This document shows positions 1-64,000 of a DNA stretch of 64,000 nucleotides, one piece after another (the first letter of the stretch is position 1; the number at the start of each line of letters is the position of its first letter). The notes beneath the pieces were generated by a model. It had not been told where the DNA came from. It ran no database searches and saw nothing but the letters and a program-made list of their open reading frames with translations. The stretch comes from an uncultured Pontibacter sp. (GTDB lineage: Bacteria; Bacteroidota; Bacteroidia; Cytophagales; Hymenobacteraceae): NCBI RefSeq assembly GCF_947495565.1, contig NZ_CANLZM010000002.1:124001-188000 (forward strand), read 5' to 3'. A program made the position numbers and the translations under genes.

Positions 1-208
1 TTACTGCACTAGGATAAAGCAGCTTTACCAGGTCCAGGTGCTGGCGGTCCTGTGGGAATTTCAAAACCTTTTTGGCTATTGTTACCCCTCTTGTAAAGCC
101 GCTGGGGGCATTGGAGTAGACAAAGATATGTCCTCTGTAAAGGTTGACGGTGTAAAGCGCCGCCGGCACTGCTGCAGCGCGGGCGGTAAGGGTCGGATTT
201 GTTTGCAT
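1..208 (-). CDS. Hypothetical protein, 5' part only (runs off the window)
   Basis: On the minus strand an ATG at 208-206 opens a frame that stays open to the window edge, giving at least 69 residues. The start reads MQTNPTLTARAAAVPAALYT and the rest has a protein-like mix of residues with no stop. It is transcribed away from the prophage genes to its right. I do not recognise the family. It could be the last gene left of the late cluster, or a gene of the host side. The other frame on this strand ends inside the window and has a less protein-like composition. Confidence 0.5.
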   Translation of the reverse strand, partial: MQTNPTLTARAAAVPAALYTVNLYRGHIFVYSNAPSGFTRGVTIAKKVLKFPQDRQHLDLVKLLYPSAV

Positions 209-634
209 AATCGTAGGGGTAAAAAACAATTGCCCCAGTAGTACAGAGCTGCAAACAAATCCAGTGGATTTAATTCGGGACCTCACGGCTTCCCCACTCT
301 GTACTACCCGGGCAATTGATATATAGCTTAAAACTATAAATAGCCTTAAATAAAAATCGCCACCCAAAAACACAGACTGTTTTAAAGTGGCTATCTGTCT
401 CCACTGAATTTGTTTGCACTTCAAAAGTGCAGAAGGATTCTGGCATTTCCAAAGCAGTGCGCAAAAATTTTTATGACTTCCCTCCCAAAGTGCTAATTGA
501 GTAAAATTTAAATTGCACCTTTTGAATCAAAACTAATGCTGGGATGTATTGCTTCTGATGGAGTATATTGCTAAATTTATATGCACTAATACACATGCGA
601 TTAATACCCCTCCATCAAAAAAAGAGTGCCGTAA
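209..634. other. Intergenic region without a convincing gene
   Basis: About 425 bases between two divergently read genes. I see no coding frame with a plausible protein and no complete tRNA. It is AT-rich towards 480-610, as expected for divergent promoters. GATGGAG (near 556) and CTCCATC (near 609) form a long-range inverted pair of unknown meaning. The first copy of a 25-bp direct repeat starts at 617. Confidence 0.6.
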
Positions 635-641
635 TTGTCCC
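617..641 (+). repeat. 25-bp direct repeat, copy 1
   Basis: Seven A residues followed by GAGTGCCGTAATTGTCCC. An exact second copy lies at 1170-1194, 553 bp away, inside the 3' end of the next gene. Copy 1 lies just upstream of that gene's ATG, so the two copies bracket it. Confidence 0.85.
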
Positions 642-670
642 TTGTTTCTTCTATAGAAACAGGCAATTTT

Positions 671-1234
671 ATGCCTATGAGTAAAGATCTACTGCGCTAC
701 GTGAAACTGCCTGTCAAGCCGCTGGTCCGGAAGTACCTGGAGGCGAAGTACGGGGCACCTTTGCGAATTACCAGAAAAACAAACGAGGGGAAAATGCTCA
801 TTTCCCTTTTCCGGAGCATGCAGCATGATGCCCGCTTTGACAGCCGTATGCACGTCTACACGGACGAGATCACAATGGAGGTCAGCGTGAACAAACTTCA
901 CAAGCGCATGCGCGGGCGGCAGTTCACCAGCCGGGCCGTGTTTGACTTCAGCGACTTTGTGGAGACGCAGATCTCCGACAGCTTCAATGCCTTTGCCGAT
1001 GTGCTGCGCTCCACCGGCTACCGCTGGACCGTGAACGACATCTACACCATGTTCATCCAGCGCTACGGCCTAACACCGGATGATATTGCTTTCGAGACGC
1101 TCAAGCGCGGCTACAACCGTTACCGGGACGCCTTAAACGAGGTCAGTGTTATGGAAGTTAAAATAGTTGAAAAAAAGAGTGCCGTAATTGTCCCGCCTAC
1201 TTTGTCCTATGATGAGATGCGTGCCGCAAGCTAA
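671..1234 (+). CDS. Hypothetical phage protein
   Basis: A basic, mixed helix/strand protein of about 187 residues with no motif I recognise. The frame could begin at a TTG at 635, but that codon lies in the 25-bp repeat; the ATG at 671 (MPMSKDLLRY) or 677 is more likely. It precedes the tail-fibre-like genes by only 8 nt and reads in the same direction, so it probably belongs to the same transcript. Its last part (EKKSAVIVPP) is encoded by the second repeat copy at 1170-1194. It could be a structural or regulatory phage protein; nothing seen decides between these. Confidence 0.7.
   Translation: MPMSKDLLRYVKLPVKPLVRKYLEAKYGAPLRITRKTNEGKMLISLFRSMQHDARFDSRMHVYTDEITMEVSVNKLHKRMRGRQFTSRAVFDFSDFVETQISDSFNAFADVLRSTGYRWTVNDIYTMFIQRYGLTPDDIAFETLKRGYNRYRDALNEVSVMEVKIVEKKSAVIVPPTLSYDEMRAAS
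1170..1194 (+). repeat. 25-bp direct repeat, copy 2
   Basis: Exact second copy of the sequence at 617-641. Here it is coding and specifies the KKSAVIVP stretch near the C terminus of the preceding gene. Confidence 0.85.
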
Positions 1235-1242
1235 TTTGCGGC

Positions 1243-1890
1243 ATGAGCCAATTCAGCAATATCCTTCCTGACGTTAACGGAAACAAGGGAGGACACCAAC
1301 TCTGCTTCTATGTGCCAGCTGATGATGTAGCCGGCTGGCCAGCCGCTAATGGCCTGGTGCTGCAGGGCGATATCCAGCTGAAGCCAGGCAAAGTCTGGTA
1401 CCTCCTGGGTTATACCCGCCATACCTCCAGCTACGAGCACAAGCTGAAGCCAGACTTTAGGGGAGGCCTTTACTCGCTTGAGCAAGGCGGCTTCCTACCA
1501 ACCGACTCCCCTGCCCTGGGCAGCCAGCTGCTCCGCATGAAGGGCCGGCGCTTTGTACTGGCCTTTAAGGATTACAATGGCTACCTGCGCGTAACGCCGC
1601 CCGGACACTCGCTTACCTTCTCCGAAAAATTCGACTCACAGGATAGCCCTTCAGGTCTGAAGGGCTATGACATCACTTTCGAGGGGGCTGCCCCTCTGCC
1701 AGCCTTATACTATAGCGGAGGGATGCAGGTGAGCGAGCTCGGCATGGTGGCCCCTCCTATCGGAAACGGTGGCGCCCAGGCCCCGGTCACTATCCGCTAC
1801 AACGGCAGCATCGTGAAACTGGTGCAGCCAGGCGAGGAGCTGCTGATCACCTCTGACTTTACCCTGGACTTTGAAGTGAAATTTATATGA
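1243..1890 (+). CDS. Predicted phage tail/virion structural protein
   Basis: A 215-residue, Gly/Pro-rich and probably all-beta protein. It starts at an ATG 8 nt after the preceding stop and its stop overlaps the next start (ATGA-type coupling at 1887). It heads a tightly packed run of five genes that ends with a peptidase, as expected for tail-tip or fibre genes of Bacteroidota prophages. No catalytic motif is visible. Assignment as structural is from context and composition only. Confidence 0.55.
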   Translation: MSQFSNILPDVNGNKGGHQLCFYVPADDVAGWPAANGLVLQGDIQLKPGKVWYLLGYTRHTSSYEHKLKPDFRGGLYSLEQGGFLPTDSPALGSQLLRMKGRRFVLAFKDYNGYLRVTPPGHSLTFSEKFDSQDSPSGLKGYDITFEGAAPLPALYYSGGMQVSELGMVAPPIGNGGAQAPVTIRYNGSIVKLVQPGEELLITSDFTLDFEVKFI

Positions 1891-2978
1891 CCGACGCACA
1901 GAAAACCGCCCTTAAGCTTAAGATCGGCGAATACCTGCCCTCCGGCAAAGGCGCCATAAACGGCCTTGCCATCCGCAACGCCCTGTACCAAATTGTGGAT
2001 GACTTTGACTTGGATGCCGATACACTCCAGGCTGCCATCGACAACAAAAGGTTCAGGCTGGAGCAGTGGATTGCCGGCTCCTGGAAATTGGGAGAGTTTG
2101 CTGTGTCAGCAGATAAAAGGAAAATCTTCACCCCGAAGGCTGACATTGCCAACAGCCAAACAGCGCCAACAGCTGAGAATACCTATTGGAAGCTGGTGCT
2201 GGAGTCTGCCACGGATCTTGATATCAGCGCATTTACCGCATATACCGCTGAAGATGACGTGCAGGATGCCGATGATCTGGTGTTGCAGCAGAGCAATGGA
2301 AGTAAACGCAAGATGAGCTGGAGCTGGCTGTGGGGGAAGGTTAGTACAGCATTATCGGGCAAAGCCGACCTGGTGAACGGCAAAGTGCCAGTAGAGCAGC
2401 TTCCGGCCTTTGAGGGAGGCACCACGGTCAACAGTACCGATGATATTGCTACGGAGGGAGCCACCAACAAGTGGTTCACCGATGCGCGCGTGTACCTGGC
2501 AAAGGCATCTAGTTATGTGATTCAGGGCACCACCCGCGCCATTACGCAGAATGACACGTTGGGCATGATTCTGGGTATCTTTGAGAACCGTCTCAATTCG
2601 CTTGCCACCTCTATCACCAGCCTGACCAACAGCCTGGTTAACTACGTGCTAAGGACTGACACCACGCGCACCGTAGCCTCCACAGGCACAATTCAACTGA
2701 TCATGAACCGCAATGCGGTGCTGAAGGTCAACAACGCCACCACTCCAGGGCAGGTCACAGGCAACCTTGCAATCCAGCTCACAGGCGGGGAGGCAGGCGT
2801 GGTGCAGATACTTCCTTTTAAAGCAGACCCGGCCTACACTATAACGCTCCCAGCAGGCGCGATAAAGCAGGGAAGTAAAACCTCCTTCAACAACACCCTG
2901 GGCGCGGAGAACGAACTGTGGGTGCTCTGCAAGCCGGATGCGGCCGGAACGCTTAAATACTACTACCAATGGATCTGA
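1887..2978 (+). CDS. Predicted tail fibre/appendage protein
   Basis: 363 residues, rich in Thr, Asn, Ala and Ser. A helical stretch sits in the middle (around residues 220-260, NRLNSLATSITSLTNSLVN) and a beta-rich C-terminal third ends in KYYYQWI. Such low-complexity, beta-rich, Thr/Asn-heavy composition is typical of trimeric phage fibres. The gene overlaps both neighbours by a few bases, so all are likely translated together. A host-binding role is inference. Confidence 0.6.
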   Translation: MTDAQKTALKLKIGEYLPSGKGAINGLAIRNALYQIVDDFDLDADTLQAAIDNKRFRLEQWIAGSWKLGEFAVSADKRKIFTPKADIANSQTAPTAENTYWKLVLESATDLDISAFTAYTAEDDVQDADDLVLQQSNGSKRKMSWSWLWGKVSTALSGKADLVNGKVPVEQLPAFEGGTTVNSTDDIATEGATNKWFTDARVYLAKASSYVIQGTTRAITQNDTLGMILGIFENRLNSLATSITSLTNSLVNYVLRTDTTRTVASTGTIQLIMNRNAVLKVNNATTPGQVTGNLAIQLTGGEAGVVQILPFKADPAYTITLPAGAIKQGSKTSFNNTLGAENELWVLCKPDAAGTLKYYYQWI

Positions 2979-3700
2979 CCGCTCAGTATTACGCGCACCT
3001 GTTAGGCTTCAGCACCTCCGCCATCCCCAGCTTCTTCGACTGGAAGGGCGGTGTGGAGAAAGATGTTTCGGGAAAAGTGACGGCACTGCTCGACACCCAA
3101 GGCAGGCGAACCGCCACTTATAACGGGTCTGCTACCAATAAGGTGACTGAGGCTGGTGGCATACTGCAGCTCCGGGGCGGGGGTGGCAGTAGTGACACCA
3201 GTACCTCGTTTACCCTGCAGCAGGCAAACTTCCGCTCGGCCATCTTCCTGATCAGGAGCTTCAAGCCGGATGCGGTAAACATGCTCACGGGCGGCAGGCT
3301 GACGAGTGGCATCGCCGCAGGCGCTCAGGTAGACTCCTTCATAAGAGAACCCGAAATTTCACTCGATGGCAACGCGGGCGGAGGGGCGGCATACGACCTT
3401 CGCTTAAATGGCGCGCCTCTAGCTGTCACTCCCGGCTCGAACGGCAACTACCTCGGCTCCTTCGCTGGCCCTATGATCCTGCAGTTCAACTACACCATGG
3501 AGGTGGCCTCCCAACTGGAGTACCTGTTCCGCAGGTGGAACTCTGGCTTCTCGCCCTGGGCAGACATTGAGCGCTTCACGCTGTCGAGCACACTTTGGAC
3601 GCAAACCGACATACAGAAACTGGAGGGGGTTTACGCGCATGATGCGGGAACCCCCTCCGAACTAGCAAATAATCACCCTTACAAAAGCAACAGGCCATGA
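2969..3700 (+). CDS. Predicted virion structural protein (fibre or tip)
   Basis: 243 residues; starts MDLTAQYYAHLLGF and contains a Gly/Ser-rich segment (around 70-80) then a beta-rich body. It overlaps the fibre-like gene before it by 10 nt. A hinge of glycine and serine ahead of a beta domain fits a surface-binding appendage. I do not recognise a family, and the role is inferred from position. Confidence 0.5.
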   Translation: MDLTAQYYAHLLGFSTSAIPSFFDWKGGVEKDVSGKVTALLDTQGRRTATYNGSATNKVTEAGGILQLRGGGGSSDTSTSFTLQQANFRSAIFLIRSFKPDAVNMLTGGRLTSGIAAGAQVDSFIREPEISLDGNAGGGAAYDLRLNGAPLAVTPGSNGNYLGSFAGPMILQFNYTMEVASQLEYLFRRWNSGFSPWADIERFTLSSTLWTQTDIQKLEGVYAHDAGTPSELANNHPYKSNRP

Positions 3701-4275
3701 CAGAACAGATCAACCAACACGACTACATCAGAGGCGGCAGGGCTCTCTCTGACTTTTCAGGCAGAACAGCAGGTAACAAGGTGATCCTGTGGACCGATCA
3801 CCACAACCCGGGTATTCCCAGCAAGGGGCAAAAAGTAAGGGAGCGCTTCGAAGATGTCCATATAAGGTTCGAGCGTGACGAGTTCGGCAGAGGGGTGCTG
3901 GCAAGCATCAAGACAACAGGCAAATTGGCCCTGCTGGCCAATGACGGCACCTGGTGGGCAGACACAGCCTATCCAAGGGAGGGTGATGCCAACGAGCAGG
4001 ATGAGCAGGATTTTATTGATATGTTCCAAGCCATTATAGCCAGCCTTAGAAATTTTCGAGTTAGAAAGTATGAGGGTCATAACTACATGCCTGTTGCGAC
4101 ACTGGACGAAGCAGGCAAGCCTGTAGATATTCCGGACGAGTGGTACGAGGCTGGCAACAGAGTGGTGGATGGCGTGGCCTATACCACCGCCTCAGCGCCA
4201 ACTCACAACTACGACACACACCGCGTGGACGGCACACCTATAACCCCTGAGAAAGATGCAGAAGCGACAGTTTAA
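3697..4275 (+). CDS. Hypothetical phage protein in tail cluster
   Basis: 192 residues, soluble, acidic at the C terminus. The beta-rich stretch (residues 40-90, with TGKLALLANDGTWWADT) resembles small binding modules. The start overlaps the upstream stop (ATGA) and its end overlaps the peptidase gene by 20 nt. It could be a fibre chaperone or a tip protein; this cannot be resolved here. Confidence 0.5.
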   Translation: MTEQINQHDYIRGGRALSDFSGRTAGNKVILWTDHHNPGIPSKGQKVRERFEDVHIRFERDEFGRGVLASIKTTGKLALLANDGTWWADTAYPREGDANEQDEQDFIDMFQAIIASLRNFRVRKYEGHNYMPVATLDEAGKPVDIPDEWYEAGNRVVDGVAYTTASAPTHNYDTHRVDGTPITPEKDAEATV

Positions 4276-4843
4276 GTTCGTCTCCCTTTTGGCTGAGCAC
4301 ACGCTGCTCAGGCCGCACCCTGCCACCTGGTTCAGCTGCTCTATCCGGGTGCTTTGCTGCAGCCGCTACAGCCATTACTCCATACTTATGATAGATGAGC
4401 TGGATGGCAGCTTCCACATGATTGAGAGCACCTGGCCGAAGGTGAAGGTTAAAACTTACCAGGAGTGGTATGCGCACTCTGATAGGTTGGTGCTGCCGCA
4501 ATTCCTGGATGAAGCCATCTGGCCTTTCGACCTGGAGGCGGTGCTGGCGAAAGAGGGGGAGAAGTACCCGGTGCGCGACATCGTGGAGCAGCCGCTGGAC
4601 ATAGCACGCACCTGCTGGTTTGCCATTGGCCACAGGTGGAACGGCTTTAGCGGCATCGGCAGGGGAGGAACCTTCTGCACTGAGTTGGCGGCCACAGGCA
4701 TGGGCAGGGCAGATTCTCACCGCATCAGGCCAAACGATCTGTACTCGCCGCTGGGTATTGTGGGTGTCATCAACGGCGAGGAGTTTAGGACTTACAAGGG
4801 GCAGCAGGCGGCAATGCCAGAATTCTTACTGCAGGCAGTATAA
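4256..4843 (+). CDS. Permuted papain-like (YiiX/NlpC-P60 type) peptidase
   Basis: 195 residues. The conserved His (SHYSILMID, about residue 40) comes before the Cys (GTFCTELAATG, about residue 140), the order found in permuted NlpC/P60-like enzymes of the YiiX/YebB group. These cut amide bonds in peptidoglycan or lipids. In a tail gene cluster the natural role is local cell-wall digestion during DNA entry. It is the last gene before the first late promoter. The call rests on the His/Cys motifs and their spacing. Confidence 0.6.
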   Translation: MQKRQFKFVSLLAEHTLLRPHPATWFSCSIRVLCCSRYSHYSILMIDELDGSFHMIESTWPKVKVKTYQEWYAHSDRLVLPQFLDEAIWPFDLEAVLAKEGEKYPVRDIVEQPLDIARTCWFAIGHRWNGFSGIGRGGTFCTELAATGMGRADSHRIRPNDLYSPLGIVGVINGEEFRTYKGQQAAMPEFLLQAV

Positions 4844-4851
4844 TCCAGTAT

Positions 4852-4894
4852 CCAACCCTGTCCTTTTTTACGCTAGCCTTCAGGCTCACCTTTG
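4852..4894 (+). promoter_or_regulatory. Phage late promoter, copy 1
   Basis: CCAACCCTGTCCTTTTTT at 4852-4869, then 21 nt, then TTTG at 4891-4894, 21 bases before the ATG of the head protease gene. The box and the exact 21-nt distance recur at three other late gene starts. TTTG matches the end of the Bacteroidota -7 element (TAnnTTTG), so it probably marks the core promoter, with the T-rich box in place of a normal -33 element. Confidence 0.75.
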
Positions 4895-4915
4895 CATTGC
4901 AAGTTACCTGAAGCA

Positions 4916-6229
4916 ATGCACGTAAATCCTATCTTATCAGCCATCCTTCGCGGCCCCTGGTTAATAGAGTCTGGCACAGCCAACGCCTTGTTGCCTGTTT
5001 TGGACACGTTAATGCAGGGCCGCGAGTTGGCCCACTCCCAAGAGAAAGTTACAAGTTTCGTCTCTGCCATCTCCATGCAAGGCGGCAAACCCTCTCAGTT
5101 TTCCAGTTTCGATGATGCCCCTGCCGGCTCTGTAGCTGTGATCAACCTGGATGGCGTGATGATGCGGGAAGATTCATGCTTCTATTACGGTACCGAAACG
5201 CTTGCTGCAGCTACAAAAGCAGCCTTCGAGCACCCCAACATAGTTGCCCTTGTAAAGGTGGTTAACACTGGCGGTGGCACTGTAGATGGCACGGAGGCAT
5301 ATGCCCAAGTTTATGGAAGCTCACCTAAGCCTACCGTCACCTACGTGAAAGGCATGATGTGCAGCGCCGGTGCTTGGGTAGGTTTGAAAGGCAAGCATGT
5401 GATGCTGGAGGGCCGCACCACTATGGTAGGCTCGATAGGCACGCAGATAGAGCTGCGCAAGTATAAAAACGATCAGATGGAATCTCATTTGATCCGGGCC
5501 ACCGAGTCGAAAGATAAAAATGAGGTGTACCAGCAGGCCCTGAAAGGCAACTATGAGCCGATCATCACCAAACTCCTGGACCCGCTCAACAGCGTTTTCC
5601 TGCAGCAGGTGAAAGAGGTCCGCGGTGAGAAACTCAACATGGAGAAAAACCCACTGACAGGTGAGGTTTATGTGGGCCAGGAGATCATCGACCGTGGCCT
5701 TGCTGACTCTTTCGGCACTTTGGATGATGCCATCAATCTTGCGCTGGAGTTAGCCGGTGCCACTTCAACTAGCAAATCATCTTCTAATCTTAATCAAAAC
5801 CACATGTTTGGGAAAAACAAGTTTACCGCTATCGGTGCGCTTGCTGGCCTTACTGCAGTAACCGGGGAGCAGATTACAGCTGCTAACGACGAACTGGAGG
5901 AGAAGGGCATCACAGCCGCCGCCCTCATCTCTGCCGAGGATTACAGTGCCCTGAAGGCAAAGGCAGATCAGGCTGATACTCTTTCAGCCGAAAACACGAC
6001 CCTGAAGCAGGGCAAAGAGGCTGCTGAGACCAACGTGACGAAGCTTACGGGTGAGCTGAAAACGGCTCAGGACCTAGCCGCTTCTTACGGCAAACAGCCA
6101 GGTGCCACACCTACCACGCCAGCGCCAAAAGGCCAAGAGCTGGAGGACGAAAATGAAGAGGAGGAGGTTGACGCTGAGGCGGCTCACTTCGCTTCTATCG
6201 GCAACATGTTCAAACCTTCTAAATCATAA
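4916..6229 (+). CDS. Prohead protease (S49/ClpP-like) with scaffold-like C-terminal region
   Basis: 437 residues. The first 290 form an SppA/ClpP-type serine peptidase: VVNTGGGTVDG (oxyanion region), MMCSAGAWVGLKG with the likely nucleophile Ser, and TTMVGSIGTQIEL with a possible Lys/Thr partner region. The last 140 residues are helical, Gln/Glu/Lys-rich, with an acidic tail, as in capsid scaffolds. It would cut scaffold during head maturation and lies just before the capsid gene. I chose the ATG at 4916 because the earlier in-frame TTG at 4892 lies in the promoter's -7 element. Confidence 0.85.
   Translation: MHVNPILSAILRGPWLIESGTANALLPVLDTLMQGRELAHSQEKVTSFVSAISMQGGKPSQFSSFDDAPAGSVAVINLDGVMMREDSCFYYGTETLAAATKAAFEHPNIVALVKVVNTGGGTVDGTEAYAQVYGSSPKPTVTYVKGMMCSAGAWVGLKGKHVMLEGRTTMVGSIGTQIELRKYKNDQMESHLIRATESKDKNEVYQQALKGNYEPIITKLLDPLNSVFLQQVKEVRGEKLNMEKNPLTGEVYVGQEIIDRGLADSFGTLDDAINLALELAGATSTSKSSSNLNQNHMFGKNKFTAIGALAGLTAVTGEQITAANDELEEKGITAAALISAEDYSALKAKADQADTLSAENTTLKQGKEAAETNVTKLTGELKTAQDLAASYGKQPGATPTTPAPKGQELEDENEEEEVDAEAAHFASIGNMFKPSKS
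5804..6229 (+). CDS. Possible nested scaffold protein from an internal start
   Basis: An in-frame ATG (MFGKNKFTAIGAL) follows a Ser/Asn linker and an AT-rich leader, TTAATCAAAACCAC, exactly where the protease domain ends. Initiation here would give a free 141-residue helical scaffold, the arrangement known for lambda C/Nu3. Evidence is positional only. Confidence 0.35.
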   Translation: MFGKNKFTAIGALAGLTAVTGEQITAANDELEEKGITAAALISAEDYSALKAKADQADTLSAENTTLKQGKEAAETNVTKLTGELKTAQDLAASYGKQPGATPTTPAPKGQELEDENEEEEVDAEAAHFASIGNMFKPSKS

Positions 6230-6231
6230 CA

Positions 6232-7158
6232 ATGGCTGACGCTATTAACATCTCAAAAGTAGACCAGTACGCTAAAAAGTATAAATCGCAGCTACTGGCA
6301 CTGGCACTGCTCGATCAAAATGTTTTCGCAGACTTTAATGTGTTGCCGGGCATTAAGGACGAATTTGTGCTCACGACCCTGAGAATGGGCAACGTGGTGA
6401 AGCCTTACACCAAAAACTGGAACCCTAGCACCGGCGGAGAGCTGGAGCCGCGCACCCTGAAGGTGCACCTGGGCAAGGTGGAGCTGGAAGAGGAGCCGCT
6501 GAAGTATAGAACTACTTACCTGGGCTTCCTGATGAAGGCCGGTGTAAACGAAAAGGATCATCCGTTCGAGAAGTTCTTCACAGAGGAGGTAATGCGCAAG
6601 ATGAAGAGCGAAATCAACCTGGAGACAACCTTCAACGGTGTTCGCAACGCTGCCGGCAACTCAGCTAAAGACCTCGCCAACGGCTTTCTGAAAATCATCG
6701 AGGATGAGATCACAGCCTTGAAAGTAACACCTATCGTGACAGGTGTTATTGATAACAGCAATGCCGTGGCCAAGCTGAAAGGCATGTACAAAGGCCTTCC
6801 GAAGCAGTACCGCGAAGTGATGATGAACATCTACTGCTCTTACGAGGATTATGATGCTTACTGCGAGAACTACCAAACCAAAAACGGAGCCCTGCCTTAC
6901 AACACGCAGTACGAGCACGTGTACCTGGAGGGCTCTAACCGAAGAGCTAAGCTGGTACCAAAAGCCGGCTTCGGTGATTCGCGCAGAATTATCATGACTC
7001 CGTTGGAGAATATGTGTATCGGTGTGGACCTGGCTTCTGACCAGGAGAAGATCGGTATTAATAACGCAGATGTTTGGGTGGTTAAGTTCTACGCAGCCTT
7101 CGCCTATGGCCTGCAGATCGCGCAGCTTGATGCCCTGTTTGTAAACGACCAAGCATAA
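6232..7158 (+). CDS. Major capsid protein
   Basis: 308 residues, starting two bases after the protease/scaffold stop. It has the expected size and place (directly after protease-scaffold), a mixed alpha/beta body, and a C terminus typical of capsid P-domains (KFYAAFAYGLQIAQLDALFV). It resembles capsid proteins of Bacteroidota siphoviruses in layout. No separate decoration gene is evident. Alternatives are unlikely given context. Confidence 0.75.
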   Translation: MADAINISKVDQYAKKYKSQLLALALLDQNVFADFNVLPGIKDEFVLTTLRMGNVVKPYTKNWNPSTGGELEPRTLKVHLGKVELEEEPLKYRTTYLGFLMKAGVNEKDHPFEKFFTEEVMRKMKSEINLETTFNGVRNAAGNSAKDLANGFLKIIEDEITALKVTPIVTGVIDNSNAVAKLKGMYKGLPKQYREVMMNIYCSYEDYDAYCENYQTKNGALPYNTQYEHVYLEGSNRRAKLVPKAGFGDSRRIIMTPLENMCIGVDLASDQEKIGINNADVWVVKFYAAFAYGLQIAQLDALFVNDQA

Positions 7159-7164
7159 GGAGGT
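7156..7164 (+). promoter_or_regulatory. Strong Shine-Dalgarno site
   Basis: TAAGGAGGT overlaps the capsid stop codon and lies 8 nt before the ATG at 7173. A full anti-SD match is unusual for Bacteroidota and contrasts with the other genes of this operon. Confidence 0.6.
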
Positions 7165-7172
7165 AATCTAAA

Positions 7173-7484
7173 ATGGCAGATAACAAAGAACTTACTTCAG
7201 AGCAGCAGATTGCTGCCCTGAAGGCTCAACTAGCCGAGCAGAAGCAGCTTAACGCTGAACAAGGGAAAGTAATCGAGGAGCAGCACAACCAGCTGAACGA
7301 GATTGCCTCCAGTGACGCACCTGCAGTGCCTGTTCTAACCATCGATAAGAAGAAATACCAGGTAGTGATCCGCGCTTTCGAATACAAGGGCGTGAAGCAT
7401 ACTGTAAAGTCGCTGTCGGAGGACAAAAACCTGCAGAAGGAGCTGGTGAAGATCAGCTCCGGAGTACTGAAAGAAATTGAGTAA
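7173..7484 (+). CDS. Small phage head-region protein
   Basis: 103 residues: an N-terminal coiled coil rich in Gln, Glu and Lys (about 1-45), then a short beta domain. It follows the capsid gene after a strong Shine-Dalgarno site. Could be a head accessory or assembly factor; I do not recognise the family. Confidence 0.6.
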   Translation: MADNKELTSEQQIAALKAQLAEQKQLNAEQGKVIEEQHNQLNEIASSDAPAVPVLTIDKKKYQVVIRAFEYKGVKHTVKSLSEDKNLQKELVKISSGVLKEIE

Positions 7485-7501
7485 CCTCTAAAGCAAAGAC
7501 A

Positions 7502-8029
7502 ATGACATACGATTTGCAAGATCTGAAAGACCTGGAGGGCAAAAACAATAACGGCGGCGTGAAGACGCGCTTTTACTTCGCCCCTGAATCTGCCTTCGCT
7601 GAGGGCGGCATTCAGGAGGTAGATGCTGACGGCGTGACCATCTCCACCCCTCACGCTTTTAAGCCCGGAGAAGGTTTCTCTGAGATCTACGCCACACTGG
7701 ATGGCGCGGAGCTGAAGCTTGACAGCGTTGGCGAGCGTGACGGCCGTGGTAAGGCCCCTGCCGGTGAGTTCTTTCACCCAGGCAACACCGTGGCCGCCGC
7801 GCAGTTCGACATCGTCTCTAAAAACCGCCCCGGCATCCTGCTAGTGGAGGAAATGGACGGTACCATTGTGCAGTACGGTGCAGCTGGCCTGCCGATTGAG
7901 ATCTCCGGCGCTTATACTTCCGGAAAGCAGTCCGGCACCCGCCGCGGCTGGACCTTCACTGTAAGCGGATACCAAAACGGCATGCAGCATTACACTGGTG
8001 ATATCGCCCTGAAACGAAACGCTGTTTAA
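7502..8029 (+). CDS. Predicted structural protein, possibly tail tube
   Basis: 175 residues with regular beta strands and repeated Gly turns (for example ISGAYTSGKQSGTRRGWTFT). This composition fits a tail tube or head-tail joining protein. It is read from the capsid operon. No other clear major tail tube gene is visible elsewhere, which favours the tail tube option, but this is inference. Confidence 0.5.
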   Translation: MTYDLQDLKDLEGKNNNGGVKTRFYFAPESAFAEGGIQEVDADGVTISTPHAFKPGEGFSEIYATLDGAELKLDSVGERDGRGKAPAGEFFHPGNTVAAAQFDIVSKNRPGILLVEEMDGTIVQYGAAGLPIEISGAYTSGKQSGTRRGWTFTVSGYQNGMQHYTGDIALKRNAV

Positions 8030-8046
8030 CACCCTAATTCAGAGTC

Positions 8047-8241
8047 ATGGAAAAAGCACCGCAATTAAAGCCAGAGGTGGCCGAGAAATATGAACTCGGC
8101 ACCCATCACACCGTGATCAGGAGAGGCTCCAAGGTAATTGACCTGACAGCCCTTACGGTGGCAGAGGCAGACAAGCTGGTAGGGGCCGGCAATTTCCCTT
8201 ACCTGAAGGCAAAGGAGAAAGCCACTGCCAAAGCGAAGTAA
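8047..8241 (+). CDS. Small phage protein
   Basis: 64 residues, Lys-rich at the C terminus (AKEKATAKAK). It is the last gene of the head operon, 26 bases before a terminator stem. The sequence RGSKVIDLTALTVAEADKLVGAG suggests a small folded domain of a kind common in phage head clusters. Function unknown. Confidence 0.6.
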   Translation: MEKAPQLKPEVAEKYELGTHHTVIRRGSKVIDLTALTVAEADKLVGAGNFPYLKAKEKATAKAK

Positions 8242-8267
8242 CAAAGCATGCAACTTTAGCCAAAGCT

Positions 8268-8302
8268 GAGGGCCGCGCCACCTGGTGCGGCCCTCTCTTT
8301 TT
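8268..8302 (+). terminator. Rho-independent terminator of the head operon
   Basis: GAGGGCCGC (8268-8276) pairs with GCGGCCCTC (8287-8295), followed by TCTTTTT. The next late promoter begins directly behind it. Confidence 0.85.
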
Positions 8303-8337
8303 GTCCTTTTATCAGGCCTGCTATACCTCCATTTTCG
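8301..8337 (+). promoter_or_regulatory. Phage late promoter, copy 2
   Basis: TGTCCTTTTAT at 8302-8312, 21 nt, TTCG at 8334-8337. The CCAACCC half of the box is absent but the distance is exact. The ATG of the next gene is only 5 nt downstream of TTCG, so its mRNA may be nearly leaderless. Confidence 0.65.
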
Positions 8338-8341
8338 CTGC

Positions 8342-8926
8342 ATGGAAATCCGGAAATGGCTTGACAGTGACAGAGACTATGAACAGGGCCGGCTGCTGTT
8401 TGAAAAACACAGCCTAAACCAGGCGCTCAAGAACCTCTTTGCCCTGGGCCCGGGCGTCTATAACTCCAGGAAGCTGGAGGAGGAGCTGGAGAAGCTCCAG
8501 GAGCCGGAGCCTCCGAAAGCAGTTGCACCAGGTGCCGCCCCAGCTAAGCCAGAGCACCGCGATGTGAGCCTGCAGGTGTGGGAGCAGCTCGTGCCATTGC
8601 TTGATGAACAACGGGCGCTGCACACGGCGCTGAGCCTGCTCCCGACCAACGCCGCTAGGTTGAAGCACGCCGTCCGGATCATGGAACTGGCCGACCGGCT
8701 GGCCCCGCTCTGGGACACCTACCACTACGCCAAGGAGCATGGCCGGCTTCCGGAAGTCGAGGTGCAGCACCCGGTACCGAAAAAAGAGGCAGACCAGCTG
8801 CGCCGCCTGAACAACCTGCGCACTTACCGCTCCAGGTACCGGGACCGCCCGGACAAGCTTGCCGAGATAGAGCCAGAAATCAAACTATTAGAAGAGGCAC
8901 TGAAAAATGTCAATCCAGAAGTATAG
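8342..8926 (+). CDS. Phage protein upstream of terminase
   Basis: 194 residues, mostly helical and charged, with a Pro/Ala linker near residues 55-70 and a basic helical C-terminal half (LRRLNNLRTYRSRYRDR). The ATG at 8342 is chosen because the earlier in-frame start (8285) lies upstream of the promoter. It overlaps the presumed small terminase gene by 20 nt. A DNA-packaging role is plausible from position only. Confidence 0.6.
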   Translation: MEIRKWLDSDRDYEQGRLLFEKHSLNQALKNLFALGPGVYNSRKLEEELEKLQEPEPPKAVAPGAAPAKPEHRDVSLQVWEQLVPLLDEQRALHTALSLLPTNAARLKHAVRIMELADRLAPLWDTYHYAKEHGRLPEVEVQHPVPKKEADQLRRLNNLRTYRSRYRDRPDKLAEIEPEIKLLEEALKNVNPEV

Positions 8927-9551
8927 ACCCGCCAAACGCACGCCGGTGGAGAAGGAATCCACCATCGACCGGCTCCACACCTACCTGGCCTTGGATAACG
9001 AGGAGGAGGCAGAGCATTACCTGACAGAGCATGAAGAGAAGGTGCTGGCCCGGTACTTCTCCATATCAGCACTTTCCGACAGGGGCATGCCGACTGAAAA
9101 GATGATCCGGAAGCACTGCAAGAAGTATAACCTGCACCGCTCCACCGCCTTCCGAGACCTGACGAACTCGCAGGAGCTTTTTGGCAATGCCTCCCAGGTA
9201 AGCAAGCAGGCCAAACGCTATGCCGTAGAGCAGCTGGCCAGGCGGGGCTATGAACAGGCCGAAATAATGGAGGATGCCCGCGCCATGGCCCAGCAGGTGC
9301 GCAACATGATCATGATTAACCGCCTGGATCAGGACGATTCCAACGCTGTCGATCCAACCCGCATCCAGCCGCCTACGCTGGTGCTTCAGGTTTCGCTTCC
9401 GGAGGGAAAGGCTGCCACTTTCGATGTGAATAAGCTGAAGGATATCAAAGACATCTCCTATGAGGATGTGCTGGAGGGCTATGAAGAGGGCCAGCGCAGT
9501 GACCGGCAGATGGAGAAGTACCTGGATGAACTGGAGAGCGAGCGCGAGTAA
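8907..9551 (+). CDS. Putative terminase small subunit
   Basis: 214 residues with a helix-turn-helix-like stretch around 45-90 (MIRKHCKKYNLHRSTAFRDL), a helical middle and an acidic C terminus. It overlaps the large terminase start by one base (TAATG). Small subunits bind the packaging site and sit just before the large subunit, as here. The family itself is too diverged for me to name. Confidence 0.65.
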   Translation: MSIQKYRPAKRTPVEKESTIDRLHTYLALDNEEEAEHYLTEHEEKVLARYFSISALSDRGMPTEKMIRKHCKKYNLHRSTAFRDLTNSQELFGNASQVSKQAKRYAVEQLARRGYEQAEIMEDARAMAQQVRNMIMINRLDQDDSNAVDPTRIQPPTLVLQVSLPEGKAATFDVNKLKDIKDISYEDVLEGYEEGQRSDRQMEKYLDELESERE

Positions 9552-11200
9552 TGGAAGAAACCGAATACAAGGCCTATAAGCCCAACCCGGCCCAGTTGCG
9601 CACCCTGCTCACCCCTCGCAGCTCAGGCACGTCTGTTTGGGGTCGTGGTACCGGAAAATCCTCCGATATCGCCAATTTGATGCATACCATTGTCACCACA
9701 ATGCCGCGCAGCCTGTGGCTGATCACTGGGCGCTCTTACATGCAGATGCTTACCCGCACGCTGCCTTCCACGATTGCCTCTCTGGAGCGCCTGGGCTATT
9801 ACCGTAACATTCACTATTTCGTCGGGCGCAAGGCACCGGATAACTGGCGCTGGGACCTGCCTCTGCAAACACCGCTCAAGTACGACCATTTCATCCATTT
9901 CTTCAACGGTACCGGGTTTGTGATGGTCAGTCAGGTCGGAGGTGGCGGTTCCGCCCGTGGTCTCAACACAGATGGCTCTATTACAGACGAAAGCCTGTTA
10001 TTAGACAAAGAGGCCTATGATGAAGAGGTTGTGCCTACCCTCCGGGCCAATAAGGATGTATTTGGGCACCTTCGCATGCACAGGGGTCATTTTCACCACA
10101 CCTCCATGCCTTACGGTGACCAGGGGCGCTGGCTCCTAGACCAAAGCAAGTACCTGGAAGATAATTACGACTTTTTGGGCATCACCAATGAGATGCTCGA
10201 TCTGCAGCTCAAGTTTATAGAGAGCCGCGACAGGCAGCACCGGCTAAATCTATGGCAGGAGATCAAGAAGCTTAAAAAGCAGCTTAAATTCTATCCAGAT
10301 AAGAATGGGCGCCTCTATACTGAGGCGAACGTATTTGACAACCTGGAGAACATCCCGCTGGCTTACCTGCAGGAGCAGTACACTGTGCTGGCTAAGTTTG
10401 CTTTCCTGGCAGAGGTACTGAACAAGCGGCCTGCCAATGTAGAGCATGGCTTTTACCCTTACCTGGATCTGAAGACGCACGCCTATGATGGCCATAGCAG
10501 CAGTTATCTGGATAGCTTCCACTATGACCTGAAGAAGCTGGGTGTGGTGGATAGCCGCATGGATGGTGATGTAAACGACCTGCTCCCGCTCCGGATCACC
10601 GCTGACTTTGGTGCCCGCATCACCACCAGCGTCGTAGCCCAGAGCCTGCCCAAGGAGTACCGTTTCCTGAAAGGCTTCTATGTAAAGCACCCTTTGCTCA
10701 TTAAGGATATCGTGAATAACATCACCACCTACTATAAGCACCACACCAATAAGCACATCTACTTCATCAAGGACAATGAGTATGGTGATAAGCGCAATGC
10801 TAACTCCAAGCTCACCTATAACCAGGAGTATGTGTCGGAGCTGCGGAAGGCAGGGTGGCGTGTCAGTGTGGTAGACCTGGGGCGTATACCAGACTATGAT
10901 GTGCGCTACCTGATTGCCCAGGACTTCCTGAAGGTGAAGGATCACTTCCAGCAGCTGCCACTGATGCAATTCAACCGGCACAACTGCAAGGATGTGCTCA
11001 CAGCTATGTCGCTTACCCCTATTAAGTATGGGCGCAAAGGGCAGCTGGAGAAAGACAAAACCAGTGAACGCCGTAAGTCCACACCGGCCCAGGAGGCCAC
11101 TCACTTTGCCGATAACTTCGACCTGCACATGCTCTCGATAGGGCGCCATGAGATGATGCCGCTGCCTGATCTGTCGGAGCTAATCGTTACCGGTGCCTAG
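9551..11200 (+). CDS. Terminase large subunit
   Basis: 549 residues. Walker A is GRGTGKSS (about 31-38); an acidic Walker B-like ITDESLLL sits near 140. The C-terminal half has the spaced Asp residues of an RNase H-like nuclease, for example RITADFGARITTS near 350. It powers DNA packaging and cuts the concatemer. It follows the presumed small subunit directly and closes its operon before a terminator. Full-length for the family. Confidence 0.85.
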   Translation: MEETEYKAYKPNPAQLRTLLTPRSSGTSVWGRGTGKSSDIANLMHTIVTTMPRSLWLITGRSYMQMLTRTLPSTIASLERLGYYRNIHYFVGRKAPDNWRWDLPLQTPLKYDHFIHFFNGTGFVMVSQVGGGGSARGLNTDGSITDESLLLDKEAYDEEVVPTLRANKDVFGHLRMHRGHFHHTSMPYGDQGRWLLDQSKYLEDNYDFLGITNEMLDLQLKFIESRDRQHRLNLWQEIKKLKKQLKFYPDKNGRLYTEANVFDNLENIPLAYLQEQYTVLAKFAFLAEVLNKRPANVEHGFYPYLDLKTHAYDGHSSSYLDSFHYDLKKLGVVDSRMDGDVNDLLPLRITADFGARITTSVVAQSLPKEYRFLKGFYVKHPLLIKDIVNNITTYYKHHTNKHIYFIKDNEYGDKRNANSKLTYNQEYVSELRKAGWRVSVVDLGRIPDYDVRYLIAQDFLKVKDHFQQLPLMQFNRHNCKDVLTAMSLTPIKYGRKGQLEKDKTSERRKSTPAQEATHFADNFDLHMLSIGRHEMMPLPDLSELIVTGA

Positions 11201-11224
11201 AGCCGAAGCACATTGCACCTCTCC

Positions 11225-11258
11225 AAAGCCGCAGCCAACCAAGTTGCGGCTTTTCTTT
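11225..11258 (+). terminator. Terminator after terminase genes
   Basis: AAGCCGCA (11226-11233) pairs with TGCGGCTT (11245-11252), followed by TTCTTTTC. It separates the packaging operon from the cargo gene at 11366. Confidence 0.8.
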
Positions 11259-11365
11259 TCTCCGGAGCGCCTCAGTCATATATCCCGAAAACAGGGGGTG
11301 CAATTGCGAAAAATCGTTAGGGCACGTCGGGGTTAATCGTCCGGCTTTGAGACAGATTTTTGTAG

Positions 11366-12040
11366 ATGAGAGGGCCTAAGCCGTATAGATCAATTAGTTG
11401 GCAAAATAATTTTGAGACTAGTATTTTAAGCGTATTTTCGGACATGGAGAACACTACTGAAGGGCACTTCTTCTTAAATTTATGGAACCGGGCACCGGGC
11501 AAAGGCTCTAAGTTTATGCAGCTAACGGCCAAGTTCAAAGGTGTTGATAGCCTGGGGTACCAACACGGAAAGTCTTATCAGTTGTCTGTTGCTTTGATGC
11601 CATTCCCTCCAAGGGTAATAATAAAAAGATTATCTGGTGGAGGGCTTTGCCCTTATGAGTCCCTGAATGCCTTTTACGAGAATTGGTACTTGTTAAGCAC
11701 AGGCGACGCTAAACCTCAAATTGATCTTATTTCTATTGATGAAGCATTCCGACTGCGATCAAATGATGTTTCTGATAAGCTCATCAAGCAGCTTAAAGAA
11801 GCGCAGGAAGCTATCGTTAAACACATTTTAACTCACATGCTCAGAAGAGAGCCGGAAGAATCCGATTATCGCAGAGTAAAGATATTGCTAAAGGATTCTT
11901 CAATGGAGCGAGATGTGTTTTTTGATGAGATTCATATTGGTAGTATGATGTTTGTAAATGATGGAACCACTCACACTTCTGATATGGCATTTGCAAACTG
12001 TACCCGAATCATTTTTCAGCCTAATCGGAACTATAGATAA
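11366..12040 (+). CDS. Hypothetical cargo (moron) protein
   Basis: 224 residues, lower in GC than the genes on both sides, and lying between two terminators, the classic layout of a phage cargo gene with its own promoter. No motif recognised; the middle is helical (residues 130-160). It lacks the late promoter box seen for its neighbours, so it may be expressed in the lysogen. Resistance to superinfection is a common role of such genes, but nothing in the sequence shows it here. Confidence 0.65.
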   Translation: MRGPKPYRSISWQNNFETSILSVFSDMENTTEGHFFLNLWNRAPGKGSKFMQLTAKFKGVDSLGYQHGKSYQLSVALMPFPPRVIIKRLSGGGLCPYESLNAFYENWYLLSTGDAKPQIDLISIDEAFRLRSNDVSDKLIKQLKEAQEAIVKHILTHMLRREPEESDYRRVKILLKDSSMERDVFFDEIHIGSMMFVNDGTTHTSDMAFANCTRIIFQPNRNYR

Positions 12041-12098
12041 CGCATAAACGGCGCCGGCCACTTCCGGCATAAATAGATGGGCAACAGCCCAAGAGCAG

Positions 12099-12131
12099 CA
12101 GCCCCAGCCAAATTGGTTGGGGCTTTTTTAT
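12099..12131 (+). terminator. Terminator after the cargo gene
   Basis: AGCCCCA (12100-12106) pairs with TGGGGCT (12118-12124), followed by six T. The third late promoter starts 15 bases downstream. Confidence 0.8.
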
Positions 12132-12145
12132 TCCCCTTTCCCCCT

Positions 12146-12188
12146 CCAACCCTGTCCTTTTTTCCGCTGGCATAGCCCCGCATCTTCG
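12146..12188 (+). promoter_or_regulatory. Phage late promoter, copy 3
   Basis: CCAACCCTGTCCTTTTTT at 12146-12163, 21 nt, TTCG at 12185-12188. Identical 18-base box and spacing to copies 1 and 4. The first start codons lie 3-9 nt after TTCG. Confidence 0.8.
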
Positions 12189-12193
12189 CAGTG

Positions 12194-12541
12194 ATGATGC
12201 AGCCAGCCACCATACGTTTAAAGGAAGTCCTGCGGCGCATGGACTCCAGCGCTGAGGAGTTCTCCATTGCCTACGTCAAGTATAACAAGCGGCAGAAAAC
12301 CGGCGGCGACATTGCCCGCTTTGAGCGGTGCATTTGCACCGGTACCAGGGCGAAAGGCACACGCCAGGAGAAAAGCCGGCAGACGCTGGTAAAGCCTCAG
12401 GTAGAGGCAAAAAAGCAGGCACGCAACCCGAACCACTTCGTGAACGCCACCCGCAACCTGCAGGTGCTGCCAAGCTTTGTGATCCGCAAGCTCCACATCT
12501 GGCTCATCATCGAATTCAACGGCATTAAAGTGATTCTATAG
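12194..12541 (+). CDS. Small basic phage protein before portal
   Basis: About 115 residues, strongly basic in the centre (KYNKRQKTGGDIARFERCI, then several Lys/Arg runs). ATG codons at 12194 and 12197 both fit; the GTG at 12191 would lie at or before the likely transcript start. It ends right before the portal gene. Possibly a DNA- or RNA-binding packaging factor; not recognised. Confidence 0.6.
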   Translation: MMQPATIRLKEVLRRMDSSAEEFSIAYVKYNKRQKTGGDIARFERCICTGTRAKGTRQEKSRQTLVKPQVEAKKQARNPNHFVNATRNLQVLPSFVIRKLHIWLIIEFNGIKVIL

Positions 12542-13879
12542 ATGAGCGTTTACGTTTCAGACGATTTGACCATGGCCGCTAGTGGTAAGTATATCTTTAC
12601 CACCAACGCGGCCGCAGGCCCCGCCCCCGGGAGTCCCGGCAAAACCGAACTGGGGGCTGCTCCGACCTCCCCGGTGGAGAAAGACACAAGCAGCGGGGAA
12701 ATTGCTAACTGGGGCGATGACAACCAGTTTCCCACACAGGTAAGGCGTGAGGCAGAGGAAAGTGAGATACTGCAGGAAAACCTGGGATGGAAAGCCGATG
12801 CCTGGTACGGCGGGGGCATTGTGTATGGCCTGGTCGATATCGATGCGCAAGGGGAAGAGACGTTTACCCGCGTCCGGATTCCGGAGGTGGAGGCCTTTCT
12901 GGCCAGAAGCCGCCGCTATGCCTACGAAACGCTGCTGGCCCTCTCCTACTTTGCCAACGGCTTCGGAGAGTTCATCCTGACGAAAGACCGCAAAGAGATC
13001 TGGTCTATCTGCAACCAGGATACCGAGTACTGCCGCTACAAAAAGCCGGATGCCAAGGGTGTGATCTCGCACATCTACATTAGCGCCAACTGGGCAAACA
13101 CCTCCAGGCCGGACGATATTGTACCGGTGCCGGCCATTGATCCTTATTTCGACACGCCGGATACTATACGCGAGCGCACCGACAGCTGGAAGTACATGTA
13201 CCCGGTGGCCATTCCTTCACCAGGTAAGACACTCTACCAGCTGGCTCGATGGAACGCCATACGCCGCTCCGGGTGGCTGGCCCTCCTGAAGAAGATTCCC
13301 AACTTCAAGCTGAACATGTTCGATCACCAGCTTTCCACCAGGCACATGGTGGAAGTGCACCACCGCTATTGGGAGTGGAAGTATGGCGATTGGGAAACCA
13401 AAGACAAAAAAGAGCGCCAAAGCATCATTTCCGAAGAGGTCAAAGCCTTTGATAAGACGATGGCAGGCGTGGATGGGGCTGGCAAGTCTGTCTTCAGCAT
13501 CACGTTTCCGGACCCACAGGACCCGAGCAAAACCATCAGCGCCTTCAAAATTACCTCGATCGATGACAAGCTGAAGTCAGGCCTGTATGTGGAAGACTCA
13601 CAGGAGGCGGCTAGCTGGGTGTACACGGCCATTGGCGTGGCCCCTACCCTGCGCGGCATCCACCCGGGCAAGGAAATGGGTGGCGGCTCCGGCTCCGATG
13701 CCCGCGTTGCCTTCAACAACTTCATTTCTACTTCCAAATTCCCGCAGGACCTGGTGCTGGAGCCGCTGCACTTTGTCCGAGACTACAACGGATGGCCTGA
13801 GAACCTCCAGTTCAGATTTGCCGCGCCGCTGATCATGACGCTCGACTCCGGAAAATCTTCCCAACAGGAAACAAAATAG
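12542..13879 (+). CDS. Phage portal protein
   Basis: 445 residues. A low-complexity N terminus is followed by a portal-like core (EIANWGDDNQFPTQVRREAE, about 57-76) and a C-terminal part naming gene order and size consistent with portals of Bacteroidota siphoviruses. It forms the dodecameric DNA channel of the head. It follows the small basic gene with no gap and precedes a connector-like gene. Portal lying after capsid and terminase is not the usual order. Confidence 0.7.
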   Translation: MSVYVSDDLTMAASGKYIFTTNAAAGPAPGSPGKTELGAAPTSPVEKDTSSGEIANWGDDNQFPTQVRREAEESEILQENLGWKADAWYGGGIVYGLVDIDAQGEETFTRVRIPEVEAFLARSRRYAYETLLALSYFANGFGEFILTKDRKEIWSICNQDTEYCRYKKPDAKGVISHIYISANWANTSRPDDIVPVPAIDPYFDTPDTIRERTDSWKYMYPVAIPSPGKTLYQLARWNAIRRSGWLALLKKIPNFKLNMFDHQLSTRHMVEVHHRYWEWKYGDWETKDKKERQSIISEEVKAFDKTMAGVDGAGKSVFSITFPDPQDPSKTISAFKITSIDDKLKSGLYVEDSQEAASWVYTAIGVAPTLRGIHPGKEMGGGSGSDARVAFNNFISTSKFPQDLVLEPLHFVRDYNGWPENLQFRFAAPLIMTLDSGKSSQQETK

Positions 13880-13881
13880 CC

Positions 13882-14856
13882 ATGCTGAACATCACGACAG
13901 AAGACCTTAAAAAGCGTATTGGCGTAACGGCCACTGCCAAAGCCCTGGAGCTTTACCAGGCAGATTTTTTCCAGGTGCAGGACGATATCCTGCGGGTAAG
14001 CTTCGGTGAGGACTTTTACCTGGACCTGAGCCAGAAGTATAACGAGGGGCTGGCCACTGAGAAACAGCTGGAGTTGGTGGCGATCCTGCTGGATGCCATC
14101 GTACCCATGGCACAGGGCAATCTGCTGCCGCTACAGGCACTGCAGATCTCGGACCGGGGCGTGCACATTGTCAGCAACGCCAACGAGAAGACGCCTTTCG
14201 AGCACCAGATCAAGGCGGCGCAGGCCTCCTTTGCCCACAAAGGCTTCCAGGCGATCGAACGGGCACTGCGCTTCCTGGAACGCCACATCGATCACCCGGA
14301 CTTCGAGCTTTGGGCCACCTCAGAGGCCTGCACGCTGTTCAGACAGCACACCATCTCCAATGCCGAGGAGTTTCAGAACGGCTACAGCATCGGAAACAGC
14401 CGGCGCACCTACATGGCCCTGCTGCCAACTGTCCGGAAAGTGGAGGACTTCTACCTGGAGACTGCGCTGGGCGGTGACTTCTGGTATGAGCTGAAGGAGC
14501 AGCTGAAAGACCGCGACGTGCACCCGGATAACCTCTACCTGCTTAACCGCTTTATACGCCCGGCCGTGGCGCTCCTGACCGTGGCGGCAGCGCTGGAGGA
14601 GGGCGGCTATACCTTCAAAACAGATGCCTTCCTGCTGAGCGATTCAGCTGAGCCGGTGGATGCCGCTATCCTGAACAGCAAACGGGCCAAGGCCGAGAAA
14701 GACGGCAAGGCATACCTTTCCAAGCTAACAAACTACCTGAACGCAAACGCCTCAGCTGAAAAGTACGCCACCTACTTCGCCAGCAGCACCTACCTGGCTC
14801 CAGGCTCAGAGGTAAGCCGCAACGAGCCAGAGAGCCGCATCTACGGATTTTACTAA
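13882..14856 (+). CDS. Connector-like protein (DUF6712-type)
   Basis: 324 residues, mostly helical, beginning two bases after the portal stop. Its features (MLNITTEDLKKRIG start, repeated helical hairpins, LLPTVRKVEDFYLE) match a family I associate with Bacteroidota phages next to portal genes. A head-completion or connector role is inferred from place and helical make-up. Confidence 0.55.
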   Translation: MLNITTEDLKKRIGVTATAKALELYQADFFQVQDDILRVSFGEDFYLDLSQKYNEGLATEKQLELVAILLDAIVPMAQGNLLPLQALQISDRGVHIVSNANEKTPFEHQIKAAQASFAHKGFQAIERALRFLERHIDHPDFELWATSEACTLFRQHTISNAEEFQNGYSIGNSRRTYMALLPTVRKVEDFYLETALGGDFWYELKEQLKDRDVHPDNLYLLNRFIRPAVALLTVAAALEEGGYTFKTDAFLLSDSAEPVDAAILNSKRAKAEKDGKAYLSKLTNYLNANASAEKYATYFASSTYLAPGSEVSRNEPESRIYGFY

Positions 14857-14875
14857 CCCTTATACTTTTAGCCAA

Positions 14876-15277
14876 ATGGATTTAAGAATCAAACGCCAGC
14901 CTTCCGACAGCAAGCAGACGCTGGGGCAGATGGAGGTGGTGAGAAATGACCAGGCTGTCTTCAGCTGTAAAACGCTGGAGCTGGCCTGGCGAAACAATGA
15001 GCCGCAGATCTCCTGCATCCCGACGGGTACCTACCAGGTTGTAAAGCGCTGGTCTCAAAAGTACGGCAACCATTTCCATGTGCTGGGTGTCCCGGGCCGC
15101 AGCTATATCCTGATCCACGTGGGCAACTACTACACTGAGATCCGGGGCTGCATTTTAGTCGGCACCACCCACACCGACATCAACAGAGACGGCTACCGCG
15201 ACGTGACAAGCAGCAAAGCGACGCTGAACAAACTACTGGAGCTGATGCCGAAGTCCTTCACCCTTACCATCAACTAA
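14876..15277 (+). CDS. DUF5675-type protein, likely lysis/peptidoglycan enzyme
   Basis: 133 residues with the pattern SYILIHVGNYYTEIRGCILVG (about 76-96, written here in part): a His then Gly-Cys-Ile like the catalytic HG...GCI of L,D-transpeptidases. The protein has no signal peptide, so it would depend on the holin next door. The ATG is preceded by ACTTTTAGCCAA, a motif repeated before 15839. It opens the lysis cluster. Confidence 0.65.
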   Translation: MDLRIKRQPSDSKQTLGQMEVVRNDQAVFSCKTLELAWRNNEPQISCIPTGTYQVVKRWSQKYGNHFHVLGVPGRSYILIHVGNYYTEIRGCILVGTTHTDINRDGYRDVTSSKATLNKLLELMPKSFTLTIN

Positions 15278-15280
15278 ACC

Positions 15281-15814
15281 ATGCGCCTGCTCACCCTGCT
15301 CCTGGTCCTGACTCCTTTTCTTTCGGAAGTGGGCCAGGTCTTCAACAAGTATGTCTTTTCGGATTGGGACTTTGTGCCTTTTCTGGCTGTGGCCATCACC
15401 ATCGATACCCTGACCGGTGTGTACGTGAATGCCAAGCTGGGGCGCATCCACAGCTTCCGGATGCGCTCGCTGTTCGAGAAGCTGCAGATGTACGTGGTCG
15501 GCCTGATCATAATCCATGGCCTGGCCAGTCACCTGGTGGACGGATCACCAAACCAGTTGGTGCAGCTGATCGTGCCCTTCGGCAAGGGTGCTTTCTACTT
15601 CTACATGCTGGCCTGTGAGGCTATCTCTGTCGAGGAAAACCTGCAGCGCATCGGCAAAGGCTACCTGCCCAAGTGGATCAAGACCAAACTGATGGACTAC
15701 AAGGAAACAGGCAGAGTAGAGCAGCGCACGCCTCCACAGCCGGCCACACCCTCCGAGGCTGGTTATGCCTACACCGAGGCCGGCTGTGCGGATGGCGATT
15801 GCGCAGATCATTAA
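15281..15814 (+). CDS. Phage holin
   Basis: 177 residues with three to four membrane segments (for example LLTLLLVLTPFLSEVGQVF, VPFLAVAITIDTLTGVYV, VGLIIIHGLASHLVD). The DTLTG motif after the second segment and the basic IKTKLMDYK end are typical of the holin_4_1 family. It would form the membrane lesion that releases the lysis enzyme. The Glu/Ala-rich, Cys-containing tail is variable. Confidence 0.85.
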   Translation: MRLLTLLLVLTPFLSEVGQVFNKYVFSDWDFVPFLAVAITIDTLTGVYVNAKLGRIHSFRMRSLFEKLQMYVVGLIIIHGLASHLVDGSPNQLVQLIVPFGKGAFYFYMLACEAISVEENLQRIGKGYLPKWIKTKLMDYKETGRVEQRTPPQPATPSEAGYAYTEAGCADGDCADH

Positions 15815-15838
15815 TCTTCAACTAAACTTTTAGCCAAA

Positions 15839-16192
15839 ATGAAAAACCTCTTACTAAAACTGCAACAGCTCCTGTTCCGGTTTCTTTACCCGCTGGCATA
15901 CCCGCTGCTGATCCTGGTGCATATCATTCACGGTGCCTGGGCTGTGGGGCTCCTGGCCTTTTTCGGGCTGGTACCAAATGAGAAGCCTAGTTACTTCATC
16001 GGGATTCCGATCGTAGTGGTCGTGCTGTTCTACTTCTACCCAAGGCCAAAGCGGAAGAAGGATCCGGTGCAGAACACGCCTCCCCTGGGCACGCTCCCTC
16101 CAGTTGGGCCACCTGTCAACTTTCCGACTGACCCGAGTGAGGTGTTCCCGAGTTATCCGTCTGGTACCAGTGAGAAGGGAGGTGCACAATGA
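15839..16192 (+). CDS. Membrane protein of the lysis cluster
   Basis: 117 residues: two hydrophobic segments (about 12-45 and 52-68), then a Pro-rich soluble tail. It is translated after an ACTTTTAGCCAAA leader identical to that of the DUF5675 gene. Its stop overlaps the next gene's start. It could be a second holin or an accessory; I do not recognise the family. Confidence 0.65.
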   Translation: MKNLLLKLQQLLFRFLYPLAYPLLILVHIIHGAWAVGLLAFFGLVPNEKPSYFIGIPIVVVVLFYFYPRPKRKKDPVQNTPPLGTLPPVGPPVNFPTDPSEVFPSYPSGTSEKGGAQ

Positions 16193-16626
16193 TGCCTGCA
16201 GCTACCGCTATTTTGCTGATAGTTGTTCTAGCAGCCATCTTCGGCTTTATCGAGGCCTGTGCGGATGATAATATCATCGACACAGCTTCTGCCAGGCTGG
16301 ACCGGAAGAAATTCCACCTGCTGGGCTGGACGCGCCGGGCGTTTGTGATCTGCGCTGCAGCACTGGTGCACTTCGGCTTTGCCTACATTGCCTTGGCGAC
16401 TATATCCCTTGCTGCGGTTTCCTTCTGGCTTGTGTTTGAAGCGGTTATTTCCCATAAGATCAAGGGCAGCATCCTGTTTGTAGGATCCTCAGCCAATTCA
16501 GATGTGATCATGCGCCGGATTGCCTGGTTGGCGGATATGGAGCCGGAAGAAGTAAAAGTGGCTGCTATGCTCATTGCCTTTTGGGCGGCTGTGGCCATTG
16601 CCTCCACTCAATTCGTTGCGCTATGA
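16189..16626 (+). CDS. Membrane protein of the lysis cluster
   Basis: 145 residues with three hydrophobic segments (about 4-22, 50-80 and 122-140). It overlaps genes on both sides (ATGATG at 16189, ATGA at 16623), so translation is coupled. Position between holin and the lipoprotein suggests holin-like or antiholin function, which the sequence does not prove. Confidence 0.65.
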   Translation: MMPAATAILLIVVLAAIFGFIEACADDNIIDTASARLDRKKFHLLGWTRRAFVICAAALVHFGFAYIALATISLAAVSFWLVFEAVISHKIKGSILFVGSSANSDVIMRRIAWLADMEPEEVKVAAMLIAFWAAVAIASTQFVAL

Positions 16627-17321
16627 GATACCTGATACTGATTCTCTGCCTGCTGCTGGCATCGTGCCAGCGGGGGCCGGTCAGCTCCTCGCTGACTGAT
16701 ACGCCGGATGCGCTGAAGCACCTGCCTCCTGGTACCAGCCTGGACTTTGGAGATCTCCGCCTCGATATCGTGGCTGGAGATAAAACAGTTGTATCGCAGC
16801 GGAAAGCTAAGGCTGAGCCTGCCATCAAGTGTAAAGACTGCTTTAACACCGATAACAGCGACCGCAGCAAGACGAAGGATAAGAGCGAGACCACGACAAA
16901 GGATAAGTCTAAAACCAAAGATAATAGTGATACCACGGTAAAGAATAAGCCGGATAACTCGCAGCTGAAGAAAGCCAAGATAGACAAAAGCGTGAGCATG
17001 GGTAAAGCGTACAGTTCCTGGTTTAAAGGCTTGCTCACGAAAGTGCTCTTCTGGCTTGCGGTAACTGCCGTTGTAGTGCTGCTCTTGCTCAGGTACACGC
17101 CTCTGGCCAGGATCTTCTTTATACTTCTGATCGGAGCTATACTGGCCAGTTGCTCTCAAACCTTCTGCCCTGCCTACGATGGGCACCGAAAACCACGCCA
17201 CAAGCCCACTTTCCTGAAGGATCACGGACATCAAAAGTACAAGTATAGCGACGCTGCCCGCCGGGCCGCCGAAAAAACGGATGCAGAGCTTTACCTCTCT
17301 GCACTGAAGCTACAACAGTAA
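16623..17321 (+). CDS. Spanin-like lipoprotein with two lipobox motifs
   Basis: 232 residues. The ATG at 16623 gives a clean lipoprotein signal (MRYLILILCLLLASC). A long Lys/Asp/Thr/Ser-rich region follows, then a membrane segment (FWLAVTAVVVLLLL, about 143-156) and directly after it a second lipobox-like signal (IFFILLIGAILASC) and a CPAY motif. Outer-membrane lipid anchor plus membrane segment is the layout of unimolecular spanins, which fuse the two membranes at lysis. It closes the lysis operon. It may be a fusion of two lipoproteins. Confidence 0.6.
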   Translation: MRYLILILCLLLASCQRGPVSSSLTDTPDALKHLPPGTSLDFGDLRLDIVAGDKTVVSQRKAKAEPAIKCKDCFNTDNSDRSKTKDKSETTTKDKSKTKDNSDTTVKNKPDNSQLKKAKIDKSVSMGKAYSSWFKGLLTKVLFWLAVTAVVVLLLLRYTPLARIFFILLIGAILASCSQTFCPAYDGHRKPRHKPTFLKDHGHQKYKYSDAARRAAEKTDAELYLSALKLQQ

Positions 17322-17359
17322 AAGCAAAAGCCCCGGCACACCACCGGGGCTTTTGCTTT
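17321..17359 (+). terminator. Strong terminator after the lysis operon
   Basis: A perfect 16-bp stem: AAAGCAAAAGCCCCGG (17321-17336) with CCGGGGCTTTTGCTTT (17344-17359), loop of 7. The next promoter box starts two bases later. Confidence 0.9.
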
Positions 17360-17360
17360 C

Positions 17361-17403
17361 CCAACCCTGTCCTTTTTTCGGGGGGGCAAACCCGCCAATT
17401 TCG
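17361..17403 (+). promoter_or_regulatory. Phage late promoter, copy 4
   Basis: CCAACCCTGTCCTTTTTT at 17361-17378, 21 nt, TTCG at 17400-17403. ATG of the first tail gene follows at 17422. Confidence 0.8.
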
Positions 17404-17421
17404 TGCATACCATACACCCTT

Positions 17422-18261
17422 ATGCGCGACCTCCAGATAACTATTCCAACCGAGAAAGGAGATATCAGCCTCCAGGCCCAGGTGGCCGAGGAGTGGGATG
17501 AGCTCACACGTAAGCAGCTGCTGACGGTGATGCTCATCTTCAGCGTGGTGGAGGATGCGATCCAACGCAAAAGGCTGCTCCTGAAAACGCTGCTACATTT
17601 TCCCGATGCCCGCTTCGATGCGTTGCCGGCCTGGGTGCTGGTAGATCTCTTACACCTGACCGACTTCCTGCTGGAGCATGAACCACAAAAGCCGCTTACC
17701 AAACAGCTCCTGCCGAGCATCAGGCCACAGCTGACCAGCTGCTGGTACCATGGGCCGGCCGATCTGCTGGTAAACGTGACCTTCTCCGAGTTCACCACCG
17801 CCGAGAAGTACTTCTTCCGCTACCTCAAAAGCGGCAACGCCTCCAGCCTGGATTGCTTCATTGCCACACTATACCGCCCGCAGCGCTGGTTTCACTCCCT
17901 CCGCAGGCGCCTGGGCAACTACCAGGGCGATAACCGCACGCCATTTAACGAGCACCTGGTAGTTACCCGGGCCCAAAAGCTGGCCAGGTTAAACGATACC
18001 GAGAAGGCCGCCATCCTGACCTGGTACCGCGGCTGCCGGCTAATGCTGGAGCGCCTGTATCCGGATGTCTTTAGCGTGGAGTCTGAGGAGAGCAAAAGCA
18101 ATAAGGTAAGCAGCTGGGAGCCGGTGCTGCGCGGCATGGCCGGCGGTAAGTTCGGCGATGTAGCCGCTACCGGCAAGGCACAGGCCCACCAGATCCTGGC
18201 GGAGATGAACGAACAGCTGGAAGAAGCCAAGAAAATAAAAAGCAAACACGAAAATCAATAA
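17422..18261 (+). CDS. Phage tail-operon protein (possible assembly chaperone)
   Basis: 279 residues, largely helical, ending in a charged helix with Glu/Lys (EMNEQLEEAKKIK). The ATG at 17422 (MRDLQITIPT) is chosen because the earlier in-frame start lies upstream of the promoter. It is the first gene of the tail operon, the usual place of tail tube or assembly-chaperone genes. I do not recognise the family. Confidence 0.6.
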   Translation: MRDLQITIPTEKGDISLQAQVAEEWDELTRKQLLTVMLIFSVVEDAIQRKRLLLKTLLHFPDARFDALPAWVLVDLLHLTDFLLEHEPQKPLTKQLLPSIRPQLTSCWYHGPADLLVNVTFSEFTTAEKYFFRYLKSGNASSLDCFIATLYRPQRWFHSLRRRLGNYQGDNRTPFNEHLVVTRAQKLARLNDTEKAAILTWYRGCRLMLERLYPDVFSVESEESKSNKVSSWEPVLRGMAGGKFGDVAATGKAQAHQILAEMNEQLEEAKKIKSKHENQ

Positions 18262-18264
18262 ACC

Positions 18265-18378
18265 ATGTTAAGATACGCCATCCTGTACACCGCCATAGTC
18301 TTCCTACTTGGCCAGCCATTTAGCTGGATATGGTTCTTTACTTTCCTATTGATAGGGGCGCTGTTTGAAGAGGACTAA
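18265..18378 (+). CDS. Tiny membrane protein
   Basis: 37 residues, almost all hydrophobic (MLRYAILYTAIVFLLG start, ending in LFEED). It fits without overlap between two tail genes (4 nt after the upstream stop, 12 nt before the next start). In many tail operons the second reading product of the chaperone gene occupies this place, so a small accessory is possible. Confidence 0.55.
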   Translation: MLRYAILYTAIVFLLGQPFSWIWFFTFLLIGALFEED

Positions 18379-18390
18379 AGACGAAATCCA

Positions 18391-18897
18391 ATGAGAAAGA
18401 CCGAATACAGAGCCCTGTTCGAGGGTTGGTGCAGCCGCCACAAAGAGCTGCAGGAAAATGGCTGTAAGTTCTCAGAGCTGCACCTGAGCCGCAACCCGAT
18501 GCAGCAGGAGCTGGACATGTCGGAGTTCTATGGCAACCTGCGCTATGCTACCGAAATGCAGGCTGTGCTCCAGAACTACGATGCCGATTACGAGGGCCAG
18601 AGCTTCGATGACATGAGCCGCTACCTGCATGGGGCGCTGATCATTCTGGACAAAGTAGATACCGATGACTGGGCGCAGCGCAACGAGGCGCTGGATAAGA
18701 CCGAGCGCATGGCCGAGGAGATCCTGGCAGCCGTGGTGAAGCAGCTAAATGAAAGCTACGATTACTTTATCACGCCCTCCGACCTGCAGACCGAGGACAT
18801 CGGCCCTGTGAACGGTTACCACGGCACCCGCCTGAGCTTCCGAATTAAGCAGCAGGCGACTCCATCCTTACACTTTAACCCTGATCTATTTGAGTAA
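18391..18897 (+). CDS. Phage tail-operon protein
   Basis: 168 residues, helical, with a beta C terminus (RLSFRIKQQ). Its stop overlaps the start of the SprB-repeat tail gene (TAATG). It could be a tail completion protein; no motif supports a firmer call. Confidence 0.6.
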   Translation: MRKTEYRALFEGWCSRHKELQENGCKFSELHLSRNPMQQELDMSEFYGNLRYATEMQAVLQNYDADYEGQSFDDMSRYLHGALIILDKVDTDDWAQRNEALDKTERMAEEILAAVVKQLNESYDYFITPSDLQTEDIGPVNGYHGTRLSFRIKQQATPSLHFNPDLFE

Positions 18898-20900
18898 TGG
18901 CTAATTACGCTAAAGTCAAAATATCTGGCCCAGTCGCTATCCCTGAAGGCGTAGCGATTGATATTAATATCCTGGGTGTGGTGGTTCGCTTTACCTCCAC
19001 CACCTATGACAGCGGGTACGGCACTACCTGGTCTTTCTCTCAGCAACGAGCGGCGGAGTACGGCATTATAGACGGGGCCGGCAACGCGGCCAAGCTGGCC
19101 AGTGCCATCTCCGGGTATCTCCAGAGCATCGGGGAAACGAGGTATGCCGTTACCTCCTCCTATGGTACCGACTTCATGGGGTATGCCAATGCCACGTATG
19201 TGGAGCTGAAGGCAAAGGAGTATGATGATGCGCTTAATTTCCCTTCTGCTACGGTCACCAACAGCAACGGAAGCGGCACTTTTGCCAGTGTTTACAACAA
19301 CACCTACCCCCATTCGGTAACGACCAACATTACGAATGTTGCCTGCTTCAGCGGCACCTCCGGCAGTGTTTCCCTTAACATCACAGGAGGCGTTCCACCT
19401 TATGCTGTACAGTGGGAGGATGGGTCCACAGAAACCATCAGATCCTTTTTACCGGCAGGCGTTTACAACTATACCGTAACGGACAGTGCCGCTACAGACT
19501 ATGCCTCCGGTGCGCATCCTGGTGTAGTGACCGGTGAGGTAAACATCGGCCAGAACCCGGAGCTGAAGGTGACCGGGGTGCAGGACGATGACAGCATTAG
19601 CCTGACTGTGGAGGGCGGTGTGGCCCCTTATACCTTTGCCTGGAGCGATGGCAGCACGGATAAAGATCGCTTTGGCCTGGCTGCCGGCCGCTATGAGGTG
19701 ACGGTTACCGACAGTTACGGCTGTTACAAGTCCTTCACGTTTACGCTCGGACTGGCCCGCTTCTACTTTTCACACGGTCCTATCACCCTGGAGCTCCAGG
19801 CTCAGAACCTGGAGGAAAAACCGAGCCTTACCTTCCTGTGCGAGGTGTGGGTGGAAAAGGAGTACCTGAGCGAGAGCTTTGAAAGGGTGGCCACCCTGGA
19901 GCACGTGGCCGACCGCGACGGCAGCACCGTATTCGAGGTGCAGGAGTTCCTGCAGCCTTTTGTCGGGGCTTACTTTCCGGAACTGGATGAGGCAAACACC
20001 ACCATGGCCAGCGGCCTGTTTAAGCGCTTCTACCTACGCCACACCGAGAAGTATGGAGCCGTGCCCACGCCTGGTGATTTCACGGTGGAAGATTACCGGT
20101 ACGTGCTGCGAGGCGGCCTATCGTTCGAGGAAACAACTCAAAACAACTTCTACGCCTCTTACCTGCCCACGCAGAAGCCTTTCCTGAGCTGGTTGCCGGC
20201 CGCTAAGCTGGCCACCACGGGGCAGCCGGAGTTCCTGTTCCTGGTGCTGCACCAGAGCGGCATCGAGTCCTTTGTGGTGAAAAAGCGCGTGACCTATGCC
20301 GATGCCAGCGTGGTGACCTCCACGGCGCACCTCCAGGAGGGCTGCCAGCGCTTTGAGGTGTACTGCATTCCTACGTCTTACCAGGCGCTTGACCTGGCAT
20401 CTGACGGCAGGGAAGTCCGGGAATGGGAGATCTGGTGCGAGACAGAGGCGGGCATAGCCATCACTGAAACGCGCACTTATACTTTAGATACCCGTTATTC
20501 CGGCTACTTCCGCTATTTGCTCTACCTCAACTCCCTGGGCGGCATCAATACCTTGACCGCCGTGGGCCAGGCTGAGAAAAGCCTCGAGATCGAGACCCAG
20601 ACCATGCAGCGCCTGCTCAACGCCGGCTACAACCCTACCCTGGGCAGCACCGAGACTACCTCCGTCACGGCAGAGCCGGTCCTCAGGCTCACCAGCGGTT
20701 ACCTCTCTGATCAGAAAGAGCTGGAGGCACTCACAGACTTTGCCCTGAGCAGGGAGGTGCGCCTGGTGGAGGCCGGCCGTTACCGTGCCGGGACTAAGCA
20801 GGTAAAGAAGTTCCTGGTGCTGGACGAAGTGGATGAGCAGCGCTACTTAGATTTTGAATTTGTGCTGCCTACGGAAAAGCATTATACACCGACACTGTAA
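18897..20900 (+). CDS. Tail protein with SprB-like repeats
   Basis: 667 residues. After an N-terminal 140 residues come two related repeats of about 70 residues: one has GGVPPYAVQWEDGSTE then GVYNYTVTDS, the other GGVAPYTFAWSDGST then GRYEVTVTDSYGC. This is the SprB repeat known from the surface adhesin of gliding Bacteroidota. The C-terminal 400 residues are a beta-rich body that probably forms part of the distal tail. It overlaps its upstream neighbour and precedes the tail tip and tape measure genes. A host-binding or virion-surface role is inferred. Confidence 0.7.
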   Translation: MANYAKVKISGPVAIPEGVAIDINILGVVVRFTSTTYDSGYGTTWSFSQQRAAEYGIIDGAGNAAKLASAISGYLQSIGETRYAVTSSYGTDFMGYANATYVELKAKEYDDALNFPSATVTNSNGSGTFASVYNNTYPHSVTTNITNVACFSGTSGSVSLNITGGVPPYAVQWEDGSTETIRSFLPAGVYNYTVTDSAATDYASGAHPGVVTGEVNIGQNPELKVTGVQDDDSISLTVEGGVAPYTFAWSDGSTDKDRFGLAAGRYEVTVTDSYGCYKSFTFTLGLARFYFSHGPITLELQAQNLEEKPSLTFLCEVWVEKEYLSESFERVATLEHVADRDGSTVFEVQEFLQPFVGAYFPELDEANTTMASGLFKRFYLRHTEKYGAVPTPGDFTVEDYRYVLRGGLSFEETTQNNFYASYLPTQKPFLSWLPAAKLATTGQPEFLFLVLHQSGIESFVVKKRVTYADASVVTSTAHLQEGCQRFEVYCIPTSYQALDLASDGREVREWEIWCETEAGIAITETRTYTLDTRYSGYFRYLLYLNSLGGINTLTAVGQAEKSLEIETQTMQRLLNAGYNPTLGSTETTSVTAEPVLRLTSGYLSDQKELEALTDFALSREVRLVEAGRYRAGTKQVKKFLVLDEVDEQRYLDFEFVLPTEKHYTPTL

Positions 20901-20904
20901 TCAG

Positions 20905-21177
20905 ATGATAATATTAGGAAATAACAGAGCTGCGGAGTTCGCACACATGGCTTTGATGATGCATACTTTAGAGCAATCCAGCAGAGCTGTAGTGATTACA
21001 CCATCTCATTCAGACTTGTTAATACAGCAGCGTGGTTTTTCTGTTAGACCAGAGTTTGATTATCCTAAAGTTGCATTGTGGCGCTACGACAAAGATCTTC
21101 CAAACCTGAACAAGCATAGAGAAACATGTATTAAAAACAGGCGCAAAAGGAAATCTAAAAGGAAAGCTAAATACTAG
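20905..21177 (+). CDS. Small inserted protein of unknown function
   Basis: 90 residues from the ATG at 20905, lower in GC than neighbours and ending in a very basic tail (RRKRKSKRKAKY). It sits between two tail genes with 3-4 nt gaps, like an inserted cargo gene that kept the operon intact. The Lys/Arg tail suggests nucleic-acid binding. Family not recognised. Confidence 0.6.
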   Translation: MIILGNNRAAEFAHMALMMHTLEQSSRAVVITPSHSDLLIQQRGFSVRPEFDYPKVALWRYDKDLPNLNKHRETCIKNRRKRKSKRKAKY

Positions 21178-21180
21178 GCT

Positions 21181-22449
21181 ATGTTTGGATTCAGAATAAA
21201 CGAAGAGTTTCTGGACCTGGAGCAGAATGCCTCCCTGAGCCTGGAGGTGAACAACCCGCTGTTTAACCAGGACTTTGAGAAAGGCATGCTCACCTATGGC
21301 GTGTCTGCCCCGCTCTCGGACCGCAACCGCCGCCTGCTGCGCTTTGCCGGTAGCCTGAGCATTCGCAGTATCGGCAAAAGGCCTTTGCCGTGCCAGATGT
21401 GGCTGCGCGGCCAGCTCTACCGTGTAGGTAAACTTTACGTGCTGGGGCGCACTGATAAGTACAAAGTGCAGTTTGTGAGCGACGCCGGCGACCTGGACAC
21501 GGTGACCGAGGACATGCTCCGAGGCACCGACCTGAGCGGGGTTTCCATGGCATACCCGAAGGTGCTGAACCCAGGCTTTTATTCCGATGAGGAAGCTGCT
21601 TTCGGTTATCCCGGCTACATGAACGGCGGTGGTCCGCAGGTACCCATGCCCAACCTGGTGGAGGTCTTCCGGAAGACGATGGCCCGCTATGGTTACAGCA
21701 TTTCGGGCCAATGGCTGCAGGACTACGCCAACCGCGTGATCTACAACCCAGTGCTGCAGGGCAACCCGCTGCAGCCTCAGCTGCATGTGCCGGAACTCAA
21801 AGTGGCCGAGTTCATCAAGTCTATCCGCAAGCACTACGGCCTGGGTTTCATCTTCAACGGCAAGAGCAAAAGCCTCCAGCTGGTATACCTGCAGGAGGCT
21901 CTCCAGAACACAGCTTATACTGATTGGACACACCTGGCGCAAGGCACACCCGCCTGGGACCCGAACACCAGCGACGGGTTTACTCTCCAGCTGCAGACCG
22001 ACAGCGACGATGAGCGCCAGAAAGATGCCCAGGCAGCTTACCAGTACAAGTATGGAAATGGCGCCGAGACCATTAATACCGGTATCGGTACCACGGCTAT
22101 GGAAAACGGTGTGCCTATTGTGGATCAGGAGGGAGCTACTTATGACGACGAACCGGATTTTTCCTTCCGGGTGCTTGTGGATAACGGCAATGGCACCTCC
22201 AGCGCCGAGACGGTGGAGGCCGTGGCCAGTCGGCATTTGGACTGGATGGCCTGGCACTCTGAAACGGAACCGGTAACCTTTAACCTAAACCTGGGAATAT
22301 CGGAACTGCTGCAGCTCGACCCGCTCGACAAAAAACTGATCCGCACGCCACAAGGCACGCTGAAGGCCTTTTGGGAGAAAGTGCAGGTATCGCTGAACAT
22401 GACCGGCGAGATGAAAAGCAAAGTTAGGTTCCTGAAGGTGATGCAATAG
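21181..22449 (+). CDS. Distal tail/baseplate-like protein
   Basis: 422 residues, beta-rich, with a basic N-terminal domain (MFGFRINEEF start) and many aromatic Gly turns. It starts 3 nt after the inserted small gene and comes two genes before the tape measure protein. Position and composition fit a tail tip or distal tail protein. No enzyme motif is visible. Confidence 0.6.
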   Translation: MFGFRINEEFLDLEQNASLSLEVNNPLFNQDFEKGMLTYGVSAPLSDRNRRLLRFAGSLSIRSIGKRPLPCQMWLRGQLYRVGKLYVLGRTDKYKVQFVSDAGDLDTVTEDMLRGTDLSGVSMAYPKVLNPGFYSDEEAAFGYPGYMNGGGPQVPMPNLVEVFRKTMARYGYSISGQWLQDYANRVIYNPVLQGNPLQPQLHVPELKVAEFIKSIRKHYGLGFIFNGKSKSLQLVYLQEALQNTAYTDWTHLAQGTPAWDPNTSDGFTLQLQTDSDDERQKDAQAAYQYKYGNGAETINTGIGTTAMENGVPIVDQEGATYDDEPDFSFRVLVDNGNGTSSAETVEAVASRHLDWMAWHSETEPVTFNLNLGISELLQLDPLDKKLIRTPQGTLKAFWEKVQVSLNMTGEMKSKVRFLKVMQ

Positions 22450-22450
22450 A

Positions 22451-22885
22451 GTGACTGAAACGAGAAAGACACAAAAGGAAATAGCCCAGGAGTGGCTGCA
22501 CTACGCACTGCAGGGCTGGGAAACGGAAGTAAAGCGCCTGAAGGCGGTCAACAGCGGCTCCCTGCTCTCCAGCTTTAAAGGCACTGTGATCGCCGGGGCC
22601 GAAAACGCACTGCAGGTAACAGTGGCCTATGCCTGGTATGGGCAAATGGTAGATGCTGGCCTGGGCCGTGGCTACAAGTACGGAGAGCAGGCAGATACTG
22701 CCTCCGAGCGCAAGCTGCTGGGCGGCAAGGGGCGCCGGCCAAAACCCTTCTGGAGCAAGGGAAAAGCCGGCATAGGTAACCAAACATATCGACTCAAAGA
22801 TCTTTTAGCCGCCAACATCGGCGACGAGACCGTGAATAAGATTTTAGACGACATTGCACTGAATCACACTATTAAAATAAGCTAA
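22451..22885 (+). CDS. Tail-associated protein
   Basis: 144 residues, GTG start one base after the previous stop. Helical N terminus, basic middle (LLGGKGRRPKPFWSKGK), acidic end. It overlaps the tape measure start by a base (TAATG). Perhaps a minor tail or completion protein; not recognised. Confidence 0.6.
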   Translation: MTETRKTQKEIAQEWLHYALQGWETEVKRLKAVNSGSLLSSFKGTVIAGAENALQVTVAYAWYGQMVDAGLGRGYKYGEQADTASERKLLGGKGRRPKPFWSKGKAGIGNQTYRLKDLLAANIGDETVNKILDDIALNHTIKIS

Positions 22886-25758
22886 TGGCTAGCACTACCG
22901 AAGAACGCAGAATAAAGATCATCCTGGACGGCAAACAAGTCAATGCCTCGCTGAAGGAGATGGAGGCGGCGCAAAAGGCGATGAACTTTCAACTCAAGAA
23001 CATGAGCAAAGATGATCCGAAGCGAGCCGAGCTCCTGAAGGATTTTAAAGAGATGCGGGAGCGGATCAAGAATACCAAAGATGAGATCTACGGCATGGAG
23101 AAAGCATCTGCCACGGCCAAAGCCGGCTTAGGTGGCATTACTTCCGCAACTGGCTTACTTAGGGCCGGTTTTAAAGCTGCCGTAGCCGCTTTCCTGCCAC
23201 TCCTGGCCTTTCAGACGATCGTGGACCTAGGCAGGCAGTTCCTGGGGCTGGTTAACCATATTGACCAGGTAAAGGGGAGCCTGCAGCAGCTGACAGGGGT
23301 GCAGGGCGAAGCGCTGGACCAGATGTACGTGCGGGTGGAGGCCATCTCCAAAACCTTCGATGAGGAGTATAACGAGGTGATCAAGTCGGCTAACGTGCTG
23401 ATGAAGGAGTTTGGGCTTACGCATGAGGAGGCTTTCGACCTGATGGAGAAGGGGTACCTGGCGGGCGCTAACTCCAGCGGTGAGATGCTGGAGCAGCTTA
23501 AGGAGTACTCCACCCAGTTTGCCACTTCCGGAGCCTCTGCCGAGGAGTTTCTGAGCGTGCTGACCATGGGCGAGGACATGGGAATTTTCTCGGATAAGGC
23601 AGCCGATACCGTGAAGGAATTCGGCCTCCGGATTCGGGAGCAGACCGTGGCCACCCGCGATGCTATGGATGCTGCCTTTGGCCAGGAGTTCACGGATAAG
23701 ATCTTCAACGGCATCAACACCGGCGCCATGACCTCTTTCGAGGCGCTGAAGGAAGTAAGCTCCGAGATGAACAACACCCAGATTCCGGCCAAGGAGCTGC
23801 AGACGGTAATCGCCGATGTGTTTGGAGGCGCCGGCGAAGACGCGGGCCTACCGTTTATCCAGCGCCTGCACGAGGTAAACGGCGGCCTGGAGAACATGAT
23901 TGACACCACCAACACCCTGACCACGGCCCAGATGGACCAATTGGAGGCCGAGAAGGAGCTTGCTGAGGCGCAGGCTGAACTGGGTGAGACTTTTGCCGGC
24001 ACTGGTGCCACACTCAGCTGGCTCTGGACAAATATCCAGACTGTTGGTCTAAAGGTTATTAATGCCTTTATCGTTTCGATCAAGCGAATTCGTGATGAGG
24101 CCGTGGGTATCGGCTATGCCCTGGGCAGCATCGGGGAAAGTATAGGTACTGCCTGGGATGCCCTGATGGATGGAGATCTGAGTGGAGTAGCCTCTGCCTT
24201 CAGTAATATGGGTAAGAATGCCAGCGAGGCCTATTACGAGGGCTATCTGAAAAATGAGATGGAGGCTCGGGAGGACAAAAAGAAAATGGAGCAGCAGGAA
24301 AATGAGAAAGCCTTAAAAGCAGCTGAGGGTGCCGCTACCGAGAAAGCCAAGCGCGAAGCGGAGGCTACCCGTGCCGAAAAGGATAAAGCTGCTAAAAAGG
24401 CTGCTGCTGAAGCTGAGAAACAGCGCGTCAAGGAAGAAACCGATCTTAGAAAAGCCTTAGAGGCTTATAGAGCTGCAAAACTAAAAGCTGAGGAGGAAAC
24501 CGAGCGCCTGCGCATCATGGTGAAAACGGAGGGTGTGGCTCAGGAGATTGCCCTGCTGCAGCACAAGCACCTGCTGGAGCTAGCCGAGCTGGAGAAACAG
24601 CGTCAGGCCGTACTGCAGAACATCGCTGTGACCGAAGAGGAAAAGCAGGCCCTGCTGGATATGTATGAGGAACAACGCCAACTAAAGGAAGAGGAGTATG
24701 CCGCTGCTAAAGCTGAAAAGGAGCAGGAAAAACAGGAAGAAGACCTGGAGAAATGGTTCGAGCGGATGGAGGAAGAGGATGAAATCAAGCGTGAGCTCAT
24801 CGAGCAGCAGTTTATGAATGCCATGGATGCTGACATCCAAAAGCACGACGCGCTGCTGGAGGTGGACCGGGCGGCGGCCCAGCGAAGGCTGGACAACTTA
24901 GTCGCTGCCGGTAAAGGCGAAACACTGGCCGCGGAAAGACTACGTACCGATATCATGCGCATTGAAAAGGAGAAGTCTGACGGGCAGATCGAGCTCGCGC
25001 AGCGTACCCAACAGATGAAGCGGTACCTGGAGCAGCAGACTTTCCAAACAGCCAGTGCTTTCCTTGGTCTAGGTATAGACCTGCTGAGTAGAGATGAGGC
25101 GGCTAGGAAGAAAAATGCCGGACTAATTAAAGCTTTCTCCGCAGCTAAAATTATTTCTGACCTTCAGGCCGAGATTTCTGGCTACATGGCACACCCGGCC
25201 TCTACGGGCACGCTGGGAGCCGTGGGTACAGCCAAGGTGATACTGGCCACTGTCAGAGCCGGCATGGCCCTGGAGCAGGTACGGGCTCAGCAATTTGCTA
25301 CGGGCGGCAACACTATTCCTATGCAGTTAATTGGCACTTCCTGGCAAATGGCCAGCGGCTACAGCGGAGGCAGCATCGGTACCTTTGCGGCTGGCGGCAA
25401 TGTGAAGAGTGCCCGCCTGGGCCTGATCGGAGAGGCCGGCGCCGAGTGGGTAATGCCCAACTGGATGATCCGCTCACCGAAGTATGCCGCCACCTACCAG
25501 TGGCTGGAGGGTGAGCGCCAGCGGGGTGTATCAGCCTTTGCCTCCGGTGGCAACACAGCAGCCAACGTGTCGGCACCGCCTGTGCAGGATAACTCTACTG
25601 AGCTGCTGAACGCGCTGCAGGTGCTCAACGGTAACTTTGTGGCGCTCTCGCAGCGCGTGGATCAGTGGCCTACCACCTTACACGTAAACTATAATGCTGG
25701 AGCCGCCCAGGAGGCCATGGAGATACACAACACGATGCAAAGCAAAGGAGGTTTCTAA
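22885..25758 (+). CDS. Tail tape measure protein
   Basis: 957 residues: an N-terminal coiled coil, a hydrophobic segment (around 90-115), a central TP901-type domain, a long Glu/Lys/Ala coiled coil (about 460-720), a second hydrophobic helix (LIKAFSAAKIISDL region) and a Gly-rich C-terminal part with repeated FA(T/A/S)GGN motifs at about 800, 838 and 890. It sets tail length and enters the host membrane on infection. It ends the tail operon before a terminator. At roughly 1.5 angstrom per residue, a tail near 140 nm is expected. No sheath gene is seen, so the phage is probably a siphovirus. Confidence 0.9.
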   Translation: MASTTEERRIKIILDGKQVNASLKEMEAAQKAMNFQLKNMSKDDPKRAELLKDFKEMRERIKNTKDEIYGMEKASATAKAGLGGITSATGLLRAGFKAAVAAFLPLLAFQTIVDLGRQFLGLVNHIDQVKGSLQQLTGVQGEALDQMYVRVEAISKTFDEEYNEVIKSANVLMKEFGLTHEEAFDLMEKGYLAGANSSGEMLEQLKEYSTQFATSGASAEEFLSVLTMGEDMGIFSDKAADTVKEFGLRIREQTVATRDAMDAAFGQEFTDKIFNGINTGAMTSFEALKEVSSEMNNTQIPAKELQTVIADVFGGAGEDAGLPFIQRLHEVNGGLENMIDTTNTLTTAQMDQLEAEKELAEAQAELGETFAGTGATLSWLWTNIQTVGLKVINAFIVSIKRIRDEAVGIGYALGSIGESIGTAWDALMDGDLSGVASAFSNMGKNASEAYYEGYLKNEMEAREDKKKMEQQENEKALKAAEGAATEKAKREAEATRAEKDKAAKKAAAEAEKQRVKEETDLRKALEAYRAAKLKAEEETERLRIMVKTEGVAQEIALLQHKHLLELAELEKQRQAVLQNIAVTEEEKQALLDMYEEQRQLKEEEYAAAKAEKEQEKQEEDLEKWFERMEEEDEIKRELIEQQFMNAMDADIQKHDALLEVDRAAAQRRLDNLVAAGKGETLAAERLRTDIMRIEKEKSDGQIELAQRTQQMKRYLEQQTFQTASAFLGLGIDLLSRDEAARKKNAGLIKAFSAAKIISDLQAEISGYMAHPASTGTLGAVGTAKVILATVRAGMALEQVRAQQFATGGNTIPMQLIGTSWQMASGYSGGSIGTFAAGGNVKSARLGLIGEAGAEWVMPNWMIRSPKYAATYQWLEGERQRGVSAFASGGNTAANVSAPPVQDNSTELLNALQVLNGNFVALSQRVDQWPTTLHVNYNAGAAQEAMEIHNTMQSKGGF

Positions 25759-25779
25759 GTAATGGTGTAGCTAAACAAC

Positions 25780-25812
25780 AAAGCCCCGCATTTCTTTGCG
25801 AGGCTTTATTGC
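25780..25812 (+). terminator. Terminator of the tail operon
   Basis: AAAGCCCCGCA pairs with TGCGAGGCTTT (one mismatch) around 25780-25807, followed by ATTGC. It ends the late transcript ahead of the toxin-antitoxin cargo. Confidence 0.7.
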
Positions 25813-25933
25813 TTAGGAGGCAAAATGTCTTTGTTGAATAACTTATATCATGCTGTATAGAAAATTAGTATTTAGGGGGCTCCTACTCCCTTTTAATTGT
25901 GCGTGTTTGATAGTTAGGTAGGATAGTTAAGAA

Positions 25934-26275
25934 TTAGCAAAGCTCTAGCTCACTACTGGGAGCCTCTACTTTAAGCTTTGCACCGAGTGCACCGATAACC
26001 CGAGCAAAAGTCTCTAAGCTTACACTGCCCGTGCTTTTCTCGAGTTTCGAAATCTGAGCTTTCTGAACACCGATCTTTTCTCCCAGTTCGGTCTGTGTCA
26101 AGTGCTGGGCCTTTCTGAGCTTTTTAATCATCTCACCAGCTAGCTCGATCTTTAATTCGGCTTCGTACGCGTCTCGCGTCTCCGTACCTTTTTCCCCGAA
26201 GAGGTTGTCTTCTACCTCATCCAGGCTGAAGTACTTCTTAGCCTTTGGTTCTACGTTGATTTTTGAATCTGTCAT
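25934..26275 (-). CDS. higA: HTH antitoxin (HigA/XRE type)
   Basis: 113 residues. The C-terminal half is an XRE helix-turn-helix (LRKAQHLTQTELGEKIGVQK, then AQISKLEKSTGSVSLETFARV). The N-terminal 50 residues hold an acidic segment as in HigA-type antitoxins. It lies downstream of the toxin gene, the higBA order, with 125 bases between. It would neutralise the toxin and repress the operon. Two 18-bp palindromes upstream of the toxin are likely its operators. Confidence 0.8.
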   Translation of the reverse strand: MTDSKINVEPKAKKYFSLDEVEDNLFGEKGTETRDAYEAELKIELAGEMIKKLRKAQHLTQTELGEKIGVQKAQISKLEKSTGSVSLETFARVIGALGAKLKVEAPSSELELC

Positions 26276-26400
26276 CGTTAAGTGGTTGTTACAATTTAGT
26301 ATATTCTCATCTGGGCATAATGAGATAGGTAAATTGGTAGCAGTAAATTATTTATGAAGAGGAGGAGATGTCCGGCTGACATCTCCTATATATCCAACTT

Positions 26401-26739
26401 CTATTGAGCGAAGTACTCTTGCTTCGTTCGCTCTGCTTTTTTTATCTCCTTCGCTGGAGTTTTGTTTGTCTTCTTGTCGAACCCATGGGTTCCAACAATC
26501 AGCGTTTTTTCAGGGCCGTTTTTATCCCAGAATGCTAAGATCCTGTGCCACTTTCCTTTTCCTGTGACCCGGAACTCAAACAGTCCGTCGGTTCCGGTCA
26601 TCTTTTCAAACCAGTCGCCCTGGTACCCCTGCTCTGTCTTCCTGAAAGCAATGGCGAACTTCTTTCTGATTTCCATCGGCAGAGCCAACAGGAAATCTCG
26701 CGCCTCTTCTTCCAGGACCACACGTATTGGTTTTTCCAT
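26401..26739 (-). CDS. higB: Toxin, HigB/RelE-like (Gp49 family)
   Basis: 112 residues, basic. The fold markers of the family are visible: FAIAFRKTEQGYQGDWFEKM, GTDGLFEFRVTGKGKWHRIL and AFWDKNGPEKTLIVGTHGF, with a Lys-rich helical C terminus. Such toxins cut mRNA on ribosomes. It precedes the antitoxin in the same minus-strand operon. As prophage cargo it could stabilise the prophage or act against other phages. Confidence 0.8.
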   Translation of the reverse strand: MEKPIRVVLEEEARDFLLALPMEIRKKFAIAFRKTEQGYQGDWFEKMTGTDGLFEFRVTGKGKWHRILAFWDKNGPEKTLIVGTHGFDKKTNKTPAKEIKKAERTKQEYFAQ

Positions 26740-26766
26740 TGTGCCTCCTTTCTTTTAAGTACTGCA

Positions 26767-26831
26767 CAAAGGTATACAAAGTTTCCATATCAGGAAACAT
26801 AACTGCAAAAAAAGTTTCTACACATGGAAAC
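26767..26831 (-). promoter_or_regulatory. higBA promoter with two palindromic operators
   Basis: Operator 1: GTTTCC-ATATCA-GGAAAC at 26781-26798. Operator 2: GTTTCT-ACACAT-GGAAAC at 26814-26831, 33 bp centre to centre (about three helical turns). A minus-strand -7 element TACCTTTG lies at 26774-26767, just downstream of operator 1, so repressor bound there would block the promoter. Confidence 0.7.
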
Positions 26832-27000
26832 TTTTTATTTTAAGGAAGCGATCTCTACAGTTGTCCTTTGGGTAAAGCGCTATCATGGGATAGTTTAGGG
26901 TTCTGAAGTTAAGCTCTAGCTAAATACCATGTTTCACCCTAAAATCTGTAACGCCATGAAAAGATAGTCTCCCTCACAAGAATGATTCATATACTGATTT

Positions 27001-27030
27001 GCAAAACCCACCTTCGTAGTGGGTTTTTGC
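27001..27030 (+). terminator. Hairpin terminator (bidirectional shape)
   Basis: GCAAAACCCAC pairs with GTGGGTTTTTGC around 27001-27030. It lies between the TA operon and the lipoprotein gene and could protect the latter from read-through; no coding frame is seen in the preceding 170 bases. Confidence 0.6.
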
Positions 27031-27091
27031 ATTATTGTATATGAAAAACTGTATATATTTGAACTTCATATTAACCATTTACAACATATAC

Positions 27092-27835
27092 ATGAAAAAA
27101 CTCTACGTGATGGGTGCCCTGGCAGCTGTACTGCTATCATCCTGCTCCACTGCTTACCAGGTAGTGGAAACTGCGTCAGCGGACGTGAAAACAAACGGAA
27201 ATGCTTATGAACACAGAGGTGATGACCTGATGGTAAGCTATAATCTTTGGGATAATCCTGGTAAGATCCGCTTCAACCTGCACAATAACACGGATCAGGC
27301 GGTCTTTGTGGATCTTGACAGAAGCCACCTGATTGTAAACGGCCAAAGCTTCGACTATTACAACGACACCGAAACCAGTACCAGCAGTAAAACAGGTGCC
27401 GCAAGACCATCCTATTTTGCCTCTACCGTGTGGACAAATCAAATGGAAGTCGCAGTTAAAAGTAAGCCGAAGCGTGTTGTTGAGATACCACCGCGCAGCT
27501 TTATAAATGTTGGAGGCTTGCGCGTGTTGTCCGAGATGAAAGACTGCAGCATTGGCAAGTCCAAAGGCGGTGTTGCGACATCGCAGACCTATACCGAAGA
27601 GAACTCGCCTTTACAGTTCCGTAACTACCTTACCTACAGCTTTAATCCGAACTTTGGCAATACCGAGACTATCGATAACAGCTTCTATGCGCAACGGGTG
27701 GTAAATCTGACCGCTACTGCCTTTAAAGGTAAGTCCAAAAAGTTTAAAGCTTGCCCTGACGACAACTTCTCAAAGCAGGGGTATGAAATGCCGTACCAGA
27801 AGCCTCAAAACCTATATATAAGGGTTAAGCAATAA
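27092..27835 (+). CDS. Lipoprotein of unknown function
   Basis: 247 residues from the ATG at 27092 (MKKLYVMGALAAVLLSSC), a clear lipoprotein signal; an earlier in-frame start gives a poorer N terminus. The mature part is beta-rich with acidic stretches. It is single, flanked by terminators, and thus likely cargo expressed in the lysogen. A surface lipoprotein from a prophage often alters phage receptors, but this is speculation. Confidence 0.7.
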   Translation: MKKLYVMGALAAVLLSSCSTAYQVVETASADVKTNGNAYEHRGDDLMVSYNLWDNPGKIRFNLHNNTDQAVFVDLDRSHLIVNGQSFDYYNDTETSTSSKTGAARPSYFASTVWTNQMEVAVKSKPKRVVEIPPRSFINVGGLRVLSEMKDCSIGKSKGGVATSQTYTEENSPLQFRNYLTYSFNPNFGNTETIDNSFYAQRVVNLTATAFKGKSKKFKACPDDNFSKQGYEMPYQKPQNLYIRVKQ

Positions 27836-27841
27836 TTTCGC

Positions 27842-28234
27842 TTAACGTATAAGTGAAGCCTGCTGCAGTAATGTGGCAGGCTTCACTGTTTTTAGTGGAT
27901 TAAGCAATCTACCTACTGAGCTAATTGGCTTCTTATACACTAATATGATTGTGGCCTCATATGAATTTCCTTTATCTGTGGAACTGGTTAAAAGTCTCAG
28001 CTCGTAGCCTGGTAAAATAAAAACCTGGCCCTGTGTGCCGATGCCAAGTTCATACTCATGTTTCCAGCCACGGACCCAAGCCTCGTGATGGGCACGCTTA
28101 AAGCCATGCTCCAGCTCAGCCAGGTAACGTTGGTATGTTGACGTGATCCGGTAAGCCAGCTGATGAAACTCCTCATCCGTGAAGAAGATATCCTCGCCAT
28201 TGCGGTACCAGGAAGATCGCATTGTTTTAGCCAT
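27842..28234 (-). CDS. Hypothetical protein
   Basis: 130 residues with Trp/Tyr-rich N-terminal half and a beta C-terminal half. Its last codons overlap the hairpin that terminates the convergent lipoprotein gene. It is divergent from the gene at 28388, and a 9-bp inverted repeat lies between. No family recognised. Confidence 0.6.
   Translation of the reverse strand: MAKTMRSSWYRNGEDIFFTDEEFHQLAYRITSTYQRYLAELEHGFKRAHHEAWVRGWKHEYELGIGTQGQVFILPGYELRLLTSSTDKGNSYEATIILVYKKPISSVGRLLNPLKTVKPATLLQQASLIR
27852..27892 (+). terminator. Terminator for the lipoprotein gene
   Basis: AGTGAAGCCTGC (27852-27863) pairs with GCAGGCTTCACT (27876-27887), followed by GTTTTTAG. It lies within the 3' end of the opposite gene. 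Confidence 0.8.
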
Positions 28235-28287
28235 AGCTGCTGGTTAAATAATCGGTTAATTTATTGACAGCTGCCGCCACCTTTGAG

Positions 28288-28312
28288 ATGAACGCAATCT
28301 ATCTGCGTTCAT
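28288..28312. promoter_or_regulatory. Inverted repeat between divergent genes
   Basis: ATGAACGCA, 7-nt spacer (ATCTATC), TGCGTTCAT: a perfect 9-bp palindrome with spacer, 76 bp before the start at 28388. It is a good candidate operator or recombination site. Confidence 0.5.
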
Positions 28313-28387
28313 GGGTTAAGAAACTGCGTTAAGAAATCAATGTAAATAGTTATCTTTAAGTAACGAGATATTTAACCAAAATTAATA

Positions 28388-28714
28388 ATGGCAACTACCG
28401 GAAAACCTTTACCTCCACATTTTAAAAGTTGGGTGAGACTATACCAGGAGCTCAAGAAAGAAGGACATGACGAATGGGAGGAAGTTAATCTGATTTCAAA
28501 TCCTTATACAGGAGACAACAAGTTCGTGACTTTCACGATGGCCGAGATCACCAAGAATGCTTTGGATGAGCTGCTGCAGGAACTCCCCGATATGGCTACA
28601 TTTATCCAGATGAAATGGATGGCAAAGTATTCGGAAAATAGACAGGTTTACGAACCAGCAGAAGGCACAAGGGAAAAAATAAATACCTTCATTGACTTCT
28701 TTTATACTAAGTAG
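28388..28714 (+). CDS. Hypothetical protein before the recombinase
   Basis: 108 residues, mixed helical and acidic, no motif recognised. It is followed after 4 nt by the serine recombinase, so the two are probably co-transcribed. An AT-rich leader with TATCTTTAAG precedes it, close to a Bacteroidota -7 element. Confidence 0.6.
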   Translation: MATTGKPLPPHFKSWVRLYQELKKEGHDEWEEVNLISNPYTGDNKFVTFTMAEITKNALDELLQELPDMATFIQMKWMAKYSENRQVYEPAEGTREKINTFIDFFYTK

Positions 28715-28718
28715 GGCT

Positions 28719-29303
28719 ATGCTGATAGGATACGCGAGAGTTTCAACGGCTGAACAGAATGCCGATCTGCAAAAGGATGCTTTGGAAAAAGCAGGGTGTG
28801 AGAAGATCTTCACTGATAAGATCAGTGGCGCTACCAAGGAAAGACCAGGCCTGGCCAAGGCAAAGGAGATGCTCCGGAGAGGAGATACTCTTGTGGTGTG
28901 GCGGCTGGATCGCTTGGGCAGATCACTCCGGGATCTTATCGACTGGATGAATTACCTGGAGCAGGAGGGAGTCGCCTTCAAAAGCCTGCAGGAAAGTATA
29001 GACACCAGTACTTCCACCGGCAAACTTATTTTCCACTTCTTCGGTGCGCTAGCTGAGTTTGAGCGCAACCTGATCCAGGAGCGGACGCAGGCAGGGCTTA
29101 CTGCAGCTAGAGCCAGGGGGCGGGTAGGAGGCAGGCCAGAGAAGCTTTCCACTAGTAAAAAGGAGATGGCAATTGATCTCTACAATTCTAAAAAGCATAC
29201 TGTGAAGGAAATTTGCAAGATGGTTGGTATTACCAAGCCTACTTTATACAGGTACCTGGAGCCTCAAAAGGAAATGAAAAAAGAAAAGGCAGTTGAAAAA
29301 TGA
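28719..29303 (+). CDS. Serine recombinase (resolvase/invertase, Pin-like)
   Basis: 194 residues from the ATG at 28719 (MLIGYARVSTAEQ), with the catalytic Ser in ARVST, the WRLDRLGRSLRDL Arg motif, the long dimer helix (LIFHFFGALAEFERNLIQERT) and a C-terminal helix-turn-helix. These are all the parts of a working DNA invertase or resolvase. It may switch a DNA segment, but no matched inverted pair around a promoter or fibre gene is evident here. Confidence 0.9.
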   Translation: MLIGYARVSTAEQNADLQKDALEKAGCEKIFTDKISGATKERPGLAKAKEMLRRGDTLVVWRLDRLGRSLRDLIDWMNYLEQEGVAFKSLQESIDTSTSTGKLIFHFFGALAEFERNLIQERTQAGLTAARARGRVGGRPEKLSTSKKEMAIDLYNSKKHTVKEICKMVGITKPTLYRYLEPQKEMKKEKAVEK

Positions 29304-29650
29304 AAAGTTTTAGGCTGACTTGTAAAGTTACCTTCTATTTTAGGCAGAATGTTTCTGATAAGGAGGTGGAGAATTTCACAAAATACATTTATGAAATGTT
29401 CTCGCCCTTCTGCTCGCTGTTTGATTCAGAAGTTTCACATGAATTATTCCAATATCATGAAGATGAAGTCAGTGAGATGAAAGGTATTAGCAGCACCGCC
29501 ATAGCGCTTAATATATTGGTAAATCATAACCATTTCCAAGCCGGTCATTATATATTATCGGTGTTTGATGGATTTATTGGGCTTCATCGTTTACTTGATG
29601 AATATCATAAAATTGAAATAGCTTCAGATATAATGAAGCTTCAAAATTAA
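29300..29650 (+). CDS. Hypothetical cargo protein
   Basis: 116 residues, AT-rich codons, starting at an ATGA overlap with the recombinase stop. Aromatic and His-rich (about 80-105). No recognised family. A terminator follows at 29697. Confidence 0.55.
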   Translation: MKSFRLTCKVTFYFRQNVSDKEVENFTKYIYEMFSPFCSLFDSEVSHELFQYHEDEVSEMKGISSTAIALNILVNHNHFQAGHYILSVFDGFIGLHRLLDEYHKIEIASDIMKLQN

Positions 29651-29696
29651 GTGGTAGCCAAAAAATTGGTATAAAACCACCTCTTCGTGTAATAAA

Positions 29697-29727
29697 AAAG
29701 GCCAGATGTGTACGCAATCCGGCCTTT
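29697..29727. terminator. Terminator between opposed transcripts
   Basis: AAAGGCC (29697-29703) pairs with GGCCTTT (29721-29727); the arms are extended by GAT/ATC. It ends the cargo transcript and may also serve the leftward early operon. Confidence 0.65.
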
Positions 29728-29734
29728 CGTGTAA

Positions 29735-29923
29735 CTAGGTATTCGTATAGCCAACATGATATCGTTTACCAGTGGCTTCATTATACATAGTGATATGGGC
29801 TTCTTCGGCGCCAAGGCTGGAGCATATCTTCCGAAGTATCCCCATCAATGCGGCTCGTTTCTGCTTTGTCAGACGGTATTCTTTTCTGAGCCTCTTTGCT
29901 TTTGTTGGTCTAGTTTTTATCAT
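29735..29923 (-). CDS. Small early phage protein
   Basis: 62 residues, very basic N-terminal half (TKAKRLRKEYRLTKQKR). It is the last (distal) gene of the leftward early operon. Its basic nature fits nucleic-acid binding. No family recognised. Confidence 0.55.
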   Translation of the reverse strand: MIKTRPTKAKRLRKEYRLTKQKRAALMGILRKICSSLGAEEAHITMYNEATGKRYHVGYTNT

Positions 29924-29993
29924 TAATTTTTTCGATTACATCCCACCATCGCCATGATCAGCAGGAACTGTGACACAAATTTTTTCATATTTA

Positions 29994-30176
29994 TTATCGC
30001 CAGAGGGTTAATTGATTTTTATGTTCATCGCTGATCAGCCGATCTACCTTTGCTTCTTTGGCTTTGGCCACTTTAAGCAGTTCTGTTGTTCTGCCCTGGG
30101 TATAGTAGGCAAGCTGTGCGGCCCGCATCTCCTTTACCGCCGCCTTCAGCTGGTTGTATTTTTGCCAATCCGTCAT
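29994..30176 (-). CDS. Small early phage protein
   Basis: 60 residues, a basic helical protein (AAVKEMRAAQLAYYTQGR). Its start overlaps the stop of the upstream gene by 4 bases (30173-30176), so translation is coupled. Function unknown. Confidence 0.6.
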   Translation of the reverse strand: MTDWQKYNQLKAAVKEMRAAQLAYYTQGRTTELLKVAKAKEAKVDRLISDEHKNQLTLWR

Positions 30177-30415
30177 AGCTCAGCCTCCTTTATTCCTAAG
30201 TTGTTGAGATAATCCTGGGCCTGGGTAGAATAAGAGCAATCCCAAATGGTAAGCTTGTAATTCTGATCATAGAGCCAGATCACTCCTTCACCGTACCAGT
30301 ACCTATAGCTCACCGACTTTTTTATTATTCTCTTCTCCCTGGGAGTTAGGGCATCCAGGTTGTTGGTGATCTTGGCGGCTTCCGCCTTCTCCAAAGTTTG
30401 GCTAGCTTTTCTCAT
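30173..30415 (-). CDS. Small early phage protein
   Basis: 80 residues, basic with Tyr/Trp-rich centre (SYRYWYGEGVIWLYD). A good Shine-Dalgarno sequence (GGAGGTG) precedes the ATG and lies inside the end of the next upstream gene, with ATGA overlap. Not recognised. Confidence 0.6.
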   Translation of the reverse strand: MRKASQTLEKAEAAKITNNLDALTPREKRIIKKSVSYRYWYGEGVIWLYDQNYKLTIWDCSYSTQAQDYLNNLGIKEAEL

Positions 30416-30528
30416 GCCTGCACCTCCTTTCTCTTTTCGCCCAGCAGAAAAATGCCTGAGCGTCCTTTTTTAATCCACACTCCTACCGGAGCCAATTTTA
30501 GTTTTGGGTTTTTCTTCGTAATTTTCAT
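30412..30528 (-). CDS. Very small basic early protein
   Basis: 38 residues (MKITKKNPKLKLAPVGVWIK start, ending KRKEVQA). The stop overlaps the next gene's ATG (ATGA), which argues for a real gene. Function unknown. Confidence 0.6.
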   Translation of the reverse strand: MKITKKNPKLKLAPVGVWIKKGRSGIFLLGEKRKEVQA

Positions 30529-30555
30529 CTGTGATTATTTTAAAGATTTAGTTCT

Positions 30556-30590
30556 TTGAGCCCGGAGTTCGTACCTCCGGGCTTTTTTTG
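30556..30590 (+). terminator. Terminator facing right inside the early operon
   Basis: AGCCCGGAG pairs with CTCCGGGCT (about 30558-30580), then seven T on the plus strand. The surrounding genes read left, so this stem would stop antisense or read-through transcripts. Confidence 0.6.
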
Positions 30591-30611
30591 TATCTGAATA
30601 ATGTGCCGGAG

Positions 30612-30758
30612 CTATCTCCTGGTGTCGGTCAGAAAAGTTTGATCGAACCGAGGCTTCTGTTTGGACTTTTTATAGGCCGAGCATGAGGCGTTGCGTTGGC
30701 AAGAGCAAAAGAGGGTCAGGGCTGCCAGCATAGCCGGCGCTAAAAACTTGGTTTTCAT
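30612..30758 (-). CDS. Small lipoprotein
   Basis: 48 residues with a lipoprotein signal (MKTKFLAPAMLAALTLFCSC) and a CSAYKKSKQKPRFDQTFL mature part. It shares the pattern C-x-AY, KPR, TFL with the end of the lysis lipoprotein at 16623. Its function is unknown; a membrane or exclusion role is possible. Confidence 0.6.
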   Translation of the reverse strand: MKTKFLAPAMLAALTLFCSCQRNASCSAYKKSKQKPRFDQTFLTDTRR

Positions 30759-30795
30759 ACAGTTTTGGATTTAGGGTTTTGTTATGATAAGTGTG

Positions 30796-31140
30796 CTAGT
30801 TGCATTCTACTATAGCATCGTAATTCAAGACTTTGCGGTCAATCTGGCTCAGAATGTTATACAGCTCTACCGGGTATTCATGGATAACCTCATGGATGGC
30901 GAGCAACTCAGGTGCCGTTAGGGTAATCTTGTACATCCCTTTTGCGGTTCTGCCTTTGGTTAGCCTGCTCCAGAGCTTGCGGGCCACCTTCTGCAGGTGC
31001 GTGGCGGCCAGTACCTCGAAGGGCTGCAGACGGTTTTCCCGCTCAATCGGTTTGCTGAGCCAGGCCTGTATCCACCGGTAGAGCTCCCAGGCTTCGCCCA
31101 CCCGGACCTCTACTTGCTGGCTGATCAGTAGGGTGCTCAT
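30796..31140 (-). CDS. Early phage protein
   Basis: 114 residues, helical and basic with Trp-rich N-terminal part (VGEAWELYRWIQAWLSKP). It reads in the leftward early operon; 3 nt from the next upstream gene. No family recognised. Confidence 0.6.
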   Translation of the reverse strand: MSTLLISQQVEVRVGEAWELYRWIQAWLSKPIERENRLQPFEVLAATHLQKVARKLWSRLTKGRTAKGMYKITLTAPELLAIHEVIHEYPVELYNILSQIDRKVLNYDAIVECN

Positions 31141-31143
31141 GGT

Positions 31144-31392
31144 TTAAGTCCAGGTGCCGTTTTTGTACCGCATCAACTCCTCATCGGTGCGGTTGTCATA
31201 TATAATGGCCATCTGCACATTGTCGTGCCAGCCTTCAATCATCTTTTTCAGTCTGGCGATGCCTACACTTTGCTTCGGTATTCCACGCGCCATATCGCGG
31301 GAGTAACGCTTGCGTGAGTTGCCATCGATGAAATAAACTACCGCTTTGCTTAGGGCGCTCGTGGCGATGTTGCTTTTGCTTGTCGTGCTCAT
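31144..31392 (-). CDS. Early phage protein
   Basis: 82 residues from the ATG at 31392 (MSTTSKSNIATSALSK). A longer frame starting at 31425 would overlap the upstream gene by 20 bases, so I prefer the shorter one. Soluble, Lys-rich, not recognised. Confidence 0.6.
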   Translation of the reverse strand: MSTTSKSNIATSALSKAVVYFIDGNSRKRYSRDMARGIPKQSVGIARLKKMIEGWHDNVQMAIIYDNRTDEELMRYKNGTWT

Positions 31393-31405
31393 GATTCTTA
31401 CTTTG

Positions 31406-31657
31406 TTATCTGACCCTAGGGGCATCGCGGTTCGGGCCGCCGTTTTCCTCTGTTCTTACTTCTTCGGCAGCCACGCCTGGGCCGGTAATCTCCAGGCGCC
31501 CAGCATCAAACCATTCGCTTTGGCCTACTTTGCCATCGGCTCCTACGGGAGGGGTCAGGCCATACTGGTCGCAGCCGGTCAGGTACTCCACCCTGCAGGT
31601 GATGATGCCCTCGAAACCGGTGATTTTGTCTTTCGCTTTTTGTCCTAATTGTAACAT
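31406..31657 (-). CDS. Early phage protein
   Basis: 83 residues with a small beta domain (KDKITGFEGIITCRVEYLTG, then YGLTPP) typical of short phage proteins with an SH3-like barrel. Member of the leftward operon. Function unknown. Confidence 0.6.
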   Translation of the reverse strand: MLQLGQKAKDKITGFEGIITCRVEYLTGCDQYGLTPPVGADGKVGQSEWFDAGRLEITGPGVAAEEVRTEENGGPNRDAPRVR

Positions 31658-31694
31658 GGATTAAGTTTTAAATGCTAAAAAATTTAGGTGATGA

Positions 31695-33038
31695 TTATAC
31701 TTGCTGTGGCGCATGTTGCGCATAGAACTTATCCAGGGCTGCTTTGCCGAATCGCTTCAGCTTGGTTTCCTGGCGGCGGAACATCTGCAGCGGGCTCAGG
31801 CGCTGGAGCTCGTCGCGCAGCACGCCCTGTTTGTGCAGCCTGATCTCCTTTTCGGCACGCCGCAGCGCATCGTTTACCTTCGCCTGCTTCTTCCAGACCT
31901 GCTGACGCTGCCACCAGGCGAACGTGTTCCGGAAGCCGCGCTCATTCTCAGCGTCAAAGTAGCCGGTGCCTGGCTTGTACTGGGCGTATGGCAGGGGCGG
32001 GTGCTTGTCCGGGTTGTTCTCGTAGTAATTGGCCACTAACTTCAGCTGCTCAACCACTTGCAGGTGATAACTCTCCCACTTCTCGATAGACCAATCGTTG
32101 CTGAAACCGCGGTACACGCCGAAGAAAATTGCATTCTTGGCCATGCGCTGGTTGTACTCGGTGAACTCGCCCGTTGGGTAGACCAGCTTCCAGGCGATGG
32201 CCCAGAAGTTCTCCACGAAAGTGCGGTAAATGGCCATTCTAGCCTGTTTCTCGACCGTCGCCGCGCCCGCCGCAACTGTCTCCGGTTTTTTGGCGGCTAC
32301 GGGCTTCTCAGGGGCTGTCACAGCGATTTTAGCAGGTTCTTGCGGCCCTGTGTCGCTGGTAAAAGCACCGCAGGTGTTGCCAGCGCCTTCGCCGCCAGGC
32401 AAGGCACGCTGTTGCGCAGCAACTCCGCACTTATCCACATGCGTACTTTCTTTTTCTATAGTCTCTGGTGTCTCTGGTTGTTTAATATGCGGAAGATTCT
32501 TGTTTTGAAGCTGCGAATTGGACGATTTTTGGGCGTTTTTGGCGGGTTCGGACTGGCCGGGCCAGAGGATTTCCGGGCTTATCCACAGCTCATAGTTGGC
32601 GCGTGTGCCCCTGAAATTGTACTGGGATATGAAGCCTACCCCCGGGCGCTTTAGCACGTTCAGGTGCGCCCTAACGGTGCGGTCTGAGGTCTGGAACAAG
32701 CGGCCCAGCTCGATGCTGTTGGTGGAGAGGCTTGGAGCCTCGTCCTCGATCAGCCCCTGTTTGCGGGCCTGGTTGTACGACTCGATGTAGCGCAGGATAA
32801 GCTTCTCGCCGGTCTCGATCACGCTCTTGGTGATGATGCCCTTGCGGATGTAGACGGTCTTCTGGGTGCCGTCGGCGTAGGTGCGCACCACCGGGTGCGT
32901 CGGGAGGCTGTTGTTATACTTCGCCGCCAGCTTCCACCAGGCCGCCAGTGCGTTGCCCTGGTTAATGTTTTTCGTGTAATCTATGGTATTAAGCTGCTGC
33001 TCTTCAGCTGTACTCGTGTTATTTTCGTACTTTCGCAT
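31695..33038 (-). CDS. Putative replication initiator (winged-helix protein)
   Basis: 447 residues. A helix-turn-helix near residues 100-140 (SIELGRLFQTSDRTVRAHLN) is followed by a long low-complexity region (Pro/Thr/Gln/Ala, about 170-260) and a conserved C-terminal helical domain with Trp/Tyr motifs. This is the layout of phage replication initiators of the DnaD/winged-helix kind. It is the largest early gene and is read leftwards from the switch. Replication is inferred from domain layout and position. Confidence 0.6.
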   Translation of the reverse strand: MRKYENNTSTAEEQQLNTIDYTKNINQGNALAAWWKLAAKYNNSLPTHPVVRTYADGTQKTVYIRKGIITKSVIETGEKLILRYIESYNQARKQGLIEDEAPSLSTNSIELGRLFQTSDRTVRAHLNVLKRPGVGFISQYNFRGTRANYELWISPEILWPGQSEPAKNAQKSSNSQLQNKNLPHIKQPETPETIEKESTHVDKCGVAAQQRALPGGEGAGNTCGAFTSDTGPQEPAKIAVTAPEKPVAAKKPETVAAGAATVEKQARMAIYRTFVENFWAIAWKLVYPTGEFTEYNQRMAKNAIFFGVYRGFSNDWSIEKWESYHLQVVEQLKLVANYYENNPDKHPPLPYAQYKPGTGYFDAENERGFRNTFAWWQRQQVWKKQAKVNDALRRAEKEIRLHKQGVLRDELQRLSPLQMFRRQETKLKRFGKAALDKFYAQHAPQQV

Positions 33039-33111
33039 ATTACTCCACTGGTGATGTAGTCATGAATTACCCTGGGCGTGGTGGCCTGGGATTTATGGGA
33101 ATTGAAAGGAT

Positions 33112-33140
33112 GGCCGAAACGCCATCCTTTTTTTGTTAGG
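33112..33140 (+). terminator. Second terminator facing right in the early region
   Basis: AAAGGATGGC pairs with GCCATCCTTT across a short loop, followed by seven T on the plus strand, in the gap before the initiator gene. Again opposite to gene direction. Confidence 0.6.
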
Positions 33141-33216
33141 CTGCGGAGCCGGCAGAGACGGTGAGCCCGTTACAGCTGGCCTCCCTACTCTGGCTCCTCT
33201 TGCAGGCCCTGTATCG

Positions 33217-33420
33217 TCAGCTGTGGCGCTCCACATACTCGTTTACCTCCCTTTCCTTATAGGCCAGCTGCACCTCCACATGCTTCAGCTCCTCGCCCAG
33301 CAGTCGATACCGCTTGCTGTAAGGATCGGTGCCGGCCTTCTGCCCCTGCAGGTAGAATCTCCTTGTTTTGAGTTGCTCCAGCTCTTGCTCTCTAGAGGCG
33401 ATGAAGTCAAATAGCTCCAT
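33217..33420 (-). CDS. Small early phage protein
   Basis: 67 residues, charged, helical with a coiled-coil pattern (SREQELEQLKTRRFYLQGQK). Overlaps its upstream neighbour. It and its two neighbours below look like related small coiled-coil proteins. Confidence 0.6.
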   Translation of the reverse strand: MELFDFIASREQELEQLKTRRFYLQGQKAGTDPYSKRYRLLGEELKHVEVQLAYKEREVNEYVERHS

Positions 33421-33628
33421 AACTAGTTTGTTTTTTAGTTTTCAATAGGCTTTCGATAGCCTCATTTTTGGCATAGTATCTCTTGACCAAGCGGCTGCAC
33501 TCCAACTCCAGCTCCTGCACACGTTCAGGTGGTGTTTCAGCCTGTATCTGCTCGTTGCGCAGGGCCAGGAACCTTTTAATGATCGCACGCCGCTGATCTT
33601 CCATCTTTACTATGATGCGCTGGGTCAT
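33407..33628 (-). CDS. Small early phage protein
   Basis: 73 residues, helical, Arg/Lys-rich (RRAIIKRFLALRNEQIQAE). Overlaps genes on both sides by a few bases (ATGA-type), indicating a co-translated block. Confidence 0.6.
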   Translation of the reverse strand: MTQRIIVKMEDQRRAIIKRFLALRNEQIQAETPPERVQELELECSRLVKRYYAKNEAIESLLKTKKQTSYGAI

Positions 33629-33855
33629 GCGGCGGCCGAGTGCTTTTCCATCCGGGTGAGTGTCCGGATCTGCTCCATGATATGATCGATGTCGCGCACG
33701 ATGGCGGCGGTGCAGTCGTCGTAGATGCGCTGCTCCAGCTCTCCGGACTTCAGCTTTGTCTCCAGCAAATAGAGCTCTTGCTCGTACTGCTGCAGAAAGC
33801 CCTTGCAGAGCCGCAGCTTGCTTTCGAAGTAGGGTACTGATGGGATGTTTGCCAT
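33625..33855 (-). CDS. Small early phage protein
   Basis: About 76 residues from the ATG at 33855 (MANIPSVPYFESKLRL), the better start because the longer frame from 33909 overlaps the HTH gene. Coiled-coil (LLETKLKSGELEQR). Not recognised. Confidence 0.6.
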   Translation of the reverse strand: MANIPSVPYFESKLRLCKGFLQQYEQELYLLETKLKSGELEQRIYDDCTAAIVRDIDHIMEQIRTLTRMEKHSAAA

Positions 33856-33880
33856 AGCTCTTGGTTCTATAGGTGGTACA

Positions 33881-34183
33881 TTACTCAGAACCAAGGAGGC
33901 CGAAGGCATCCAGGTCCTGTTTGGATATCCGGTAGTTGCCGGGCTGGTACTCGTAGGCCCTGAGCTTCACCTTCCGGCCGTTACGGCCGGGCTTGCCTTC
34001 CTTGATCCAGCTGGTGACCGTGCGCCGGCTGTGCTTCACGTATTCGGCAGCCTCGGCAATGGTCATCATGCAGTCGGAGGCCTTGGCCGCTATCTCGCGC
34101 TGTTTTTTCAGCTCATGAAAGAGTGGGCCCAGCATCTCCCGCATATCGCCCACCGTCAGTAGTTGGTCTAAAGTAACTCCCAT
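33881..34183 (-). CDS. HTH protein (MerR/excisionase-like)
   Basis: 100 residues. A MerR/excisionase-type motif (MTIAEAAEYVKHSRRTVTSW, then KEGKPGRNGRKV) with a wing at the C terminus (YRISKQDLDAF). It is the second gene of the early operon next to the switch and may be an excisionase or early regulator. Confidence 0.7.
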   Translation of the reverse strand: MGVTLDQLLTVGDMREMLGPLFHELKKQREIAAKASDCMMTIAEAAEYVKHSRRTVTSWIKEGKPGRNGRKVKLRAYEYQPGNYRISKQDLDAFGLLGSE

Positions 34184-34185
34184 GG

Positions 34186-34464
34186 CTACAGGTTAAGTTT
34201 GGATTGTCTGTTTCTTAGTTCGATAGGCATATCGCTTTCGAAGAGGTAGGTATTGGCGCCCTTAAAGTTCTTCTGGAGCCATTTCTTGAGGCTTTCTGCC
34301 TCAGTCAGTGTCATAGGCTTGCTCGCTCTATTCTGCACCAGCTTATTAAAGCGGTGCGGGCTCATTTTCCACTCACCTAGCTGGGCATCTGCAAGCCTTA
34401 GATCTTTTATGCCCAGATCCGCAAATATTTCGGCTAGTCTGTTTTTAGGCTCTTTAGGCTCCAT
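34186..34464 (-). CDS. Cro-like XRE regulator
   Basis: 92 residues: a helix-turn-helix (LRLADAQLGEWKMSPHRFNK, then LVQNRASKPMTLTEAESLKKW) read leftwards from the switch. It is the first gene of the early operon, directly opposite the CI-like gene at 34634. In lambda-like logic it is the Cro counterpart. Confidence 0.7.
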   Translation of the reverse strand: MEPKEPKNRLAEIFADLGIKDLRLADAQLGEWKMSPHRFNKLVQNRASKPMTLTEAESLKKWLQKNFKGANTYLFESDMPIELRNRQSKLNL

Positions 34465-34524
34465 CTGATTTTTTATTGCTATTTCTCTATATTTTGTTTG
34501 CTAAAAAGATAATTTAGCGGCTAC

Positions 34525-34577
34525 TTTAGTTGTAGTACGATACAAAACTAACATTTAGTTACAATACTACAACTGAA
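34525..34577. promoter_or_regulatory. Lysogeny switch operators and leftward early promoter
   Basis: A 13-bp arm TTTAGTTGTAGTA (34525-34537) and its inverted partner TACTACAACTGAA (34565-34577), 27 bases apart. A third half-site TTTAGTT lies between. A minus-strand promoter fits: -33 TTG (34572-34570), 19 nt, -7 TAGTTTTG (34550-34543). One operator half lies at its start point, the other at its -33 element, so repressor would block it. Confidence 0.7.
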
Positions 34578-34633
34578 TTACATATAATATTTTATCTATT
34601 GAAAGCTATTTCAGCTTAAATAGTTGATAATCA

Positions 34634-35089
34634 ATGGAAAACTTCAGAGAAAGGTTAAAGGAGCTGGCAGGCAAAAAAGGAGTCACAATGAAGGATATTG
34701 TGACCCATATAGAGATGACAGAGAATGGCTTCTATAAGATGATTAAGAATGATACTGTAAGAGTAGATGTCTTGCAGAAGATTAGCAATTTCTTAGGAGT
34801 TAAGCCTTCATATTGGTTTGAGGACGAGAACTCTGCACCCTCGCAAACTGCCACTGGTATCGGTAATGCTGTGGGAGATAGCAATAAGTCAAGAGTGGAA
34901 ATAGGAGGTCCAAAAGTTGGTAAATCCAAGTACTTCCCAGATGATGATCTAATGTACAGGCTTGTGGTATGCGAGAAGGAAAGGGAGGTTTACAAAACCG
35001 AGCGGGACTCATATGCCAGAGAGCGCGACACCTATAAAACTATGGTTGCCCAGCAAGCACAGCTAATCGAGAGACTGAGCGCGAGATAG
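34634..35089 (+). CDS. CI-like repressor (XRE family)
   Basis: 151 residues. XRE helix-turn-helix (MKDIVTHIEMTENGFYKMIK) at the N terminus; then a linker with Gly-Ile-Gly-Asn-Ala-Val-Gly; then a coiled coil with Glu-Arg-Asp-Ser-Tyr repeats to the C terminus. It lacks the LexA-type peptidase domain, so induction would not use self-cleavage. It is divergent from the Cro-like gene over the operators. Confidence 0.75.
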   Translation: MENFRERLKELAGKKGVTMKDIVTHIEMTENGFYKMIKNDTVRVDVLQKISNFLGVKPSYWFEDENSAPSQTATGIGNAVGDSNKSRVEIGGPKVGKSKYFPDDDLMYRLVVCEKEREVYKTERDSYARERDTYKTMVAQQAQLIERLSAR

Positions 35090-35123
35090 CAGTTAGTAAC
35101 ACTACAAAACAAACTTTACCCTT

Positions 35124-35699
35124 ATGTTAAAACGCTTACTCTGTGCAGTGCTGCTGTGCGTTTCTTTTAATTCTTTTAGCCAAAGCTTTCCTGTAGAAGA
35201 CGGTTCAGGCCGCATCGTTTATACCGGTGTAGAGGAAGGCGATGGGACTGCTGACGAACTTTACAACAAATCAAAAAAATGGATAGTAGACACCTTCCAT
35301 TCCATTGACCATGTACTGGAGGTAGACAGTAGAACCAGTAGCCAGATAATAGGTAAAGGCAAAGTCTTGATCGAAGGAGAAGAAGACTTTATCGGAACCA
35401 CCCCCCCCCTAATTCTGCACTTTACTTTTGCCTTGAACTTCAAAGACGGGCGCTACAAGTATGAGTTTAGTGACCTGCGTTTCCAGCAAATTGATATGGA
35501 TGTTCCATTTCACGCTGAAGATATTCTCTTAACTGATTTCACAGCACCAAAGGCTAAGGCAGTAGGAAGGCCTTCAAGATCTCACATCGTTACTAAGCAA
35601 TACCTGAAGAATGTGGAGAAGTATAAAAAGGATACTTCAGATCTAATGCTTACTCTGGAATCAAGCCTGAAGAAGAATTTAGCTGAAGAAACCTGGTAA
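35124..35699 (+). CDS. Secreted DUF4468-like protein
   Basis: 191 residues with an N-terminal signal peptide (MLKRLLCAVLLCVSFNSFSQ, cleaved). The mature part has the TBP-fold pattern of DUF4468 (LILHFTFALNFKDGRYKYEF near 90-110). It is widespread as exported protein in Bacteroidota. It lies beside the repressor, so it is likely made in the lysogen. Its stop overlaps the next gene. Confidence 0.75.
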   Translation: MLKRLLCAVLLCVSFNSFSQSFPVEDGSGRIVYTGVEEGDGTADELYNKSKKWIVDTFHSIDHVLEVDSRTSSQIIGKGKVLIEGEEDFIGTTPPLILHFTFALNFKDGRYKYEFSDLRFQQIDMDVPFHAEDILLTDFTAPKAKAVGRPSRSHIVTKQYLKNVEKYKKDTSDLMLTLESSLKKNLAEETW

Positions 35700-35803
35700 T
35701 GGAAAGGCTGGAGTGGTGGCATATACCTTTCTTCATCGCGGCCTTGCTCCTGGGCGCCTGGCTCTACAGCAAGCACTACCCCAATAACAAGCGGAGGAGG
35801 TAG
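35699..35803 (+). CDS. Tiny membrane protein
   Basis: 34 residues: one hydrophobic segment (HIPFFIAALLLGAWLYS), basic end (NNKRRR). Start overlaps the upstream stop (TAATG). Too short to name. Confidence 0.5.
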   Translation: MERLEWWHIPFFIAALLLGAWLYSKHYPNNKRRR

Positions 35804-35847
35804 CATCTTTAACCTAGATACATCAATTAGCAACATATATAAGTGAT

Positions 35848-36084
35848 ATGACAGAGCAAGAAAACAAGTTTAAGGAAGGTGATATTGTAAGGGTAAAGGG
35901 CCTCTCAGGGCCAATGATGTCTGTACAACGCCACACAACCTATGGTACCAATCTTGACCCAGAAGTTAGGTGCTCTTGGTTTGACACCAACAACCATCTT
36001 CATGAAGGCAATTTTAATCCAGATACCCTTGAATTAAGGGATGCCTCCAGTAAGGCACCACAAAGCAACTTTCTTTACAAATAA
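35848..36084 (+). CDS. YodC/DUF2158-like protein
   Basis: 78 residues, beta-rich: KFKEGDIVRVKGLSGPMMSV, then CSWFDTNN, as in the DUF2158 (YodC) family. The role of this family is not known. It lies in the lysogenic cargo block. Confidence 0.7.
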   Translation: MTEQENKFKEGDIVRVKGLSGPMMSVQRHTTYGTNLDPEVRCSWFDTNNHLHEGNFNPDTLELRDASSKAPQSNFLYK

Positions 36085-36104
36085 GAAAAAGTTCTGGAGA
36101 AAGT

Positions 36105-36662
36105 ATGACACCAGAACAGATAGAAGTAGGCGACAAGCTGCTGAAGCACCTATATCAAGAAGGAGGGGCATCTAATTTAGATTCTTATCCCTCTGTGCTT
36201 AAGCGCCAAGGCTACGACTACTATAAGCAGATTGGACCAACAGTAATTACTTTAAAATCCTTCGGGTTTGTAGAGTCTCCAGATGATTACAACCTAAGGC
36301 TAACTTCTCAGGGATACGAGGCTGCCAAATCAGGCTTAGCTGAATACTTCAAAAAGCAGGACTATGCAGCTGATCTGGATGCTAAGAGCAAAAAATCCGG
36401 TATCTCAACAAACCGCTGGACAGTGATAGGTGTTGCTGTCGCTATTGTTGTTTCGGTAACCAGCCTCGGGCTACAGCTAGTAGATAAATTGCAGGAAAAG
36501 GGAGAGGAGCGAAATGATAATAGCCAGGGAAGCGCCAACAACATTAATGACAGTAAGTCTGAAGTTCTCATCTCGGAGCTTATACCTGAAATTGCGAATA
36601 GCCTGAAGCATGATTCTGTTTTTGTGAAAGAGTTAGCGAAAGAGTTAAAGCGACAGCAATAA
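36105..36662 (+). CDS. Membrane-anchored hypothetical protein
   Basis: 185 residues: N-terminal winged-helix-like part (residues 1-90), one membrane segment (about 108-128, WTVIGVAVAIVVSVTSLGLQ), then an Asn/Asp/Glu-rich tail with Ser/Gln. Topology suggests a DNA-side sensor with exported tail. Cargo of the prophage; no family recognised. A terminator follows at 36701. Confidence 0.65.
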   Translation: MTPEQIEVGDKLLKHLYQEGGASNLDSYPSVLKRQGYDYYKQIGPTVITLKSFGFVESPDDYNLRLTSQGYEAAKSGLAEYFKKQDYAADLDAKSKKSGISTNRWTVIGVAVAIVVSVTSLGLQLVDKLQEKGEERNDNSQGSANNINDSKSEVLISELIPEIANSLKHDSVFVKELAKELKRQQ

Positions 36663-36700
36663 TACCTATAACGTGCTCCGCAAAAAAGGACACAAGCATC

Positions 36701-36733
36701 AAATGCCATGGCTGCACCAGCCATGGCATTTTA
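36701..36733. terminator. Hairpin terminator
   Basis: A perfect 13-bp stem, AAATGCCATGGCT (36701-36713) with AGCCATGGCATTT (36719-36731), 5-nt loop, TTTA after. It separates the cargo block from the gene before the integrase. Confidence 0.75.
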
Positions 36734-36764
36734 CTTAACACATTTACACAAATACACAAACGCT

Positions 36765-37044
36765 ATGAACAACACCAACGGTACAGGTTCTTCGCCTGGG
36801 GAAGCGAAGGGCCTGGGAAACATTGTAGGCAGCCATAACCGGCAAAAAATATATCAACCTGCCGGATACCTGCACAACATGTCCAATCAACAATATAGGG
36901 AATACACCCTATAGTATCAATTTTTATGAATTTGAGGTGGCAATTTTACAGCGAGAATTAGAATTAATGCGCGACCTGCTCACCTCCAAAGATGAGCTTA
37001 TTAATTACTTAAAGGCAAATCAGAAGAACGAAGCATGGAAGTAA
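36765..37044 (+). pseudogene. Small gene split by a frameshift at an A6 run
   Basis: The first frame runs MNNTNGTGSSPGEAKGLGNI (36765 on) and the second, one base shifted, continues with TPYSINFYEFEVAILQREL and KDELINYLKANQKNEAWK to a stop at 37042-37044. Dropping one A from the run at 36844-36849 joins them into a coherent 92-residue protein like the tail of the CI-like repressor (GLGNIVG versus GIGNAVG; Lys/Glu coiled coil). It overlaps the integrase start. It could be real decay, programmed frameshifting, or a read error. Confidence 0.55.
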
Positions 37045-38426
37045 ACAAATACCTCCGGAAAGACCGGGTGGATAAAAACGGCTATGCCCCGATCCGGTTT
37101 ACCGTTTACCTCAATGGCAAACGCATCCATTTATCACCAGGAGAGAAGTGCATGCCCGATCAATGGCTGGAGGAGGAGCAGCGCATGGATGGCAACGCCC
37201 CCTATGCCAACGTGATCAACACCAAGCTGGACCACTGGCACAACACGCTGTTCGATATCTTCCACGACTATAAAAAGAAGACCGCCCTCCTTACCCCTGA
37301 GCTGCTGAAGGAAGAACTGCTGGAGCGGGTGGCAGAGCCGGCACCGGAGCCGGAGCCTGCAGAAGAGCTTTACCCCTACCCTTTTCCGGAAGAGGAGGAA
37401 GCCACTGAGGAAGACCCGAAATCGCAGTTCTTCACCCTGTTTTACCAGTGGCGCGACCAGCTGGCCATGAAGCGCCAGAAGGGCTCAGGCAGGCGCACCT
37501 CGCCTAACACCATCAAAGGCGTTAACAGCAGCATCAAGCGCTTTGATGAGTTTGAGGTACATAGAGGTATCCCGCTTACGCTTGAAGGCTGTGACAAGGC
37601 TTTTTACCAGGAGTTTGAGCGTTATATCATGGATACCCTGAAACAGGAAATCAACACATTCGGCAAGCACGTAGCCAAGCTCAAGAGCTTTCTGCGATGG
37701 TGTGAAGAGGAACTCGAGCTGGAGGTAAACCGCAAATACCGACGCTTCGAGGCACCGTCTATTTATGTAGGCGTAGATGCCCTGTCAGCAAGAGAGCTGG
37801 AGAGCATCTATAAGCTGAACTTTCAATCAGAGGAAATCCGGAAGATCGTGCACTCTGGTTACTCCAGTAAATCAGAATTTGATATTAACGGGCCTGAGAT
37901 CAATGCCAGGCTGAAAGACCTGGAGATAGCCCGGGATGTGTTCCTGATGTGCTGCTACACCGGCATGCGGATCTCGGACGTGATCAAACTGAACTATAGT
38001 TATATTCGGGACGAGCACATTGAGATACCGGCTACCAAAACACTGAACACCTGCTACATCCCGCTGTACGATGACTCGCTGTTTAAGCCAAACGAGATCC
38101 TGGCCAAATATGACGGCCTGCAGGAAACCTGCCTGCCTGCAAGCCCCCTTGTTAACGAGCACCTGAAGACGATCCAGAGCCTGGTTAAACTTAGGAGGTT
38201 AAAATTAACCACCAAGATCGGCCGTAAGACATTTGTCACGCTTAAGATCTACCAGGGCGTACCGAGCAGGCTGATCATGCAGGCGACCGGCCACAAGACT
38301 GAAGCCGCCTTTAACCGTTATGCCGGCATCGATACAAACGAACTGATCCAGGAGTTCAAGCGACAATCTGCGAAGATGGGTGCGCGAAACAGCGTGGGTG
38401 CGGGTGCGGAATTGGGTGCGAAATAG
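37035..38426 (+). CDS. Tyrosine integrase of the prophage
   Basis: 463 residues: N-terminal arm-binding domain (about 1-70), a Pro/Glu-rich linker (90-120), core-binding domain, catalytic domain. Catalytic residues seen are Arg 312 (TGMRISD), Arg 397 (GRKTFV; the His normally three before it is not visible), His 420 (TGHKTEAA) and Tyr 429. It lies 109 bp from the 17-bp core site at 38535, the expected position for a prophage integrase next to its att site. Confidence 0.85.
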   Translation: MEVNKYLRKDRVDKNGYAPIRFTVYLNGKRIHLSPGEKCMPDQWLEEEQRMDGNAPYANVINTKLDHWHNTLFDIFHDYKKKTALLTPELLKEELLERVAEPAPEPEPAEELYPYPFPEEEEATEEDPKSQFFTLFYQWRDQLAMKRQKGSGRRTSPNTIKGVNSSIKRFDEFEVHRGIPLTLEGCDKAFYQEFERYIMDTLKQEINTFGKHVAKLKSFLRWCEEELELEVNRKYRRFEAPSIYVGVDALSARELESIYKLNFQSEEIRKIVHSGYSSKSEFDINGPEINARLKDLEIARDVFLMCCYTGMRISDVIKLNYSYIRDEHIEIPATKTLNTCYIPLYDDSLFKPNEILAKYDGLQETCLPASPLVNEHLKTIQSLVKLRRLKLTTKIGRKTFVTLKIYQGVPSRLIMQATGHKTEAAFNRYAGIDTNELIQEFKRQSAKMGARNSVGAGAELGAK

Positions 38427-38534
38427 CTTCACCACTCTGTACATCTGTGTACACCTGTGCAACTAAAATAGCTTTTGAAAGCTGCAGCAGGTGTTTCAGT
38501 TTTACCAAACGTTACCCGCTAGACCCGCAATTTT

Positions 38535-38551
38535 TCCCTTCGCGACCACAA
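38535..38551. repeat. 17-bp integration core site (between the two elements)
   Basis: TCCCTTCGCGACCACAA, exactly repeated at 63857-63873. It has the look of a tRNA 3' end: CCCTT fits the T-stem, CGCGACC the acceptor and A the discriminator base. No T-loop precedes it here, so this is a secondary copy made by integration, not the tRNA itself. It marks the end of the prophage and the start of the island. Confidence 0.8.
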
Positions 38552-38559
38552 CAAATATT

Positions 38560-38599
38560 AAAATGCACCTAGTTATCAATAACTTAGGTGCATTTTTGT
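38560..38599. terminator. Terminator at the left end of the island
   Basis: AAAATGCACCTA pairs with TAGGTGCATTTT (stem around 38560-38596) with T-run after. It insulates the two elements. Confidence 0.8.
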
Positions 38600-38604
38600 T
38601 TTAC

Positions 38605-38625
38605 AGGTAAAACATAGGTAAAACA
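38605..38625. repeat. Arm-type integrase sites, left end
   Basis: AGGTAAAACA at 38605-38614 and 38616-38625, 11 bp apart. The same pair occurs inside the right end at 63722-63743. Repeated short sites inside each end are arm-binding sites of tyrosine integrases. Confidence 0.7.
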
Positions 38626-38735
38626 ATTTATTTTGCTCAGTTAAAACATCTTTGCAATACTCAATTTTAACTGGTACTTTATTTCTTTAACCCTTCCCTA
38701 GTATATGCATTAATCCCCATAATTACAATAGCCTC

Positions 38736-39602
38736 ATGAAGCTTGAGCGTTCAGATATTGAATTCCCTTTATGGAGAAAGAAAGTTGATGCTTCCTTGTT
38801 TAAAGATGCAGTTACCCCTATTCCTAAATTCTTATGGGCTATCTGGAATATTGAACCTATGTTTAGAAACTGCACCAAAAAAGAGAACTTAGATAGTGAA
38901 GTATTTATTTTTTACAAAAAGGTAAAGTATAAGGGCCGAGTAATTTACTCCTCTAACAAAAAAATGTATCGCCTTTTCTTTTCTAATGAGCTTGCAGATA
39001 TACTAAAAGATGATTTCTTAATGAGCTATATGAGAAGTATAGAGCAGGATTTAAGAAAAGGCAAACTAGAATATAAGTCAGTTGATATTGAAGAAGAAAT
39101 ACCTTTTTGGGAGTTCTTAGATATTGAGTTTGATTCAGCAAACAAGATGTTCAAGTTTAAAGCGTATTACGTTCAGAAACCTGTTTACCTTGAGTTATTT
39201 AAGGAATTAGTTAATTCGCATACCCTTAGACGGATAGATGACAAGATAAATCAAAAAGAGGACTTTCGAATTACCAAAGGCGACTGGAGAAGAAGAGAAG
39301 AGTTAAAAAATCAAATTTGTAATAACAATGTAATTTATAATTTAATAGACACTCAGAATAAGCAAATTTATATTGGTGAAACAGAAAGCTTACTCAAGCG
39401 TCTCAGTATAAATAGGTCTGAAATTGAAGGGTGGGATTATTATAGATTTGATGTATTGCCTGATGGGTTAACTAAAAAACAACGTGTTGCTATAGAAAGG
39501 CTCTTAATTCGAACATTTTCTTCATTCTTCGAAAACTCGAAAGAAATTCCATCAATGAAAGTTTCTGAATATGTTTTAGTCAACAAAAAAATAGATGTCT
39601 AA
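38736..39602 (+). CDS. GIY-YIG family nuclease
   Basis: 288 residues, AT-rich. The GIY-YIG module is in the C-terminal third: VIYNLIDTQNKQIYIGETE, then KRL and a later Glu (AIERLLIRTF), the catalytic set. The N-terminal 200 residues are unknown and may recognise the target. It precedes a PIN-domain gene by 24 nt, so two nucleases share an operon. It may be a defence or homing-type enzyme. Confidence 0.7.
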   Translation: MKLERSDIEFPLWRKKVDASLFKDAVTPIPKFLWAIWNIEPMFRNCTKKENLDSEVFIFYKKVKYKGRVIYSSNKKMYRLFFSNELADILKDDFLMSYMRSIEQDLRKGKLEYKSVDIEEEIPFWEFLDIEFDSANKMFKFKAYYVQKPVYLELFKELVNSHTLRRIDDKINQKEDFRITKGDWRRREELKNQICNNNVIYNLIDTQNKQIYIGETESLLKRLSINRSEIEGWDYYRFDVLPDGLTKKQRVAIERLLIRTFSSFFENSKEIPSMKVSEYVLVNKKIDV

Positions 39603-39626
39603 GATTAAAGGTTGAATAAGGAATAC

Positions 39627-40454
39627 ATGATGGGAAAAGTGATATGTGATACTAATGTTTGGTACTACTTAGGTTCTGGGAAAATAGCCGAGGGGCTTGT
39701 TAAAAACTATAAGTTAGTAGCAACATGGGTAAATATAGTTGAACTAGGATATGCTCATCCGAGAACTAAAATTGATTTCTCAATTAAAGATTGGAAAAAT
39801 GCCGCAAGAGCCATTTTAATGTATTCAGATGAAATCATTGAATTAGACCCCTTTGAATTTTCTACTGAGAAGATATACCCAGGGCATTTTCAACATAAAA
39901 ATAGAGACCTTCAAGAGGTTCTTAGAATAATATCAGATAGCGATAATACTTTAAAAGAGGAGCAGTACAAATCTAATGAGAAGTACTTTGATATGTATAT
40001 GAGGATTAAAGATGGCTTTAAAGCAACAATAGAGAATTATAGAACCGAATCAAGGCCCCAAATAGTATCAAGCAAAACTGCTAAACAGAAGTATAAAGAC
40101 TCTCAAGAAATTGAAGCTCTGGAAAGAGTAAAAGAAGTTATATGGGATGTAGAAGAATACATCAAGAGAGATCACAAAAAAATTATAGAATTTGATAATG
40201 AAACTGAAAAGAGTAGTTATTTTAATCACACATATAGTTCTTTTAAGTTTCATATACTTACCAAACAAAGGTATTTGAGAAATATTTTACTACAAGGCAA
40301 AATGAGTATTCATCCTAATGACTTTGGTGACTTAACTAATCTTCTCTATGTTGGCAAAAGTGAACAATATTGGACTGAAGAAAACAGATGGAGTTCTATC
40401 ATTAAAGAAGCTGGATTAGGAGATAGATTAATAACACGACAGATATTAAATTAA
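39627..40454 (+). CDS. PIN-domain-like protein
   Basis: 275 residues. The start MMGKVICDTNVWYYLGSG carries the first Asp of PIN domains (CDTNVW); NIVELGYA supplies the second acidic residue and further acidic residues follow (IIELDPFEF). PIN proteins cut RNA, often as VapC toxins, but are usually 130-150 residues; the C-terminal half here is extra. No VapB-type partner is visible. Confidence 0.65.
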   Translation: MMGKVICDTNVWYYLGSGKIAEGLVKNYKLVATWVNIVELGYAHPRTKIDFSIKDWKNAARAILMYSDEIIELDPFEFSTEKIYPGHFQHKNRDLQEVLRIISDSDNTLKEEQYKSNEKYFDMYMRIKDGFKATIENYRTESRPQIVSSKTAKQKYKDSQEIEALERVKEVIWDVEEYIKRDHKKIIEFDNETEKSSYFNHTYSSFKFHILTKQRYLRNILLQGKMSIHPNDFGDLTNLLYVGKSEQYWTEENRWSSIIKEAGLGDRLITRQILN

Positions 40455-40563
40455 AACTGGGAACAACAAACCATAAAGCTTATCTTAGTTAAGCTATTCG
40501 TTTAGTCCACATGGGAGCAATGTAATACATTACCCCTATTTAGACTGATAGCTATAAGTCAAT

Positions 40564-40641
40564 TGCTACGTTCTTTCAGTGGTTTGATTTTGAGGAGTAA
40601 CCATCTCACAGAACAATGCCTAAGAAATTCAGCATTACTTC
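40564..40641 (+). repeat. Dispersed ~80-bp repeat, copy 1
   Basis: GCTACGTTCTTTCAGTGGTT, then GAGGAGTAACCATCTC, GAACAATGCCTAAGAAATTC and CAGCATTACTTC. A related copy is at 45398-45480. Both keep a GGTT/AACC pairing. Confidence 0.65.
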
Positions 40642-40690
40642 ATTATATTAAGCTACTCAATAATATTAGCCCTTAAGTTGTAGAGCATTT

Positions 40691-41701
40691 ATGAAAAGAT
40701 ACCTTAAGGACGCACACTTTCTAATATTTAATTTAGAAGCACAACTACCTTTCGGAAAATTTGAAGGGAAAACAATTGAAGATATAGCTGGTGAGAAGGA
40801 CAACTATTTAAGCTGGTGTATTCTTAATATTTACAATTTCATTCTTTCACCAGAGTGTGTAAACTTCATTTCGCATACTTCCAAGCAACCATTATCTAAG
40901 GAAGCTCTTGAAAAGAACTACACTAAAATAAATGAAGTTTATAAAAAACTTAAGAGAATTAGTGCGTCAGTGTCTGACGGTGATTACTCAACCGAGGATG
41001 ATATCCCTAGTAATATTTATCTGATGACTAAGGGATATGAAAATGAGGAAATTACAAGCGATTATATACGCACTGAGACTACTCTCTTTAATAATTTAGA
41101 TTTCAGTGACGATACATCCTACTCTTTATCAGTTATAAATAGAGAACTATCCGCAGAGGAAGCTTCTAAAAATGTAAAGTTCAAAGTAGACATAATTGAT
41201 GCAGATGATTTTCTGATTTATTCTAAATATCAGCGAAATCTTTTAGCTTATCACACATTTCAAATTTATAAAGATGTACAAGATTCACTCGTTGTATTGT
41301 ATGTTACTATAGATTACTCCTTATTAAAGACGGATGATTACTTTCAATCATACGATACTACTTACATACCATTAATGACACCAACAACGGCTGATAATGT
41401 CCGAGATATAATTTTTGCTGAGATTCCTGATTTGGAAATTCTGTTGAACAAATATGTGAACACCAGAAAAATTATGCCTTCTCATAACCTTTTCTATATT
41501 AGTCCAGCCTTTTCTGACAATAGCATCAGTGGTTATACACATCCATATGACTTAAAAAGGTTAGAATTCAGTATTGATATCAATAAACTGAACCTGTATG
41601 TCAGTGATTGGTATTCAAAATACGGCTTGAATCATAAATTGTATGCTTTAAAAGAAAAACGACTTGAACTATATTATAACCATCTAGGCTACCATGGCTA
41701 A
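40691..41701 (+). CDS. Hypothetical island protein (DUF3820-like N terminus)
   Basis: 336 residues. The beginning (LPFGKFEGKTIEDIAGEKDN then YLSWCI) matches a short PFGKxKGK motif found in DUF3820 and exonuclease X C-termini. The rest is acidic and without motifs I know. It reads on the plus strand after the repeat. Possible nucleic-acid link only. Confidence 0.5.
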   Translation: MKRYLKDAHFLIFNLEAQLPFGKFEGKTIEDIAGEKDNYLSWCILNIYNFILSPECVNFISHTSKQPLSKEALEKNYTKINEVYKKLKRISASVSDGDYSTEDDIPSNIYLMTKGYENEEITSDYIRTETTLFNNLDFSDDTSYSLSVINRELSAEEASKNVKFKVDIIDADDFLIYSKYQRNLLAYHTFQIYKDVQDSLVVLYVTIDYSLLKTDDYFQSYDTTYIPLMTPTTADNVRDIIFAEIPDLEILLNKYVNTRKIMPSHNLFYISPAFSDNSISGYTHPYDLKRLEFSIDINKLNLYVSDWYSKYGLNHKLYALKEKRLELYYNHLGYHG

Positions 41702-41778
41702 TGAGCATTGGTTACTTCTTTTTTAATACTCTTAGGTGAATCAAAACTTTTAAAGGCGAGCCATAGCATTTAGAAAAC

Positions 41779-42420
41779 TTACAAATCATTTTGTATGGCT
41801 TTTTTTCTCTCCATTATCTTATTATAAGTCTCTTCTGTAACACCAAAATTGCCAGCTCTAAATTCTTCGCTTAACAATTTAGACTCATATATAACCCTAT
41901 GGTACTCCGAGCCAAACTGCCAAGGAACTATTTCTAAAGTAAAATCACCATTTTCCCAAGCTACTATAGAATCACCAAATTCTTTACTAATCTTTCCTCT
42001 TCCATATTTATCAAGATAAGCCTGTATAAGCTTACTTACTCCTTTATTTGGCACCTTGAATGATATCTGCCTTAACTTGTTATTCATAAATGAGTATTCG
42101 ATATCTTCAATGTCTACGTCCCCGATTTTGAGGTATTCATTACCATTAACATAAATGTAATCATCTATGCTTCTTGCTTGAGGGTCGATGACAGCAGTTA
42201 GCTCAGGGTATAACCCAATATCAGAACCTAATTTGAAGTTTCTAAAGCCTGTAAGAGATTCTACCTTCTTAGAATAACTAAACGATTGAACTTCATTGCT
42301 ATTTAAAGTAGACGTTATACTACTCTCAGACTCACAGCTAAAGCAAATCATTAATAAAGCTATAGTTAGAGGAAAAGAGAATTGATGGACATAGTTAAGA
42401 GGTCCTTTAGTGATATTCAT
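41779..42420 (-). CDS. Lipoprotein
   Basis: 213 residues from the ATG at 42420. Hydrophobic segment then FSC (LTIALLMICFSC) is a lipoprotein signal, though long. The remainder is a mixed soluble domain. The longer frame from 42450 adds a less likely N terminus. No family recognised. Confidence 0.65.
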   Translation of the reverse strand: MNITKGPLNYVHQFSFPLTIALLMICFSCESESSITSTLNSNEVQSFSYSKKVESLTGFRNFKLGSDIGLYPELTAVIDPQARSIDDYIYVNGNEYLKIGDVDIEDIEYSFMNNKLRQISFKVPNKGVSKLIQAYLDKYGRGKISKEFGDSIVAWENGDFTLEIVPWQFGSEYHRVIYESKLLSEEFRAGNFGVTEETYNKIMERKKAIQNDL

Positions 42421-42536
42421 AATATATAGTTTCAGATTTATAATTTTCAATATTAATCTTTTTTAACATAATAGACATAAATGTGGTAGACTAATTTGTG
42501 GTAACATAAAAGATGTAGACTAGGGACTTTAGGCTC

Positions 42537-42767
42537 ATGATATCAGAGCAGGAAGTCTTGGAACAAATAGGTAGAAGGTTAAAGGAGATAAGGATAAGCA
42601 AAGGGTATACTAGCTACGAAGACTTTGCCCTAGAGCATGGCATAGCAAGAATGCAGTATTGGAGATTAGAGACTGGCAAAACTAACCCTACCATCAAAAC
42701 ACTTTACAAGGTGCTCGAGATACATCAAATGTCTCTGCAAGAGTTCTTCTCCGAAGGATTCAACTAA
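42537..42767 (+). CDS. XRE transcription regulator
   Basis: 76 residues, almost entirely a helix-turn-helix (RRLKEIRISKGYTSYEDFAL, then GIARMQYWRLETGKTNP). Two GTAGACTA direct repeats (42486 and 42515) lie upstream of the start and could be its binding sites. Likely regulator of nearby island genes. Confidence 0.8.
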   Translation: MISEQEVLEQIGRRLKEIRISKGYTSYEDFALEHGIARMQYWRLETGKTNPTIKTLYKVLEIHQMSLQEFFSEGFN

Positions 42768-42880
42768 ACTAATCTAGCGACTTTCTTTTCTTCATAAGAG
42801 GCATTTAAATTTTTCCCCATAAACTAAGATATTCAAATCTATTACATGCATATTTATGCAGTGTAAACGGATATCATTGA

Positions 42881-43461
42881 ATGAAACACGGATTAAGATT
42901 CTACACAACTGAAGAAATAAAGTTCTTAGCTGCTTGGGGGGGTAAAGTTTAAAATAAAGAGAACTTAGAGCAGCAAAGGATTATATAATGACTTCTTTAG
43001 GAAGTAAGACACAGTATTAGTCTAATGAGTTAATCAAGCTACTACCAGGGTTTGACACTTTCAATTGGAGAATGTGGAGTCAGAAAGGGTGGGACCATGG
43101 CCCAAATGGTAACATCAGAGTAGCAAGGTTCAAACCATATACATGGGCACGGATATTTAGAAAAGGAGATGATAATAAAGACGTTTTCTTTACAGTTGGT
43201 GTAGATAGTAACACAGAAGAGATAGTCTATAAAATTGACTACTATAAGGAAGATAACTCATATCTTAACTCCGCTCAGAAAGAACTGATAAGATTAAACA
43301 TACCTAAAGAAGCTAGATGGAAGTCAATTTCATTACACTCTGTTGCTGAGTATGATTGGGATAAAATACTGACTGAATCATCAGACTTCTATATCGTAGA
43401 TAATCCTTTACATGACTTATTGCTTCAAGCAACTAGTTTCAGAGCTTTTCTAAAGGCATAG
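42881..43461 (+). pseudogene. Decayed hypothetical gene
   Basis: A start at 42881 (MKHGLRFYTTEEIKFLAAWG) breaks at a G7 run near 42940, and the later frame meets two stops before an open C-terminal 129 residues (from 43072: MWSQKGWDHGPNGNIRVARF). In-frame sense between the stops (RELRAAKDYIMTSLGSK, SNELIKLLPGFDTFNW) shows one ancestral gene with frameshift and stop codons. Only the last part remains intact. Confidence 0.6.
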
Positions 43462-43719
43462 TTAATAATTAGTATGGCAAGTTAGTTGAGCATTAACTAT
43501 CTAATTATACTATAATGCATTTCTAACACAACAAGCTCTTGAAATCATAGTAGCCTAGATACATTATAATCTAATTATTTAATTTTTGTTCAACACATTA
43601 TTAGTATAATTAAAAAAATAACTCTAATCACCATACATTTGTAAAACAGAAATAATATATTTACATATAATTATATGACTTATAGATTATGCTTAAATCT
43701 ATACAACTAACCCTGCACT

Positions 43720-45297
43720 ATGAAAAGGACAATTGCAGCTACAGTATTCACTCTTCTATTCAGTAGCGTTCAATTACTTGCACAGAATAAATCACAACTA
43801 AATACTCTAGTATATGATTTCGAAAGCAAGAAATTCTATGTAAATGAATACACCAGCGGTAAGGATAAAAAAGAGTCGATTAATAGAAATAAAGATAACG
43901 AGCTCAAGAACTTAAATAAGGTATTCATTAATTATAACAAAGGGTTCAATATCGAAGTCAAAAATATTAATAGATACCTCTACAATATAGAAATAGCGAC
44001 AGAAAGCGTTGACCTTGGAAGTGCCCCCCCGGCTCTATTTAATCAACTCTTTTTAGGAGCTAATTATGCTGAAGGGTTATTGGCAACCTTAACAAAGGAG
44101 AAAGGTCAACAAGGGTTACATGGTGAATCTAATAGGAATGATTTTGAGGAAGCTCTGAAGCAATTTCTATCCGATTATAACCAATTAGTTGATAGAAAGC
44201 TATTAGCATATGAATATGGCGTTAGAAACTTTGACAAAGCACCCAATGAAGTAAAGTATAGTGTTTTTGCAAAAAAGCTTTTAGAGCTCAGAATCATCTA
44301 TCAAGCTTATAATGCCGAGTTGATTGAAAGCCTAGCAGCAATTAATAAGGAAATTGATGCAGCAGAAAAGAAATTAGAGTCCTGCAAGAAAGAGAAAGCA
44401 GAACTTGAGACTAAGCTGAAGAGTGAAAAGAATCCAAATAGAATAAAAGAAATTAAAAATCAAATAGATAAACTGAAGTGTGAAGAGAATGATTTAAATA
44501 GACTTAAGGGTGAAAAGAAATTAAAAGAACAATTAAAACAAGACGGAGAAAGGCTGTGGGAGTCTACTTCTAAGATATCCGATTCAAATCTAGCAAAAAC
44601 CATTCTGTTTAATAGGAACTTGCATAATGACCATCTTACCTATACTTCTCCACCTATTTACCCAAATGGAAATTTACACAACATTAGTCTTAAAATTAGT
44701 CCCTCTGACTCTAGTCTAGTAAAGAAGTGGAACATAATGCCGCTTGAAAATGACTCCCTCAGTTTTAGCTTCTTTGTAAAAGGAAAGACATTTGTAAGTT
44801 TTAGTTCTGGCCCATTTGTAGGGTTTGGTAATAAACTAATTTATAACACATACAATTGGCAGCCTCAACCTAACAAAGACGGTATAATAACTGATTCTAC
44901 ACAGTATAAATTAGTGCCTACAGGTTCTAGTAACACCCCATTAGGTTTGGCTGCATTTGCTAATATTGGACGGAAAATAAGTAGAGGGACTGGAGTAGCT
45001 ATATCCCCCGGTGTAGGTATAACTATTGAGAGCAATCCAAAGCCTGTATATTTCATAGGTGCCTCCTTACTTACAGGGGAGAACCAGCAATTCAATATTT
45101 CTACTGGTTTTGCATTCATGAATACAGAAGGACTGAACAAAGAGTTTTATAACGGTATACAAGATAAATTATTTGCTTCTAAACCTTCGGAGATAGAATA
45201 CACAAAAAAGCTTAACTATGGGGGATTCATCTCTATCTCTTACACACTCTTTACTTTAAACAAGACTAAGGGGGCAAACGCTGGTTCAAGAAAATAA
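43720..45297 (+). CDS. Exported coiled-coil protein
   Basis: 525 residues. Signal peptide (MKRTIAATVFTLLFSSVQLL, then AQ), a long charged coiled coil (about 205-285, CKKEKAELETKL), and a C-terminal beta-rich part ending SYTLFTLNKT as in outer-membrane barrels. Probably a surface or envelope protein. A hairpin and dispersed repeat copy 2 follow. Not recognised. Confidence 0.65.
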   Translation: MKRTIAATVFTLLFSSVQLLAQNKSQLNTLVYDFESKKFYVNEYTSGKDKKESINRNKDNELKNLNKVFINYNKGFNIEVKNINRYLYNIEIATESVDLGSAPPALFNQLFLGANYAEGLLATLTKEKGQQGLHGESNRNDFEEALKQFLSDYNQLVDRKLLAYEYGVRNFDKAPNEVKYSVFAKKLLELRIIYQAYNAELIESLAAINKEIDAAEKKLESCKKEKAELETKLKSEKNPNRIKEIKNQIDKLKCEENDLNRLKGEKKLKEQLKQDGERLWESTSKISDSNLAKTILFNRNLHNDHLTYTSPPIYPNGNLHNISLKISPSDSSLVKKWNIMPLENDSLSFSFFVKGKTFVSFSSGPFVGFGNKLIYNTYNWQPQPNKDGIITDSTQYKLVPTGSSNTPLGLAAFANIGRKISRGTGVAISPGVGITIESNPKPVYFIGASLLTGENQQFNISTGFAFMNTEGLNKEFYNGIQDKLFASKPSEIEYTKKLNYGGFISISYTLFTLNKTKGANAGSRK

Positions 45298-45397
45298 GAG
45301 TATTTGATAGATTCTTGAAATATAAATCAAATGGTGTTTAGGGATAGCCTCTCATTTCAATAGGCTACCCCTAATCCATTTAACACCTAATGGCAGT

Positions 45398-45480
45398 GGC
45401 TACGTTTTTTTCAGTGGTTTTTTATTTGAAGGAGAAACCGTCTCTAAAAAACAATGCCTAAAAGAATACAGCATAACTCC
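45398..45480 (+). repeat. Dispersed ~80-bp repeat, copy 2
   Basis: GGCTACGTTTTTTTCAGTGG, then GAAGGAGAAACCGTCTC, AACAATGCCTAAAAGAATAC and CAGCATAACTCC. It parallels copy 1 at 40564 at about 70 percent identity by eye. A 10-bp hairpin (45341-45371) precedes it. Confidence 0.65.
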
Positions 45481-45488
45481 TCTGGTCT

Positions 45489-45764
45489 TTATTCAAGACC
45501 TGTAATTACAAAGTTTAAGGGTGGCTTATATCTGAAGAAATGGTGCGGGTAGAACTTACCATGTATACAGTATAGAATGGTGCCAGTACCCCAGCTTAGT
45601 ATTCCCTCTACTTGCTTCTCTTCTCCTTCTTCAATCTTCCTGATTGACTTAATGCAGATAACCTTGAAAGGGCAATACACTCTGTGAATCTTGTATTTTG
45701 ATATAAATAGACAACTGTTAGATGGGTTGCTAGGCTCAGGGCTGAGCAATAGGTTAGTTATCAT
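45489..45764 (-). CDS. Hypothetical protein
   Basis: 91 residues with a Cys/Tyr/Phe-rich centre (KIHRVYCPFKVICIKSIR) and a later GTILYCIHGKF. The composition looks protein-like but no family is recognised. It is followed by repeat copy 2 on the other side of its stop. Confidence 0.45.
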   Translation of the reverse strand: MITNLLLSPEPSNPSNSCLFISKYKIHRVYCPFKVICIKSIRKIEEGEEKQVEGILSWGTGTILYCIHGKFYPHHFFRYKPPLNFVITGLE

Positions 45765-45830
45765 CTTTTTAACCGAGTAAAACTGATTAATGAAATAAGG
45801 GTGACCGTGAAAGTCACCCCTTAAGCTTTC

Positions 45831-46172
45831 CTAAGCCGCTGCCTTGGTCTCAAACACTTCCTGCTCCACAGACTTAGGGTTAGGATTGTAGTAATACACA
45901 TAATTCAATGTCACTACTTCATCACTGTTTGGAATCCTGTACTCGTAAGGGTCACTCTCCATCTTCTCTATGTTCCCTGGAAGCTGCTTGCCTACTAAGC
46001 TCTGGCATACAAGGTCATTAAAAGTGCTGGTGATAGAACAGGTTCTGGCAGTGGCATAATACCTCCCAGACTTCTTGGAAAGAATCATCTCTATTTCCCC
46101 TTGCAGCATTAGCGCATTAAATTCTTTGCCATCTGCGGCTGTTCTTTTTACAAAGTCAGTAACTGTTACCAT
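45831..46172 (-). CDS. Conserved mobile-element protein
   Basis: 113 residues (MVTVTDFVKRTAADGKEFNA start), beta-rich, of a kind found beside VirE-type genes in Bacteroidota elements. It is divergent from nothing and lies downstream of the VirE gene, with a G-rich tract just upstream. Function unknown; single-strand DNA handling is possible. Confidence 0.6.
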   Translation of the reverse strand: MVTVTDFVKRTAADGKEFNALMLQGEIEMILSKKSGRYYATARTCSITSTFNDLVCQSLVGKQLPGNIEKMESDPYEYRIPNSDEVVTLNYVYYYNPNPKSVEQEVFETKAAA

Positions 46173-46463
46173 GATAAATAAATGTTATAGGTTAGACATA
46201 GGCGGGGGATGTCCCCAACTCGGGGTCAGGGTCGGGGAGTGCTTAATAGGCCTAACTTTTCCACTCAGTGACTCAAAAAAATTAAAAAAATTTTAGGTTA
46301 GGTATACTTTACTTCTTGTTGATTAAAGCTATATGTATTGTTATGACCCTAATTTTGGTATAATGGGAAAACTTCAATTTTGTGCACGCAGGAATAACCT
46401 AGTCCTCATAATCACCTGCAAGAAGGCAGGTAGGGCAACTAGAAATTGAATGTTAGAGTAATA
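46173..46463. other. Non-coding region with G-rich tract and AT-rich tract
   Basis: No gene is visible. At about 46202-46237 four runs of G (GGGGG, GGGG, GGG, GGGG) lie close together, able to form a quadruplex or a GGGGGATGTCCCC hairpin. An AT-rich tract follows to about 46330. Together they could form an origin or regulatory site next to the helicase gene. Confidence 0.4.
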
Positions 46464-46497
46464 AAAAAGGCTCACCAAAAGATGAGCCCTTTTCTAT
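46464..46497 (-). terminator. Terminator of the VirE gene
   Basis: On the minus strand GGGCTCA pairs with TGAGCC and is followed by TTTTTTATT. It lies 37 bp after the stop of the VirE-like gene. Confidence 0.75.
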
Positions 46498-46533
46498 TAT
46501 TCTGAATTAAGAATTTATGTTGCCTTGCCTGCC

Positions 46534-47754
46534 CTAAGAATGGGCTTGGAGCAATTCAGAGTCTGATAAGTGGTCTTTAGCAGCTTGCCTTCTTACCACA
46601 TATTTCTTTAAACCATTTTTCTTAACTGTACTGAAGCCCTGCTTCTTCATTACCTTTCCGATGTTAGTAATACTCCCATTCCCTAATCTCCGGTTAAATG
46701 TAGTCTCAATTACACCGGCTATTTCTGTAGCATTCATGAATTCGCATTTGCCTGTAGCCATATCGCAATGACTCAGCAACTGTGTGACCCATTCTTCTTC
46801 TAAAAGGGTCTGTTCAAACTGCCCATTGTTTGCTTGAATGATTACATTATCTTCACCATCAAAATAATGCTTTTCTCCCGCTCTGAACAGAGACAGAGCT
46901 TGACTGTACACCTGCTCAATGGTAGCTCCATATTCCCTCTGAAACTCTGTCACTTCAAAACAAAGGAACCTGCGTGACCCTGTAGGGTCGTTCAGAAACT
47001 TGTCAGAATTAACTGACCCTGCAAAAGAAGCTCTTCTGAGCATAATTTCTGGATTTCTGCGGAAAGGTCTCCTCACCTTAATCTGTTTCTTTGTGATACA
47101 TTCTTTAAGGCTGCCAATTTGGGTACGATTCAGGTTCTCAAGCTCATCTAAGTTAATCAACATGCAATCCGCCATAAAACTATAGGTGTCCTTGTTATCT
47201 GGGTTTATTGTACCACTGAAATAATACTGCTTCAAAGCATCGGGAACCAAGTTGTCTACCCAAGTCGTTTTACCTATTCCCTGTGCTCCGGAAAACACAA
47301 GAACCTGATGATTAATGGTTTCTGGGTTCACTAAAGAACCGACCAAGGCAATCAACCACCTTCTTAAACATACAGACCAAAGTTCATGGTTATGAGTCTT
47401 AACGCTATTTGCAAGTAGCTGTATATAATCTGTCTTACCATCCCAATCTGCTAAACCATTAAAATATTCCAGAAAAGGGTCGTAGGAAGAAGTGAAATTT
47501 GAGTTTAACAAAGCAACCAAAGAACCTAGAGGGAAAAATATTTTATTCTTAGTTAATTCCCTCCATAACGAGTTCTGGTGCTCATCTTCCATTATTATGT
47601 ATGACTCATCTCCCTTTTTTCTATACTCGACACTCCCTGTCACAGTATTTTTCCGAAAATCATACCTGGCTTCAAGAAAGGCCTCTACCTTCTCTAATCT
47701 CCCTCTATCAGCTTCATTTGGGGGAGTGCTTCTTGACATCTGACTATCTTCCAT
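46534..47754 (-). CDS. VirE-like (DUF3987-type) helicase/primase
   Basis: 406 residues. A P-loop (FSGAQGIGKTTWVDNL, about 150-165), an acidic Walker B region (MLINLDELENLNR), and DNA-binding residues (KQIKVRRPFRRNPEIMLRR) mark the virulence-associated E family. These are AAA/SF3-type replication helicases of phages, satellites and islands. It is likely the replication enzyme of the island. Its start overlaps nothing; a small gene follows upstream after 3 nt. Confidence 0.8.
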   Translation of the reverse strand: MEDSQMSRSTPPNEADRGRLEKVEAFLEARYDFRKNTVTGSVEYRKKGDESYIIMEDEHQNSLWRELTKNKIFFPLGSLVALLNSNFTSSYDPFLEYFNGLADWDGKTDYIQLLANSVKTHNHELWSVCLRRWLIALVGSLVNPETINHQVLVFSGAQGIGKTTWVDNLVPDALKQYYFSGTINPDNKDTYSFMADCMLINLDELENLNRTQIGSLKECITKKQIKVRRPFRRNPEIMLRRASFAGSVNSDKFLNDPTGSRRFLCFEVTEFQREYGATIEQVYSQALSLFRAGEKHYFDGEDNVIIQANNGQFEQTLLEEEWVTQLLSHCDMATGKCEFMNATEIAGVIETTFNRRLGNGSITNIGKVMKKQGFSTVKKNGLKKYVVRRQAAKDHLSDSELLQAHS

Positions 47755-47757
47755 CCC

Positions 47758-47976
47758 TTAAGCCTCCTTCATATTTATGACAATTAATCTGGTTTCATAG
47801 ACTTTTTTGAGGTTGTCAACGTCTCCTCCTTCTAAATCTTCAGCTTTAGGCCCATCAATGATAGTGATAAGCTCAAATGTGGACCCTTTGTATTTCTCCT
47901 GTCCCTTGAAATCCGCATTATTTATGGCTCCCTGTATTTCTTTCAGAAAGCTTTGTTTTATTACTCTTATACTCAT
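47758..47976 (-). CDS. Small island protein
   Basis: 72 residues from the ATG at 47976 (MSIRVIKQSFLKEIQGAINN). It lies just upstream of the VirE gene in the same operon. Not recognised; likely replication accessory. Confidence 0.55.
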   Translation of the reverse strand: MSIRVIKQSFLKEIQGAINNADFKGQEKYKGSTFELITIIDGPKAEDLEGGDVDNLKKVYETRLIVINMKEA

Positions 47977-48162
47977 TTTTTTAATTTTTAATTTTAAGCA
48001 CTTAAATATTCTGTGTAGTGGGAAGGAGTGCTTGATACCTACCCAAAACATCCATCCGGCTATATCCTAAGATTAAGAGTGACTATTCATAGCCTAGTGT
48101 ACTTGTTCCTCAAATCATTACTTTACTTACACTGGCTAGAAGACTCATTACACCTCTGATGC

Positions 48163-48444
48163 CTACCTGAATGATGGATTTTTACGAGACTGAAGCATTG
48201 CCTCCACCTCCGAATACTGGTAGTAGATTTTGTGGCCTATCTGGCTGAATGAGATGTACCCGCAGTCCCTCCAGTTCTGCAAGGTCCTCTTGCTAACCTT
48301 CAATAACGCTATCAGCTGTTCATTATCCAGCCAACGTTTGTTTAACTGTTGCTGCTCCTGTTGCTTGAGTGTTGTTTGCAGTTCCTCCAGCTTCTGAAAA
48401 AGCTGCTGTATTTCGTTTTGGGGTATGATGTATATCTGCTCCAT
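48163..48444 (-). CDS. HTH (excisionase-like) protein of the island
   Basis: 93 residues: N-terminal coiled coil (Gln-rich, LEELQTTLKQQEQQQLNKRW) and a MerR-like helix-turn-helix (LIALLKVSKRTLQNWRDCGY, then ISFSQIGHKIYYQYSEVEAM). It is the common HTH_17 type next to VirE and integrase genes of Bacteroidota elements. Could be excisionase or regulator. Confidence 0.75.
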   Translation of the reverse strand: MEQIYIIPQNEIQQLFQKLEELQTTLKQQEQQQLNKRWLDNEQLIALLKVSKRTLQNWRDCGYISFSQIGHKIYYQYSEVEAMLQSRKNPSFR

Positions 48445-48513
48445 CTTTGATTTCTTATCTTCTGAACCAAAGGTAAATGGAGCTGATTGGAGTAGTGGAT
48501 TACAAAAAGGGGG

Positions 48514-49500
48514 TTACAACTTTTGAAGGTTATTGTTTACATCTCTATCTAACAGCTCACCAATTTCATATAAAAGCCTTTTTGCTTCCTCAGTATGGGA
48601 AGATGCCATTTTACCATTTATCAAAATCGAGGAACTACGATCCTTTGGAGTGACTTGTACAAGGTTTTGGCGAATAGTATTATGGGAAACGCCTGTTAAC
48701 AGGCTGACTAGTCTTGTTAATTGTGAATCATTCGCATTGGTAACAATGCTTTTCATGCGTAGATAATAAAAAAGAATGGCAAGTACCTCTGGTGAAGTAT
48801 CAGATTTCTGAAGCTTTGTAAAAGCTTTACTATCTGTTAGCACCCCCTTTTTATTTATATCAATAAATGCGTGCAAATCTTCGTCATCCGTTATACTAAC
48901 TATAGTATTTCTCATTTTAGCAGCCACTTCCTTTCCAGTAACTAAATCGCTTTCTAAACCTTTTAAGATAGGTTTATAGAAGTGCTCAAAATCTACCAAT
49001 TGCTCCTTGAATACCTGAATTACATTCCTCAGTAGAGGTATCAAAATTTCACCCTGGAAGTCTAAAGAAGTTTTAGTATGCTGTTCTGCCTTGGCTCGAA
49101 AGACACGGTACTCTTTTTCTTCAAATTCTCCATCCGCATGTAACTTTAAATATTGTTGTATCTCACCTTCTGCTAAATCATAGGCTATTGGCTCTAATTC
49201 TAGAAGCTCCTGCAGAAAAGAGTTACTTGATATTACTAGTCCCTGCAGGTTAATATGAGCGATATAAAGTAAAGGAATAGCTGTATCGAAAGGAGGAAAT
49301 TGTGCTTCCTGTGTTACCGATCTAATAAATTGTGTCAGTTCAGCAGTAATAGTATTTAATTGATTAGAGAGGAAAGCTTCATTTAGCATTTCGCTATTCT
49401 CTTTAAAAGAATAACCTTTATAGACCTCTTGTGTCATTGTAATGAATGTAGTGAGGTCAGAAAACATCCTGCCTAAGTAATTAAATTTATCTACTATCAT
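48514..49500 (-). CDS. Hypothetical helical protein divergent to the defence operon
   Basis: 328 residues, mostly helical and acidic, no signal peptide, no motif recognised; the C-terminal third shows a helix-turn-helix-like stretch (SLLTGVSHNTIRQNLVQV, about 270). It is divergent from the defence operon over a 316-bp gap holding a palindrome, so a regulatory or accessory role is possible. Confidence 0.55.
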   Translation of the reverse strand: MIVDKFNYLGRMFSDLTTFITMTQEVYKGYSFKENSEMLNEAFLSNQLNTITAELTQFIRSVTQEAQFPPFDTAIPLLYIAHINLQGLVISSNSFLQELLELEPIAYDLAEGEIQQYLKLHADGEFEEKEYRVFRAKAEQHTKTSLDFQGEILIPLLRNVIQVFKEQLVDFEHFYKPILKGLESDLVTGKEVAAKMRNTIVSITDDEDLHAFIDINKKGVLTDSKAFTKLQKSDTSPEVLAILFYYLRMKSIVTNANDSQLTRLVSLLTGVSHNTIRQNLVQVTPKDRSSSILINGKMASSHTEEAKRLLYEIGELLDRDVNNNLQKL

Positions 49501-49737
49501 GCTATAATATGCTTACTGATATAGTGGGGACTAAATATCTCTAAATTCTCACCCTATCCAACTCCTTATTTACTATGAGCAGAAATTCATTAAAGAGGTT
49601 TCAAATCTAAAGGACTTTATAATCACAAGTTAAAGGTAATCACAAGATATTGGGCACTAAAAGAGTTAATCCATATTACTAAAAATTAGTATCAAAAATC
49701 ATTTTTTTACTACGATTTAAGATAGGCTCTTGTATGG

Positions 49738-49765
49738 AGGTTTACTATCTTTGATAGTAAAACCT
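49738..49765. promoter_or_regulatory. Promoter with palindromic operator of the defence operon
   Basis: AGGTTTACTATC, TTT, GATAGTAAAACCT form a near-perfect inverted repeat (one bulged base). The central part contains TATCTTTG at 49746-49753, an exact TAnnTTTG -7 element. The palindrome thus lies on the promoter of the operon starting at 49817, and a bound repressor would shut it. Confidence 0.65.
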
Positions 49766-49816
49766 GACCATTCATTTTATACCAATGTGTGCCCTTTTAG
49801 GGTAACTAATTACATT

Positions 49817-50740
49817 ATGTTTGTAGAAAGTGCACCCCAATTAAAATACACCTTCTCTGGCCATGAGAAATTCCAATGCCGACATCTCTGGCTAAAAAAG
49901 GGCTATGATTACTTACAATTAGGCAAGTCCTTCTTAGAAGAGGATTCAGTTATAGAACTTGGTGTGGGGAAAAACATGGTAGCTTCCATCAGGTTCTGGT
50001 TAAAGGCGTTTGGTATAACAGATAATCAGGACCAAATAACACAAGTTGGAGAGCTTTTATTCAGCAAAGATGGATTTGATGAGTATCTGGAAGATGATGC
50101 AAGTTTGTGGCTATTACATTACCTATTAGTAAAGACGAACTTCGCATCAACCTATTCTCTAATTTTCAATGAGTTTCGAAAAGAAAGGAATGAATTTAGT
50201 ACAGAAAACTTCGAGGCTTTTATCAAAAGAAAATCTGATGCGATTCCTTCGCTTAGTTTCAATCCAAATACGATACAAAATGATTTTGATATCTTCCGAA
50301 AGATGTATGTTTCATCTGAAGAAGACTACAAAAATATAGACGATAGCTTCTTAGGATTGCTAACTGACTTACACTTGGTAGGTACAATACAAAAAGAAGA
50401 AGAGTCTATAGTAGCTGATAAAACAAAAAAGCGAACAAAGCAGGTTCTCTTTCTTGAAAACACAGATAGAGAAAGTCTTCCTGTAGAAATTTTCCTGTTT
50501 TCAATACTCGACAATACCGGCTATGGCTCTTCCATAAGTTTACCTGCGCTTGAAAATGACTTTAACAGCCCTGGAAATATTTTTGCTCTAAGCAAAACAG
50601 GTCTTGTAACAAAGATACAGGAAGCCCAAGAAAAGTACCCTAACGATATCATCTATACGGATCATGCCGGGATTAAAGAATTGCAGTTTAAGAGAAAGAT
50701 CGATCCAATAGAAATGCTTACTTCTTATTATGAGAAATAA
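49817..50740 (+). CDS. sspB: DUF4007 protein, SspB-like
   Basis: 307 residues from the ATG at 49817 (MFVESAPQLKYTFSGHEKFQ); the longer frame from 49730 would begin inside the palindrome. LGVGKNMVASIRFWLKAFGI (about 48-67) is the hallmark of DUF4007. As I recall, this family includes SspB, the DNA-nicking partner of phosphorothioation by SspBCD. It heads an operon and overlaps the ATPase gene by 11 nt. Function is family knowledge; not shown by the sequence alone. Confidence 0.65.
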   Translation: MFVESAPQLKYTFSGHEKFQCRHLWLKKGYDYLQLGKSFLEEDSVIELGVGKNMVASIRFWLKAFGITDNQDQITQVGELLFSKDGFDEYLEDDASLWLLHYLLVKTNFASTYSLIFNEFRKERNEFSTENFEAFIKRKSDAIPSLSFNPNTIQNDFDIFRKMYVSSEEDYKNIDDSFLGLLTDLHLVGTIQKEEESIVADKTKKRTKQVLFLENTDRESLPVEIFLFSILDNTGYGSSISLPALENDFNSPGNIFALSKTGLVTKIQEAQEKYPNDIIYTDHAGIKELQFKRKIDPIEMLTSYYEK

Positions 50741-53700
50741 TTATACTCCTTCTGTTAATATTATCCGTGATACAGATAGAGAAGTCACGTATATACCTAC
50801 CCCTAATGCAAAGCGAACAGTAAGTCAACTTATTGATGACTTTAGAAACGGAGTCCGTTCATTTAATCTAATAGGTTCTTACGGCACAGGTAAATCCTCC
50901 TTTCTCCTTGCACTTGAACAAAGCTTAAGAGAAACAAGACCTTATTTTAACGTCCCATTTATTAAGGATCAGACTTTCGGAACATTAAAACTTGTAGGTT
51001 CCTATGAGAGCATTATTGAATCTTTTGCAAGCCAGTTGGGGGTAACAGCTACAGAAGATTTTACAGAGAACATATTTACTGAGTTAATAAGTTTGTACAA
51101 GTCACTTGGTAAAAATCCTCTGCTTTTCATTGTAATAGATGAATTTGGTAAATTCCTTGAGTATGCTGCCCAAAATAAGCCTGAGCGTGAATTATACTTT
51201 ATACAGCAGCTAGCCGAGTTAGCAAATGACACCAAGTATAATTTGGTTCTCATAACTACAATACACCAAAGCTTTGAAAGCTATGGCTTCTCTCTTTCTG
51301 ATTCCCAAAGGCAAGAATGGACGAAGGTTAAGGGAAGATTTAGAGATGTTACTTTTAATGAGCCTGTAGAGCAACTTCTGTACCTTGCATCTGAACATAT
51401 TGCAAGTGTAAGAAAGTCAGAAAGTACTTATGACAAGTTAGAAGCAGCGCTAAATCTCTTTATAAATTCGAAAGCTTTTAATTATAACGAAGGCTTTAGC
51501 AAAGAATTAAATTTTAAAATTTATCCTCTTGATTTATTATCTGCTAATACTTTAACGCTTGCATTACAACGCTATGGGCAAAATGAGCGCTCATTATTTT
51601 CTTTTCTAGAAAGTACTGACCATACTAGCTTTGCACACCATATAAGCCTACAGGATCCGTTTTATAATTTGGCAAATGTTTATGATTACCTTCACTTTAA
51701 CTTCTATTCCTATTTAACTTCTCGATTTAACAATGACTTTGCAGCATGGGCATCCATTAAGTCTTCTCTAGAAATTGTAGAGCGGGAGTTTGCTGAAGAT
51801 TTATCTGCTTATACCAAGCTAATTAAGGCAATTGGACTTTTAAATGTATTCGCTGCATCTGGAGCTATTTTGAATAAAGCTTTCTGGATCTCTTATGCCT
51901 CACTATGCTTAGGCATAAAGAATGCAGAGACCTTGCTTAGCAGTCTTGAAAGCAAAAAGATTATACTTTACAGAAACTATAGCCACAAGTATATACTATT
52001 TGAAGGAACAGACTTAGATATCCAAGCTGCAATGAACGAAGCAGTTGGCAAAGTAAATGACATCACAAACATACAACCCGTATTAAGTAAGTACATTTCA
52101 CTACCACCCGTACTTGCTAAAGCTGAGTCTTACAAAAAAGGTACTCCAAGAGCATTCAAATTTGTTATATCCGAACTTCCAATTGATACTGAGCCTATAG
52201 GAGAAGTTGATGGCTTCGTTAATTTAATTTTTAATGAGAATCTAAGCTTAAAAGAGCTTCAAGACACTTCAAGTAAACAAGAAGAAGCTATCTTATATGC
52301 CTACTATATAAATTCTGCTGAGATTAAGAAGCTACTCCTAGATATAGAGAAAAGCAAAAAGGTACTTGAAGAAAATCAAAATGATAGAGTTGCTAAACGT
52401 GAACTTACAGTAATCATAGACCATCAGAAAAAACTGCTTAACCATTACCTGATAGATAATTTATACAGCAAAGGGTCAGAGGTAATTTGGTACTGGCAGG
52501 GAGAGAAAATTGATGTAAGCTCTAAGAAAGATTTCAATACTCATCTTTCAAGAATCTGTGCTGATGTATATCCAGATGCTCCTACATTTAAGAATGAACT
52601 AGTTAACAAGCATAAGGTATCTACTGCTATTCATACAGCAAAAAAATCTCTCTTTGCTGCTCTTGTTCAGAACTACAATAAAGAAGATCTAGACTTTGCA
52701 AAAGACAAGTTTCCTGCTGAGAAAACTATATTCATTACTCTCTTAAAAGTTAACGGTTTAACTGCTTTTGGAAAAAAGTCAACCTCTGAAATTACAATTG
52801 ATAATGATTCATCATTTGAAGCAGTTTGGGGCTATTGTAATAACTTCTTAGATAAAGCGAAAAAAGAAAAAACGAATTTAAGAGGCTTAGTTGAAGGTTT
52901 AAGTAAAAGGCCATTTAAATTAAAGGATGGGTTAATTAGTCTTTGGGTACCTATATTCTTATTCATTAAGAAGCATGATTTTGCATTGTTTGGTAAGGAT
53001 GGCTACATCCCTGAACTTACCGAACAAACTTTAGAGCTAATTTCTAAAGACCCTCAGGATTATTTTATAAAATCTTTTGATATAGAAGGCATAAAGCTTG
53101 ACCTATTTAATAGCTACCGAGAACTCTTAAATCAGGAAACAAGAGAAATCTTATCTAATCAAGCGTTTATAGAGACCATTAAACCTTTCCTGGTTTTTTA
53201 TAAGCAACTGCCTGAATATTCAAAGAATACTAATAAGCTAAGTCCTGAAGCTTTAGCGGTTAGAGAGGCTATTATAAAGTCAAAAGATCCTGAAGAAACT
53301 TTTTTTATAGACTTTCCTGCAGCATTAGGAATATCTACTGAACGATTGTTAGAAGATTCTGCATCTTTAAACCAATATGTTCCGAAACTGCAAGAAGCTA
53401 TTACAGAATTAAGAGTTAGTTATGATGAATTACTAAATCGAATTGAGAGCTTTATACAAGATGATGTAGTTGGCAGTACTATCCCATTTACAGAATATAA
53501 GATACTTCTTCAGAATAGATTTAAAAACTTAAGAAAACACCTGTTAGTCGGCTATCAAAAAACATTTGTACAGCGGGTAGGCTCTGAAATTGATGATCGA
53601 AAGGCTTGGTTAGAATCTTTATGCCAAGCAGTCATTGGAAAGCCCCTAAATACCATTAATGATCTAGATGAAGTTCAGCTTTATAAAAAATTTGATAGCT

Positions 53701-53951
53701 TGATTTTAGAACTTGATAGCTTAACTGAGATTTCAAAAGAAGATATAAATGATGAAACCGAAGAAGTCTTAGGATTTCAGTTTAACACATTTGTTGATGG
53801 TATTAAAAAGAGTTTAGTTAGATTACCTAAGGATAAAACCTTAGAAGTAAATGCAATAAAGGAATCTTTTGAGAGGTCATTATCAGAAGACCGTAGGTTA
53901 AACATTGCTGCTTTAGCTAAACTACTAAAAGAATTAATTCAAAATGGGTAA
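50730..53951 (+). CDS. sspC: Large P-loop ATPase, SspC-like
   Basis: 1073 residues. Walker A is GSYGTGKSS (49-57), Walker B FIVIDEFG (about 133-140) followed by FLEYAAQ. The rest is mostly helical with no other enzyme motif. It overlaps both neighbours (11 and 8 nt), so it is one unit with the DUF4007 and PAPS-reductase-like genes, as sspB-C-D are. The ATPase would drive the modification complex. Similarity to SspC is based on order, size and motifs; a search is needed to confirm. Confidence 0.6.
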   Translation: MRNNYTPSVNIIRDTDREVTYIPTPNAKRTVSQLIDDFRNGVRSFNLIGSYGTGKSSFLLALEQSLRETRPYFNVPFIKDQTFGTLKLVGSYESIIESFASQLGVTATEDFTENIFTELISLYKSLGKNPLLFIVIDEFGKFLEYAAQNKPERELYFIQQLAELANDTKYNLVLITTIHQSFESYGFSLSDSQRQEWTKVKGRFRDVTFNEPVEQLLYLASEHIASVRKSESTYDKLEAALNLFINSKAFNYNEGFSKELNFKIYPLDLLSANTLTLALQRYGQNERSLFSFLESTDHTSFAHHISLQDPFYNLANVYDYLHFNFYSYLTSRFNNDFAAWASIKSSLEIVEREFAEDLSAYTKLIKAIGLLNVFAASGAILNKAFWISYASLCLGIKNAETLLSSLESKKIILYRNYSHKYILFEGTDLDIQAAMNEAVGKVNDITNIQPVLSKYISLPPVLAKAESYKKGTPRAFKFVISELPIDTEPIGEVDGFVNLIFNENLSLKELQDTSSKQEEAILYAYYINSAEIKKLLLDIEKSKKVLEENQNDRVAKRELTVIIDHQKKLLNHYLIDNLYSKGSEVIWYWQGEKIDVSSKKDFNTHLSRICADVYPDAPTFKNELVNKHKVSTAIHTAKKSLFAALVQNYNKEDLDFAKDKFPAEKTIFITLLKVNGLTAFGKKSTSEITIDNDSSFEAVWGYCNNFLDKAKKEKTNLRGLVEGLSKRPFKLKDGLISLWVPIFLFIKKHDFALFGKDGYIPELTEQTLELISKDPQDYFIKSFDIEGIKLDLFNSYRELLNQETREILSNQAFIETIKPFLVFYKQLPEYSKNTNKLSPEALAVREAIIKSKDPEETFFIDFPAALGISTERLLEDSASLNQYVPKLQEAITELRVSYDELLNRIESFIQDDVVGSTIPFTEYKILLQNRFKNLRKHLLVGYQKTFVQRVGSEIDDRKAWLESLCQAVIGKPLNTINDLDEVQLYKKFDSLILELDSLTEISKEDINDETEEVLGFQFNTFVDGIKKSLVRLPKDKTLEVNAIKESFERSLSEDRRLNIAALAKLLKELIQNG

Positions 53952-55044
53952 AATAAGACACGTATTAGGAATATCAGGCGGAAAAGATAGTGCTGCTTTA
54001 GCTATTTACCTCAAAGACAAGTACCCTAATCTTGACTTAGAATATTATACTAGTGATACTGGTAAAGAACTTGATGAAACCTACCAATTAATTGAAAACC
54101 TTAAAATTTACTTAGGTAAACCAATTCAGATTTTACAAGGGGGAGAAGGTAGCCATTTAGACCCATTTGATCACTTCCTGCAATCATACGGAGGATATTT
54201 ACCGTCTTCTATGTCCAGGTGGTGTACAAAAAAACTTAAGCTAGAGCCCTTTGAAAAATATGTAGGGGATGATCTTGTGGTATCTTATGTAGGCATTAGA
54301 GGAGATGAGGACCGGGAAGGATATATTTCAAAACGTACAAATATTCAGTCAATCTTCCCTTATCGCCAAAACATTTGGAGCGAAGACGTAATATCTAAAT
54401 TTTTTAACTCTGAAATCGATAAAGCAATTGCCTTAACTGATAATGTTGATCTTGGTAATAAGAAGTCACGCTTCATTGATACCTTAGCAAAGCAAGTTAC
54501 ACCTAGATATAATCAACAAAGTAAGCTAAATGATTTGTTTACTAATGGAGTAAAAGAGACCAACTACCTTGTATTCGAATTCTTAAAAACCACAACCTAC
54601 CCATTAGCACAAGAAAGTGACTTTCCTTTATTAGATAATGAAGATGTTATAGTGCGTGATGATGTTTTTAGGATACTAGAAGAGAGCGGTGTTGGAGTAC
54701 CTGCCTATTATAAAAAAATAGATTTTGAGGTGGAAGGTAAAAAAGGACAATATTCACGTAGTCGTTCTGGTTGTTATTTCTGCTTCTTTCAACAAAAAAT
54801 AGAGTGGGTTTGGTTATACGAACAACATCCTGATCTTTTTCAGAAGGCATTGGAATATGAGAAAGACGGATATAATTGGAACCAAAAAGAAAGCCTTTCT
54901 GAGTTAATTGACCCGAACAGGATCAAACAAATAAAAGAGGATTACATTAAGAAACAAGAACGCTCTACTTCTGTAAAGTCACAATACTTGTTAGATATTC
55001 TTGATGATTCCGAAAGTGAAGGTTGTGCCGCTTGCTTTATTTAA
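53944..55044 (+). CDS. sspD: PAPS-reductase-family sulfur-transfer enzyme (SspD/DndC-like)
   Basis: 366 residues. The PP-loop SGGKDS (11-16) binds ATP. Cys 94 (RWCTKK), Cys 277 and Cys 280 (GCYFCFF) could hold an iron-sulfur cluster, and GIRGDEDREGY (about 117) is a conserved strand of the family. Such enzymes activate DNA with ATP and add sulfur to the backbone. A second Cys pair (361, 364; GCAACFI) ends the chain, an unusual tail. No cysteine desulfurase (SspA/IscS) gene lies nearby, so the host must supply sulfur. Confidence 0.75.
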   Translation: MGKIRHVLGISGGKDSAALAIYLKDKYPNLDLEYYTSDTGKELDETYQLIENLKIYLGKPIQILQGGEGSHLDPFDHFLQSYGGYLPSSMSRWCTKKLKLEPFEKYVGDDLVVSYVGIRGDEDREGYISKRTNIQSIFPYRQNIWSEDVISKFFNSEIDKAIALTDNVDLGNKKSRFIDTLAKQVTPRYNQQSKLNDLFTNGVKETNYLVFEFLKTTTYPLAQESDFPLLDNEDVIVRDDVFRILEESGVGVPAYYKKIDFEVEGKKGQYSRSRSGCYFCFFQQKIEWVWLYEQHPDLFQKALEYEKDGYNWNQKESLSELIDPNRIKQIKEDYIKKQERSTSVKSQYLLDILDDSESEGCAACFI

Positions 55045-55067
55045 ATATTAATACGTAGACAAACTAA

Positions 55068-56153
55068 ATGAAAATCAAAGTAGAGACTTGGACACTAAAT
55101 GATTTAGTAAATGCTCAAGGCAAAATTAATCCTAAACCACAGTACCAAAGAACATCCGTTTGGCAACCACCAAAGAAAAAGCTTTTAATTGACTCCATTC
55201 TACGTGGTTATGATATCCCAAAGTTTTACCTAAGAAAAACTCCTAATGATCTTATCTTTAATTATGAGGTAACTGATGGGCAACAAAGGATGAGGGCAAT
55301 TTGGGAATTTATTGAAGGTAAATTTACTCTAGATGAAGCGACCTTTGACAACATTAACACTAAGAACCTTAGTTACAATAAGTTGTCTAAAACTCATGTT
55401 CTTAAACATACTAAATTTTTAAACTATCAAATCACAGTTGCTATAATCACAGAAGCTAGCCAAGAAGAAATACGAACTCTCTTTGCTAGACTTCAAATGG
55501 GTGAAAGATTAAATCCAACTGAGTTAAGACATGCTATTGCAAGTAATATAGGTAATGCAATTAACTCGATTGTAGATAATCATAGCTTCTTCGATGAGAA
55601 AGAATGTAAAATCAAGAATGTTAGGTTTAAGCACCAAGATTATTTAGATAATGCTATAACACTTGCATACTATGATGGCAGTCGTAATGTAAAAGCCTCA
55701 GATATGCGGCATTTGTATATTGAGCTAGCAAATTCACCGTTAGATGATATGCAACCGCTATTGATGAAGGTTAATAGAACGCTTGATTTTATGAAAAGAG
55801 TAAACTCTTACAAAAAAGGCATATTTAAAAATAAATGGGCTTTTGTAGATACCTTCTTCCTTATTTACAAGAATTTAGATCAGATAGTCGATATAAATGC
55901 TAATATGCTTGCAGGAGCTTTTGATTCTTTTGAAAAATTAAGAAGGGAACATAACTCTCACCCAGAGGTATTAATAGAAGATAAAGAAAACAACATAATC
56001 TATGACAAAGACTTATACGAATACATTATCGCTTTTAAAACATCGGGAGCAGATAAAAACAATACAAAAACCAGACATAGAGTATTCTGCAATAAATTTC
56101 TAAATCCGTTAAACTTTATGTTTCAATCATGCCAGCAATCCCTACAAAATTAG
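55068..56153 (+). CDS. DUF262 protein with DGQQR motif, no HNH domain
   Basis: 361 residues. The DUF262 (GmrS/ParB-like) fold shows QYQRTSVWQ (25-33) and DGQQR (70-74, VTDGQQRMR). SspE and GmrSD proteins place a DUF1524 HNH nuclease after this domain and run to some 600-800 residues. Here the chain ends at 361, with no HNH-like motif. In SspE the DUF262 part is the phosphorothioate-sensing, NTP-hydrolysing half. The gene overlaps the SIR2 gene by 25 nt, so the two are probably a sensor/effector pair. Confidence 0.75.
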   Translation: MKIKVETWTLNDLVNAQGKINPKPQYQRTSVWQPPKKKLLIDSILRGYDIPKFYLRKTPNDLIFNYEVTDGQQRMRAIWEFIEGKFTLDEATFDNINTKNLSYNKLSKTHVLKHTKFLNYQITVAIITEASQEEIRTLFARLQMGERLNPTELRHAIASNIGNAINSIVDNHSFFDEKECKIKNVRFKHQDYLDNAITLAYYDGSRNVKASDMRHLYIELANSPLDDMQPLLMKVNRTLDFMKRVNSYKKGIFKNKWAFVDTFFLIYKNLDQIVDINANMLAGAFDSFEKLRREHNSHPEVLIEDKENNIIYDKDLYEYIIAFKTSGADKNNTKTRHRVFCNKFLNPLNFMFQSCQQSLQN

Positions 56154-56971
56154 CAGACTATTACAAAAAAGGCTCATTTGGAATTTATGTGGGAGCTGGC
56201 TTATCACGAGCCTCAGGATTACCTGATTGGGAATCATTTCTCAATGAACTAATCGGGTATGCATGTGATAATAATTATATAATTCAAAAAAAGAAAAAGG
56301 AGTTAAACAAGCTTACTAAAGATCCTAGCAATTACTTATTGGTAGCTGAAGAATTAAAAGAAATCTTAAGTTCTGATTTACCAAAATTTATTAGGCAAAA
56401 ATTTGATAGCAAATCACTTGTACCTTCTACAACCTTGTGTAAGGTAGTACAGCTAAACCATAAATTTATTGTTACAACAAATTATGATACTTTGATTGAG
56501 AAGGCTTATGCAAAAGTATACCATGATATTTTGAACCCTCTTACTTATAAAAGTGCGAGTGCAATAAATTATAATATTTTAGCAAATGAACCATTTCTTT
56601 TGAAAGCACATGGAGATGCCAAAAGTGCTCCAAATGAAATCATACTTACTGAAAATGATTATAGAAATATCATCTTTAAAGAGAGAGGATATCAAAGTGT
56701 TTTACATGTACTATTTTCTACTTGTAATGTGCTTTTTTTGGGGGCATCTCTTAAAGATCCAGAAATGAAACTTCTACTTGGATATATTCATAACATCTTT
56801 CATGGCGGCTCTCCAAGTCATTATGCCTTGATAAATAAAAATGAAATAACCCCAACCGAAATAGATAGATGGAGAAAAGATTTTAATATAAATGTTATTA
56901 CTTATGATCCAAAAGATAACCATCAAGAACTAGAAGTCTTTGTGGATAATCTTCTTGCAATAAATAATTAG
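56129..56971 (+). CDS. SIR2-family defence protein (predicted NADase)
   Basis: 280 residues with the Sir2-type Rossmann set: GIYVGAGLSRASGLPDW (GAGLS at 22-26), TTNYDTLIE (117-120), a catalytic His (KAHGD, 161) and FLGASLKDPEMKLL. Defence SIR2 proteins (Thoeris ThsA, DSR, SIR2-HerA, SIR2-pAgo) remove NAD to kill infected cells. It starts inside the DUF262 gene and is followed by a terminator. Its sensor could be the DUF262 protein. Confidence 0.8.
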   Translation: MPAIPTKLADYYKKGSFGIYVGAGLSRASGLPDWESFLNELIGYACDNNYIIQKKKKELNKLTKDPSNYLLVAEELKEILSSDLPKFIRQKFDSKSLVPSTTLCKVVQLNHKFIVTTNYDTLIEKAYAKVYHDILNPLTYKSASAINYNILANEPFLLKAHGDAKSAPNEIILTENDYRNIIFKERGYQSVLHVLFSTCNVLFLGASLKDPEMKLLLGYIHNIFHGGSPSHYALINKNEITPTEIDRWRKDFNINVITYDPKDNHQELEVFVDNLLAINN

Positions 56972-57022
56972 CTATAACATCAAAGACGATAAAATTTTCA
57001 AATAAATTATTAGAGCAATATG

Positions 57023-57052
57023 AAGAGGCTTTCTTTTAGGAGTCTCTTTTTT
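57023..57052 (+). terminator. Terminator between the two defence units
   Basis: AAGAGGCT (57023-57030) pairs with AGTCTCTT (57041-57048, one G-T pair), followed by TTTTTT. An AT-rich gap of 150 bases then leads to the helicase gene, so the second unit probably has its own promoter. Confidence 0.65.
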
Positions 57053-57207
57053 ATTTATTTAATCTGATTAATATTACAAAATATAAATTTATTATTATTA
57101 AAAATCTTAAAAGTATATTAAATTGTAAACATATATTCTATATCAGAAATTATAACACTAGATAAATGCTTTAACATTGAGATGTTAAATACTGAAAATC
57201 GTGAGAA

Positions 57208-59457
57208 ATGCTTAATGAAATAGAGTATCCTGAAGGCTGTATTTACGAGAGTGAAATAGATCAAGAGCCTATAACTTTCTTTTTAGATGCATTATCTAAT
57301 AGCAAATCATTCGATCTGCTATTAGGATATTTTAGTTCTTCAGCCATTCATGTCTTAGCCTTAGGATTTGCGCATTTTATCAGTAAAGGTGGTACAATGC
57401 GGATTGTTATTAATGATGTTCTCTCTACAAAGGATAAGGAAACAATCTTAAGTGGGCAACAAGGCAAAGTTTCAACCTCCTTATTTAATCATAATGATTT
57501 CCGCAAGATCAAATCATACCTAGGTGATTACGGAAAGCACTTTTTTGAATGTCTCGCGTGGCTGATTGCAAACAATAGAATTCAAATAGTAGCAATTCGA
57601 CCAAAAGGTAAGAATGGTATATCTCACTATAAATCGGGAATTTTCAGTGATGGAGTAAACAAGGTACATTTTTCAGGCTCTTGCAATTTTACTGCGAATG
57701 CTCTCTTACACAATTTAGAAGAGATTAGCTTAAGAAGATCCTGGGATTCTCCATCAGACCTTAATTATATACAGGTAAAAGAAAGGTACTTTGAAGAGAT
57801 ATTCTCTGGACATTCTAAGAAGATCGATTATATTGATATAAATGATATTAAAGGAATCATCTACGACAACTTTGGTAATAGAAACATCGATGACTTAATC
57901 ATTCAAGAGAAAGAATTACTAACTAAGAAGAAATTGCTTATTACTACTAATAATATATTGAAGCAAAAACTAGAGAAGCTAGAAGCTTCTTTTGAAAAGC
58001 TACAAAGTGAGCCAAAGTTTCCTTTTCCAAGTGGTCCTCGACCATACCAAGCAGAGGCATATGAAAATTGGGTAAAAAACAATTATCATGGGTTATTTGC
58101 TATGGCTACGGGTACAGGCAAAACCATTACATCTCTCAACTGCATACTAGAGGAATATAAAAAAAGTAGGGAGTACAAATTTATAGTTTTAGTACCGACT
58201 ATCGCTTTAGCTAATCAGTGGAAAAATGAAGCTTACGATAAATTTCATTTTTCTGAAATAACCTTATGTTCGAGTAAGCACACCGGTTGGGAAGAGGCAT
58301 TGTCCCAATATGGAAGTGATCTAGCTTATGGGGAAGAATGCAACTTTTGTATCATCATCACTTATGCATCATTTAGAGGCAAGAAGTTCCAGGAGCTCTT
58401 TAATAAGTACTTTGGTAAGCATCAAAATAAACTAACCCTTATTGCTGATGAGGCCCACACTTTTGGCTCATCTCAGTTGCTAAACCTTCTACCTATTGGA
58501 ATAGAAAAAAGAATTGGCCTATCAGCTACTCCTGAAAGAGTATATGACCGTGAGGGAGAAGCTAAGTTATGTCAGTTCTTCAACTCCTCTCCTCCTAACT
58601 ACACTTTTGTATATAATATGCAGAAAGCCATAGAAGACGGGATTTTGTGCCGTTATCACTACTTCCCCAAATTTGTAGATCTAGTTCATGAAGAACTATC
58701 GAACTATAGAGAGATCACCAAAAAGCTTACTAAGTATATTGACCCAGCTACAGGGAAGTATAGAGATAACCCCATTGTGAATAACCTTCTTATCCAAAGA
58801 AAAAGTATAATTCACAAAGCATCAAAAAAGGAATCTTGCTTAACAGAAACCATTGATGAAATAGGCACTGATAAATTTAAATACGCCTTCATTTATGTTC
58901 CTGAAGGAAATGAGCCAGAGTACACATCTAACGATTCAACGATTATAGACGCAGATGATGTTAGAATTATCAACAGGTATACAGAAATCCTGCACTCTAA
59001 ATATGGCTTCAGGCTCAGAAAATTTCTAGGTGAAACGGGTGATAAAGATGAAATATTGAGTCAGTTTTCAAAGGGGGAATTAGATGCTATTCTTGCGATG
59101 AAATGCCTAGATGAAGGAGTAGATGTACCGAGAACACAATATGCGATCTTTTGCTCTAGTACAGGAAACCCAAGACAATATATCCAACGGCGAGGACGCG
59201 TGCTAAGGACCCATAGAGACAAACCCCTCGCCTATATTTATGATATGGTTGTAAAACCACCTATTGAAATAACCCAGGGTGATTCAAAAGAACATAAATT
59301 AGAAAAAAACCTTTTGTTGAGTGAATTAAAAAGACTCATAAATTTTGCGGCCCTTTCTGAAAATAAGATAGAAGTACTTAAGTCGATAGAGGACTTAGCA
59401 CTAACTTATGATATTGATATTTATGAAATGGTAAATCAAGAACTAGATAATTACTAA
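57208..59457 (+). CDS. PLD-domain nuclease fused to SF2 helicase
   Basis: 749 residues. N-terminal phospholipase D-type nuclease: SHYKSGIF (H140, K142) with GSCNFTANAL (157-166). Then a helicase: Walker A MATGTGKT (299-306), DEAH (414-417), GLSATPER (438-444) and motif VI QYIQRRGRVLR (657-667). This fusion is seen in restriction and anti-phage systems; it may unwind and cut foreign DNA. It begins the second unit. Confidence 0.8.
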   Translation: MLNEIEYPEGCIYESEIDQEPITFFLDALSNSKSFDLLLGYFSSSAIHVLALGFAHFISKGGTMRIVINDVLSTKDKETILSGQQGKVSTSLFNHNDFRKIKSYLGDYGKHFFECLAWLIANNRIQIVAIRPKGKNGISHYKSGIFSDGVNKVHFSGSCNFTANALLHNLEEISLRRSWDSPSDLNYIQVKERYFEEIFSGHSKKIDYIDINDIKGIIYDNFGNRNIDDLIIQEKELLTKKKLLITTNNILKQKLEKLEASFEKLQSEPKFPFPSGPRPYQAEAYENWVKNNYHGLFAMATGTGKTITSLNCILEEYKKSREYKFIVLVPTIALANQWKNEAYDKFHFSEITLCSSKHTGWEEALSQYGSDLAYGEECNFCIIITYASFRGKKFQELFNKYFGKHQNKLTLIADEAHTFGSSQLLNLLPIGIEKRIGLSATPERVYDREGEAKLCQFFNSSPPNYTFVYNMQKAIEDGILCRYHYFPKFVDLVHEELSNYREITKKLTKYIDPATGKYRDNPIVNNLLIQRKSIIHKASKKESCLTETIDEIGTDKFKYAFIYVPEGNEPEYTSNDSTIIDADDVRIINRYTEILHSKYGFRLRKFLGETGDKDEILSQFSKGELDAILAMKCLDEGVDVPRTQYAIFCSSTGNPRQYIQRRGRVLRTHRDKPLAYIYDMVVKPPIEITQGDSKEHKLEKNLLLSELKRLINFAALSENKIEVLKSIEDLALTYDIDIYEMVNQELDNY

Positions 59458-59461
59458 CCTT

Positions 59462-59707
59462 ATGAAAAAAAGCTTAAATGATAGTTTAAGAGAGGAGTTC
59501 AACAAAATTCTAAACAGTACTGATATAAAAGAAAAAATCAGTACTCAAGAATTAGACTTGGCTATAATAATAGGAGCATTCGACAAATTATTAGCTGGCG
59601 AAAGATTTTTAGAGGCTACTGATGATGATATAGAAAAAACAAGAACTGAATTTGAAAACTACATCCTGAATACTCTTAAGACAAAGCAACACCAAAATGA
59701 TAATTAG
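59462..59707 (+). CDS. Small helical protein of the defence unit
   Basis: 81 residues, acidic and helical (MKKSLNDSLREEFNKILNST start). It lies 4 nt after the helicase gene and overlaps the SMC-like gene by 11 nt. It might be a small clamp or adaptor comparable in role to DndE, but there is no sequence support for that family. Confidence 0.55.
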   Translation: MKKSLNDSLREEFNKILNSTDIKEKISTQELDLAIIIGAFDKLLAGERFLEATDDDIEKTRTEFENYILNTLKTKQHQNDN

Positions 59708-61820
59708 GCAAGTTACTATAACAAACTTCTTCTGCTATCTGGGCAAGAATTCATTTGAGTTTACAGAAGGATTGAATATCATCTCAGCGAAAAATGGGGG
59801 TGGTAAATCGCAGTTTTTCAATGCAATATACTGGACGTTTTTTGATAGAATTTACTCGGATGAAAATAATTCGAACAGAAAAAAGTGGCAGTCAGCACAG
59901 AACCTTACCATCTACCCAGATAAACTAGCCCTTGATTTACCAGTAGGCGAAGAGTTTACTACTTCAGTTGAAATAACATTAGATGCAATTGATTATAAGG
60001 GCTCTAGCTATTCAAGTAACGATATTATTAGATATACTTTTACAAAAGAGATCACATTTAAGAAAAAGCCAACCGGAATTACCTACAATCTACCAGCAGA
60101 ACTTAGAATCGAGTACATCGCTGATGGGGAAACTCACATTGTAAATAATGCGGAACGCGACTACTTATTAGATAAGATATTTCCTCGAAGCATTAGAAAA
60201 TTCATGTGGTATCAAGGTGAAACCATGGACCAACTCTATGACTTCGGAAATGATGTTACGCTTAGACATGCAATTAATGAAATCTCATACTACCCCAAGT
60301 ATGACTTCATGCATAAAGTAGTTAAGGCCTCTGAGAAGAGCATTAATAAGAAAATTGAGAAAGAGCTGAACAAGCAAAACAAGCTAAGCAGAGAAGAAAA
60401 TCTTATCTATTCAGAAATTAGTTTAGGCGAAAGGAAAATTGAAGGTTTAGAGTCTCAACAAACTACTCTAAAAAATGAGATTCAATTCTATGAAGAAGAG
60501 ATAACAAAAATAGAACAAAAGCTTGAGAAGTTAGATCATTTTATCACATTTAAAATGAATTTAACTCGGTTAGAAGCAGATCTAAAAATTGTTAAAAACG
60601 AAATAGATGCTATAGACATTAATACAAAAGAGAGGTTGATTAATAAATGGATGTTAAACGGATGTTCAGATTTAATCAAAGCCTCAGAAAAGAATCTTTC
60701 TATTCTCAATACGGAAATACAAGAAAGCCAAAACATAAAAAACCCAGTTCCTACTACGCTTCCGGGCCCAGAGTATGTGGAGCAAATGTTGAACGATAAC
60801 ATTTGTTATATCTGTGAAAGAGCAGTTGAAGAAGGCACCGATGCTTATGCTGCGTTAAAGAGAAGAATGAATGATTTTGAGGTTAATGCGCATAATAAAC
60901 TACTTCAAGAAAATTATACAGACTTAAATAAATATAAGAGGAGATTACTAAGTGAACTTCCCTCTATCAATGATGAGATAACTGAAAATAATAGAAAAAA
61001 GAGTAATCTAATCAAGAAACGCAACAAATTAAGTAAAGAGATAAACGATATTTTTACCGACCTAGGTTCTGATCAGAGATCTGATCTAGAAACAGGTGCA
61101 ACAACTGCTCAGCAAAATATAAACAAATTAAAGTCTTATCGAACTGAAGTAAAACTAAAGACTGCTAGACTTCATGCAGTAGAGAATGATTTAAGTAAAG
61201 CTAAAACTGCTTTAAATGAAAATAAAGCTATTAGAGATAGTTTTGTAAAAAAGACGGATGCTACGATAGTTGAAAGTGTTGCATCTCAATATATCCAGAT
61301 GTTTGTTGATAGCATTGGTAAATTGAAGGATATTGCTTACAAAAACCTGATCAATGAGCTGCAAACTGAAAGCAATAGACTTTACGCCTTATATCTAGGT
61401 AATAAACAACAAGGAAAAATTGTCTTTGATAAAGGGGCCCGTATTGTGGACGAGAAAACAGGTCAGCAGCTTATAGACTTAAATACAGGTGAACTAGTTG
61501 CTGAAAAGCTTTCTGTTGCAAATTCGTTTCTATCACTAAGTGCTAGAAAAATGAACAGGTCTTATCCACTTATTGCTGATGCCCCTTCTTCCGATTTAGA
61601 TAGCGATAATACATACAACCTAACTGTTAACATTGGTAAATCTTTTGATCAAATTATAATTATGTCTAAAGATTACTCTCAATTTCATGATACTCAGCTA
61701 AATAATTTAATTGAAGAAGCTGACATCAAGAATTTCTACAAAATTGAGAATGTGATGATAGATCCAAAAGGCCTTAATTCCAGGACTAATAAGAAGTCTG
61801 TTACCATTAAAGTAAAATAA
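59697..61820 (+). CDS. SMC/DndD-like ATPase with zinc-hook motif
   Basis: 707 residues. The N terminus (MIIRQVTITNFFCYLGKNSF) and Walker A AKNGGGKS (31-38) are of SMC/RecN/DndD type. Long coiled coils flank a CxxC hook (CYICE, Cys 370 and 373). Near the C terminus LIADAPSSDLD is the Walker B/D-loop pair. Such ATPases clamp DNA and activate nucleases. It is the core of unit 2 and overlaps the small protein gene. Confidence 0.8.
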   Translation: MIIRQVTITNFFCYLGKNSFEFTEGLNIISAKNGGGKSQFFNAIYWTFFDRIYSDENNSNRKKWQSAQNLTIYPDKLALDLPVGEEFTTSVEITLDAIDYKGSSYSSNDIIRYTFTKEITFKKKPTGITYNLPAELRIEYIADGETHIVNNAERDYLLDKIFPRSIRKFMWYQGETMDQLYDFGNDVTLRHAINEISYYPKYDFMHKVVKASEKSINKKIEKELNKQNKLSREENLIYSEISLGERKIEGLESQQTTLKNEIQFYEEEITKIEQKLEKLDHFITFKMNLTRLEADLKIVKNEIDAIDINTKERLINKWMLNGCSDLIKASEKNLSILNTEIQESQNIKNPVPTTLPGPEYVEQMLNDNICYICERAVEEGTDAYAALKRRMNDFEVNAHNKLLQENYTDLNKYKRRLLSELPSINDEITENNRKKSNLIKKRNKLSKEINDIFTDLGSDQRSDLETGATTAQQNINKLKSYRTEVKLKTARLHAVENDLSKAKTALNENKAIRDSFVKKTDATIVESVASQYIQMFVDSIGKLKDIAYKNLINELQTESNRLYALYLGNKQQGKIVFDKGARIVDEKTGQQLIDLNTGELVAEKLSVANSFLSLSARKMNRSYPLIADAPSSDLDSDNTYNLTVNIGKSFDQIIIMSKDYSQFHDTQLNNLIEEADIKNFYKIENVMIDPKGLNSRTNKKSVTIKVK

Positions 61821-61822
61821 GG

Positions 61823-62320
61823 ATGAAAGATAAATTGATATTAGACGTAAACAAAAAGAAGGTTTGGTATGGGGCTGAAGTCTTAAAAGTGAGAGATTTG
61901 TTTAGCCGGAAAGAAGAGAAGGGATCAAATATTACAAAAAGTGATGATAAGTTCTTCTCTAACTATTGGCAGGTTTATGCTTGGGCTGCAATTATTGGCT
62001 TTATAAATAATAAAAGAATAACAGGTGCAACCCTAGATAATAGGACTTCATTTGAGTATCAAGTAATCTCCAATGCTTCAGAAAGTATTTCTTACGCATT
62101 GATTTTGATGGCTATCGGAAAAATTGAAGCTCAGACTTCTGCAGAAATTTTAGATGCAAGAGAAATATTAACTATCATTAGTGAATACGCTGAAGGAGGA
62201 GCTAAACATGTACTCGAATTAAGAGAAACTCCAGGGTTAGAGTCTAAGTTTAATTATGCCGATGATTACTTTCTAGAAATTTTTGAACGGGTTGTCTCAC
62301 CTAAGGAGGTAGAAGCTTAA
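61823..62320 (+). CDS. Small protein of the defence unit
   Basis: 165 residues (MKDKLILDVNKKKVWYGAEV start). The stretch WQVYAWAAIIGFINNKRIT (68-86) resembles a segment of small Dnd-associated proteins as I recall, with helices following. It starts 2 nt after the SMC-like gene and ends the unit before a terminator. The role is unknown. Confidence 0.55.
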   Translation: MKDKLILDVNKKKVWYGAEVLKVRDLFSRKEEKGSNITKSDDKFFSNYWQVYAWAAIIGFINNKRITGATLDNRTSFEYQVISNASESISYALILMAIGKIEAQTSAEILDAREILTIISEYAEGGAKHVLELRETPGLESKFNYADDYFLEIFERVVSPKEVEA

Positions 62321-62343
62321 ACTATTGTAAATAATGGCGTTTT

Positions 62344-62385
62344 AAAACGAGAACTTGCGTGGTAAACCGGGTTCTCGTTTTTTTC
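62344..62385 (+). terminator. Terminator of defence unit 2
   Basis: AAAACGAGAAC (62344-62354) pairs with GTTCTCGTTTT (62371-62381), with seven T. Confidence 0.85.
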
Positions 62386-62403
62386 TCACCTAACTGTATC
62401 TTT

Positions 62404-63612
62404 TTAGTCTTCAAATACATCCATTGCCTTATCAAGCTCTTCTGAAACTATCTTCGCATAAATTTGGGTAGTCTTGATTGATGCATGTCCCATCAGTTTA
62501 GAGACATACTCTATACGCATTCCTTTCTTTAAAGCTCTAGTTGCCCAAGTATGTCTGCTAGAATGAAAACTTAAATTTCCAATTATCCCTATTTGAAGAC
62601 CTATCGCTCTTATATCTTTGTTAGTATAAGCGGTAGCAGATGATATTGCTCGGTATAAAACTTTAGGGTTAGTATAATCTTTAAGTGGCTTTAAGATAGG
62701 GAAGATAAAGTCATCTTGCCCTCTTCCCCCTTGCCTATACCTATCCAAAATCATTACTGCTTTACTTGGTAGTTTAACAGAAACAGTGCTCCCCGTTTTG
62801 TGCGTATCTAAAATAATGCGCTCACCATCGAAGTGTTTCCATTTCAACTGTAGGATATCAGATATGCGGAGACCACCTGCATAAGCTGCAAACACATACA
62901 TATTCCTGTGATGATACTTCCTGGTACCAGCTTTTAAAGGCAACTCCTCAATTTTCAGAAGCTGCTCTTCGGTAAGATAAATTTTAGTTGTTTTCTCAAG
63001 CTTAAGCTTAAACTTTAGAAAAGGGTTCTGCTCATATGGGATAATGTCTTCGCTTACAGCTTCGTTAATGATGCGGCGGAACACTTTCAGGTTAGCATGG
63101 ATTGTGTTCGTGGAGTTTCCTACCTTGTCCTTTAAATGGCGCTCATAGGACTTCAGAAAAGTAACAGTCAGTTGGTCGAACAGAAGGTCCTTCTTGCCTA
63201 GAAACTCCCGCAGCTTCGAGAAGATAGCCTTTGCTTTTGCAGCGGTACTTACCTGATTGTTCTTCTCTAGGCCATCGATAAAGGAATCAGCGTATTTCAG
63301 AAAGCTTTCAGATCTCTTGCCCAACACAGCTTCTTTGATCTTTATGGAGGAAACCGCCTTCTCACCTATTTCCATGGACAGGGCTACGCCTTCTGCTTCC
63401 GCGATCTTTACTGCCAGGTAATTATTCAGCCTCTGAGAATTAGGATGGGACTTCTTTACTTTCTTCTCCTTTTCGTTCCAGTGCTTTGGGTTAAGCTTGA
63501 TGCCAAGCGAGATATACTTAGCTGTCCGGTTCTTGATGATGCGAAGGTATAGCGGGGCTTCTCCCAGCGCATCTGTTTTCTCTATTTTCAGTAGGATCTT
63601 TACGGTTGCCAT
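62404..63612 (-). CDS. Tyrosine integrase of the island
   Basis: 402 residues of the Bacteroides-type integrase family: arm-binding domain, core-binding domain, catalytic domain. Catalytic residues: Arg 249 (GGLRISD), Lys 272 (THKTGS), His 350 and Arg 353 (HSSRHTW), His 376 (MGHASIKT), Tyr 385 (QIYAKI). All are present, so it is probably active. It lies next to the right core site at 63857 and reads towards the defence genes. Confidence 0.95.
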   Translation of the reverse strand: MATVKILLKIEKTDALGEAPLYLRIIKNRTAKYISLGIKLNPKHWNEKEKKVKKSHPNSQRLNNYLAVKIAEAEGVALSMEIGEKAVSSIKIKEAVLGKRSESFLKYADSFIDGLEKNNQVSTAAKAKAIFSKLREFLGKKDLLFDQLTVTFLKSYERHLKDKVGNSTNTIHANLKVFRRIINEAVSEDIIPYEQNPFLKFKLKLEKTTKIYLTEEQLLKIEELPLKAGTRKYHHRNMYVFAAYAGGLRISDILQLKWKHFDGERIILDTHKTGSTVSVKLPSKAVMILDRYRQGGRGQDDFIFPILKPLKDYTNPKVLYRAISSATAYTNKDIRAIGLQIGIIGNLSFHSSRHTWATRALKKGMRIEYVSKLMGHASIKTTQIYAKIVSEELDKAMDVFED

Positions 63613-63721
63613 AAGCGATAAATGATAGGTTGTAAAATTAAATTACCCTGTCATCATACCTCTTCACTAGATAACCTCAGAAAGCGCCGGGGTGCGCCTA
63701 TATAAGGCTTAGTCGTAAAAT

Positions 63722-63743
63722 AGGTAAAACAACAGGTAAAACA
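63722..63743. repeat. Arm-type integrase sites, right end
   Basis: AGGTAAAACA at 63722-63731 and 63734-63743, 12 bp apart, matching the pair at 38605-38625. They lie between the integrase gene and the right core site. Confidence 0.7.
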
Positions 63744-63856
63744 TTACCCTCATTTACCTGCGTGGTCATGCATTAAACTGCTCCTTTCAAAAGCAAGAAA
63801 GTCTCGCGATACTGCATTAGAGCGCATTTAAGCTATAGCAAAGGAAATCTCTTTGC

Positions 63857-63873
63857 TCCCTTCGCGACCACAA
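63857..63873. repeat. 17-bp integration core site (right end)
   Basis: TCCCTTCGCGACCACAA, identical to 38535-38551. It marks the right boundary of the island. No T-loop or other tRNA part precedes it. Confidence 0.8.
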
Positions 63874-63906
63874 AAAGGCCTCTCAGAATCATCTGAGAGG
63901 CCTTTT
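63872..63906. terminator. Terminator right after the core site
   Basis: AAAAAGGCCTCTCAGA (63872-63887) pairs with TCTGAGAGGCCTTTTT (63891-63906). It follows the tRNA-like core directly, as a tRNA gene terminator does, so it is probably the original host terminator. The remaining bases to the window end show no gene. Confidence 0.85.
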
Positions 63907-64000
63907 TCTTTATCCCAATTTGACTATTGTTGCCTTATCTTAGGCATGAAGCTCCAATAAAAGCAACTCTCAGAAGTCACAGCTTTATAGCACCTAAAAT

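Follow-up and report, generated by a model that had tools for sequence, protein, structure and literature searches.

In phage T4, the 'MotA box' substitutes for the -35 element of a promoter whose -10 element is retained. Phage Mu relies on C and Mor which, like other small late activators, are DNA-binding proteins that come from the end of the preceding phase and serve several late promoters, and phages of Firmicutes carry late activators of the RinA/ArpU type, encoded by the phage and sited before the packaging genes. In one account of the T4 middle promoters (PMC6755090), phage proteins are described as redirecting the host RNA polymerase, with AsiA assuming the role of sigma region 4; another paper (PMC7366714) gives the sigma-ABfr promoter of Bacteroidota as TAnnTTTG at -7 and TTTG near -33. 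For the tailed phages of Bacteroidota, neither a description of late transcription control nor a late promoter of the present kind appears among the open-access matches listed (as titles and the starts of abstracts, with subscription papers lying outside), and the paper on phage Leef_1 (PMC8776804) contains no word beginning with 'promoter'.

A prophage within the 64,000-nt stretch of DNA analysed here (the 'window') carries repeated boxes that are almost certainly phage late promoters, together with a gene, F6, whose product is the candidate reader of those boxes. The arrangement resembles T4 MotA/AsiA (PMC6755090) by analogy only, in that phage proteins steer the host polymerase to phage promoters; it differs in the sequence of the box, the phylum of the host and the class of genes concerned (late, not middle), and the F6 profile has no sequence match to any PDB chain at E <= 1. 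The proposed role of F6 is also reminiscent of Mu C/Mor, being that of a small phage protein, produced as the preceding phase closes, that would act at several late promoters, but the phage box has no evident dyad, and the single structural match, of the F6 domain to Mor (1rr7), is weak (Z 3.1 over 55 residues, 7.7 A). Similarly, F6 would share with the RinA/ArpU-type proteins its encoding by the phage, ahead of the packaging genes, although no such family is found among the Pfam and PHROGs matches of 26 F6 members.

Box copies and gene blocks in the window

The exact 18-mer CCAACCCTGTCCTTTTTT begins at 4852, 12146 and 17361 on the + strand of the window (three matches against 0.08 expected, a count reached in 0 of 100 shuffles), and the copy at 8302 is shortened, with TGTCCTTTT alone retained. 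The three exact copies and one shortened copy of the preliminary description were thereby recovered, as was its constant interval of 21 nt to TTYG, which corresponds to counting from where the T run ends: measured from the start of TGTCC, the distance is exactly 32 nt in all four boxes (TTTG at 4891-4894; TTCG at 8334-8337, 12185-12188 and 17400-17403). Across the whole genome (G000), the 18-mer occurs five times with up to 2 mismatches, as the 3 exact copies and 2 CTCTCC look-alikes elsewhere, and TGTCCTTTT-N19..25-TTYG occurs eight times, with a 36-nt register that is common to only the four prophage copies. The heptamer CCAACCC was rejected as part of the core, being private to the window phage (its nearest relative, L007, has AACCC); the element conserved across phages is TGTCCTTT, in the form TGTCCTTT-N21-yAnnTTYG.

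Each box lies ahead of a late block (protease/capsid, terminase, portal and tail, respectively; Table 1), as originally proposed. At the second, TTCG is followed by 4 nt and then by the ATG, a leaderless arrangement; at the third, 5 nt intervene.

Table 1. Coordinates of promoter-like sites, F6 and terminators in the window
Feature	Position	Strand	Details
Putative late promoter 1	4852..4894	+	CCAACCC + TGTCCTTTTTT (4859-4869), -7 AccTTTG ending 4894; protease/major capsid block (~4917-8241) downstream
Putative late promoter 2, upstream part shortened	8302..8337	+	TGTCCTTTT ... AttTTCG; F9, TerS, TerL block (8342-11200) downstream
Putative late promoter 3	12146..12188	+	CCAACCCTGTCCTTTTTT ... 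AtcTTCG; F8, portal, adaptor, holin-like block (12194-17321) downstream
Putative late promoter 4	17361..17403	+	CCAACCCTGTCCTTTTTT ... AatTTCG; F5 and tail block up to tape measure gene (17422-25758) downstream
Weaker box-like site	1203..1238	+	TGTCCTATG, TTTG at 32-nt offset, 4 nt, ATG at 1243
Degenerate box-like site	636..671	+	TGTCCCTT ... AatTTTA, directly 5' of F6
F6, candidate late activator	677..1234	+	185 aa, alternative ATG at 671; no described family
Terminator	8268..8295	+	strong hairpin ahead of promoter 2
Terminator	12100..12124	+	strong hairpin ahead of promoter 3
Terminator-like stem	17321..17359	+	16 bp, U-rich 3' arm, -28.5 kcal/mol, z -8.6; ahead of promoter 4

Strong hairpins precede the boxes at 8302, 12146 and 17361, in agreement with the three terminators noted previously; the last of them does not appear in the terminator scan, an omission that probably reflects the location of its T run inside the stem. 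Since the late blocks are isolated by terminators, each would need a box of its own. Many boxes stand directly behind a terminator-like T run, from which one might suppose that the repeat is a mere terminator tail copied inside the phage. However, there is no terminator at 4852, where the upstream DNA folds no better than shuffles, and the spacing from box to -7 element is constant despite unrelated flanks, so that this explanation is scarcely credible.

Two further sites in the window were missed by the earlier reading. The weaker one, at 1203, scores 15.4 (the best score from 10 shuffles being 15.7, so that it stands at about the chance maximum), and the degenerate one, at 636, scores 10.3, inside the chance range; the position of the latter makes autoregulation of F6 possible, although the site is weak.

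The box among phages of Bacteroidota

The preliminary description would have been refuted by the lack of such a box in related phages, which is not what is seen. The TGTCCTTT core or a variant of it is present in all 17 relatives selected by their portal gene (15 of them distinct, and two with spelling variants), and 47 of 48 TGTCCTTT/TTYG pairs in the window and these loci (duplicates L026 and L029 counted) share a single spacing. The core also occurs, with the virion module in common, in 35 of 38 IMG/VR contigs, which had themselves been picked by the box pattern; outside their anchor boxes, 20 pairs have the main spacing, 5 are one base shorter and at most 2 fall at any other. Over the units as a whole, 165 boxes were counted, against 0-3 in 20 shuffles. 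Three of the 38 contigs lack both the module and F6 and have 1-2 sites each, which were taken as chance; G046, G047 and G025, regarded as chance matches, do not enter the site counts. (The logo, the shuffle and PWM counts and the upstream distances were obtained with G123 and G177 left out, and G177, where F6 sits at the contig end, is also outside the spelling and leader counts; G006 entered one clustering step only. A protease query against viral contigs gave no match.)

Among phages chosen by F6, and not by the box, clear boxes are found in G225 and Ingeline_2, and looser variants in G123 and 6H. The strict box is absent from eight phages that lack F6 and the module, and the strict pattern likewise scores zero in F6-bearing 6H and Leef_1. 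In 6H there are three TGTCTTAAA sites at spacings of 31, 31 and 32, two ending in TTTG and one in TTAG, and in Leef_1 TGTCCTTTT is kept ahead of six genes, with -7 ends of TTGC, TTTA, TTAG or CTTG. The G123 variant stands ahead of four late genes, with TTTG at 32 fitting in only one, and a search of that phage for spaced words found none that were prominent.

As claimed at the outset, TTYG corresponds to the last part of the -7 element of the host. TTYG itself formed part of the search pattern, but the A of TAnnTTTG, which the pattern left unconstrained, is correctly placed in 93% of 189 sites. The leading T is present in 40% of the 189 (and in 11 of 56 sites from GC-rich phages, where base composition contributes), so that the sites follow TAnnTTTG with a relaxed T. 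An ATG lies exactly 4 nt past TTYG in 57 of 229 sites, against 3% of 4762 controls. The phage sites are therefore like the sigma-ABfr promoter (PMC7366714) in having the A and the TTTG of the -7 element, and unlike it in the relaxed T of TA and in the region near -33, where TTTG is not found at these sites and TGTCCTTT, at fixed spacing, occupies the expected position, as had been suggested. Together, the conserved A and the placement of the ATG make them look like host sigma-A -7 promoters in which the -33 element has been replaced.

A box lying over the -33 position would equally suit repression, and it might instead be a repressor operator, or an architectural or packaging signal. That reading is very improbable: the frequent loss of the leading T is what is expected of activator-dependent promoters, and the distribution of sites (1-9 in each of the 38 box-pattern contigs, at least 3 in 28 of them, and all on one strand in 29 of the 31 with at least 2) argues against an operator or packaging signal. 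Nor is the box a feature of host chromosomes, where a stricter pattern (one that demands TTT upstream and that misses the window's own sites) found 23 sites in 22 of 296 genomes, not above the reversed control (34), with no two of them near each other. Several copies, on one strand and before late blocks, and no such feature in host chromosomes, are the marks of activator-dependent late promoters, and the original assignment to a phage-specific class of late promoter is supported.

F6 and other candidate readers

The spelling of the box is coherent within each phage: all 4 sites of L024 have TGTCT, all 4 of L025 have (T/C)GTCCTTCR and all 6 of G225 have TGTCCTATT, and at positions 4 and 6-10 the mutual information between phage and base is higher than in any of 1000 shuffles. 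This coherence makes a phage-encoded reader likely, and to that extent the activator postulated in the preliminary description stands; the early genes that it had named as places to look do not. Against F6, which is present in 32 of 32 box-bearing units, the genes at 33881 (F40), 34186 (F264) and 31695 (F50) were found in 8, 2 and 7 of the 32, and each was rejected.

F6 is also missing from only one of the 48 module-bearing units, a fragment, but it travels with the entire virion module, so that co-occurrence alone cannot single it out. F3 (at 1243), the portal, DUF6712, F5 and further module genes co-occur about as widely, the members of TerS contain what was judged by eye to be a helix-turn-helix-like stretch, and small early genes may slip past a homology search. 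It is thus conceivable, though we consider it unlikely, that the same promoter is served by a different reader (F3, TerS, a fast-evolving early protein or a host factor). For F6, a box is seen within 5 kb on the upstream side in 7 of 45 cases, whereas for nine other core families (F3 outside that count) the corresponding figures run from 28 of 47 to 47 of 48, so that these families are mostly behind the box and F6 is not; F6 is not cleanly box-free either, since a degenerate box lies within 120 nt upstream of 9 of 45 F6 genes. Neither TerS nor TerL was found in G019 or G030 (possibly incomplete contigs), both of which have boxes and F6, and a host reader is at odds both with the coherent phage spellings and with the host-chromosome counts given above.

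Among the 26 F6 members, neither Pfam (E <= 0.1) nor PHROGs (E <= 0.01) gave a match to the sigma-70 family, no Mor/C sequence profile appeared among the Pfam matches up to E 0.1, and the two PHROGs matches are both unnamed. F6 is predicted to have a strand-helix-helix N-terminus (strand 6-13, helices 15-25 and 36-46) and a three-helix C-terminal domain. A Foldseek search against the PDB returned nothing at E <= 0.001, and the fold matches are weak, with a best Z of 4.5 for the whole protein and 5.6 for the domain. For the N-terminus, comparison with the strand-helix-helix dimer fold of ribbon-helix-helix proteins gave MJ0366 (2efv; Z 4.2, 79 residues, 3.4 A), a protein of that kind, and the top rows for the domain mix unrelated proteins with DNA-binding domains (StbA, Z 5.5; a Mu transposase subdomain, Z 4.4).

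The best match of the whole-F6 model is region 4 of sigma-S (6uu7; Z 4.5, 56 residues, 4.3 A; 6omf gives Z 3.5). This weak match, and a box that overlaps the -33 position at a single spacing and orientation, would suit F6 as an alternative sigma factor in its own right, or as the agent of a T4-like takeover of sigma region 4, and not an added activator. With the C-terminal domain alone, however, the top match is unrelated and that to sigma-S drops to Z 3.6 in a different region, so that identification with sigma region 4 was not stable between models and is not adopted here. The host -7 element is moreover retained with its A, from which it would follow that host sigma region 2 is still in use; F6 as a sigma factor, or as the agent of such a takeover, is improbable.

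A proposed mechanism and its reach

The reading we prefer, with a probability of roughly 0.6, is that of late promoters built on the host -7 element in which TGTCCTTT is read by a phage protein, most likely F6 as the late activator. The boxes would act as late promoters in the window prophage and across a large group of Bacteroidota tailed phages: yAnnTTYG would be read by the host's RNA polymerase carrying the primary sigma factor, and a DNA-binding protein made by the phage, probably F6 (the last conserved gene ahead of the late region), would read TGTCCTTT at about -39 to -32, in lieu of the -33 element, and recruit the polymerase. Many late mRNAs would start at the ATG or one base earlier, and in a minority of phages a degenerate box would perhaps provide weak positive feedback on F6. 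The element, its fixed spacing, its match at -7, the gene blocks that follow and its co-occurrence with the F6-bearing module can be read directly from the DNA; activation, the positions of the starts and the role of F6 as reader are what we infer from them. A more tentative and rather doubtful extension is that F6 is the founding member of a new family of transcription factors through which phages reprogram the Bacteroidota RNA polymerase, standing in for sigma region 4 at the -33 position, with phage-specific spellings and promoters that are mutually orthogonal phylum-wide.

The particle-building genes of many Bacteroidota phages and prophages thus appear, from comparison of their sequences, to be switched on via a shared signal at a fixed distance from a host element. 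The motif allows late operons and probable transcription starts to be recognised by sequence alone in phages from human faeces, from sea water and from Hymenobacteraceae, and F6 offers one protein to test. One virion module and related promoters join the Hymenobacteraceae prophages, Leefvirus, Duneviridae and a supposed cyanophage, and, if F6 proteins and box spellings pair up, they would provide orthogonal switches for the genetics of Bacteroidota.

Anatomy of the probable late promoter

The repeat described earlier, an 18-mer that is exact at three sites and shortened at a fourth, was confirmed in the window sequence, as was its fixed offset (TGTCC starts 32 nt ahead of TTYG in all four copies); strong hairpins precede three of these four boxes, in agreement with the claim that three follow terminators. 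A pattern search found the register of these boxes nowhere else in the whole 4.52-Mb genome. Behind them is encoded a head maturation protease (PHROGs E 3.6e-45), and the boxed blocks also include portal (PHROGs E 5.3e-13), holin-like (E 6e-5) and tape measure genes. The names ‘TerL’ and ‘major capsid’ (family F4) were transferred from matching genes of the Mea-Yong924-1 record, while ‘TerS’ was assigned by gene order and appearance (that record applies TerS to a neighbouring gene).

Features of the window and of Mea-Yong924-1
Feature	Sequence	Position	ATG past TTYG (nt)
F6	window	677-1234	
Weaker box	window	1203	4
Box	window	4852	
Protease-leader inverted repeat	window	4894-4919	
Box	window	8302	4
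Box	window	12146	5
Box	window	17361	
Gene crossed by minus-strand box	window	36105-36662	
Minus-strand box	window	36692-36657	
F6	Mea-Yong924-1	about 8977-9450	

Across 189 sites in 49 units (each unit being one such phage sequence), 93% carry an A at position +29, which had been left free in the pattern; judged by sequence, this A together with TTTG is the known -7 element of Bacteroidota promoters, whose consensus is TAnnTTTG (PMC7366714). When A..TTYG was located on the same strand, the spacing was 32 at 156 sites and 31 at 9, with no more than 2 at any other value; opposite-strand counts reached at most 3 at any distance. Two contigs that resemble each other, G045 and G049, have the spacing of 31 at most of their sites, as though the promoter had shifted by one base along with its reader within the same phage. 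An ATG lies exactly 4 nt past TTYG at 57 of 229 sites, as compared to 3% of 4762 control elements; if TTYG occupies -7 to -4, in keeping with the published position of the element, the mRNA at these sites would start at the ATG or one base upstream.

An inverted repeat, GCATNG...CNATGC, spans the last TTTG base to the start codon of the window's protease gene, and is shared by 8 or more of 26 leaders of protease genes (window and relatives); some inverted repeat of 6 or more is present in 14 of the 26, versus 1 of 32 leaders of F8, the family preceding the portal. Because its left arm begins upstream of the expected start site, the repeat may serve as an operator in the DNA instead of forming a hairpin in the RNA. 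Separately, a well-scoring minus-strand box, TGTCCTTTTTT...TATTATTG (score 21.8 versus at most 15.7 for shuffles), points back across a gene and is a possible antisense promoter.

Distribution and spelling of the box

The expectation that related phages should carry the box was borne out in relatives selected by portal protein rather than by box: all 17 such loci (nine from IMG/VR and eight from Pontibacter and Hymenobacter genomes, with L026 and L029 apparently duplicating L009 and L015) contain it or a variant form, with unchanged spacing. Fifteen carry TGTCCTTT; L024 displays the variant TGTCT at four sites, and L025 has TGTCCTTC at three sites and a fourth beginning CGTCC. In the window and these loci, duplicates included, 47 of 48 TGTCCTTT...TTYG pairs within a 10-39 nt range share one spacing. 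When all 6-mers at a fixed distance before TTYG were counted, part of the box (or of its variant form) ranked first in 15 of 19 sequences; individual values are modest (corrected log10 p -0.8 to -4.2), and the weight of the ranking lies in agreement among sequences, not in single p values. The box did not rank first in Leef_1 (because of its differing -7 element), G123 (a variant box), L013 (a single site) or L027.

A pattern scan of IMG/VR returned at least 120 stretches, and 38 of the contigs so identified were searched at full length, yielding 138 sites versus 6 for a reversed control pattern. Since each contig was picked by one box, only additional sites count as evidence (and a few records repeat an end); three or more sites are present in 28 of the 38, and all boxes lie on a single strand in 29 of the 31 having two or more. 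The virion module is found in 35 of 38, and their hosts, which the records do not name, are inferred to be Bacteroidota. When the chromosomes of 296 host genomes were searched with a stricter pattern, one that fails to match the sites of the window itself, 22 genomes contained a total of 23 sites; the reversed control pattern gave at least as many.

Mea-Yong924-1 (MZ447863) was deposited as a Microcystis phage, yet has a Bacteroidota-type virion module. Its five TGTCCTT sites are extended upstream by a common sequence (TTAACACGC or a single mismatch to it), with TTTG at 32 in four and CTTG in one; judging from these sequences, it may really infect a Bacteroidota bacterium that accompanies cyanobacteria in culture. 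The near namesake Mae-Yong924-1 is reported to have lysed 6 of 14 cyanobacterial strains (PMC8875630), and no word starting ‘bacteroid’ occurs in that paper.

Box spelling is consistent inside one phage and differs from phage to phage: at positions 4 and 6-10, mutual information between phage and base was higher than in any of 1000 shuffles (213 sites, 50 units). Because phage kinship and base composition add to this signal, it supports, rather than proves, a phage-encoded reader.

F6 as the candidate reader

The nominated activator, F6 (about 185 residues, of no described family), was found by profile search in all thirty-two box-bearing units, which have one virion module in common, and in 45 of 51 units of a larger set. 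Three of the six exceptions have none or almost none of the module, and are taken to be chance box matches; G038 is a 26.5-kb contig from which F4 and the protease are also missing; and the remaining two are truncated loci, in whose genomes the portal has F6 approximately 12 and 15 kb upstream (the contigs being probably the same, judged by coordinates). A 77.5-kb contig (G002, loci L211-L214) carries two copies of the virion module, with a separate F6 and set of boxes for each, and is probably two adjacent prophages.

Co-occurrence cannot single out F6 from the virion module; in these sequences, gene order alone appears to separate them. The 5 kb upstream of F6 contain a box in 7 of 45 units; for the nine other core families the corresponding counts range from 28 of 47 (F4) to 47 of 48 (portal). 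The first box falls 0.6-1.1 kb past the F6 start, immediately behind the gene, in 11 of 45 units, and F6 has the same orientation as the boxes everywhere except in G029. The Mea-Yong924-1 F6 gene lies one gene past the primase, about 3.6 kb ahead of the first box and 10 kb away from the protease gene, which F6 usually precedes.

When genomes were selected by F6 and then examined for boxes, four of the 296 from the phylum qualified: the source of the window; G225, which has TGTCCTATT six times at spacing 32; G123, with CGTCCTA ahead of four late genes (TTTG at 32 in one of these) and three CGTCCTA sites at 32 within the late region; and G177, where F6 sits at a contig end. Among 11 other Bacteroidota phage records, F6 matched Flavobacterium phage 6H and Cellulophaga phage Ingeline_2, both of which possess the virion module. 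Ingeline_2 has two boxes of the strict pattern, after F6 and before F9, the family preceding the terminase genes; 6H lacks the strict box despite its F6, and carries three TGTCTTAAA sites, one following F6 and one each ahead of the protease and F9 (spacings 31, 31 and 32). Eight of the nine F6-negative records, searched in full, have no F6, module or strict box, and contain one to six loose matches each. Three human faecal contigs (two found via portal, one via F6) all carry box sites and module genes, and two carry F6. In Leef_1, TGTCCTTTT is conserved ahead of six genes; the strict box is absent because its -7 ends differ (TTGC, TTTA, TTAG or CTTG in place of TTTG).

F6 has no notable sequence match in Pfam, PHROGs or PDB. 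Its structure model is confident (pLDDT 90.4), and the sole viral structure match at E <= 0.001 is an uncharacterised 157-residue Leef_1 protein (E 1.6e-6), taken from its length to be gp39, which is located two genes ahead of the protease. Arginine 148 (numbered from 677), in the last long helix of F6, is conserved in 49 of 51 sequences.

A degenerate box occurs within 120 nt upstream of 9 of 45 F6 genes, versus 63 of 1973 control starts (Fisher p 1.8e-5). In GC-rich phages, the T of TAnnTTTG is present in 4 of 5 degenerate F6 boxes as compared to 11 of 56 late boxes. These small numbers fit an arrangement in which the F6 promoter would be basal, read by the host and weakly self-activated, and the late promoters would depend upon F6.
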